In this document: piece after piece, positions 1 to 33,499 of the stretch
Layout of the letters: each line of letters starts with the position of its first letter
How positions within the stretch are numbered: the stretch's first letter is position 1
From: a virus
Virus record (IMG/VR): IMGVR_UViG_3300049914_000016
Coordinates: 1-33,499 of that record
Reading direction: 5' to 3' (one strand)
DNA length: 33,499 nt
The notes under the pieces: generated by a model
The model's input: the letters and a program-made list of their open reading frames with translations, nothing else
Told to the model about the DNA's origin: nothing
Database searches by the model: none
Program-made: the position numbers and the translations under genes

Positions 1-2
1 AG

Positions 3-203
3 ATCACATCGAAGGAGTGGGTAGATGGTGATTTGGATCAGGTCGCCCGCTGCGACGCCATCTTCATGCTCCGCGGATGGGAGATTTCGCCCGGAGCGGT
101 GCGCGAACTCGAGTGTGCGAGGGAATGCGAGCTCGATGTGTACTGCGAGGACAACCCAGCGGACCTGATTTTGCTTGGGATCGAGAAAGAGGCGGCGATT
201 TGA
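3..203 (+). CDS. DUF4406-like protein, C-terminal part (5' end outside window)
   Basis: The open frame enters from the left edge and gives 66 residues before a TGA. It reads DLDQVARCDAIFMLRGW, then SPGAVRELECARE. This 'CDAIFML-GW--S-GA--E---A' pattern is typical of DUF4406 proteins, which share the nucleoside 2-deoxyribosyltransferase-like Rossmann fold and are common in phage genomes. Whether they modify nucleotides is not established, so no reaction is assigned. The stop overlaps the TTG start of the next gene, so the two are probably translationally coupled. The N-terminal half, including any catalytic Glu or substrate loop, is not visible. Family assignment rests on pattern memory and is fairly secure; the exact end is certain. 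Confidence 0.75.
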   Translation: MTSKEWVDGDLDQVARCDAIFMLRGWEISPGAVRELECARECELDVYCEDNPADLILLGIEKEAAI

Positions 204-415
204 CCCTTCAACAGTGGCTGAAGCACCTTTGGAATTGGATTTCGGTCTTCCCGATCAACCACAAGCACGCTCATGCCTTCATTCGGGCTCTTGGGGAGGC
301 AGAGGAGACCTGTCTGATCTGCGGAAGGGTCGAAATTGATTCCAATTTCGATGCGGGACGGGATCAGCGTATCTTGGACCGCTGTCCGGTCGTCGAAGAG
401 GAGGATGTGACATGA
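200..415 (+). CDS. Small hypothetical protein with a Cys pair
   Basis: The 71-residue product starts MTLQQWLKHLW and contains a CLICG knuckle near residue 40. A longer reading from an ATG at 77 exists, but it would lie almost wholly inside the DUF4406 gene in another frame. I therefore chose the TTG at 200, which overlaps the upstream TGA and follows a purine-rich GAAAGAGG. One CxxC pair with no clear second pair could bind metal only as a dimer or with other ligands such as the HKH near residue 22. The family is not recognised. The stop overlaps the next start (ATGA), so it sits in a tightly coupled run of small genes. Confidence 0.6.
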   Translation: MTLQQWLKHLWNWISVFPINHKHAHAFIRALGEAEETCLICGRVEIDSNFDAGRDQRILDRCPVVEEEDVT

Positions 416-540
416 TCCTGACCATCGCACAGGTCATCGTGACCATTTTCGCCCTCTGGTGTGTCATCGGGATCGTCGGGATGATCTTCGAGGGCACCGT
501 TCCGTCTTCTGAGGAGATGGGAGAGGGGAGATTCTGGTGA
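412..540 (+). CDS. Small single-pass membrane protein
   Basis: A 42-residue product starts at the ATG overlapping the previous TGA. Residues 2 to about 24 (ILTIAQVIVTIFALWCVIGI and onward) form a clear hydrophobic transmembrane helix, followed by a short acidic tail ending GEGRFW. Without a cleavable signal motif it is probably anchored in the inner membrane with the tail on one side. Its role is unknown. Small membrane proteins of this kind in phages include holin-like, superinfection and host-takeover factors, but nothing here decides among them. The end overlaps the next gene by GTGA, which supports a real, coupled gene. Confidence 0.6.
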   Translation: MILTIAQVIVTIFALWCVIGIVGMIFEGTVPSSEEMGEGRFW

Positions 541-941
541 GTAGAGCAGGTGGAGGAGCATGCGGGATGTCCAGAGCCATTACCAGCCAGTATGTTGCCG
601 CCTATGGGGGCGGAGGGGGCGGGGGTGGATGGAATGGAGACCCTTTGAACCAGTTCGCGATGATGGCCGACACCCTCGGCACGATTTGGGCCGGAGCCTA
701 CAGTGATACAGGTAGCTACTACAACAGCTGCGTCACGACCGACTACACGAACCCCGTTGAGGTCAAGCTGCCCGAGCAGATGTACTGCAACTACTGCTGG
801 TCAGAGTGGAACGACGCCGATTTCCATCCCGGCACCTGCACGAACTGCGGCGCTCCTAAGTACAAGGCATGCAAGCCGGAGAGTGAGATGCGCTGGTCCT
901 ATGAGTACGAGATGGATGACGACGATGAAGCCGACGTTTGA
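537..941 (+). CDS. Gly-rich protein with C-terminal zinc ribbon
   Basis: The 134-residue product starts at a GTG overlapping the previous stop, with GAGAGGGGAG upstream. Residues 24-31 are eight consecutive glycines encoded by mixed glycine codons. The C-terminal half has MYCNYCWSEW and GTCTNCGAPKYKAC, two CxxC knuckles about 17 residues apart that would form a zinc ribbon. The tail is strongly acidic (EMDDDDEADV). Zinc ribbons of this size usually bind nucleic acid or protein, but the partner is unknown. No named family is recognised. It belongs to the run of small overlapping genes at the left end. Confidence 0.65.
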   Translation: MSRAGGGACGMSRAITSQYVAAYGGGGGGGGWNGDPLNQFAMMADTLGTIWAGAYSDTGSYYNSCVTTDYTNPVEVKLPEQMYCNYCWSEWNDADFHPGTCTNCGAPKYKACKPESEMRWSYEYEMDDDDEADV

Positions 942-1146
942 TGAGTACCGAGTGTGGGTCAGGTTCTTGAGGGATGATGGCCTGATCGCTGAGGCGTTCT
1001 CCCAGAACTACGCATGGGCCGAGGGTTCAGGGGAACAGGCGCTCGATGCCGAGAGGAAGTCCGACATCTGCCGCGAGGAGATTCTCTCGCGGATGGACTA
1101 CGAGAGAAGCATCACGAAGGCCAACAAGCCTGTGGACAAGAAGTGA
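925..1146 (+). CDS. Small hypothetical protein
   Basis: The product has 73 residues and begins MKPTFDEYRVWVRFLRDDGL. The frame stays open upstream to 703, but that part runs out of frame through the zinc-ribbon gene and is low-complexity. I therefore chose the ATG at 925, which leaves a 17-base overlap with the upstream gene. The protein looks small, charged and mainly helical (DAERKSDICREEILSRMDYE). It has no recognised domain, signal or membrane segment. Its stop overlaps the GTG of the following gene. The start is moderately certain and the function unknown. Confidence 0.55.
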   Translation: MKPTFDEYRVWVRFLRDDGLIAEAFSQNYAWAEGSGEQALDAERKSDICREEILSRMDYERSITKANKPVDKK

Positions 1147-1388
1147 GCGACGGCTCCTCCAAGTCCTTCTTTGGGCAGATGCCTGAGATGCCTTGGAAAG
1201 AGCTCAGGCGTCTTGCCTATGAGATACATGCGAGACGCCTGGGGACGAAGGACACTCGAGACGACTGCGTGTCTTGCTGGAACATGGCGAGGCGCAAGCT
1301 AGGCATGGAGCCTGCGCCGGAGCCAGAGATCGGTCGACCGAGGCGCACCGCCTCTGGCCTCTTCCTGCCGGAGTCCCATGAAGGGTAA
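1143..1388 (+). CDS. Small hypothetical protein
   Basis: The product has 81 residues from a GTG overlapping the previous TGA. It is basic and helical (PWKELRRLAYEIHARRLG) with one CVSC pair near residue 47, then a Pro/Arg-rich tail. The pair alone is too little to claim a zinc finger. The frame is open further upstream from 1014, but that stretch lies inside the preceding gene. The end overlaps the metallohydrolase start by 11 bases, which suggests coupled translation. No family is recognised. Confidence 0.5.
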   Translation: MSDGSSKSFFGQMPEMPWKELRRLAYEIHARRLGTKDTRDDCVSCWNMARRKLGMEPAPEPEIGRPRRTASGLFLPESHEG

Positions 1389-1848
1389 TCGCGAGCGCAT
1401 CTACGACGCCGAGATCGAGGCTGGGCTGACGGTCGGCCCAGGAGCCACGCCGGAGGGAATGCAGGCGTGGCTTGATTGGGTGGCCAGGTCGAAGTTCTGG
1501 CAGGAGAACTCCTCCGTCCGACACTTCAAGGTTGTCTACCCGTCCATGGGCAAGATGTCTGGGATCGTGAAGTTCTCGGGAGAGGGGGAGCGGCGTGTAG
1601 CGGAAGTCCACTACCGACCCTTCTCCATGAGTGAGGGCGGGGCCTGTCACGAAATCACCCATATCACCAAGAACCTCTACCGAGAGGGAACAAGTGTGGA
1701 GGACATGGAGCGGGATCACGGACCCGCCTTTGCCACAATGTACCTGAGGGTCGTCAAGCGCTACATCAGTGCGGGTACGGCTCGTCGTCTGGAGAAGGCG
1801 TACATCAAGCACAAGGTCAACTACGACGCCGGGTGGAACCATGCCTAA
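1378..1848 (+). CDS. Putative zinc metallohydrolase (TIGR04338-like)
   Basis: This 156-residue protein carries HEITH at residues 91-95 and a third candidate ligand in HGPAF at 114-118. The N-terminus, with RIYDAE near residue 8, and the pattern HExxH, about 18 residues, HGPxF resemble TIGR04338, a family of putative metallohydrolases found mainly in actinobacteria and their phages. SprT-like proteases have a similar HExxH architecture and are the main alternative. No substrate is known for the family. There is no signal peptide, so action in the host cytoplasm is likely. The gene overlaps its neighbours on both sides. Motif reading is direct; the family name is from memory. Confidence 0.7.
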   Translation: MKGNRERIYDAEIEAGLTVGPGATPEGMQAWLDWVARSKFWQENSSVRHFKVVYPSMGKMSGIVKFSGEGERRVAEVHYRPFSMSEGGACHEITHITKNLYREGTSVEDMERDHGPAFATMYLRVVKRYISAGTARRLEKAYIKHKVNYDAGWNHA

Positions 1849-2053
1849 GCACAACTGGAGGGCCACGCCCCCTGGCCAGCATTGGTGCTCTGACTGTGAA
1901 GACTTCAGGCCGGTCGACATGTTCACGACCCTCACCTCTGGCCTGTTGGACAACTACTGCACGTTCCACCGCAAGAAGCGACGCCTCGCCAGCAAGCACA
2001 AGTACCATCCGCCTCAGAAGCACACCTGCCCCAAGTGTGGCCACCAGTTCTGA
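1841..2053 (+). CDS. Small double zinc-finger protein
   Basis: The product has 70 residues and starts at an ATG that overlaps the metallohydrolase stop by 8 bases. It has WCSDC at 15-19 paired with YCTFH at 39-43 (a C2-CH knuckle set), and a C-terminal TCPKCGHQF at 62-70. The middle is very basic (HRKKRRLASKHK). Such compact basic zinc proteins usually bind DNA or RNA. Some phage HNH proteins have the same N-terminal knuckle, but no HNH motif is present here. It is the last gene before the intergenic promoter-like element at 2061, so it probably ends the left transcription unit. Confidence 0.65.
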   Translation: MPKHNWRATPPGQHWCSDCEDFRPVDMFTTLTSGLLDNYCTFHRKKRRLASKHKYHPPQKHTCPKCGHQF

Positions 2054-2060
2054 CTGCCCC

Positions 2061-2090
2061 TTGTATTTGACATAACAGGTGTGCTATCAT
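2061..2090 (+). promoter_or_regulatory. Promoter-like element, copy 1
   Basis: A 30-base AT-rich block lies in the only gap upstream of the packaging genes. It contains ATTTGACATAA and then TGTGCTATCAT. By hand alignment, 22 of 30 positions match the block at 16966-16995 upstream of the scaffold gene. TATCAT preceded by TGC reads as an extended -10, and TTGTAT 18 bases upstream could be the -35. The better-looking TTGACA is only 12 bases from it, too short for a standard sigma-70 promoter, so it may be part of an activator or phage-specific element instead. Confidence 0.6.
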
Positions 2091-2099
2091 CAGAGTAAG

Positions 2100-2128
2100 C
2101 CAAGCATTGGGCGCTTCGCGCGCCTTGG
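2100..2128 (+). promoter_or_regulatory. Leader hairpin abutting a ribosome binding site
   Basis: GGCGC at 2110-2114 pairs with GCGCC at 2120-2124 around a five-base loop. CCAA at 2100-2103 can extend the stem with TTGG at 2125-2128, leaving a six-base bulge. The last GG of the stem is also the start of the GGAGG ribosome binding site (2127-2131) of the gene at 2138. The hairpin may therefore modulate initiation or stabilise the 5' end of the transcript. Formation is predicted by eye only. Confidence 0.35.
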
Positions 2129-2137
2129 AGGACCCCC

Positions 2138-2572
2138 ATGAAAGATTCAGGCGGCGCATCAACTGCCAAGAAGCCTCAGCTCGCCAGACAGGTGTTGGCA
2201 CAGCAATCAACCGCGGCTCGCGTGAACGCTCAGAGGAAGATGCTTCAGTCCATGGTGAAGCAGAGCACTCCTCGCACTCCTCCGAGTGCTCCTAGCATGG
2301 GAGCGAGCAAGCCGATGTACAGCATGGCCCCTAGGCAGAATGCTGGGCCTGGAGACGACTTCTTGAAGTGGCTGGTCGAACAGGGCACCAAGGTGATCAA
2401 TGGGATCGGGGACACCGTGACCAACATCAGCAACAAGGTGCCGCAGATCAACCCAGAAGTCAGCGCCCCTGCCGTCGGCGCGGGCTGGGCCAATTTCGGT
2501 AACGCCGTGAGAGGTGGGATGAATAGGGCCGAGGGCTTCTTCAGCCGCATGGCCCCGCGCAATATGAGGTAG
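2138..2572 (+). CDS. Hypothetical protein, first gene of the packaging operon
   Basis: The 144-residue product starts at an ATG preceded by GGAGG. The N-terminal third is basic and Gln/Ala-rich (KKPQLARQVLAQQSTAARVN), the middle is Pro/Ser/Met-rich, and the C-terminal half has a possible amphipathic segment (FLKWLVEQGTKVINGIGDT). Its position just upstream of TerL is where a small terminase subunit is often found. I see no helix-turn-helix or oligomerisation region that would justify that name. It could equally be a minor virion protein. It is first behind the promoter-like element. Confidence 0.6.
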   Translation: MKDSGGASTAKKPQLARQVLAQQSTAARVNAQRKMLQSMVKQSTPRTPPSAPSMGASKPMYSMAPRQNAGPGDDFLKWLVEQGTKVINGIGDTVTNISNKVPQINPEVSAPAVGAGWANFGNAVRGGMNRAEGFFSRMAPRNMR

Positions 2573-2574
2573 GC

Positions 2575-2730
2575 ATGCCCTACGAAATCCGCAAGGTAAG
2601 TGGGGGCTACGCCGTCTTCAACAAAGAGACGGGGGAACGCAAAGAGAAGAAGCCCTACCCGACGAGGGAGGCGGCGCAGGCGCTCATGCGCGCGCTCTAC
2701 CGAGTCATGAATGAGAAGGAGAAGAAGTGA
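2575..2730 (+). CDS. Small basic protein upstream of TerL
   Basis: The product has 51 residues and begins MPYEIRKVSGGYAVFNKETG, ending in a Lys/Glu-rich helix. The opening resembles the short beta-hairpin 'Y-V---GGY-V-N--TG' seen in small phage proteins of unknown role. It starts three bases after the previous stop, and its TGA overlaps the GTG of TerL, so it is probably coupled to TerL. This small gene is easy to miss but fits the spacing exactly. Confidence 0.6.
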   Translation: MPYEIRKVSGGYAVFNKETGERKEKKPYPTREAAQALMRALYRVMNEKEKK

Positions 2731-4280
2731 TCCCATACGTCCAGTGGGTAGAGGGGGAGAAGGGCTTTCTTCTTCAGTCCACATACATGCCGGAGACGGA
2801 CACCTTCGTATCGGGGGGCCGTCTCAAGTTGTTCCCGCTCCAGAAGCGCATCCTTGGTCACTGTCTGACCCCGGACGCCAACGACCACTTCCCCTACACC
2901 ACGATCCTGTACAGCGCCCCCAAGAAGTCAGGCAAGACGACCATCGGTGCTTCTGTCGGATCGTGGTTCCTACAGTGTGGCCCAGCTGGGTCGGAGATTT
3001 ACTCCATCGCCAACGACCAGGAGCAGTCCCTCCGCATCTTCGATGACATCGGCTGGGATGCCTCCATGAACCACGGCATCGTCCCGACCAAGTACCTGCT
3101 GAGATGGCCGGACACAGGATCGTACATCAAGGCCATCGCACAGGAGCACAAGTCCGCAGCTGGTGGTCGACAAGCCATGACGTTGTGGGACGAGCTGTGG
3201 GGCTACACGTCTCCTCGCTCGATGAGCATGTGGGCGGAGATGCAGCCGGTCCCAACCGTGCCCATCTCTCTGCGAGTGGTCGTGACATATGCCGGAACGG
3301 TTGGAGAGTCAACACTACTTGAGGACCTGTACCAGAAGGTCGTGATCGAGGGAGAGCCAGTCCCAGAGCTGGCCGACATCGTTGACAGCGCGGGACGTCC
3401 GGTGTGCTGGCGCAAGGGCCGCATCTTTGCCTATTGGGACACAGAGCCCCGTATGCCCTGGCAGACAGACGAGTACTACGAGACGGCTCTCGACGAGAAC
3501 AGGCCAGCGGACTACCTCCGCCTTCATCGCAACCAATGGGTGACGGGGCTTGAGGAGTTCATCCCGATCGAGATGTGGGATGCCTGCGTCACGCTGGAGA
3601 AGCCGCTCGAGTTCGATCCAGAAGACCCTCGCCACTTCCTGCCCCTGACCGTCGCTGTCGATGCGGGCACCAAGCATGACTGCACGGCGGTCGTCGCCAC
3701 CTACTTCAACCGAGTGATGGGAAAGGTGGGGACGGCTTGGCACCGCATCTGGACGCCTGTAGAGGGTGAGGACTTCGATCTGGAGAACACGGTTGAGCGC
3801 ACCATCATCGAGGCCAAGCAGAAAGGCTTCCGCATCTCCCAGATCATCTACGACCCACATCAGATGCACCGCTCCATGATGACCTTGAAGAAGCTCGGCT
3901 TCAACGTGGTGGAGATGCCCCAGACGGCGGGCAATATGATCGCCGCCAGCCAGAACATCTACAACCTGTTGAAGTCCAAGTCACTTGAGACCTATCCCGA
4001 TGCAGAGTTTCGAGACCACGTGCGCTTCTCTGTGGCTGAGAACAAGGGCAACGGGTTCCGCATCACCAAGGTCGAGACCAGCCAGCACAGTAAGGGGCGT
4101 CGCCCCAATGACGCCATGATCGCCCTGGCCATGGCCGCCTATCACTCCGTTCTCAATCAGGGGGCCGATGTCAGTGCCCCTATCAGAATGGAAGTTCCTT
4201 TCGCGGACGCGTCGGCATGGAAGCCTAAGTCGGCGTCGGACGAGGAGAAATCCCTCCCATGGATGTTCCAAAATGGCTGA
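2727..4280 (+). CDS. terL: Terminase large subunit
   Basis: This 517-residue protein is the DNA-packaging motor and nuclease. The ATPase domain has a Walker A-type loop SAPKKSGKTT at 63-72, Walker B MTLWDE at 151-156 with the catalytic Glu, and a likely coupling motif VVTYAGT near 186-192. The C-terminal RNase H-like nuclease domain shows VAVDAGTKHD (Asp312), IIYDPHQMH (Asp376) and RPNDAMIALAMA (Asp462), the usual three acidic residues. It acts at the portal vertex, cutting concatemers and driving DNA in with ATP. The GTG start overlaps the upstream stop. The last eight bases overlap an HNH gene rather than the portal, which suggests later insertion of that gene. Confidence 0.95.
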   Translation: MIPYVQWVEGEKGFLLQSTYMPETDTFVSGGRLKLFPLQKRILGHCLTPDANDHFPYTTILYSAPKKSGKTTIGASVGSWFLQCGPAGSEIYSIANDQEQSLRIFDDIGWDASMNHGIVPTKYLLRWPDTGSYIKAIAQEHKSAAGGRQAMTLWDELWGYTSPRSMSMWAEMQPVPTVPISLRVVVTYAGTVGESTLLEDLYQKVVIEGEPVPELADIVDSAGRPVCWRKGRIFAYWDTEPRMPWQTDEYYETALDENRPADYLRLHRNQWVTGLEEFIPIEMWDACVTLEKPLEFDPEDPRHFLPLTVAVDAGTKHDCTAVVATYFNRVMGKVGTAWHRIWTPVEGEDFDLENTVERTIIEAKQKGFRISQIIYDPHQMHRSMMTLKKLGFNVVEMPQTAGNMIAASQNIYNLLKSKSLETYPDAEFRDHVRFSVAENKGNGFRITKVETSQHSKGRRPNDAMIALAMAAYHSVLNQGADVSAPIRMEVPFADASAWKPKSASDEEKSLPWMFQNG

Positions 4281-4659
4281 CCTGTGCTGTGTCTGCGGAG
4301 AGAGTCCTCGGGAGTGGCCCGAGAGCGGAAAGAACTATCGTTGCCGATCCTGTCAACAGGAATACGACAGAGAGAAGCAACGTGAGTATAGGGAACGTCT
4401 CCACAACCAGGTAGTAGAGCTCATGGGCGGTAAGTGCGCCCATTGCGGGTATGACGCCGACAAGCGAGTTCTCCAGATTGACCACCTGAATGGTGGCGGC
4501 ACCCAAGAACGCCTGATCATCAAGAGTGTGGGCATCGCGCGCAAGATTCTTCGGGAGGGGACTGATGGTTATCTGTTGCTCTGCCCGACGTGCAACATGA
4601 TCAAGCGCTATGACCTTCACGAGTTTTGTGATGGCAAGAGGAAACCACATGCTTCCTGA
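4273..4659 (+). CDS. HNH endonuclease between TerL and portal
   Basis: The 128-residue product has an N-terminal zinc knuckle (LCCVCGE at 4-10 with RCRSC at 23-27). The C-terminal HNH fold shows KCAHCGY at 54-60, LQIDHLNGGG at 67-76 with the catalytic His71, and LLCPTCNMIKR at 102-112. The family makes single- or double-strand breaks, and small free-standing members often act as homing endonucleases or packaging-associated nickases. The start overlaps the end of TerL by 8 bases and the gene overlaps the portal start by 11. No strong ribosome binding site is seen, so it may depend on translation of TerL. Some phages use an HNH protein with TerL in cos cleavage, a possible alternative role. Confidence 0.9.
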   Translation: MADLCCVCGESPREWPESGKNYRCRSCQQEYDREKQREYRERLHNQVVELMGGKCAHCGYDADKRVLQIDHLNGGGTQERLIIKSVGIARKILREGTDGYLLLCPTCNMIKRYDLHEFCDGKRKPHAS

Positions 4660-6574
4660 ACAACCAACTACCACGGTCCCTGAGTCACAGACGATTGGGC
4701 AGGGCGAAGAGCTCGCCGTAGTCCTTGCACGATACCAACGGGCCAAGGAGAACTGCCGCGTCTGGCACGACCAGATACGCCAATGGCGCAAGCTGTACAA
4801 CTTCGACCACTACCAAGAAGCGGCCAAGCCCCAGGAACAGCAGTACGCCGATCCCACCCCAACCAACACCGTCGACCTCGCCGTAGGCATCTTCGTGGCG
4901 AACGACATGGGATGGAAAGCCTATGGATGGAAGTCCAGCAACGATGAGATGAGGAAATCCAGCCAGGTCGAGAAGTACTTGGCGGGCAACCTCGAAATCG
5001 CCAAGGAGCGCACCCAACTCCACATCACCTACGAAATCACCAAGGACTTCTGCCGAGACGGAGCCGGAGCCATCTATTCTGTCTGGGACCCGATCTATCA
5101 TGAGAAGTACCTGACCCAGTTCGAAATCGCAGACCCCAAGAATCCAGAGGGCGTCACCATGGTGCCGGGGTTCAGGGAGCCTCCGATCCGAACAGAGGTG
5201 GTCGATCCCCTCCAGCTGGCCATGCTCCCTGGTGGAGACAAGCGCTGGGGGCACGTCTTCCGCACGACCGAGATGAACGTCTTCGACATCGAGAAGGTCT
5301 ACGGCATCAGCATTGAGAAGTACCGAGGGATGACCGAAGAGATGAAGATGACGACCAAGGGCAGCGTCATCGAGTACTGGCGTCACGCCGAGCTCGAGAA
5401 GACCCTTAGCTACAACACCGTGCTGGGCAAGCCTGAGACATCGAAGAGCGAAGTCGTCATCATGGGCGTGATCTTCGAGACCCTATGGCTGATACAGCCC
5501 CATGTCATGCAAGGGTACGACGACCTGCCATTCACGATCGGCTTCTTCAAGCCAGTGGACCCCAACGACCCCAAGAGCTGGGGACACAGCATCATGAAGC
5601 CGATGGAGTCGACCATCACCTTGATGGAGCAGGCTGTCAACCGACGCCTGCGCCAGCTGACGATCTTCTCGTCCCTGCCGCTGGTCATCAAGAGCGAGTT
5701 CGGGCGCAAGCTCGACATTGACCCCGGCTTCGGCAACACCCTGCAAATCGCACCCCAGGAGGACGTGGGCTTCCCTGTCTGGCCGGGCAATCCCCCGGAC
5801 TTCAACCAGCATCTTGACTTCCTTCGCTCGAGGCTTCAGCAGTCAGGCTTCTCTGACGTGATGTTCGGCTCCGGGCCGTCCGCCGTGTCTGGCTACGCCA
5901 TGTCCCAGCTGGGCGACCAGAACCGCATCAGGCTCGAGCAGCCCCGCCGACATCTCGAGATGTTCTGGGGCACGTGGGCAAAGAAGATTCTCAGCCTGAC
6001 GTCCAAGTTTGCCAACAACGCAGTCGTGCGCGTGTACGGGCGCATGCGCGGGAAGGACTTCGCTGAGCAGGTCATGGGCTCCGAGATTGCGGAGTACATG
6101 GTCAAGTGCTACATCAAGCCACAGTTCCCGAATGAGCAGACCCGCCGACATGCCATGGCCACCCAGGTCAAGGGCACGCTGTCGACCCGCACGATCATGG
6201 AGAACTACCTCGACATCGAGCAGCCAGATGACGAGATGGATCGCATCCTCGACGAGATGGCTGACAAGCATCCGATCATGCAGCAGTACGCAGTCATGGC
6301 CGTCCTGCAAGAGCGGGCGGACGGTGGAGACAAGGCCGCCATGATGGTGATCCAGCAACAGCAGGCACAGGCTACGGCGGCTCAGGCGGCGGCAGCCCAA
6401 GCATCTACCCCAGTCGAGGGGGCTGGCCCAGGCAACGCCCTTGGCACAGCGTCAGCGACAGGAGCCCCAACTCCCCAGGCCGGAGGCATGCCAGCTCCTG
6501 GTCAAGATGAAGCGGCCCTACTCTCTGAGTTGGCAGGACTGGCTCCACAGATGGCAGGAGGAGGGATCGGATGA
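4649..6574 (+). CDS. Portal protein
   Basis: The 641-residue product would form the dodecameric ring at the DNA entry vertex. I chose the ATG at 4649 because AAGAGG sits 7 bases upstream; an in-frame ATG at 4631 would add six residues. The N-terminal helical region, the long middle with MEQAVNRRLRQLTIFSSLP, and SRLQQSGFSDVMFGSG followed by SGYAMSQLGDQNRIRL are characteristic of portal proteins from environmental and actinobacterial phages. The C-terminal 100 residues are Gln/Ala/Pro/Gly-rich (QQQQAQATAAQAAAAQA), a flexible tail. It directly follows TerL and the HNH gene, and precedes the giant protein and scaffold, as expected. Confidence 0.88.
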   Translation: MLPEQPTTTVPESQTIGQGEELAVVLARYQRAKENCRVWHDQIRQWRKLYNFDHYQEAAKPQEQQYADPTPTNTVDLAVGIFVANDMGWKAYGWKSSNDEMRKSSQVEKYLAGNLEIAKERTQLHITYEITKDFCRDGAGAIYSVWDPIYHEKYLTQFEIADPKNPEGVTMVPGFREPPIRTEVVDPLQLAMLPGGDKRWGHVFRTTEMNVFDIEKVYGISIEKYRGMTEEMKMTTKGSVIEYWRHAELEKTLSYNTVLGKPETSKSEVVIMGVIFETLWLIQPHVMQGYDDLPFTIGFFKPVDPNDPKSWGHSIMKPMESTITLMEQAVNRRLRQLTIFSSLPLVIKSEFGRKLDIDPGFGNTLQIAPQEDVGFPVWPGNPPDFNQHLDFLRSRLQQSGFSDVMFGSGPSAVSGYAMSQLGDQNRIRLEQPRRHLEMFWGTWAKKILSLTSKFANNAVVRVYGRMRGKDFAEQVMGSEIAEYMVKCYIKPQFPNEQTRRHAMATQVKGTLSTRTIMENYLDIEQPDDEMDRILDEMADKHPIMQQYAVMAVLQERADGGDKAAMMVIQQQQAQATAAQAAAAQASTPVEGAGPGNALGTASATGAPTPQAGGMPAPGQDEAALLSELAGLAPQMAGGGIG

Positions 6575-6801
6575 AGACCATAGATCAGCGACTTGACAGG
6601 CTGAAGGGAATCTACTCCGCCTCAGCCGATCGCATGAAGAGCAAGCTCGTCGGCAAATCCGTCGACCCCGACGTCCAGCTGTACGAGAAGATGACGCCCG
6701 CAGCCTTTGATGCTGTCCGAGAGAAGTACGGCGTCGAGGGCCTGACCAGATACATACGCCACATCGAGCACAAGCGCTTGATGGAAGCAGGAGGCAAGTA
6801 A
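6571..6801 (+). CDS. Small helical protein downstream of portal
   Basis: The product has 76 residues and starts at an ATG overlapping the portal stop (ATGA). It is charged and predicted helical throughout (IDQRLDRLKGIYSASADRMK; FDAVREKYGVEGLTRYIRHI). There are no cysteines, membrane segments or recognised motifs. The coupling with the portal gene suggests a virion or assembly role, such as a portal-associated or internal protein, but this is inferred from position only. Confidence 0.6.
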   Translation: MKTIDQRLDRLKGIYSASADRMKSKLVGKSVDPDVQLYEKMTPAAFDAVREKYGVEGLTRYIRHIEHKRLMEAGGK

Positions 6802-6802
6802 C

Positions 6803-7936
6803 ATGTCTAGGATAAAGGAGGAGAGTCTCTTCCAGTCGCAGTGGGACTCCGCACATCCAGTTGCTGTCAGTCAGCCAGTCTATGGCCCTGATACCGATTG
6901 GAGTACGGTGCCGCTGTCCGAACTTTTGGCTATGGGTAATGCTGGCCAGGACATCATGCAGGCGCTTCAGCAGGGCGTTGGCTATGGCTCAGGAGCTATC
7001 ACCCAAGCCCCGGATCAGGCAACTGGTCTAGGCACACAGCCCTACTATGTCGACGCCGCTCTTCAGCAAGGGGTAGCGGCTGGCCAGGAGAACTTTGGTG
7101 CCTGGGATCAGCAGGCTTCTGGCGGAGGCGGTGGGGGCGGAGACATCAACGCTCCACCTGGTGAAACCGATCTGAGCGGCGGTGGCACCCCGTCCAACGC
7201 CTGGCAGGAGACCTATACCCTCCAGAACGCCCCGAGCTGGTGGAGAGGGATGACGGCTCTCGAACAGAATGCCGAGACCGAGTACATCTCCATGATGAAC
7301 AACATGTTGCCGTTCCTCTCCCCCGAGGACCAGCGGACTGTTGCGTCAAGTCTCTACCAGATGCTCCCAGAGTACTTTGGGAGCTACGACCCCAACACGT
7401 GGGAGAAGACAACGCCCGCCGAGTACGAGATCGACCCCGAGACTGGTGAGCCCAAGTTGGATGAGAACGGAAAGCCGATCGTCAAGACACCAGAGCAGGT
7501 TGATCTGAACCCATGGGCTCGAGCAGAGCAGCCGGTCCCGACCTTGCTGATGCAAGAGTACCAGACGACCAAGGCCGCTGAGCAGCAGATGGCCGCCCTT
7601 ATGAACATGGCGAAGTCGATGGGCATCTCTGACCCGAACACGATGATGGGGCCTGGGTTCCGTTACCTACAACAGATTGCAGGAGCGATGAAGTCCTTTG
7701 GTGCTGCTCCCAACCCAGAAGAGGGGTGGACCCGAGCACGGAAGGAGCAGTACATGAACACCATCGACCCACTGCTGGCCTCTACGGGAGGCACCAACAA
7801 CCCGTTGGCCGCCTACAGTACTCTGGCCAAGATGATGACCCAGCCGTACTTCTCGAATGCAGAGCAGCAGCTCATGCCGACGACAGACGCCAACGGCAAC
7901 ATCACGTGGGAGAGCAATCCCCAGTGGTGGAGATAA
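6803..7936 (+). CDS. Hypothetical structural protein, Gly-rich
   Basis: The product has 377 residues, with AGGAGG upstream of the chosen ATG. The N-terminal 150 residues are Gln/Gly/Ala-rich and include a seven-glycine run after QQAS. The rest looks more ordered and helical (SWWRGMTALEQNAETEYISM; FLSPEDQRTVASSLYQMLPE), with a Gly/Lys/Pro-rich loop. No known domain is recognised. Its place between portal and the giant protein suggests a minor virion protein, perhaps internal. Disordered N-terminus and helical core resemble components released with DNA, but this is inference. Confidence 0.6.
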   Translation: MSRIKEESLFQSQWDSAHPVAVSQPVYGPDTDWSTVPLSELLAMGNAGQDIMQALQQGVGYGSGAITQAPDQATGLGTQPYYVDAALQQGVAAGQENFGAWDQQASGGGGGGGDINAPPGETDLSGGGTPSNAWQETYTLQNAPSWWRGMTALEQNAETEYISMMNNMLPFLSPEDQRTVASSLYQMLPEYFGSYDPNTWEKTTPAEYEIDPETGEPKLDENGKPIVKTPEQVDLNPWARAEQPVPTLLMQEYQTTKAAEQQMAALMNMAKSMGISDPNTMMGPGFRYLQQIAGAMKSFGAAPNPEEGWTRARKEQYMNTIDPLLASTGGTNNPLAAYSTLAKMMTQPYFSNAEQQLMPTTDANGNITWESNPQWWR

Positions 7937-7955
7937 CCTAGAAAGGAGGTAGCAG

Positions 7956-8153
7956 ATGGCACAGGCAGAGTTCGAGGTGCGACGCGTGCCGATGACTAGC
8001 ACGCGTGACGCATCGAAGACCATCAACGACATGTTCGCTGATGGCTACGAGCCGGTCATGACCCAGCAGATAGCGAACGACTTGGTCGTGATCTTCCGCA
8101 TCAAGCACAAGCCAGGACGTCCCCCAAAGCAGGAAGCACCGGAAGCGGAGTAA
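7956..8153 (+). CDS. Small hypothetical protein
   Basis: The product has 65 residues and a very strong ribosome binding site (AAAGGAGGT). It reads as a short alpha/beta unit: FEVRRVPMTSTRDASKTIND, then GYEPVMTQQIANDLVVIFRI, then a basic Pro-rich tail. The 'I-----GYEPV' and 'VVIFRIK' segments look like a small domain of the kind seen in phage proteins with a helix followed by a beta hairpin. The role is unknown. It lies three bases before the giant gene and probably shares its transcript. Confidence 0.6.
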   Translation: MAQAEFEVRRVPMTSTRDASKTINDMFADGYEPVMTQQIANDLVVIFRIKHKPGRPPKQEAPEAE

Positions 8154-8156
8154 CGC

Positions 8157-11100
8157 ATGGGCAACGCAGTTCCCCCAGGAACCAAGATCAATGGCTGGAC
8201 GATGTTGGTCGGAAACTCTCAGGCCGACGTCGATTGGGCTACCAACCATCCCAAGCCTTCGGGCACAGCGTCGCGCGAGGTCTTGGAGAAGAACAACTGG
8301 TTCCAAGGGAACACTCAGTCAAATGTTCCTAGCACGTGGATCAACACTCCTCTAGCCGCTCGCACGTCCGCAGCACCACCCCCACCACTAGCCGCTCGAG
8401 CAGCGGTGGGTGGTGCTGCGTTCGACGAGACCATGCCTACTGGCTCTAGGCCAGTCTCAATGGGAGTGCTTCGAGGCAGGACCCTTCGCCCAGAGGCGCA
8501 GGACTACCTTGTCCAGCAGTGGCAGGAAGAGCAGGACAAGGCTCAAGAAGAGTTTTGGAACAGCGACGAGTTCAAGGCGTTGGTGGCCGAAGCGGAGGCG
8601 ACCAAGCCCGGCCAGGAACCAACGCTTTCTCAGGGAGACCCGTTCAAGGGTGTCGTCGGGACAGCTGCTCCAAGGACCACAACCCCGCCCGCCATCGCCA
8701 CCTTGAACGACCTGTTCAAGTTCAAGCCCCCGGCCAAGGACTACAAGCCCTACACCCCGTCTGTCAACATCGGTTTCGCTGAGCCCGGAATGTCGCTGGC
8801 TGCGCAGTCCACTCTCAACTTCTTGCAGACGAAGCCCGCCGAGTTCCTCCCTGGCCAGTACCTCTATGTAGCCCCGGACGGGACGCTCACCAACCGCAAG
8901 ACCTCTCAGCCAGTCTACGTGGACCCGAAGACCGGAGAGATGACGACCTCGCGATTGGGAGAGTCCAATCGGGCAGTCATCCCATTCTCCTCTCCTGGCG
9001 AGACGGGGGCTCTCAATCCTCAGACCGTGACGAGCTTTGAGGGATACCTGCGCTCGAACCGCTACCCTGTCTCCACGATCGAAGAGTGGAACGCATACAG
9101 GGACGATCAGCTGGCGCGCCAGAAGGCGGCTGAAACGAAGGCCACCGAGCAAGACGCTTTCAACAAGGAGCACGGCGAAGAGGTTCAGGCGGCCAGCATC
9201 TCGTCCGCTGCATCCACCATGGGCTTCAATGTCACGCCTCAGCAGTCCATGGGGCTTGTCCGTATGGCTACGCCGGATCAGCCGACTGTGACAGTGCAGG
9301 GGCCGGATGGTCAGCCGCTACCTCTTACGGTCGCTCCAAGCGCCGCGGCCTATTGGACAGAGGGCATGCGGCTATTGTCTGCTGGTCAATATCTGCTCGA
9401 GCAGGCCCCTGTCATTGGGCCACTTCTAGGTGGCGTTGCCGCCTGGACCAGCACGGTCTACAACAAGGCTCTCACCCACATCAACTACAACCTCATGGGA
9501 CTTGGTGGGATCATCCGACCCATCCTGGGGATCGACCGAGTCCAGCCGTTCGCCTATGACCCTCGGACTCTGGAGAAGCTGTCGGACGAACAGGTCTTCA
9601 TGCGACAGCTCTACGGCCTACCCATTCAGTATACCTACGACCCCATGCTCACAGCGGCGCGGGCCTTCAGAGCCGATGCCGCGAACGACGCCGCCTGGAA
9701 GGACATCTGGTCCGGCGACGCGTTCGACAACGGCTACCAGTTCATGTTCAACACGGGGCCTAGGACCGCCCAGGCCGTCCTCGACATCAACGCCGAAATC
9801 ACAGCCAAGATCAACACGCGCGACTCTTATCGTCGACAGGCCGCATCTGCCCTGAAAGCCGGAGACAGTGAGCTGGCCCTCGAGTACACCGTCAAGGCGG
9901 TGAGGCTCGATGGCATCGACCGACCTCTTGACCCGTACTACTACTACTCCTGGTCAGCCGAGCCTTGGCGATACGAGCCGTTCATTCGTGCCGTCGCCCA
10001 GTACGAGCTGAAGCTGGGACGACCTCTCAAGGGCTGGGAGGTCATGAATGTCGCAGACAGGTTTGTCAACCCTGACCTAGAGATGGCGATGGGGGTGATC
10101 TTCGACGTCTCCAACGTCCTGCCTATGCCGTTTGTCGACAAGCTGTTCGGCGGGGCATCGTCTCTGGTCAAGTCCATCCCCGAGTCCCTCAAGTGGGCAG
10201 ACCCGAAGAACTTCAACGCGTTCGCTCGCCTGTACCGATGGAACGTGAGGAAGTCCGCCGAGTCCACTGGGTCATGGGTCACACGCTGGCTGGTGGCCGG
10301 ACCATTTGAGCGCCTAGCACACAAGTCAGAGGCGGAGATCGACGAGGCGTTCGACATCTTCGCTGAGGTGTTCGTCGATCGCAACCCGGCAAGGATGCAC
10401 AGGCTCATCGCCCCTGTCACCGAGGGTGGGCTTGGGTTCTCCAAGAGAGAACTCGACGTCCTTGAGAACATGGTGAAGCTGACCGACAACACGTGGATCG
10501 ACAACCTGCTCAAGCGAGGCTCCATCACGCCGGAGCGAGCTGCTCGCCTCAAGGCCCTGATGGGGCAGATGTCCCCTGCGAACTGGAAGGCCATGCGTCA
10601 GGCAGGCATCAACGCCATTGGGCTTGACAGCCTGGACCGCGAGATAGCGAAGACGGCGAGGCGTCTGGGGGTGTCCGTCCCAGAAGCTGGCTCCGAGGCC
10701 GAGGCCCTGTTCATCAGAGCCAACGCTCTCGACGCGGCCAGCTTGGTGTCCCCTCGCAAGTCCCTGACGGCCTTGGCAGGAGACCTTCGGGAGACATACA
10801 CTCGGGCGCACCGCCCTGTCGCTGGGCTGAACCTCTTCGACGACTCTGTCCTGTACTACCTGGCCTACAAGTCAGGTGTGAGGGCAACCAACAAGAGGTC
10901 GCTCGAGCTCATCCGCACGTTCGTCAAGTCCACCTCAGGACTGCGTAACGTGTGGGTGTTCGCTACGCTGTCCTTGCGCCCTGCATGGTTCGCCCGCAAC
11001 GTCATTGACACGACCTTCCGCATGATGCTTGGCACGCCGGGTGCCGCTCACACCATGGCGCACATCTACGAGATGCTGCCAGAGATGCAGAAGGTGATGA

Positions 11101-14100
11101 CCATTCCCGAGGCCGCCCTGACCACGACCATCACCAGCTCGGGTGAGACCTTCAGGAGCGTTTCGCAGCGGATACTGGCTGGAGAGAAGTTCAACCGCCT
11201 CTCGCCCTTCAAGTTCATGAGCGAAGAGTGGGATGCGTTGAGAGCCATGGCAGGAACGAGGCGGGGCCTCTTCAAGCTGTTCGGCATGCCCACTGACGCT
11301 CTCAAGGCGTTCGGTCGTGGCTTCCAAGACCTGAACACCCTCTACGAGTTCACAGCGCGCACGGCCAAGCTGTGGGAGCTCTACGTCCCCAAGTACGCAC
11401 GGGTGTCCAGCTACGAACTGGCCCAGCTCGCCGTAGCTCTACAGGCAAGGGGCGGAACGGCGGACGCCCTGACTCACCTCACGCTTCTGTGGGAAGCCTC
11501 TGGCAACAACCCAGAACTGCTAGGCCAGATGCTGAGCAGGCTGGTAGGGGGCGATGCGACCGACTCCTACATGTCCATTCTGATGAACGAGACGTGCCTC
11601 AAGGCCATCGCCGGGCTCCCTGTTGAACAGCGGCAGCTCGTGGTGAAGCGTCTGATTGAGGCCGTCGAGGGAGCCTTCTCCCCTGACGAGGCGTTCGATG
11701 TGGTCAAGTTCTTCGATGACTACAAGGCCAGGCTCACAGAGGAGCTCCGCCTCAAGGGTGATCCGACCGTTGAGCTTCAGGGAACCGGCGAGATGGCTGT
11801 CCGAGCATCCGCCCCTGAAGGCATGCCGGTGCGGATGGCAGACCTCACCCAGCATCGTCTGGAGACCGACGCCGACGTAGCCTACTTCATGCATGCCGGG
11901 GGGCCGGACGGTGTAGGCATTCACCCGACAGACCACTACAACGGCCTCGACGATCTGGTGAAGAGGACCGGACTCACTCAGCCGGAGATCGACGACCTGC
12001 TGGAGCGCAACGTCCTCAACGAAGTCACAGTCGAGGGTGTGGCAGGCTATGAGTGGAACCCTCGCATGCAGGACGTCTTTGACCACCACGTCGTCAGACC
12101 TGATGTGCCGTCCGCAAGTAGTGTTGATGATTTCGACAGCCGCATGGACAGGATGGCTGACGACATTGAGGAGAAGGAAGCAAGGGAGGCCGAGGAGCGC
12201 CTCACGGAAGGTGAGATTGGTGGAGAGAGCAGGGCCGCCAGCGGGGAAGACCTCAGGATGCGTCCTACTCTGGACCGGGCTCCTCAACGTCGCTATGTCG
12301 CCTTGAGAGACAGGTGGTCGGTGCTTCGCAAGAGTGCCGAGATGCAGAACGACATCATGGTGAAGCTGCACCCTGAGCTCAAGCCGCGTGCCGACTACAT
12401 CCACAACGCAGCCGACGTTCTCGTGTCAGTCAACCGCCGTGTCCACAACTGGATGAAGTTCCACTACCCAGGCCCGCTAACCCACAGCATCGAGCTGTCT
12501 AGAGTCCTGTGGAGCAAGGCGAACGACATGGCGGCCTTCTTGCAGAGGGGCACCAACACCCTCTTTGAGAAGCTCTCTGGTAGCGTGCTCAGCGGAGCGG
12601 TCGATAAGGAGATCACGGAGCTGGGCGGGAAAGTAGGATTGACTCTCCAGGACATCATGGGTACCTACGGCATGCGTCTGGAGACGACAACCAACGGCGT
12701 CATCAGCGTCCGATGGTTCGACGACGTAGGTGAAGAGATCAAGGGCTGGGCCACGACCAGCCGCTCGAATGTCAACAGTCTCATGAAGGAGATGTTCGGT
12801 GGTGACGTGTATGCGGCTGCGCTGGGCAAGGGTCCGCGCGCCCTGCCGGACGGCTCTCTTCGAAAGCTACTGGAAGACGTCCCTTACAGCGAAGAGCTGA
12901 TCATCGACTTGCAGAAGTACATCCAGACCGGAGAAGTGCGGGGCGATGTGGCCGAGCTGTTCAGTGCGCTACCCGCTACACCGGCGACCCCAAGGAGCAC
13001 CCCTCAGGCAGTGCTCGACAAGTTCCAGGAGTCCATGCCGTCCTACGTTCAGGTGCGGCGTGTGCCATCTCTCCTTGACGACAATGGCCAGGTGCTGCCG
13101 ACCCATGCTCGTTGGATGACTAGGCGCGTCGGGGATCACTTCGAGCTTGTCGTTGAGAATGGAAAGATCGTCCTCGAAGTTGCGGACAACTTTGCTGAGC
13201 TGTCTCCCGAGGGCGTAGCTAAGCTCTTGCAGCACGAGATGGGCCACCCAATCTTCTACGCCTACAAGGATGAGTGCATCCAGCTGTGGGCAGAGAAGAG
13301 GCACTTCGTCACTGGAGCACGTCTGGGTGACAACGTCCAGCTACTGGACGAGCAGGTGGCCAAGGACTTTGCTGTCTACGTCGAACGTGGCTCGACCGGA
13401 GACCCGACGATCGACGCCTTCTTCAAGCGAGTCCTCACCGAAGACGACGACAGCTGGATCGGGGCTACAGCTCACGGCCTGTCGGGATGGGCGCAAAACG
13501 CTCCATCTACTCCGAAGCAGAAGGCTTCTGCCAAGCAGCTGTGGGGAGCCTACACCGCTCAGGCCAACCCGGATGGGTCGACCCTGAGGGAGATGTACGG
13601 CTCTGTGATGTGGCGAGACCGAGAGGTCCTCGAGTCCCCACAGACCCTCCTCGCCTATCTGAGAGAGACGGCCAACGACGCGGCGCGCCTCAAGTTCCAG
13701 AACTCTACGGTGCAGGCGATCAATGAGCAGATCGACCAGCTGACCCGCTTCCTGAACTACGCCGATACGAACTGGGAGAAGCTGGGCATTGAGCGCCCGG
13801 TGGTCAACCGTGGCTACAGCCCAGCCCCTATTCGCAAGTCGATGTACTCTCGGGGCACGATGACCTGGCTGCTGGACAACGAACATGGGGTGGCGAACCA
13901 GGCCCGACTGTTCAGCTTCCTTGATGAGATGAAGAGAGGCATGCTCGAGCAGCTGGGAGCCAACCCCGCTCTCGCGCGCACGCTCCCGAAGGATCAGCTC
14001 GACCTCCTTGCCGAGATCGGCGGGGACGCTGTCGGGGCCAAGGGCCGGGCGGTCGACATCGCCATGAACGGTGGCGAGCACCCAGCGATCGGCACGTGGC

Positions 14101-16961
14101 AAGGAGCCCTTCCGCAGACCAACGAGTACATGCTGGACTACGGAGACTTCTCGAACTTCGACAAGGCGATGAAGGGCATCTACCCCTTCTGGATGTTCCC
14201 GTCCCGCAGCTTCAGCCTGTGGGCAAAGTACCTGATGTCGCATCCATGGCTCCCTGCGATGTACGCCAAGTACACCGACTGGACCAAGCGCACCTTGGTC
14301 TCCGAGGGCTTCTTCAACACGAAGGGCGAGGCCCTGCCGTCGATGGTGGGGATGGTGAAGATTCCTGGCACAGACGTCTGGTTCAACCCGACGTCCGCCC
14401 TGTCCTTCCGCTACCCCATCCAGATTTTCGATCGGCTGGCAAACTACGAGGACGAGGAGTACTCCGACCTCAACCCACTCCAGTCCTTCATGACCAAGTT
14501 CTGCAAGATCGCCCGAGTAGCCAATCTGGACCTGCCGCCGTGGATCATCTGGGGGCTGAACAAGATTGGAGCAGTCGATCCCAACTCACTGCCCAACTAC
14601 GCTCCGTTCGCTCCTCTCCAGCTGATGCCCCGCACCTACATGCTAAGCTTCATGGAGAAGATGCTCAAGGTGGACAGCGGGCCGGTCATGGACTTCATGC
14701 ACCCTGACGTGGGCTGGAAGGACTACCTCGTCGAGACGTGGATGTACGAGGATGCCCTGAAGATCATCATGGACGACACCAAGACCCAAGCGGAGAAGCT
14801 GGCCGCCGTCGACAAGGTGCGGGCCGCATTGGGCTACCAAGAGGACAAGGAGCTGAAGTACGGCAAGGCTGGCTACATCCTCAACCCTCGAGAGAACGAT
14901 CCGTATTGGCAGCAGGCGTCCGCCGCTATCAACAATCAGGAATGGGTCAAGGACACCATCGGCTACTTCACTGGCGTCTTCCCCAAGCCTGGAACCGACG
15001 CCGCCATCTTGATGTACGGCATGAGGAACTACCGCAACTACCTGCGGGACGCCATCAACGATGGCCTCATGACGACGATCTTCAAGCTTGACCCCGACGC
15101 CGAGAGCCGCTACAACGACTACATCGAGAAGGGCTTCAAGACGCCCTATGGCTCCATCGCTGGGTTCTACAACGCTGGGCGCTACGTTCACGCCACAGAC
15201 CCTCGCACGGGCAAGGACCAGACGGTGTATGGGCAAGACCGCCGAGAGCTGATGGCGCTGACCTTGCACGAAGACGTTGTCACCCAGGAGTACTACGCCG
15301 CCATCACCCAGCTGGTCGAAGCTCGAGACAAGGAACTGGAAGGGGTGGCACATGGCGATCGGTCGGCCATCACGAACGACATCTGGACCCGCTACTTCGC
15401 TGCTCGCAAGGCCATCGACGAAGACGAGTTCTACCAGGACGCCCGTCGCACCTGGCTGGTAGGGCACCGCCCTGAGTCCATGATCTTCGATGGCTATCGA
15501 GACCAGTTCTGGATCATGCTCCGCGAGACGTATCCCCAGTGGGACACGGCTAACGACGAGCCCTACGCCGACTACCTGACGAGGGTTGAGCAGTGGCAGA
15601 CAGAGCTTCCCTATCACGCCCAGATGCTGATCAGCGTGATGATGAACGACAACGTCGTCCGAAGCCTGCGCGATCGCGAAGGCAACGTCACCATCGTCAA
15701 TGGCAACGAGGTCCAGCTGGCCGCTGAAGGTGCTGTCGAGCGCTACATCAACCTGGACAAGCTGAAGCTGAAGCTGCTGGAAGAGGCCACGCCAGATGGC
15801 TTTGTGGCATGGCGTGACAGCAACCGATCGCTCTATGCGGCGCAAGACGCCGTCTACGACGAGCTCTACACGAACAAGTTCTACGCAGACACCACAGGGC
15901 TCACCGGCTACGCCCTCGAGGTGGCTCAGGCCGACTGGCTGTCCTCTCACCAGATGCCTACCGAGCAGATGATCCTCGACGCCATCCACCAGAAGTACGG
16001 GGACAAGTGGACAGACGAGCAGATCAGAGAGTCGTGGGAGAAGGCTGACAAGATGTCCATCGCTGAGCGCATGGCTCCTCGTACAGAGGAAGAGGCCATG
16101 AGCCAGGAGGTGTGGGACGTCCTGTCGTGGATCGGGCTGGGCTCAGTCAGTCGTGAGAAGTTCAACATCGCATTGGTGAAGGCAGGCGGTGAGCCTGACA
16201 GCATCCAGACGTGGTACGACACGAGCGGCATGTGGGGGCAGATCGGGGACAGCAAGGTCAACGGCAAGTGGCAGGCGTTCCATGACGCTGTCGTAGCGGC
16301 TGGAGCCAACCTTGGATTGCAGGAGCCATCGCTCGACCAGATGCGCATTCTGGCTCAGGTGCAAGATGAGAACAAGGAGTTCCAGGAGATCGTCAACACC
16401 AAGTTCGGTGAGGACTTCTACACCACCCTGACCGTCTACGGCCTCACGAGCGACAAGACCGAGAAGAAGGCCCTTCGTGCAGAGAACCCCTCGATCGACG
16501 GGTACTACGACGCGAAGGACACCTTTGCCTGTGATCATGAGACGTGGGCCAAGTTCTACTACCCAACCTACCCTGGTTGCAGCAAGTGGGTCGGGCCAGG
16601 GGGCACCGGGTCCACCAACTCTGGTGGTGGTAAGACCAAGAAGGTTGGTGGTGGTGGAGGTGGGGGTGGCGGAGGAGCGTCCGTGTCCGTTGCGGGCCAC
16701 TGGATTCCTCTGGGAGCCCGACGCTCCAACGCAGGCAAGGCCCTAGGGTCTGGCGGGTCCAGCGTGAAGCCCGTGTACCCTGCTGGGTTCGTTCCCGTAG
16801 CGGGCACTGTGGCGGTGTCGGAAATCGAGCGCTTGGCGTCCTCGGCTATCTCTCTGTCCAGTCCGACGGTGAACTGGCTGATGACCCTCAAGCAGCGCCA
16901 CCCTGAGTGGAAGAAGTTCCTCGACGCCCTGTTGACCGACAACAGTACGGTGTCGACATAA
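8157..16961 (+). CDS. Giant virion/ejection-type polyvalent protein with HExxH peptidase motif
   Basis: This single frame codes for 2,934 residues, about a quarter of the window. It starts at an ATG 6 bases after GGAG. Visible parts: a disordered Ala/Pro-rich N-terminus; a hydrophobic stretch at about 415-440 (EQAPVIGPLLGGVAAW); SLRPAWFARNVIDTTF near 940-955; HEMGH at 1693-1697 with Glu1732 in DEQVAKDFA, a gluzincin-like zinc site; KGIYPFWMFPSRSF near 2006-2019; and a C-terminal Gly tract near 2830-2840. The 'RPAW--RN' and 'YPFW' segments recall very large phage proteins packaged and injected with DNA (polyvalent proteins). Its place between portal and scaffold fits an internal protein. No single-subunit RNA polymerase motifs are seen, unlike the N4 giant protein. 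Confidence 0.8.
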   Translation: MGNAVPPGTKINGWTMLVGNSQADVDWATNHPKPSGTASREVLEKNNWFQGNTQSNVPSTWINTPLAARTSAAPPPPLAARAAVGGAAFDETMPTGSRPVSMGVLRGRTLRPEAQDYLVQQWQEEQDKAQEEFWNSDEFKALVAEAEATKPGQEPTLSQGDPFKGVVGTAAPRTTTPPAIATLNDLFKFKPPAKDYKPYTPSVNIGFAEPGMSLAAQSTLNFLQTKPAEFLPGQYLYVAPDGTLTNRKTSQPVYVDPKTGEMTTSRLGESNRAVIPFSSPGETGALNPQTVTSFEGYLRSNRYPVSTIEEWNAYRDDQLARQKAAETKATEQDAFNKEHGEEVQAASISSAASTMGFNVTPQQSMGLVRMATPDQPTVTVQGPDGQPLPLTVAPSAAAYWTEGMRLLSAGQYLLEQAPVIGPLLGGVAAWTSTVYNKALTHINYNLMGLGGIIRPILGIDRVQPFAYDPRTLEKLSDEQVFMRQLYGLPIQYTYDPMLTAARAFRADAANDAAWKDIWSGDAFDNGYQFMFNTGPRTAQAVLDINAEITAKINTRDSYRRQAASALKAGDSELALEYTVKAVRLDGIDRPLDPYYYYSWSAEPWRYEPFIRAVAQYELKLGRPLKGWEVMNVADRFVNPDLEMAMGVIFDVSNVLPMPFVDKLFGGASSLVKSIPESLKWADPKNFNAFARLYRWNVRKSAESTGSWVTRWLVAGPFERLAHKSEAEIDEAFDIFAEVFVDRNPARMHRLIAPVTEGGLGFSKRELDVLENMVKLTDNTWIDNLLKRGSITPERAARLKALMGQMSPANWKAMRQAGINAIGLDSLDREIAKTARRLGVSVPEAGSEAEALFIRANALDAASLVSPRKSLTALAGDLRETYTRAHRPVAGLNLFDDSVLYYLAYKSGVRATNKRSLELIRTFVKSTSGLRNVWVFATLSLRPAWFARNVIDTTFRMMLGTPGAAHTMAHIYEMLPEMQKVMTIPEAALTTTITSSGETFRSVSQRILAGEKFNRLSPFKFMSEEWDALRAMAGTRRGLFKLFGMPTDALKAFGRGFQDLNTLYEFTARTAKLWELYVPKYARVSSYELAQLAVALQARGGTADALTHLTLLWEASGNNPELLGQMLSRLVGGDATDSYMSILMNETCLKAIAGLPVEQRQLVVKRLIEAVEGAFSPDEAFDVVKFFDDYKARLTEELRLKGDPTVELQGTGEMAVRASAPEGMPVRMADLTQHRLETDADVAYFMHAGGPDGVGIHPTDHYNGLDDLVKRTGLTQPEIDDLLERNVLNEVTVEGVAGYEWNPRMQDVFDHHVVRPDVPSASSVDDFDSRMDRMADDIEEKEAREAEERLTEGEIGGESRAASGEDLRMRPTLDRAPQRRYVALRDRWSVLRKSAEMQNDIMVKLHPELKPRADYIHNAADVLVSVNRRVHNWMKFHYPGPLTHSIELSRVLWSKANDMAAFLQRGTNTLFEKLSGSVLSGAVDKEITELGGKVGLTLQDIMGTYGMRLETTTNGVISVRWFDDVGEEIKGWATTSRSNVNSLMKEMFGGDVYAAALGKGPRALPDGSLRKLLEDVPYSEELIIDLQKYIQTGEVRGDVAELFSALPATPATPRSTPQAVLDKFQESMPSYVQVRRVPSLLDDNGQVLPTHARWMTRRVGDHFELVVENGKIVLEVADNFAELSPEGVAKLLQHEMGHPIFYAYKDECIQLWAEKRHFVTGARLGDNVQLLDEQVAKDFAVYVERGSTGDPTIDAFFKRVLTEDDDSWIGATAHGLSGWAQNAPSTPKQKASAKQLWGAYTAQANPDGSTLREMYGSVMWRDREVLESPQTLLAYLRETANDAARLKFQNSTVQAINEQIDQLTRFLNYADTNWEKLGIERPVVNRGYSPAPIRKSMYSRGTMTWLLDNEHGVANQARLFSFLDEMKRGMLEQLGANPALARTLPKDQLDLLAEIGGDAVGAKGRAVDIAMNGGEHPAIGTWQGALPQTNEYMLDYGDFSNFDKAMKGIYPFWMFPSRSFSLWAKYLMSHPWLPAMYAKYTDWTKRTLVSEGFFNTKGEALPSMVGMVKIPGTDVWFNPTSALSFRYPIQIFDRLANYEDEEYSDLNPLQSFMTKFCKIARVANLDLPPWIIWGLNKIGAVDPNSLPNYAPFAPLQLMPRTYMLSFMEKMLKVDSGPVMDFMHPDVGWKDYLVETWMYEDALKIIMDDTKTQAEKLAAVDKVRAALGYQEDKELKYGKAGYILNPRENDPYWQQASAAINNQEWVKDTIGYFTGVFPKPGTDAAILMYGMRNYRNYLRDAINDGLMTTIFKLDPDAESRYNDYIEKGFKTPYGSIAGFYNAGRYVHATDPRTGKDQTVYGQDRRELMALTLHEDVVTQEYYAAITQLVEARDKELEGVAHGDRSAITNDIWTRYFAARKAIDEDEFYQDARRTWLVGHRPESMIFDGYRDQFWIMLRETYPQWDTANDEPYADYLTRVEQWQTELPYHAQMLISVMMNDNVVRSLRDREGNVTIVNGNEVQLAAEGAVERYINLDKLKLKLLEEATPDGFVAWRDSNRSLYAAQDAVYDELYTNKFYADTTGLTGYALEVAQADWLSSHQMPTEQMILDAIHQKYGDKWTDEQIRESWEKADKMSIAERMAPRTEEEAMSQEVWDVLSWIGLGSVSREKFNIALVKAGGEPDSIQTWYDTSGMWGQIGDSKVNGKWQAFHDAVVAAGANLGLQEPSLDQMRILAQVQDENKEFQEIVNTKFGEDFYTTLTVYGLTSDKTEKKALRAENPSIDGYYDAKDTFACDHETWAKFYYPTYPGCSKWVGPGGTGSTNSGGGKTKKVGGGGGGGGGGASVSVAGHWIPLGARRSNAGKALGSGGSSVKPVYPAGFVPVAGTVAVSEIERLASSAISLSSPTVNWLMTLKQRHPEWKKFLDALLTDNSTVST

Positions 16962-16965
16962 GTAC

Positions 16966-16995
16966 TTGCATTTGACATAAGACCTGTGATACACT
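16966..16995 (+). promoter_or_regulatory. Promoter-like element, copy 2
   Basis: This block lies in the 80-base gap between the giant gene and the scaffold. It contains ATTTGACATAA followed by CTGTGATACACT and aligns without gaps to the block at 2061-2090. The candidate extended -10 is TGATACACT, with TTGCAT 18 bases upstream of the hexamer. TTGACA is again only 12 bases away. The repeated occurrence upstream of a main transcription unit supports a regulatory role and would give the capsid genes their own start, with +1 near 17002. Confidence 0.62.
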
Positions 16996-17041
16996 GAAGT
17001 TGAGTTCGGAACCTTTACAAATCTCCCGAACGGAGGCTCAA

Positions 17042-17854
17042 ATGCCTGATGAAGTAACACCAGTTGCCGTTGGCGGCAACGACGGGGTTGCGTCCGCGAC
17101 GCCCGTTCAAGGTGGGGTTGAAACTACTGCTTCGGCAGTACCCGCGACGCCCACACAGCCAACGAACGATGGGGTGGATTGGCGAGGGCGATACCAAGCA
17201 GATATGGCCAAGGCACAGGCCGATCTGAACGCCCTGAAGTCAAGCCTCCAGTCTCAGAGCTCTGAGATGATGAAGGCCAAGGACCAGGAACGCAAGGTCC
17301 TAGAGCAAGAGCTCCACAAGATGCGGATGGCGTCGATGGATGCGCCGGAACGCTCCCAGTACGAGCTCGACATGGCCAAGAACGAACTCAGTGAGCTGAG
17401 AGGACAGTTGGAACAGGAAAGGGCTCGAGCGAATGAGCTCAGCTCTGTGGGTTCCATTGTCCAGTCTTTCGCGCGCATGGGGATTCCATCCAACATGCTC
17501 GTGCTGGATCAAGGCACTGACGCTCTTGCCGAGAGCGGCTGGCGGGCCGTGGTCCAGAAGATGAACTACCTAGAGAATGCGGTCAAGGGGACTCAGCGCC
17601 CAATCGCGCCGAACCAGCCCGTTCCCGCTACGCCAGCAACAACCAATCAACAGCCTGGGACGTATACACCGCCTCAGGTCGCTCCGCCCGCAGGCGGACC
17701 CGTCACGACGGGCCGCACATGGGGATCACTCTTGACCACTCTGAAAGCTCAGACTGGCAACGAGTGGACGGAGGAGGAAGTGTACAGGGCAGTGGAGAAC
17801 GGCAGGCTACCGCCCGACATCCTCCCTGGTATGGAGAACATGCCCAAAGGCTAA
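17042..17854 (+). CDS. Capsid scaffolding protein
   Basis: The product has 270 residues. The ATG at 17042 has CGGAGG six bases upstream; a TTG at 17000 is in frame but would fall at the predicted transcription start. The N-terminal 50 residues are low-complexity. Residues about 50-140 form a long coiled coil (DLNALKSSLQSQSSEMMKAK; AKNELSELRGQLEQERARAN). A Pro-rich linker follows, then a small C-terminal domain ending NMPKG. A coiled-coil core with a short C-terminal domain directly before the major capsid gene is the classical scaffold arrangement. It would guide shell assembly and then leave the head. The name rests on architecture and synteny. Confidence 0.8.
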   Translation: MPDEVTPVAVGGNDGVASATPVQGGVETTASAVPATPTQPTNDGVDWRGRYQADMAKAQADLNALKSSLQSQSSEMMKAKDQERKVLEQELHKMRMASMDAPERSQYELDMAKNELSELRGQLEQERARANELSSVGSIVQSFARMGIPSNMLVLDQGTDALAESGWRAVVQKMNYLENAVKGTQRPIAPNQPVPATPATTNQQPGTYTPPQVAPPAGGPVTTGRTWGSLLTTLKAQTGNEWTEEEVYRAVENGRLPPDILPGMENMPKG

Positions 17855-17889
17855 CCCATACACCTCAGGGCCAATGCAGGTAACAACCA

Positions 17890-18897
17890 ATGTCCGTCCT
17901 CAACGCTTCTGAGTACTCAGATGCCATCTTCGTCCAGTACGAACGGCGTCTGCTGACTCGTGCTCTGCCTCGACTGATCCACAATCGCTTCGGCGCGCAG
18001 GCACGTGTCAACCGTGGCCTCGGCTCTCTCCAGTTCCGCAAGTACGCAGGACTGAGCGCGATTTCGTCCGCTCTCTCGTCCGGCGTGACCCCTGTGGAGA
18101 ACATCGCCCCGGCTCTCTCGTCCGTGAGTGTGACCCCGCTGTGGTACGGTGCGTGGCTGGGCTACACCGACAAGATCGACATGATCGGCTTCGACCCCAT
18201 CGTGCTTGAGGCATCAGGCATTCTGGGCGAGCAGGCTGGCCTCTCGATCGACACGCTGACCCGCGACGTCCTCGTGGCAGGTGCCACTGATGACTTCGCC
18301 AATGGCGCGGCATCCCGCGCTCTCCTGGACTCAGGCGACAAGATCGGCTACGTCGACTTCCTGATCCAGATCGCAGAACTCGAAGCGGCCAATGCTCGTC
18401 CTCTCGCGAACGGGCGCTACGCCGTGATCCTCCACCCGTACTCGTGGGCAACGCTGATGCAGGACCCAACCTTCGTCACGCTGTTCACCCGTGAGGCAGG
18501 TGGGGCCAGCAATCCGCTTCGCTCGGGGATTGTCGGAACGATCCTGAACTGCGACGTGTACGTCTCGAGCAACGCTGCTTCCTACACCTCAGCTGGTGTC
18601 GGCTCGGCGTTCACGGCTTACTCGGCCCTGTTCATTGGGGCGGAAGCCTACGGCTCCTACGGCATCGCTGACCTGACGCCCAATGTCAACGTCGACGGTG
18701 GCGGGGTCGAGGTCAAGAACATGACCGGGCAGAGCGTCAAGCCTGTCTCGATCATCGTGAAGGAACTCGGCTCGGCAGGCACGAGCGACCCGCTGAACCA
18801 GCGTGGCACGATCGCGTGGAAGCTCACGCACATCGCCGCCATCCTGAACTCGGCGTGGATTCGTGACCTGGAGCACCTGAACGACTTCAGCGCCTAA
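17890..18897 (+). CDS. Major capsid protein, N4-gp56 family
   Basis: The 335-residue shell subunit would have the HK97-like fold. Family-like segments are TPLWYGAWLGYTDKIDMIGF, GEQAGLSIDTLTRDVL, the 'Y-VILHP-----L--DPTF' stretch, GAEAYGSYGIADL and the C-terminal DPLNQRGTIAWKLTHIAAIL. These match the N4-gp56 family of major capsid proteins as I remember it. The scaffold immediately upstream agrees. The ribosome binding site is oddly weak: only CAGG about 12 bases before the ATG, so initiation may rely on coupling to the scaffold gene 35 bases upstream or on another signal. The 133-base gap after it is highly structured. Confidence 0.9.
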   Translation: MSVLNASEYSDAIFVQYERRLLTRALPRLIHNRFGAQARVNRGLGSLQFRKYAGLSAISSALSSGVTPVENIAPALSSVSVTPLWYGAWLGYTDKIDMIGFDPIVLEASGILGEQAGLSIDTLTRDVLVAGATDDFANGAASRALLDSGDKIGYVDFLIQIAELEAANARPLANGRYAVILHPYSWATLMQDPTFVTLFTREAGGASNPLRSGIVGTILNCDVYVSSNAASYTSAGVGSAFTAYSALFIGAEAYGSYGIADLTPNVNVDGGGVEVKNMTGQSVKPVSIIVKELGSAGTSDPLNQRGTIAWKLTHIAAILNSAWIRDLEHLNDFSA

Positions 18898-18920
18898 GCT
18901 GCTCAAGCTCGCTGACGACC

Positions 18921-18986
18921 GGAGAGGGCGGTTACTGTAGGCATACCCCCTACAGCCCCTCGGGGCTGGACCGCAGCGCCCTCTCC
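18921..18986 (+). other. Structured intergenic RNA downstream of capsid gene (three-way-junction-like)
   Basis: A perfect 10-bp closing stem joins GGAGAGGGCG (18921-18930) and CGCCCTCTCC (18977-18986). Inside are two alternative or adjacent hairpins: CTGTAG (18935-18940) with CTACAG (18950-18955), and CAGCCC (18953-18958) with GGGCTG (18963-18968) around a CTCG loop. The two inner stems share three bases, so they compete in part. GCGGT (18928-18932) could also pair with ACCGC (18970-18974). No T-run follows, so a standard intrinsic terminator is not certain. A barrier, processing or stability element on the capsid mRNA is plausible. Confidence 0.55.
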
Positions 18987-18993
18987 ATAGCAA

Positions 18994-19020
18994 GCTCCAC
19001 ACCAGAGCAGGTGGGGGAGC
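18994..19020 (+). promoter_or_regulatory. Hairpin just before the ribosome binding site of the post-capsid gene
   Basis: GCTCC (18994-18998) pairs with GGAGC (19016-19020), and CAC (19000-19002) with GTG (19011-19013), separated by a small internal loop. The hairpin ends directly before the GGAGG ribosome binding site of the gene at 19031. It could influence translation or mark the 5' end of a processed transcript. This is an eye-only prediction. Confidence 0.35.
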
Positions 19021-19030
19021 GGAGGCAAAC

Positions 19031-19462
19031 ATGACGACCTACGCAAAGGGCATCCCCAATGTGGAGTGGCCGCTGAGCGCTATCCTGAAGGAGACCTCGC
19101 TGTCAGTCAAGTCGGATGAGACCATCGACACGACCGCAGTGAGCTTCACTCTCTTCCGGGTACCTGCGAACACCTTCATCGAAGGAATCCGGGTACAGGT
19201 CAACACAGCGTTCACCACGACCGACATGGTCATGGCACCGACCGTCCTCTTTGGAGACACCCCCGGTGGACGACAGTTCGGAGTCATCTCGTCCGCACTA
19301 CAAGACACCGGACTGGCCAACCCAGTGCTCCACGTCGGGGCAGAGTACGACACCCCGATCTATGTCTACGCCACGGTCAAGACCGCCGCGGCTCTGGCGG
19401 GAGAGGCCGAAGTCTGGCTGATCTACCGCCCCAACTCGAACGAATCGCCGTGGGCCAAGTAG
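19031..19462 (+). CDS. Beta-rich capsid-associated (decoration-like) protein
   Basis: The product has 143 residues and GGAGG upstream of the ATG. The sequence alternates short beta segments (VSFTLFRVPANTFIEGIRVQ; EAEVWLIYRPN) with no cysteine or membrane segment. 'PANTFIEGI-V-V-TAF' resembles 'PANTIVSKVNEYVQTAW' in the gene at 19936, and all three genes here end with a hydrophobic strand. They may therefore be distant paralogs. Position right after the major capsid protein suggests a head decoration or vertex protein, but no known family is recognised. Function is inferred from context. Confidence 0.6.
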   Translation: MTTYAKGIPNVEWPLSAILKETSLSVKSDETIDTTAVSFTLFRVPANTFIEGIRVQVNTAFTTTDMVMAPTVLFGDTPGGRQFGVISSALQDTGLANPVLHVGAEYDTPIYVYATVKTAAALAGEAEVWLIYRPNSNESPWAK

Positions 19463-19479
19463 CCCACTAGGAGGAACCA

Positions 19480-19926
19480 ATGGGTTCTGCTGCTGTAGGA
19501 TCAAAGACTATCCCTCAGGTGGGAGAAGTCTTCTTGGGTGACGACCCCTCTGTCGTCAAGGTCATCAAGATCACTGCTGGCTTCGACTGTGGTGACGTGA
19601 CTGGCATCGAGACTCAGGCGGCTCACGTCCTCCTGAACATCCCTGCTGGTACCCTGATCGAGAAGGTCAGCGAGTGGGTTGTGACCGCGTGGACTGCATC
19701 GACCACGTTCACCGTGGGCGACTGCGACTCGGCTGCTCAGTTCGTCGTTGGCGCACTGGGAAGCACGACCGCCGCAACCTGGAAGCCTGAGACTGGGCTT
19801 CAGGTCTCTCAGTACTATAACACTCCCTCAGCGATCACGATGACCGTGGCGGGAGCTAACCCGGCTGCCGGAAAGTCAGACTTCTTCATCTGGTACAACC
19901 TCGCCGGTCAGAACACGACCTACTAG
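19480..19926 (+). CDS. Beta-rich protein, tandem paralog A
   Basis: The product has 148 residues with AGGAGG before the ATG. It is plainly homologous to the next gene: shared KTIP, VFLGD, CGDVT, LNIPA, VGDCDSA, ETGLQVSQYY, TPSAIT and GKSDFFIWYNLAGQ. Identity is roughly 60 percent by eye. A conserved pair of cysteines (CGDV and GDCDS) occurs in both. The predicted structure is almost entirely beta, fitting a small jellyroll or Ig-like capsid decoration protein. No named family is recognised. It is likely co-expressed with the capsid gene. Confidence 0.65.
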   Translation: MGSAAVGSKTIPQVGEVFLGDDPSVVKVIKITAGFDCGDVTGIETQAAHVLLNIPAGTLIEKVSEWVVTAWTASTTFTVGDCDSAAQFVVGALGSTTAATWKPETGLQVSQYYNTPSAITMTVAGANPAAGKSDFFIWYNLAGQNTTY

Positions 19927-19935
19927 GAGGCACAC

Positions 19936-20385
19936 ATGGCTGCAACCGCTGGAGGCAAGACAATCCCTACCGCTGGCCAGGTGTTCCTTGGTGATAACCC
20001 ATCACCGTCTTTGGTGATCAAGGTTACGGCGGGCGTTGACTGCGGAGACGTGACGGCCATTGACACGACCGCTGCGTTCTGCATCCTCAACATCCCGGCC
20101 AACACCATCGTGAGCAAGGTCAATGAGTACGTGCAGACCGCCTGGTCCGCCGCATCCACATTCGTCGTTGGCGACTGTGACTCGGCGGGTCAGTTCGTGA
20201 ACACAGCAGCGGGTAGCACTACCGCGGCGGCGTTCAAGGCTGAGACCGGGCTTCAGGTTTCGCAGTACTATGACACCCCATCCGCGATCACCATCACCCT
20301 CGCCAATGCGGGCGCGGGGAACACTGTCGGCAAGAGCGACTTCTTCATCTGGTACAATCTTGCTGGACAGGCCACAACGTACTAA
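19936..20385 (+). CDS. Beta-rich protein, tandem paralog B
   Basis: The product has 149 residues, starting nine bases after paralog A ends, with AGGAGG in the gap. It keeps the same order of conserved segments as paralog A and the same final SDFFIWYNLAGQ. The best explanation is a tandem duplication followed by divergence. Two related decoration proteins might occupy different sites on the shell, or form a hetero-oligomer. The gene is followed by a structured gap and an HNH endonuclease rather than another paralog. Function is inferred from position only. Confidence 0.65.
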   Translation: MAATAGGKTIPTAGQVFLGDNPSPSLVIKVTAGVDCGDVTAIDTTAAFCILNIPANTIVSKVNEYVQTAWSAASTFVVGDCDSAGQFVNTAAGSTTAAAFKAETGLQVSQYYDTPSAITITLANAGAGNTVGKSDFFIWYNLAGQATTY

Positions 20386-20400
20386 GCCGAGCACTAGCAT

Positions 20401-20463
20401 AGCATGGGGGGATAGGGCCAGACCCCGAAAAGCGGCAGTCCTGAACCGCCTGCCCCCCGTGCT
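20401..20463 (+). other. Structured intergenic RNA upstream of the HNH gene (three-way-junction-like)
   Basis: AGCATGGGGGG (20401-20411) pairs with CCCCCCGTGCT (20453-20463), 11 bp with one G-U pair. Within it, GGG (20415-20417) can pair with CCC (20423-20425), and GCGG (20432-20435) with CCGC (20446-20449), giving a closed three-way junction with an unpaired GAAAA linker. There is no following T-run. It could be a terminator or barrier between the capsid genes and the HNH gene, or a structured leader of the HNH mRNA. It has the same general plan as the element at 18921 but no clear sequence similarity. Confidence 0.5.
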
Positions 20464-20464
20464 C

Positions 20465-20488
20465 CTTGATACTACAGGAGGTATCGAG
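20465..20488 (+). promoter_or_regulatory. Hairpin holding the HNH ribosome binding site in its loop
   Basis: CTTGATAC (20465-20472) pairs with GTATCGAG (20481-20488), eight base pairs including one G-U. The eight-base loop TACAGGAG carries most of the AGGAGG ribosome binding site of the HNH gene, whose ATG is at 20489, directly after the stem. This arrangement would reduce translation on long transcripts. Hairpins that mask the ribosome binding sites of homing endonuclease genes are known from phage T4, for example I-TevI. Confidence 0.6.
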
Positions 20489-20875
20489 ATGACATCTACT
20501 GCCGCGTTCCGTCAGCAGATGGCGGAGAAACGCAGACAGCATACCCGTGAGGGTCTGTGCAGAGCGTGTAGTCGCCCGACAGCCGTCGGCGGCTTCTGCA
20601 AGAAGCACTGGCTCTCTGCCGAATCCTACAAGGTATGGGGCACAGCGAAATACGCTGGGTTCCTTGCCGGACTCTGGAGACGGCAACGGGGCCGGTGTGG
20701 GCTGACCGGAAAGAAATTGTCCTTGGAGACGGCCTCGCTGGACCATAAGCATCCCGTCAAGAGGTTCCCCGAGAGGCGAGGCTGGTTCGACAATCTACAG
20801 TGGGTAGATCGAACAGCCAACAAGTCGAAGGGATGCAAGACGGTAAGCGAATATCTGGCGGAGGTGTCTTTATGA
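20489..20875 (+). CDS. HNH endonuclease (homing-type candidate)
   Basis: The product has 128 residues. The N-terminal half carries a possible zinc site (CRAC at 24-27 with FCKKH at 36-40). The C-terminal HNH fold shows RCGLTGKKL at 69-77, SLDHKHPV at 83-90 (Asp85-His86) and FDNLQWVDRTANKSKG at 100-115 with Asn102 and Asn111. This layout, in which the first Cys pair is reduced to 'CGLTG', is seen in phage HNH proteins. It sits between the decoration genes and the Rossmann-like gene, with structured RNA before it. It overlaps the next start by four bases (ATGA), so it may also serve to couple that gene. Confidence 0.88.
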   Translation: MTSTAAFRQQMAEKRRQHTREGLCRACSRPTAVGGFCKKHWLSAESYKVWGTAKYAGFLAGLWRRQRGRCGLTGKKLSLETASLDHKHPVKRFPERRGWFDNLQWVDRTANKSKGCKTVSEYLAEVSL

Positions 20876-21912
20876 GAAAGGCAGATAAGGTCGCGCTCGT
20901 TGGCTGGTGGCCAGCCAACCGCTACCGGACCCCCTGGGATGATCCTGAGTACGAAATCTGGGGAGTCAATGAAGCGGCGACAAAGCCGTGGATGAAGAGA
21001 TGGGACAGGATGTTCCAGATGCACGGTCGCTGGAACTTCACCCGCCCCGAAAACCCAAACGACCCGAACCACTTCGAGTGGCTCAAGTCTCTTCCTGGGC
21101 CGGAGTCGCCGGACTACCGCCCCGTCTACATGCAGATGGGATGGACCGACGTCCCGGCCAGTGTTGCTTTTCCTAGGAAAGCGATCGAGGAGGAGTACCT
21201 CAACCCGTACCACAAGCGCATCCGCTACCCCGGTCCCGGTGAAGACCAGATCGGAGTTGTGGAGGACTCCAAGGGATACTTCGGCAGCTCTGCCGCCTAC
21301 ATGTTGGCGATGGCAGCGCTCGAGGGCTTCCCTGAGATTCACATGTACGGCTTCACTATGAGCAGTGAGACCGAGTACGTCTATCAGAGGGAGAACGGCT
21401 CCTTCTGGTTGGGTCTCCTGATGGGCCGCAAACACAAGATCGTTCTGCCCGATCCATGCGACCTGCTGGTTGCGTCGGGACTCTACGGATACGAGGTGAC
21501 GGAGATGCTAGGACGACAGGACTTGGAGTTCCGCCTGGGTGATCTGGAGCGCATCGTGATGCAGAAGCAGATGATGCTCAACACCTTGAGCGGCGCTGAG
21601 CAGGCCATGCAGAAGGTCATAGCCGACCACCCCGAGCTGGAAGAGACGCTGAAGCCGGAGCTGGTGCGCTTCTCGACACAGAAGGAAACAGCTCTGAACG
21701 AGCTCTGGTCAGCGACCGGGGCCAAGCACGAAATCGACAACTGGATCAAGACCCTCGACATGAAGCCCACCCACCCCGACTTCGGCAAGTATGTGGCTGG
21801 GACGGACCTGGAGGTCATCAAGAAGAAAGAAGGCGAGGACCTTCTCAAGTTTGGTCGAGAGTTCCAAGGAACGATGGAGCCCACCCATGCCGAAGCTACG
21901 AGCGAACAGTAA
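20872..21912 (+). CDS. Rossmann-like protein with C-terminal helical domain
   Basis: The product has 346 residues; the ATG overlaps the HNH stop and has GGAGGTG upstream. The first 220 residues look like a nucleotide-sugar-type Rossmann domain: KVALVGWWPANR, EIWGVNEA, YFGSSAAYMLAMAALEGF, EIHMYGFTM, EYVYQRENGSFW. The 'S----M--A---G--EI---G--M' arrangement recalls DUF115 and GT42 sialyltransferase-like folds, but the similarity is structural guesswork. The last 100 residues are long helices (LERIVMQKQMMLNTLSGAEQ; LEETLKPELVRFSTQKE). Phage homologs are usually unnamed. A glycan-modifying role on the virion or host is possible but unproven. Confidence 0.65.
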   Translation: MRKADKVALVGWWPANRYRTPWDDPEYEIWGVNEAATKPWMKRWDRMFQMHGRWNFTRPENPNDPNHFEWLKSLPGPESPDYRPVYMQMGWTDVPASVAFPRKAIEEEYLNPYHKRIRYPGPGEDQIGVVEDSKGYFGSSAAYMLAMAALEGFPEIHMYGFTMSSETEYVYQRENGSFWLGLLMGRKHKIVLPDPCDLLVASGLYGYEVTEMLGRQDLEFRLGDLERIVMQKQMMLNTLSGAEQAMQKVIADHPELEETLKPELVRFSTQKETALNELWSATGAKHEIDNWIKTLDMKPTHPDFGKYVAGTDLEVIKKKEGEDLLKFGREFQGTMEPTHAEATSEQ

Positions 21913-22303
21913 GCACTGGTGGGAGGGCGAACCTCCCGAGTGGGCACACTGCAATGTAGAAGACGCCATCTGGTGCATGTTCTGCAAGCGTTGGATTTCT
22001 CCGCAGCAGGTTGACGCCCACGACGATCGACATCGGGACGTCCAGGAAGGATGGAAAGAAAGGTATGGGCAAGCACAGGAACAGACGGCAGAGCGAGAGA
22101 AGCAACATTTTAGGGTCCACCCGCGACCTGGCAAGGGAGAACCAGATTCTCCACTCGAAGGTGAGGGACCTAGACCCGAGGGTGGAGGGGATTCTGAGCC
22201 AGATACCGGAGGCATCGGAGTCCCAGAAGCTGGAGCTGAGCCTGCTGCTCCAGAAGATAGCTCGGGGTCCGGCCTCCCTGTTGGAGCGCCCGGAAGCGTC
22301 TGA
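21887..22303 (+). CDS. C2H2-type zinc-finger protein with disordered tail
   Basis: The product has 138 residues from the ATG at 21887 (GGAGC just upstream), overlapping the previous gene by 26 bases. Residues 31-50 read CMFCKRWISPQQVDAHDDRH, a C-x2-C-x11-H-x3-H spacing close to a classical C2H2 finger. The last 80 residues are Gly/Pro/Glu-rich and overlap the next gene out of frame for 239 bases. That part may be a mere frame shadow with no selected function. The finger could bind DNA, RNA or protein. Alternative: the true product ends by frameshift into the next gene, although I see no convincing slippery site. Confidence 0.5.
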   Translation: MPKLRANSKHWWEGEPPEWAHCNVEDAIWCMFCKRWISPQQVDAHDDRHRDVQEGWKERYGQAQEQTAEREKQHFRVHPRPGKGEPDSPLEGEGPRPEGGGDSEPDTGGIGVPEAGAEPAAPEDSSGSGLPVGAPGSV

Positions 22304-22865
22304 GCTCGTCAACCAGCTACGAGAGACAGCCCACAAGCGGGACAAGGTGGCCAAGCGTTATGAAGCTGACCAGGCCGCCTTCATCGAAGACATCTTGGAC
22401 AGGACCGAGCGCAACAAGATGACTGGAGCTCAGGCAGAGAAGGCCAAGGCGGACGCGGTTCGCATCCTGTCCGAAGCCACCTCAACGGCCCGCTCAAGGA
22501 ACGCGATCAGCAAGAAGAACTTCGAGCGCTTGCTGAACTCCATGCCAAAGCGCACGATCCATGTCACCGGACACATCGAGATGGTTCAGTCTGGCCAGAA
22601 CGTCGAGCCCGTCGTGGCCCCCGAAGTGATCCGTATCAAGCACCTAGCCTGGATACTGCATCCTGGGGCTCACGAAGTCCCAGAGCTTGTAGCCCAGGTC
22701 TTCGACCAGCGACAGCGTGGCGCAGCGATGGCTGCTGCCAGAAACAGGGCTCTTCAGGCGACTGGAGAAGCCGGACGAGATACCAACGTCTACGAAAGGT
22801 GGAAGGCGATCAACGATGAGTTCGGGTCGCCATCTGAGCTTCCGCAGGCATACGGTATCATCTAG
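22065..22865 (+). CDS. Helical protein of unknown function
   Basis: The product has 266 residues from the ATG at 22065 (weak GAAAG six bases upstream); an in-frame ATG at 22011 would add 18 residues. Residues about 10-160 are charged and coiled-coil-like (DLARENQILHSKVRDLDPRV; EAEKAKADAVR-type segments). A more globular part follows (RTIHVTGHIEMVQSG; APEVIRIKHLAWILHPGAHE), with the C-terminus ending AYGII. There are no cysteines, membrane segments or named domain. Its place among head-completion genes suggests an assembly or internal virion protein. The first 239 bases overlap the zinc-finger gene in another frame. Confidence 0.6.
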   Translation: MGKHRNRRQSERSNILGSTRDLARENQILHSKVRDLDPRVEGILSQIPEASESQKLELSLLLQKIARGPASLLERPEASELVNQLRETAHKRDKVAKRYEADQAAFIEDILDRTERNKMTGAQAEKAKADAVRILSEATSTARSRNAISKKNFERLLNSMPKRTIHVTGHIEMVQSGQNVEPVVAPEVIRIKHLAWILHPGAHEVPELVAQVFDQRQRGAAMAAARNRALQATGEAGRDTNVYERWKAINDEFGSPSELPQAYGII

Positions 22866-22873
22866 GAGGAAAG

Positions 22874-23287
22874 ATGGGTGATCAACACCTCTACAAGATC
22901 GACACCACGGTGCAGGACAGCGACAAGAGCTGGACCGTCCCTGCCCACAACGAGTGGCACGTGGACGCAGTCTACGTCAAGCTCGCCACGACCGCCACGG
23001 TAGGCAACCGACGGATCGAAGTGGCCATCGCGGACACGGCCAGCAATGTCGTGACCTATGGCGTGGCCGACACCGTGCTGGCTGCCAGCTCGACGGGCTA
23101 CCACTTCTTCAGCCCTGAGATGCCGTTGGATGCTGGCTTCACAGCTGAACGCATCCGCGCTCCGCTGTTCGATGGATGGCTCCGCCCTGGCTTCACGCTC
23201 AGAGTATACGACAACGCCGCCGTCGCAGCTGACTCTGATGTCATGACGGTGGCCCTGTTCATCACTGAAAGAGACGTCCTGAGCTAG
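22874..23287 (+). CDS. Beta-rich structural protein
   Basis: The product has 137 residues with TAGGAGG before the ATG. It alternates strands and turns: SWTVPAHNEWHVDAVYVKLA, RRIEVAIADTASNVV, GFTLRVYDNAAVAADSDV, VALFITERDVLS. The shape fits a jellyroll or Ig-like unit, similar in style to the decoration-like proteins at 19031-20385 but without clear sequence similarity. This kind of small protein often lies just upstream of connector genes in phages with N4-gp56 capsids. A virion protein is likely; the exact site is unknown. Confidence 0.6.
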   Translation: MGDQHLYKIDTTVQDSDKSWTVPAHNEWHVDAVYVKLATTATVGNRRIEVAIADTASNVVTYGVADTVLAASSTGYHFFSPEMPLDAGFTAERIRAPLFDGWLRPGFTLRVYDNAAVAADSDVMTVALFITERDVLS

Positions 23288-23299
23288 TCAGGAGGGCAC

Positions 23300-24442
23300 A
23301 TGTCGGAACCTACAACGACTCGAACACTGCTCCGGCAGTCAATCGGTCGGGCTCTGGGCATGCCGTTCTACAAGTACTTCGGCACGTCCCTCGCCGTCGC
23401 CACCACCTCTAGCACGTCCATGCTCGAGAGCCCATCTCTTACCCAGCCCGATCACTTCTGGGAGGGGTCGTGGCTTCTTGCTACCAAGGTAGCAGGGACT
23501 GCCGCAGAGGACAGCCGAGAGATTATCTCCTTCGTCAGCCACGTCAACCGCTTGGTACTGGAGCGTAGCATCACGGGGCTCGCGGTCGCAGACACCTTTG
23601 AGCTCCTGACGGGCTGGACGGCAGGGGAAGTCCATGACGCCATCAACCGGGCCATCGAGCAGGCGTTCCCGTTCTTCTTCGACACCATCATCGATGACAC
23701 CGTCGTGCTCAGCGAGAGCGCCCTGAGCTATGACATCTCAGGGCTCACCATCAAACCGTGGAAGGTCATGGGGCTGTGGGTCGAACAACCTACGAGCACC
23801 GCCTCTGGCGTACCTCAAACGGCAGCCGGGACCACAATCACTCTGGCGTCGACCTACAGCAACGCGGACATGCAGACCAACCCCACGCACTACACCATCA
23901 ACATCTGGGACGGCAAGGGTGCTGGGCAATCACGCACTCCCTCCGCCTACAACAACACCACGAAGATCGCCACCGTCACCACCTGGACCACGACCCCTGA
24001 CACCACGTCGAAGTACATGGTCTACGACATCACGGACCAAGAAGTCGACTGGAAGCGCATCGAGGCTATCCGAACCGACAGCAAGGACTGGCCAAGTACA
24101 CTGTACTTGACCCAACGCTACAGCGGGTATGAGGGCTTTCGCCTGAGGATTCAATACCTGAGCAAGCCCGCCCTCCTGACCCTCGACGCATCCACCACCA
24201 TCGTCCCTCCTGAGTACATCCTACTCAAGGCCATCGCATTGCTTTCCAAGATGCGGGTCCCCAACAACCGCTACGACCGAGCCCGCTATGGGCAGATGGC
24301 GGCGGACTACGAGAAGGAAGCTAAAGAGTACCTGCAAAGCAACATGTGGCAGCCGACCCCCGGCACCATCTGGGGCGAGTCGGACGTCTCGGGTGGAAGG
24401 TTCTCCTCCCCGGACGGCGATCCGCTGGGGTGGGGGAGATGA
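23300..24442 (+). CDS. Putative head-tail connector / neck protein
   Basis: The product has 380 residues with GGAGG before the ATG. It contains HDAINRAIEQAFPFFFDTII near residues 112-131, the 'INRAI---FP' motif of a family of phage proteins placed between capsid and tail genes. A beta-rich insertion follows (TTITLASTYSNADMQTNP; HYTINIWDGKGAG), then a helical C-terminal segment (YGQMAADYEKEAKEYLQSNM). This combination resembles adaptor proteins that bind the portal and begin the tail. The connector name is inferred from position and the motif. It is followed three bases later by the large tail protein. Confidence 0.6.
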   Translation: MSEPTTTRTLLRQSIGRALGMPFYKYFGTSLAVATTSSTSMLESPSLTQPDHFWEGSWLLATKVAGTAAEDSREIISFVSHVNRLVLERSITGLAVADTFELLTGWTAGEVHDAINRAIEQAFPFFFDTIIDDTVVLSESALSYDISGLTIKPWKVMGLWVEQPTSTASGVPQTAAGTTITLASTYSNADMQTNPTHYTINIWDGKGAGQSRTPSAYNNTTKIATVTTWTTTPDTTSKYMVYDITDQEVDWKRIEAIRTDSKDWPSTLYLTQRYSGYEGFRLRIQYLSKPALLTLDASTTIVPPEYILLKAIALLSKMRVPNNRYDRARYGQMAADYEKEAKEYLQSNMWQPTPGTIWGESDVSGGRFSSPDGDPLGWGR

Positions 24443-24445
24443 TAG

Positions 24446-26950
24446 ATGCCTGATCAAAGCGCCCCCGCGTTGGGCCTGATCAACATCTCCGAGAAGCCGT
24501 ACCTGATCGAAATCACGAGCTGGCGTGGGAAGGACATCATCGACTTCAGCCCGCCAGCTTCTGTTCCCGGTTCAGGAACGATCTACTCAGACCTCGGACT
24601 GTATCAGCCTATCGCATTCCTTGACTTCAGCCATGGGCTGGGGTTCGTGTGGCACAGTGACGAAGCTGGCTACCTGACGACGACGGGAGCCATCGACACT
24701 CGCCACTCCAACCTCGCCATGCTGTTTACCGCCCCGACGCAGGTGACTGGGGGCATCTCTCATCAACGTGAGGGGTCCCTGGTCTTCGGCGGTTATACGT
24801 ACTTCTGGGGCACAGGCGGTCTCGAGCGCTGGAGCTCCGGCGCAGGCTTCGAGACCGTCAACTTCAAGAGCGTCACGGTTGACACTGCGGCAGAAGGCAA
24901 GGTGACAGCGGGGGCTTCGCTGTCCGCTTCCTTTACTGTGGGCGCAGATGGTTCCAATGGCATGCTCGTTGTCCTGATCGCGATGGAGGCGACCCAGACG
25001 GTCAGCACCATCACCTACGGCGGCGTCGCTATGACAGTAGTTGGAGTCACTCATCCGTACTCCTCCTCTACTGTCGTAGCTTACCGTCTACTGGCCCCCG
25101 CCACCGGAGCGAACACGCTCGCCATCACGCTTGGCGGCTCTACCGACTGGGAGTACTGCGTCATCTCGCTCCTGAACGTGAACCAGAGCTCCCCGACTGG
25201 GACCGTCGTCTATGCCGACACCGCCGCTGGTACCTCCTCGAGTCTCACCCCCGCCGCCACCGAAGGCGACCTCGTGCTCGATCTGCTATACAAGGACGGC
25301 GGCTCAGCTGACAACCTGACGATCGGGGCTCTCCAGACCCAGCGCATGCTCCAGTCAGACGCCAATGCTACTGCCACGCAGGGAGCGGCCTCGACCGAGC
25401 CGTGGTCCACGGGCACTACGACGACCGCCAGCTGGTCATGGACGAACGCACGGGACGCTACAGCTCTGGGCTTCGCCGTCCACCCATCGACCCATCTGGT
25501 CGACGTCAACACCCTTTTCAACAGCGGCGGGTACCTGTTCCTGTGCGTCGACGGAGAACGCATCCGCAAGTCCTCGACGGGAGGCATTACGGCAACTGGG
25601 TGGTCCGACGCCGGAGTCAACAGCCGGGCAGCCGACTACTCTTGGCTGACCATGCACGGTGGGTACATCTACGCAGGCAAGGACTCCAAATCGATCGTCT
25701 ACTACGACAGCTCTGAGACCTTGGCCTCCTTGTGCGGAGACCCTGCGGACGACTCGACCGAGCTGTACGCTGGCGCATCAAGCGTAGCAACCAAGGCTGG
25801 CGTCTCCTACAACAACGTCCTCTACTGCCCTCGAGAAGATGGCATGTGGGGGCTGGACGAGAGCCTGACCCCTGACATCTTCAAACCTGTTATCGGGTTT
25901 GAAGATGAGGTGTCGAGCTCGAACTTCCGCTCCATCAAGGAGAGCAACGGCTACCTGTACTTCACTGTGCGAGACACTCTGTATCGATGGAACGGCACCG
26001 CCCTGACTGACATCACCCCAGGACGGCAGACGGCTACCTGGCCTTTCACGACCTATGGCCGGTTTGACAACTTTGTGTCCTACAAGAAGTGGTTCTTCTA
26101 CACGGCCCGAGACAGCATCGCGTCATACACCGAGAGCCTCTTTGCCTGGGATGGTGTGGGCACGCACAAGCTGTATGACATCATCACCGAGGCCGCGGGG
26201 TCGATCACGTTCATGTCGTTCGACACCACCAACAACTACCTGTGGTATGGTGTCACAGACGGCTCGACCCACACGGTCTACTACATTCCGTTCAACGAGC
26301 TGTCCGACTTCCCATACTCAAACTTCCCGACGACCGGCACGCACTCACTGACAACTAGCCGTATCGACTGTGGCTTCAGGCGCGTCTCCAAGTCCTCTCC
26401 CTTCTTGCTGGTCAACACTCAGAACTGTAGCGACGAACGCATCATCAAGGTCGAGTACTCTCTCGACGGGGACACCTGGGTCGAATGGGACCAGATCAAG
26501 ACGAACGGACTGAATGAGCTGGAGTTCCCAGGAGGCTTCCTGTCTGTCGAGGCGGACTCCTTCTTGCAGCTGAGGTTCACGCTTAGCACGACGAGCTCGA
26601 CCAACAGCCCGATCCTTGAGAGCGCGATCCTGATGGTCATGCTTCGTCCTGACGTGCGATATGGCTACTCCTTCGCCATCCCCGCAGCCAAGGGCCTGAC
26701 CTATGGGGGCTACCAAGAGCGGCGCTCCATCGCTGAGATCAAGGCAGACCTGCGCCAAGCTCGGGACTCGAAGGCCCCGATCGCTTTGGTCACTCCATTC
26801 GGAGAGCACATCTACGGCTACATCTCTTCGATCACAGAGACCGGCGTAGAAGTCAATGAAGGGCCGGGCGGTAGCCGCGGCGTTCAGGACTACGAGCTGA
26901 TGGTCGCTGTGTCCTTCGTGGAGTCTGTGGTCCTGTCTGAGAGTGCCTAG
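24446..26950 (+). CDS. Large propeller-like tail protein with inserted beta-sandwich module
   Basis: The product has 834 residues, ATG preceded by GGGGAG. After an N-terminal beta region (about 1-140), residues about 142-345 form a separate module (VTVDTAAEGKVTAGASLSAS, TITYGGVAMTVV, YRLLAPATG). A series of propeller-like blades follows: GGYLFLCVDGERIRKS, HGGYIYAGKDSKSIVYYD, NGYLYFTVRDTLYRWNG, KKWFFYTARD, NNYLWYGVTDG. The C-terminus (about 630-834) is another beta domain. Such proteins usually form the tail hub or nozzle in short-tailed phages and may contact the host surface. The inserted module reappears as stand-alone proteins at 28294 and 30023. Confidence 0.7.
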   Translation: MPDQSAPALGLINISEKPYLIEITSWRGKDIIDFSPPASVPGSGTIYSDLGLYQPIAFLDFSHGLGFVWHSDEAGYLTTTGAIDTRHSNLAMLFTAPTQVTGGISHQREGSLVFGGYTYFWGTGGLERWSSGAGFETVNFKSVTVDTAAEGKVTAGASLSASFTVGADGSNGMLVVLIAMEATQTVSTITYGGVAMTVVGVTHPYSSSTVVAYRLLAPATGANTLAITLGGSTDWEYCVISLLNVNQSSPTGTVVYADTAAGTSSSLTPAATEGDLVLDLLYKDGGSADNLTIGALQTQRMLQSDANATATQGAASTEPWSTGTTTTASWSWTNARDATALGFAVHPSTHLVDVNTLFNSGGYLFLCVDGERIRKSSTGGITATGWSDAGVNSRAADYSWLTMHGGYIYAGKDSKSIVYYDSSETLASLCGDPADDSTELYAGASSVATKAGVSYNNVLYCPREDGMWGLDESLTPDIFKPVIGFEDEVSSSNFRSIKESNGYLYFTVRDTLYRWNGTALTDITPGRQTATWPFTTYGRFDNFVSYKKWFFYTARDSIASYTESLFAWDGVGTHKLYDIITEAAGSITFMSFDTTNNYLWYGVTDGSTHTVYYIPFNELSDFPYSNFPTTGTHSLTTSRIDCGFRRVSKSSPFLLVNTQNCSDERIIKVEYSLDGDTWVEWDQIKTNGLNELEFPGGFLSVEADSFLQLRFTLSTTSSTNSPILESAILMVMLRPDVRYGYSFAIPAAKGLTYGGYQERRSIAEIKADLRQARDSKAPIALVTPFGEHIYGYISSITETGVEVNEGPGGSRGVQDYELMVAVSFVESVVLSESA

Positions 26951-27573
26951 TGGCCTCCAAGAAGGAAGAGAAGTACATCCGGCCTGAGGGCCTTACATAT
27001 CGCTTCGTCTCCTGGAAGAAGAGCAAGTCCAGGATGACCCGCATCAGGATGCGGCAGCCCGCCCACAAGCCGATCCGCCTTCGAAAGCGCAATGCTCTCA
27101 AGGCCGAGGCTGAGTGGAGACAGCCAGCCCCTGAGGGGATGGTCATCCACCGCAGGAGCAAGCGGATCGCAACCTCTGGAGTGAACCCAGAGGAGCGGGC
27201 AAAGCAAGGCATCCGCGGCTATCTGGCAGAGCGGATCATGTACAAGGCGCTGGAGACGTTCGGGTTCGTAGCCGATGTGGACTTTGACTTCCAGTCCAGC
27301 GAGCAAGGGGGCAGGCTTGAGCTGGGTGGGATCGTGGCGGACTTCATGTTCTTCTACCGCCGACTGATCATCCAGATACAGGGGCCTACCCACAACACGT
27401 ATCTGAGATTCAGGAAAGATGAGGAGCAGAAGGACGCCCTGTCTGACAAGGGGTTCTCTGTCCTGGAGATAGATGAGAGTGACGTCCTTGACGCAGGAGC
27501 TTTGGACATCTGGATTCGCCGCAACCTGGGAACAAACCGTGGCGGAGTGGGCTCGACGTATCGCACGCTGTAA
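26950..27573 (+). CDS. PD-(D/E)XK-fold protein, probably inactive or altered active site
   Basis: The product has 207 residues from a GTG overlapping the previous TAG. The first 70 residues are very basic. The core shows YLAERIMYKALETFGF (Glu94), GGIVADFMFFYRRLIIQIQG (Asp131, then Q142-I-Q144), H148, D157 and VLEIDESDV. The order matches DUF559/Vsr-type restriction-like nucleases, where the strand after the Asp usually reads E-x-[DKQ]. Here the first position is Gln. A loss of cleavage is therefore possible. I recall relatives in phage tail regions with the same strand altered. A DNA-binding or structural role is an alternative. Confidence 0.65.
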   Translation: MASKKEEKYIRPEGLTYRFVSWKKSKSRMTRIRMRQPAHKPIRLRKRNALKAEAEWRQPAPEGMVIHRRSKRIATSGVNPEERAKQGIRGYLAERIMYKALETFGFVADVDFDFQSSEQGGRLELGGIVADFMFFYRRLIIQIQGPTHNTYLRFRKDEEQKDALSDKGFSVLEIDESDVLDAGALDIWIRRNLGTNRGGVGSTYRTL

Positions 27574-28093
27574 GCGAAAGCTGAGCCTGAACTACATCAG
27601 CGGCTGGCTTGGGTGGCACGGTGCCGGCGTCTTCATGCGCCTGACAGGGATGACGGTCATGCGGTCTCGCCTGCGGGCCATCGACAAGACCCTAGGCATC
27701 GACTACGGATGGATCGGGTACAGGTGTGTTACCCAGGTCGGGGCCATCGCTCTTATACGAGAGTGGTACGACGGCCCCAACGTGATGAAGAACTTCAAGT
27801 ACATGGGTGTGGGTACGAACTCTCAGGCCGAGTCGAGCTCTGACACCTCGCTTCTAGGCGAGATTGCCGAAGCGAGAAACGCCTGCACGATCTACTTGAT
27901 GGGAGGTGGCAACGCTCTCTCCATTATAGCTGAGCACACCTACACTGGCATCTACACCCTACGAGAGCACGGGGTCTTCAACGCATCCGTCAGCGGCTCT
28001 CTCTTTGACCGCACGATGTTCTCCTCCATCATTGTAGGCGTTGGCACCGTGGTCGAGTGGACGTATGAAATCACAGCAGGATACGGGGGCTAG
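27539..28093 (+). CDS. Phage tail/virion protein of the 'NFKYxGxGT' type
   Basis: The product has 184 residues if the GTG at 27539 is used, overlapping the nuclease-like gene by 35 bases; ATGs at 27635, 27650 and 27659 are alternatives. It contains VMKNFKYMGVGTN, SDTSLLGEI, TLREHGVFNASVSGSLFDRT and a final VVEWTYEITAGYGG. This is a common phage structural family in which a short helical start is followed by a beta domain with 'NF-YHG-GTG', 'DT-L--E' and 'ITE-GLF---GTLLDR--F'. Relatives are annotated only as virion or tail proteins. Placement among tail genes agrees. Confidence 0.7.
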   Translation: MAEWARRIARCKRKLSLNYISGWLGWHGAGVFMRLTGMTVMRSRLRAIDKTLGIDYGWIGYRCVTQVGAIALIREWYDGPNVMKNFKYMGVGTNSQAESSSDTSLLGEIAEARNACTIYLMGGGNALSIIAEHTYTGIYTLREHGVFNASVSGSLFDRTMFSSIIVGVGTVVEWTYEITAGYGG

Positions 28094-28102
28094 GAGAAGA
28101 CG

Positions 28103-28297
28103 ATGGCTCATGTGAACAGGAAAGGTTTGGACGAAGTGGTTAGGTTGGCGAGGGATATGGCTGACCCATCCATCAACCTAGACTGGTTCAGCTCTGCTGT
28201 CGAGAAGTACTTCGAGGGCATGGTGATGGACGAGGAGCAAGCCTTCGTTCTCAACACCCTAGTCAAGATCATTCAGAATCTGAGTGGGGCCAAATGA
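28103..28297 (+). CDS. Small helical protein
   Basis: The product has 64 residues with TAGGAGA before the ATG. It is predicted to be all helical (GLDEVVRLARDMAD; NLDWFSSAVEKYFEGMVMDE; FVLNTLVKIIQNLSG) and carries no membrane segment or cysteine. The stop overlaps the ATG of the next gene (ATGA), implying coupled translation. It may be a chaperone or an assembly factor for a neighbouring fibre protein, but that is inference only. No family is recognised. Confidence 0.55.
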   Translation: MAHVNRKGLDEVVRLARDMADPSINLDWFSSAVEKYFEGMVMDEEQAFVLNTLVKIIQNLSGAK

Positions 28298-29010
28298 CGG
28301 TCGTTAGTTACAAGAGTGTGTCTTCTATTGGGCCTACCGACAACACCACGTCGTACAGCACCAGCATCACGGCGGCGGCAGGCACTGACTGCTTCTTCAT
28401 CGTGTCCGGCAACGGCTCCTCTCCTGGCTACACCGCCTACACCTATGACGGAAATCCCATGGAGTGGGTGGTACAGGACTACTCCTATGGCGTCTGCTTG
28501 AACATCTTTCGCTATCGGAAGCCCGTGGTCGGATCATCCAAGACCATCGCCTGGACCTGGACGAATAGCCGCAAGCCCTACTTCCATGTGCTCCATCTCG
28601 GCAACACCGAGGGACTGATCTACAGCACGACGTCAGCCGCCAATTCCGGGGGCCTGCCCCCCTGGTATCACAACGTGACGACGGTAAGCGCCGAGCTCTT
28701 CGCTGTCGAATCATTTGGAACCACCGATGGGACGGACTGGAATTGCTACCCAGATTACGGACAGACAGATGTGGCGGCGGCGGCCACATCGATTGATGGA
28801 ATCTACAACAGGCACACAGCGTATGACACAGTCAGTGGCGGGACGGATGCCTTTGGCTGGCATTGGTGCTACTGCATCGACGGCGGGCACAACCAAGTCC
28901 ACTCCACCGTCTGGCTGTTGGAGCCAGACCAAATGGATCGCAACAGGCGAAAGACGCCTGTCTTGAACGCAGATGTCTGGCACCAGCGCAGAGCTGGGAT
29001 TGGGCATTAG
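28294..29010 (+). CDS. Stand-alone beta-sandwich module protein, copy 1
   Basis: The product has 238 residues. The order of segments matches the module inside the tail protein at 24446: a start with alternating Ser/Thr (SYSTSITAAAGTDCFFIVSG), then AYTYDGNPMEWVVQDYS, then FRYRKPVVGSSKTIAWTWTN, then HVLHLGNTEG. It also matches the gene at 30023. No catalytic motif is seen, so it probably serves as a binding or spacer part of a fibre. It ends in a basic tail (MDRNRRKTPVL and VWHQRRAGIGH). It likely attaches to the tail hub, but how is unknown. Confidence 0.6.
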   Translation: MTVVSYKSVSSIGPTDNTTSYSTSITAAAGTDCFFIVSGNGSSPGYTAYTYDGNPMEWVVQDYSYGVCLNIFRYRKPVVGSSKTIAWTWTNSRKPYFHVLHLGNTEGLIYSTTSAANSGGLPPWYHNVTTVSAELFAVESFGTTDGTDWNCYPDYGQTDVAAAATSIDGIYNRHTAYDTVSGGTDAFGWHWCYCIDGGHNQVHSTVWLLEPDQMDRNRRKTPVLNADVWHQRRAGIGH

Positions 29011-29018
29011 GAGGAACC

Positions 29019-29465
29019 ATGGCAAGAGTCTTCGGATCAGCAGTAACCTCAGAGATCGCCTTGGCCGCAGCGACCGCCAAGACCGTTCTCCAGCTTGTAG
29101 CCGCGTCCAACCACAAAGTCGCTTTGCTGGGATGGGGCGTGTTCTTCGACGGTGTCTCTGTGACAGGAGAGCCAGTGCAGGTCGTGTTGATGCGGCAAAC
29201 AGACGCTGGCACAGCCTCAGCCCTGACCTGTCGGCAGACGCAGACGGCGGCGGAGACCATCCAGACTACAGCGCAGCACACAGCCTCAGCAGAGCCGAGC
29301 TCGAGTGACATCCTTGATGTCCTCGAGGTCCATCCGCAGTCTGGGTACGAGATCAAGTTCCCGCCTGGGGAAGAGATTTGGCTCAACGGCGGAACACGCT
29401 TGGGCATTGTCTGCACAGCACCAGCGATCTGCAACGTGCGGGCCAAGGTCTTCTTTGAGGAGTAA
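29019..29465 (+). CDS. Beta-rich protein, duplicated gene copy 1
   Basis: The product has 148 residues with TAGGAGG before the ATG. It is the same length as the gene at 32156 and about two thirds identical to it by hand alignment (99 of 148). Shared blocks are ALAAATA, QLVAASNH, LGWGVFFDG, TGEPVQV, SAEPS, DVL and CTAPAI, ending NVRAK-FFEE. The pattern is a beta jellyroll-like unit without enzyme motifs. Phage virion proteins of this kind are usually unnamed. Its place in the fibre cassette suggests a receptor-contact or trimerising part. Confidence 0.68.
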   Translation: MARVFGSAVTSEIALAAATAKTVLQLVAASNHKVALLGWGVFFDGVSVTGEPVQVVLMRQTDAGTASALTCRQTQTAAETIQTTAQHTASAEPSSSDILDVLEVHPQSGYEIKFPPGEEIWLNGGTRLGIVCTAPAICNVRAKVFFEE

Positions 29466-29470
29466 GTAAG

Positions 29471-29680
29471 ATGTACTCTGTCGGCACCCGCTTCGCTTGG
29501 CAGCGCAGGGCTCGCCCGCCCTACGGCAAGGACATCACGTATGTCAGAATCTACGGCAACACGATCACCCTTGTCGGCCTGCTGGCCTACATCCTGAGGA
29601 CCCCGATCGCAGGGTTCATTGAGTTCTGGACAAGGGCCGGATGGAACGACGCACAGATTCATGTGCCGACAAGGAAATAG
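29471..29680 (+). CDS. Small protein with a hydrophobic segment
   Basis: The product has 69 residues; GGAG lies about nine bases before the ATG. A basic start (FAWQRRARPPYGK) is followed by a moderately hydrophobic stretch (TITLVGLLAYILRTPIAGFI) that could be one membrane helix. A holin-like role is conceivable because a lysozyme lies 3.5 kb downstream, but one weak helix is thin evidence. It could instead be a small virion protein. No family is recognised. Confidence 0.45.
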   Translation: MYSVGTRFAWQRRARPPYGKDITYVRIYGNTITLVGLLAYILRTPIAGFIEFWTRAGWNDAQIHVPTRK

Positions 29681-29688
29681 GAGGATCG

Positions 29689-30021
29689 ATGGAAGCGTTG
29701 AGAGGAGTGATGGTTGGGTCGTATGGTCAACTCTGTCAGCTGACGTGTGTGGACAGGAAGGGCGCAGCTCAGGATGTCTCTGGCTTCACCACCATCCTCG
29801 TCAACGCCCTGCCTCCTGATAGCCGACAGGCCGTGACCGCCACAGGAGCGTATGTGACGGATGGGACGGACGGCAAGGTCCAGTTCCAGTGGGCTGACGG
29901 CGACATCGACCGTGAAGGCAGCTGGGGCCTCCAGATTGAGTTCGCCAAGACAAGCGTTCGTGCTCTCTCGTATCTCGGAGAAATGCAGGTCGGTACGGCG
30001 CTGAAGACGCCTAGCACCTAG
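29689..30021 (+). CDS. BppU-like N-terminal-domain protein (tail fibre part)
   Basis: The product has 110 residues; the ATG at 29689 follows AGGAGG, and an earlier ATG at 29641 lies inside the preceding gene. The ending TDGTDGKVQFQWADGDIDRE followed by GSWGLQIEFAKT fits the 'dG-v-y-W---D-d--G-w--q-e' pattern of BppU N-terminal/DUF2479-type domains. These anchor receptor-binding modules to the phage tail in lactococcal and other phages. Here it is a free-standing domain, so it may join adjacent proteins in a complex rather than in one chain. Confidence 0.65.
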   Translation: MEALRGVMVGSYGQLCQLTCVDRKGAAQDVSGFTTILVNALPPDSRQAVTATGAYVTDGTDGKVQFQWADGDIDREGSWGLQIEFAKTSVRALSYLGEMQVGTALKTPST

Positions 30022-30022
30022 C

Positions 30023-30754
30023 ATGGCAGTCTACGACAGCTACGCTGGATCGGCCAGCGCTTACCAGACCACCTTCTCCCTATCGCACACGATCGGTAGT
30101 GGGTCAAACCGCATCGCACTACTATGCCTAAATGGAACGGCAAGCGACCGAGTTCCTGGCTCTGTTCAATACGGCTCCACAGCCGCCACAAAGCTCTATG
30201 AGGGAGCGTCCAGCATCGCTCTCATGAGAGTCTTCTACGTTCTCAACCCTCCTACGGGTACGGCGAACTGGACACGCACGGACTCTGGAGCGGGGTGGGA
30301 CATCCTATTCTTCGAGGCGCTGGCTTTCTCTGGAGTGTTCCAGAGTGCATCTTTCTACCGGGACTACGACTACAACGCTATCACAGGCTTCCAGCCAACG
30401 GCCACGATCACCTTGACGACTATCTCAGGAGACAAGTGTCTTGCTTGGGGATGGGGCCATAACCAAAACGGAACGATCTCTGGCACGGGCACGGACGTCC
30501 AAGAGTATACAGGCGTTGTCGGTACATGGTACTGCCACTCCGTCCAGAGCTACGCGACGGCTTCAACCACATCGCAGACTATGAATGTCTCCGGCGGTTG
30601 GGGCACCACTCACACCAAGGCTGTATGGGGACTCACTCTCATCGATGCTCCGTCTAGGGTCGGGGGGCCGGGGTCCCCCTCCGGCTTCAGTCCCAACAAC
30701 GACATTGGTCGACAGTCCAAGCTCCGCCGTCGACAAAGATGGGGGTACAGCTAA
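30023..30754 (+). CDS. Stand-alone beta-sandwich module protein, copy 2
   Basis: The product has 243 residues, starting one base after the previous stop. It shows the same segment order as the module in the 24446 tail protein: TFSLSHTIGSGSNRIALLCL, VQYGSTAATKLYEG, RVFYVLNPPTGTANWTRT, then DILFFEALAFSG. A second half continues with alternating strands up to WGLTLIDAPS. The C-terminus is a Gly/Pro-rich linker followed by a basic end, SKLRRRQRWGYS. Domain order and location suggest a fibre or receptor-binding component. No known catalytic residues are seen. Confidence 0.6.
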   Translation: MAVYDSYAGSASAYQTTFSLSHTIGSGSNRIALLCLNGTASDRVPGSVQYGSTAATKLYEGASSIALMRVFYVLNPPTGTANWTRTDSGAGWDILFFEALAFSGVFQSASFYRDYDYNAITGFQPTATITLTTISGDKCLAWGWGHNQNGTISGTGTDVQEYTGVVGTWYCHSVQSYATASTTSQTMNVSGGWGTTHTKAVWGLTLIDAPSRVGGPGSPSGFSPNNDIGRQSKLRRRQRWGYS

Positions 30755-31279
30755 ATGGCGATAGGATACTTGTCTCTTCCTCCGGCAGCGTGGTATCCGA
30801 CCGATGATTCGAGTGGGTCGGCTTCGGCCCAGCTTAGCAAGAGGGTCACATCAGACGCCACCGACCCGCAAGCGAACTGGATGGAGTGGCTATTTGACGC
30901 CACGACGCAAGAGCATATCATGTGCCAGTTCGTCATGCCTGGAAACTACTCTGGGTCTCCAGTGCTCAAAGTCTACTACAAGATGACGTCTGCCACAGCC
31001 AATTACATTCAATGGGGCGCGGCTTTGATGGCTCTGACCGACGCCGACGCACAGGACGCGGACTCAGATGAGTTCGCCTCTGCCAATGTAGCTTACGCCA
31101 CCGTCCCAGGCACGGCGGGCTACCTAGACGTCATCTCTATCACATTGTCCAACGCGGACAGCGTGGCCGCTGGAGATCATGTTGTGTTGGTTCTGTATCG
31201 CGATGCCGACGATGGAACCTATGACACAGCCACGGGCGACGCTGAGTTCGTGAATGCTGAGTTTCAGTTCGCTGCGTAG
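30755..31279 (+). CDS. Beta-sandwich fibre-associated protein
   Basis: The product has 174 residues, starting directly after the previous stop. It opens with GYLSLPPAAWYPTDDS and contains EWLFDATTQEHIMCQFVMPG, NYSGSPVLKVYYKM, IQWGAALMALTD, SITLSNADSVAAGDHVVLVL and YRDADDGTYDTATGDAEF. This pattern ('LPP-A--P', 'FD--T-E-I---F--P-NYSG', 'GD-V-L---RD--D') is a small phage beta-sandwich type that I have seen only as hypothetical. It is probably a stand-alone module of the host-contact cassette. Function is inferred from neighbours. Confidence 0.6.
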   Translation: MAIGYLSLPPAAWYPTDDSSGSASAQLSKRVTSDATDPQANWMEWLFDATTQEHIMCQFVMPGNYSGSPVLKVYYKMTSATANYIQWGAALMALTDADAQDADSDEFASANVAYATVPGTAGYLDVISITLSNADSVAAGDHVVLVLYRDADDGTYDTATGDAEFVNAEFQFAA

Positions 31280-31285
31280 GACTCG

Positions 31286-32146
31286 ATGGCAATAGACTTC
31301 AACGGCTCAAGTCACTATCTAAGCTGCGGGTCGGGGGCTTCAATCGACAACCTCAAGCCCATGTCCTTGCTGTGGTGGATCAATCGGGACAGCATCCCCA
31401 GCTACGATTCCTACCCGACTGTCTTCTGTAAGCATGATGGTAGCTCTTTGGGGTGGGCAGTCTTCATGCGCTATGACAGAACAGGCGGGGGATGGTCTGG
31501 TCGCAACACCGTCAACCTTGAACTGTGGGTACAGAACGGCGGGTCCGTAGGGGCATGGGCAGCTGACAACTACACCACCAATTTTACTGGCGTCTGGATG
31601 CACTTCGCCATCACCTATGGCCACAATCTCACGACCGACGACCCCCAGTTCTACAAGAATGGAGTCGCCATCACGACCACAGAGTGTAGCACGCCGACTT
31701 CCATTCCAGACGATTCGTCGCAGAGTTTGCTGCTGGCTGCCTGGAACGCGCTCGGTCGATACATAGATGGAAAGTTGGACGATGTCCGCATGATCAACCG
31801 GATCGTCGGAGCCAATGAAATCGCGGCAGTGGCAAACGGCTATCGCGGTCCATTAGGGGGTGAGGTGGCTTGGTGGACGATGTCAGAAGCAGCGGGCGTG
31901 GCCAACTGGAATGGCACGGCGCTGTCTGGGTCCAACACCCTCAAGGACATGGGCGGTAATGGGAACACTGCTACTCCCGTCAATAGCCCGACCAGCTACT
32001 GTTCTGCCTGTGCCCGCTTACCGACTTGGTGGGCCAATCCCATTCGAGGAGAAGACCCATGTGGGAATCGACTATTGATCCCCAATCGTCGGCCAGATCA
32101 GTTCAAGAGTTTCTACCGTAGGCGTGACCCAAACGCCTGGTATTAG
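31286..32146 (+). CDS. LamG/concanavalin-like jellyroll protein
   Basis: The product has 286 residues; the start has only weak upstream purines. Segments AIDFNGSSHYLSCGSG, PMSLLWWINRDS, NFTGVWMHFAITYG, FYKNGVAITTTE and RYIDGKLDDVRMINRIVGAN match a LamG-like (Laminin_G_3) sugar-binding jellyroll of about 190 residues. After it comes GGEVAWWTMSEAAG with DMGGNGNTATPVNSP, a short segment that often follows LamG in phage proteins. The C-terminus is basic (NRRPDQFKSFYRRRDPNAWY). Host glycan recognition is a sensible inference. Probably a tail-fibre component. Confidence 0.75.
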   Translation: MAIDFNGSSHYLSCGSGASIDNLKPMSLLWWINRDSIPSYDSYPTVFCKHDGSSLGWAVFMRYDRTGGGWSGRNTVNLELWVQNGGSVGAWAADNYTTNFTGVWMHFAITYGHNLTTDDPQFYKNGVAITTTECSTPTSIPDDSSQSLLLAAWNALGRYIDGKLDDVRMINRIVGANEIAAVANGYRGPLGGEVAWWTMSEAAGVANWNGTALSGSNTLKDMGGNGNTATPVNSPTSYCSACARLPTWWANPIRGEDPCGNRLLIPNRRPDQFKSFYRRRDPNAWY

Positions 32147-32155
32147 GAGGAAGGA

Positions 32156-32602
32156 ATGGCAGCGATCTTCTGCACAGCACAATGCACCGAAGAGGCATTG
32201 GCTGCGGCCACGGCTGAGACGATCATCCAGCTCGTAGCGGCATCCAACCACCGCATTCGCGTTCTCGGATGGGGCGTTTTCTTCGACGGCACATCCGCTA
32301 CAGGAGAACCTGTTCAGGTCCGGCTTCTGCGTCAGACCAGCGCGGGCACATCCTCGGCTCTGACCCCTGTCGCCAACATCCCGATCACCGAGACGATCCA
32401 GACCACGGCTCTGCAAGACTTCTCCGCCGAGCCCTCGGCTAGCGACGTACTCGATGTGATCGAGTGCCATCCGCAAGGCGGCTACGAGAAGTGGTTTCCG
32501 CCAGGATATGAAATCCTTGTGGCTGGTGGTGCTAGAATCGGCATCGAGTGTACAGCCCCGGCCATCGTAAACGTCAGGGCGAAGTTCTTCTTCGAGGAGT
32601 AA
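32156..32602 (+). CDS. Beta-rich protein, duplicated gene copy 2
   Basis: The product has 148 residues, the same length as the gene at 29019, and about two thirds identical to it. It uses the same TAGGAGG-type ribosome binding site context and ends with the same FFEE before TAA. The differences cluster in the middle (around residues 71-78 and 85-88), where a surface loop could be. The copies flank the modules at 29471-32146. This makes a 2.7-kb cassette bounded by direct repeats. Its stop overlaps the next gene's ATG. Confidence 0.68.
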   Translation: MAAIFCTAQCTEEALAAATAETIIQLVAASNHRIRVLGWGVFFDGTSATGEPVQVRLLRQTSAGTSSALTPVANIPITETIQTTALQDFSAEPSASDVLDVIECHPQGGYEKWFPPGYEILVAGGARIGIECTAPAIVNVRAKFFFEE

Positions 32603-33102
32603 TGACGATTCCCTGCCTCGAGGGGAAGATTGAAGCCCAGACTGGGTGGGAGGATGCGACTAGTCGATCCGCGGTTCCTGCTCGCGTCTACATTCAGCGC
32701 CCATGGCGTCTCTTTCTGGTTGGTGGGCGAGAGGAATACACGCGAGACTGTGCCGTTGGAGAGGTCCTGATCGAGCTCACTCCCTCCGAGGGCAAGACTG
32801 GCTTTGGGCCAATATCCGACGCGGAGATTGGGTACTGTGATCCTAGCTCCCAATACATCCCGATCGAAGCCCACGCGGGGCAGTCTAGGGTCTCTGCTCC
32901 GATCGGCATCCTCCGGGGCAGGCCCGCACAATGGTGGGTCCCTTACTACCCAACTCGCACGACCTCCGAGAATCCTCTTGAGGGCACGTTGGAGGTGGAA
33001 GTTGGCACGCTTTCCAGCACCATCGAGTCCTACACAGACGACGTGACCGGAGAGGCAATCGCCCCATCCCTCTCGCCAGGAGAGAAGACCTACGTAACGT
33101 AG
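32602..33102 (+). CDS. Hypothetical protein before the lysozyme gene
   Basis: The product has 166 residues; the ATG overlaps the previous TAA (TAATG). The frame is open slightly upstream but that part lies in the preceding gene. It is beta-rich with aromatic strands (ARVYIQRPWRLFLVGGREE; PAQWWVPYYPTRTT) and ends in a polar tail. No domain is recognised. It could be the last fibre part or an accessory of lysis. Strong AGGAGG for the lysozyme overlaps its stop codon region. Confidence 0.55.
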   Translation: MTIPCLEGKIEAQTGWEDATSRSAVPARVYIQRPWRLFLVGGREEYTRDCAVGEVLIELTPSEGKTGFGPISDAEIGYCDPSSQYIPIEAHAGQSRVSAPIGILRGRPAQWWVPYYPTRTTSENPLEGTLEVEVGTLSSTIESYTDDVTGEAIAPSLSPGEKTYVT

Positions 33103-33110
33103 GAGGCAAC

Positions 33111-33499
33111 ATGATCAACGGGCAAGACTACTCTCACTATCAGGTGAACGTGAACTTCCCACTTGCTGTTCAAAACGGACAGGAATGGTTCTACCTGAAG
33201 TCGTCCGAGGGCGGGCGTCCGGGGCGATCCCCGTTGAGAGATGACAAGTATGACGCGCATTCCAGTGGAGCTAGAGGTACAGGCAAACCGTTTGGCCCTT
33301 ACCACTTCTTGACCATGTTCCAAAAGGCCGAGGAGCAGGTGGCCTGGATGAAGCAGTGCGCTCCCGATCCAACCCCCCTACCTCCTATCTTGGACGCTGA
33401 GCAACATCCCAGCGAGGCCAACAATTCTACTATTCCTCTGTCCAACAAGCGCACTCATGTTCACAACTGGCTGTTGGAGGCCGAGAGCGTGTTCGGTCG
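33111..33499 (+). CDS. GH25-type lysozyme (endolysin), N-terminal part
   Basis: The 129 complete codons visible run off the right edge. The protein starts MINGQDYSHYQ (Asp6), then FYLKSSEGG, then GPYHFLTMF at about 62-70, and LPPILDAEQHP with Asp95 and Glu97. The 'G-D-SH-Q', 'G-YHF' and 'P-LD-E' motifs are those of glycosyl hydrolase family 25 muramidases, which cut the glycan strand of peptidoglycan. The acidic pair Asp95/Glu97 fits the catalytic site. AGGAGG precedes the ATG. As the first lysis gene seen, it suggests that lysis genes follow the fibre cassette. GH25 points to a Gram-positive host. Confidence 0.85.
   Translation, partial: MINGQDYSHYQVNVNFPLAVQNGQEWFYLKSSEGGRPGRSPLRDDKYDAHSSGARGTGKPFGPYHFLTMFQKAEEQVAWMKQCAPDPTPLPPILDAEQHPSEANNSTIPLSNKRTHVHNWLLEAESVFG

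What the first reader, a model, noticed from the sequence alone, without database searches (positions are those of the whole stretch)
8157..16961. 2,934-residue virion-type giant protein with an embedded zinc-peptidase site
One uninterrupted frame of 8.8 kb sits between portal and scaffold. It contains HEMGH (1693-1697) and, 35 residues on, DEQVAKDFA with Glu1732. This is the HExxH plus E-x-x-A arrangement of gluzincin-like peptidases such as ImmA/IrrE. Segments near 940 and 2009 resemble very large phage proteins injected with DNA. A protease delivered with the genome could cut a host factor, or process the polyprotein itself. Giant injected proteins are known; this combination within an N4-gp56 capsid phage seems unusual.
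Basis: partly seen in the sequence, partly recalled or inferred. Interest (0 to 1): 0.65.

Follow-up and report, generated by a model that had tools for sequence, protein, structure and literature searches.

The report
Giant phage virion protein carrying peptidase
This phage gene encodes a 2,934-residue protein of a previously unnamed family of giant proteins, probably packed into the virus particle, whose two ends are conserved while the middle carries exchangeable enzyme domains; here the only recognisable one is a zinc peptidase of a kind already known from giant virion proteins of other short-tailed phages.

Summary
In detail: one open frame (8157-16961, 2,934 aa) with HEMGH at 1693-1697 and Glu1732 in E-x-x-A-x-x-F. 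The peptidase domain is very probably real. A profile of 17 phage zincins built without the window aligns HExxH to HExxH and Glu to Glu (hhalign 72%, score 37; shuffles at most 24). The predicted fold puts HExxH and Glu1732 on two confident helices behind a small sheet; its structural matches are almost all M34-type zincins (lethal factor, PPEP; Z at most 5.4), not ImmA/IrrE. The protein belongs to a family found here in more than 20 uncultivated phage contigs, after terminase and portal where the contig reaches that far. It has a conserved N-arm (about 700 aa), a conserved C-arm (about 950 aa) and a variable middle (480-2,500 aa) that carries zincin (8 of 23), ADP-ribosyltransferase, GGDEF or helicase domains. 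This is the cargo of the "polyvalent proteins" described in 2017, and zincins in giant virion proteins are known from BPP-1 and N4, so the combination is not unusual. New here are the unnamed conserved arms with exchangeable cargo. Most likely role: self-processing of the delivered polypeptide; cutting a host protein is the main rival. Neither was tested.

The parts
8157..16961 (+). giant protein gene, 2,934 aa
   Evidence: in-frame homology to giant ORFs in more than 20 viral contigs
9705..11900 (+). N-arm (residues 517-1248), conserved in the family; LSLRPAW motif at residue 938
   Evidence: profile A3, 5 rows
11901..14096 (+). variable middle (residues 1249-1980), the cargo region, 733 aa here
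   Evidence: no conserved match between the arms; length 484-2521 aa in relatives
12984..13470 (+). zincin-like peptidase domain (residues 1610-1771)
   Evidence: alignment A8, AlphaFold model me1c7f9ca4b1b, structural matches to M34 zincins, hhalign
13233..13247 (+). HEMGH (His1693, Glu1694, His1697), predicted zinc ligands and general base
   Evidence: helix at model residues 75-93, block pLDDT 81-88
13350..13352 (+). Glu1732, predicted third zinc ligand, on the E-x-x-A-x-x-F helix
   Evidence: invariant in A8; helix at model residues 114-135, block pLDDT above 90 from residue 121
14097..16958 (+). C-arm (residues 1981-2934; pairwise homology begins near 1838), with PFWMFPSRS at residue 2010
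   Evidence: profile A2, 4 rows
2727..4280 (+). terminase large subunit
   Evidence: phrog_9, E 2e-38
4610..6574 (+). portal protein
   Evidence: P22_portal and phrog_156/64, weak but consistent
17000..17854 (+). probable scaffold protein
   Evidence: phrog_172, E 3e-4; position before the capsid gene
17890..18897 (+). major capsid protein (phrog_1357)
   Evidence: E 5.5e-35; PHROG 1357 is named an N4-gp56 family capsid protein in PMC13299392

Best explanation
The gene encodes a giant, probably virion-packaged protein that works like the polyvalent proteins of Iyer et al. 2017. Two conserved arms (about 700 aa and 950 aa) carry it into or through the particle, and a middle segment carries exchangeable enzyme domains. 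In this member the only recognisable cargo is a zincin (HEMGH plus Glu1732), lying just before the C-arm. Most likely mechanism (inferred): once the protein is in the head, or after ejection into the host, the zincin cuts the polypeptide itself and frees parts from the arms. Steps shown here: the family, the arms, the variable middle, the predicted zincin fold and its conserved residues. Steps inferred: packaging, ejection, catalysis and the choice of substrate. Confidence is about 0.85 for the identity and 0.4 for self-processing.
For: Family and arms: profile hits in more than 20 viral contigs with terminase-portal-giant order. Cargo: ART-PolyVal, GGDEF and a helicase in the middles of relatives. 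Zincin: invariant H, E, H, E, F in nine aligned copies (one of them, L157, is doubtful). hhalign of 17 zincins without the window against the window: probability 72%, score 37.3, against 23.8 for the best of 100 shuffles and 22.9 elsewhere in the protein. Models with helix-sheet-HExxH helix-Glu helix order. Structural neighbours: the first ten rows and 20 of 21 rows are lethal factor or PPEP (M34). Precedent for zincins in giant phage proteins: BPP-1 Bbp10, N4 gp50, other phage proteins of 2,000-3,200 aa. Iyer et al. propose self-processing for such zincins and cite processing of P1 DdrB. Zincin-bearing relatives have longer middles (p 0.008, not corrected for kinship).
Against: No evidence of packaging, ejection, zinc binding or cleavage. 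The window's middle is short (733 aa) and holds no second recognisable enzyme, so there is little visible cargo to free. N4 gp50, which also has a zincin, is packaged unprocessed (PMC5512222). With too few independent pairs, the link between zincin and long middles is not established. Structural Z-scores are modest (at most 5.4), the Foldseek E-values themselves are not significant, and the catalytic residues could not be superposed.
Confidence: 0.55

Rival explanations
1. The zincin is an effector: delivered with the DNA, it cuts a host protein (defence, stress or regulatory factor), and the arms only deliver it.
For: The middles carry other host-acting enzyme types (ART, GGDEF). Zincin presence is scattered over the C-arm tree, needing 8 changes with at least 4 forced by well-supported branches, as expected for host-dependent cargo. 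The window's zincin is its only recognisable cargo. The structural neighbours include substrate-specific proteases.
Against: No substrate is indicated. The domain co-occurs with an ART in 4 of 8 cases, as expected for a processing protease.
Confidence: 0.3
2. The zincin processes the protein during head assembly, before packaging (as proposed for P1 DdrB), so the virion holds fragments.
For: P1 DdrB is cleaved before packaging (PMC5512222). The gene lies among head genes (portal, scaffold, capsid).
Against: 15 of 23 relatives have no recognisable zincin, so the arms do not need it for assembly.
Confidence: 0.2
3. The domain is a structural relic without activity, as in lethal factor domain I.
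For: The structural matches fall on the first domain of lethal factor, which is inactive (own knowledge). Relatives carry zincin-derived stretches without HExxH (L016, L022, L067, L114).
Against: All four ligand/catalytic residues are kept in the window although the rest of the domain has diverged far.
Confidence: 0.1
4. HEMGH and Glu1732 are a chance motif in a helical protein.
For: HMMER-level similarity is very weak (5.8-10 bits). No Pfam, PHROG or PDB sequence match.
Against: Expected HExxH 0.037. Independent hhalign, fold prediction and the same position before the C-arm as in L016 and L022.
Confidence: 0.05

Closest known systems
Polyvalent proteins (Iyer et al. 2017, PMC5512222)
   Same: Giant phage proteins that combine MPTase (zincin), ART, GGDEF and helicase domains in one chain, in virion gene neighbourhoods; Pfam ART-PolyVal is met in relatives.
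   Different: The two conserved arms match no Pfam model. The window's own protein shows only one enzymatic domain.
Bordetella phage BPP-1 Bbp10 and phrog_9880 (CLCA_X-type zincin, PMC3650047)
   Same: A giant protein (2,052 aa) annotated as part of the structural cassette, with the same zincin clade: a profile of four relatives' zincins hits Bbp10 at 62.9 bits.
   Different: The arms are not detectably related. The gene lies after the tail and internal virion genes, not between portal and scaffold. The window's own zincin is more diverged than its relatives' and is not hit by phrog_9880.
Coliphage N4 virion RNA polymerase gp50 (PMC12633501)
   Same: 3,500 aa, HExxH domain followed by about 1,100 mostly helical C-terminal residues; ejected with the DNA. 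Its zincin (HELVH) is about as weakly matched by the phage zincin profile (9.6 bits) as the window's.
   Different: No RNA polymerase domain found here. The C-arm has no significant similarity to N4 C2 (hhalign probability 0.1%).
M34 peptidases (lethal factor, PPEP)
   Same: Nearest solved folds to the predicted domain.
   Different: Low Z (at most 5.4) and 13-22% identity; secreted proteins with no phage context.

Membership tests
Polyvalent proteins (Iyer et al. 2017) | Large phage- or plasmid-encoded protein with two or more domains of disparate biochemical activity in one polypeptide | tested here: inconclusive
   Window: one recognisable domain (zincin); no Pfam hit in the rest. Relatives in the same family meet it: L016 ART+GGDEF+zincin, L074 ART+zincin, L159 ART+zincin.
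Polyvalent proteins (Iyer et al. 2017) | Virion/head gene neighbourhood in phage-type members | tested here: met
   Between portal and scaffold/capsid genes in the window; terminase-portal-giant order also in relatives.
Polyvalent proteins (Iyer et al. 2017) | Delivered into the host with the DNA | not testable with these tools
   Needs virion proteomics and ejection assays.
Zincin-like MPTase of polyvalent proteins | HExxH on one helix, distal Glu on the next conserved helix, three-stranded sheet and N-terminal helix before them | tested here: met
   Predicted models show this order: HExxH helix at model residues 75-93, Glu1732 helix at 114-135. Distances to zinc could not be measured.
Zincin-like MPTase of polyvalent proteins | Sequence relationship to that clade (Bbp10/CLCA_X type, phrog_9880) | tested here: inconclusive
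   hhalign 72%, score 37.3 against at most 23.8 in shuffles, but no hit by phrog_9880 in G000 and only 5.8-10 bits by HMMER.
ImmA/IrrE (M78) peptidases | Match to the Pfam peptidase model | tested here: not met
   No Pfam family at E up to 1 for the whole protein or E up to 0.1 for the middle alone.
M34 peptidase fold (lethal factor/PPEP) | Same fold by structural alignment | tested here: inconclusive
   The first ten rows and 20 of 21 rows, but Z at most 5.4, below the level the tool calls safe.
N4-like virion RNA polymerase | RNA polymerase domain and related C-terminal domain | tested here: not met
   No Pfam or PHROG RNAP match. C-arm against N4 C2: hhalign probability 0.1%. No PDB sequence match of the arms.
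MuF-type head proteins | MuF domain in the gene between portal and scaffold | tested here: not met
   No Pfam match in the giant protein or in the 377-aa ORF 6803-7936.

The most novel reading that the evidence does not exclude
The two conserved arms are an undescribed protein-delivery chassis of a large group of uncultivated phages: a packaging/ejection frame into whose middle the phages swap effector cassettes (peptidase, ART, GGDEF, helicase, unknown ones), with the gene held at a fixed place between portal and scaffold.
Probability: 0.35. Interest if true: 0.65.

Novelty: new variant of a known kind. Interest (0 to 1): 0.42.

Why it matters
Giant injected phage proteins are a reservoir of unknown anti-defence and host-takeover enzymes. 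A family with recognisable fixed arms gives a way to cut out and catalogue the cargo between them. If the arms are a true delivery frame, they show which parts of such proteins are for transport and which are for attack. The zincin question (self-cutting or host-cutting) becomes directly testable with one point mutant.

Tried and rejected
(1) Whole-protein searches of Pfam, PHROGs, GenBank phages and the first viral-contig scans found nothing; relatives came only through the terminase and then the PFWMFPSR DNA pattern. (2) Bacterial/archaeal genomes: pattern hits there show no C-arm similarity, so no host could be named. (3) A first MAFFT alignment of long zincin regions misplaced HExxH; shorter segments fixed it. 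(4) PDB sequence searches with the zincin or arms gave nothing meaningful. (5) Foldseek alone was not significant; no M78 (ImmA) fold was listed, which does not exclude it. (6) Homology of the C-arm to N4 gp50 C2: the only alignment falls on the PFWMFPSRS motif region but is not significant; kept as a lead. (7) A base-composition break at the zincin, as a sign of recent acquisition, is absent: GC 0.60 against 0.59-0.63 elsewhere in the gene. (8) HEESH in L157 was aligned as a ninth zincin but is not hit by the profile; left as doubtful. (9) The association of zincin with cargo length or ART cannot be separated from kinship. (10) Membrane-spanning segments in the arms: no 19-residue window of the window's protein exceeds mean hydropathy 1.23, so no clear transmembrane helix.

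Full report
Observation. The window is a 33,499-base virus record. ORF 8157-16961 encodes 2,934 aa without interruption. HEMGH lies at 1693-1697 and Glu1732 follows in DEQVAKDFA. By composition 0.037 HExxH are expected in this protein. Neighbours are terminase (phrog_9), portal (weak P22/phrog_156), a 377-aa ORF of unknown kind, a scaffold-like ORF and a phrog_1357 capsid protein, so the stated gene context holds.

Relatives. The protein itself has no match in Pfam, PHROGs or GenBank phages, and its C-arm none in plasmids. Its terminase led to related contigs in which giant ORFs of 3,264 and 3,734 aa sit after the portal. A conserved C-terminal motif, PFWMFPSRS, turned into a DNA pattern, found 19 viral contigs, 17 of which carry the family. 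A terminase alignment returned 80 loci, many with a giant ORF in the same place. None was found in bacterial genomes, and relatives' C-arms also find nothing among the 50,697 GenBank phage records. The family is therefore known here only from uncultivated phages.

Architecture. Two regions are shared: an N-arm (window residues 517-1248) and a C-arm (1981-2934). Between them lies a middle of 484 to 2,521 aa in which Pfam recognises ART-PolyVal (L016, L068, L074, L159; weakly L152), GGDEF (L016, L153) and a helicase of the Strawberry-notch/SNF2 kind (L154). These are cargo types listed for polyvalent proteins (PMC5512222). The window's middle (733 aa) shows only the zincin.

Zincin. Copies with HE[LM][GS]H or near variants occur in eight of 23 proteins with a C-arm. 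Alignment A8 has His, Glu, His, Glu and Phe invariant; one row (L160) has HExxxH, a form also described by Iyer et al. The window's copy is diverged. A four-sequence profile gives 10.0 bits against at most 2.1 in 300 shuffles, and a 17-sequence profile 5.8 bits against at most 4.7 in 1,000 shuffles. Profile-to-sequence hhalign is clearer: probability 72%, score 37.3, with HExxH on HExxH and Glu on Glu, against 22.9 in the next best part of the protein and at most 23.8 in 100 shuffles. The second AlphaFold model (nine sequences, mean pLDDT 72.7) has an N-terminal helix, short strands, the HExxH helix (75-93) and the Glu1732 helix (114-135, pLDDT above 90 over most of it). Z is at most 5.4, so the fold assignment rests on agreement rather than on any one score. 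I could not measure the distance from Glu1732 to the HExxH helix.

Known relatives of the domain. The zincin of a family member hits giant proteins of about 1,970-3,210 aa in isolated or named phages, among them Bordetella phage BPP-1 Bbp10 (HESGH; the profile of four family zincins gives 62.9 bits). Bbp10 is annotated as part of the structural cassette and was a seed of the CLCA_X zincin family (PMC3650047). N4 gp50 has HELVH in its C1 domain, followed by about 1,100 residues without known structural relatives (PMC12633501), a layout like this one. A zincin inside a giant virion protein is therefore an established theme.

Exchange. On a tree of the C-arm, zincin presence needs eight changes, no fewer than shuffled labels, and at least four are forced by well-supported branches. 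The window's closest terminase relatives whose contigs reach the whole gene have no zincin that the profile recognises. The domain is cargo, gained or lost repeatedly, not part of the frame.

Mechanism. Shown: family, arms, variable middle, predicted zincin with complete active-site residues. Inferred from known cases: packaging in the head and ejection. Most likely action: self-processing, the role Iyer et al. propose from P1 DdrB and from domain mixing. Against it, N4 gp50 is packaged whole and the window has little visible cargo, so a host-directed protease remains close behind (0.3). Dead-domain and chance readings are unlikely.

Verdict. The ImmA/IrrE label and the claim of an unusual combination do not hold. 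What is new is the unnamed family with conserved arms and exchangeable cargo at a fixed place in the head gene cluster, a new variant of a known kind.

Noticed in passing
L005:5842-8205, L147:4270-7530, L143:1844-4552: Terminase large subunits of relatives are interrupted: Pfam intein splicing domain in L005 and L147, LAGLIDADG endonuclease domain in L147 and (weakly) in L143. The window's terminase (517 aa) has no such insertion.
   Followed up: partly
L016 residues 1723-1817, L022 1699-1789, L067 1559-1612, L114 1950-2057: Second, zincin-like stretches that keep the E-helix part but have lost HExxH: apparently degenerate copies within giant proteins of the family.
   Followed up: partly
L161:582-2507 and 2489-8713; L160:13422-18245 and 777-13418: Giant gene in two overlapping or adjacent frames (2,075+642 aa; 1,608+4,214 aa): frameshift, assembly error or real split.
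   Followed up: no
L136 end and L152 start (same contig, G033, 66,311 bases): Giant ORF open at both contig ends (2,069 and 2,814 aa); if the contig is circular the protein would exceed 4,800 aa.
   Followed up: no
window 20405-20478 (+): Rfam int-alpA RNA match just at the gathering score (35.9 vs 35.8 bits).
   Followed up: no
window 31286-32146 (+): Protein with a concanavalin A-like lectin domain (Laminin_G_3, E 3e-12), a candidate receptor- or sugar-binding virion protein.
   Followed up: no
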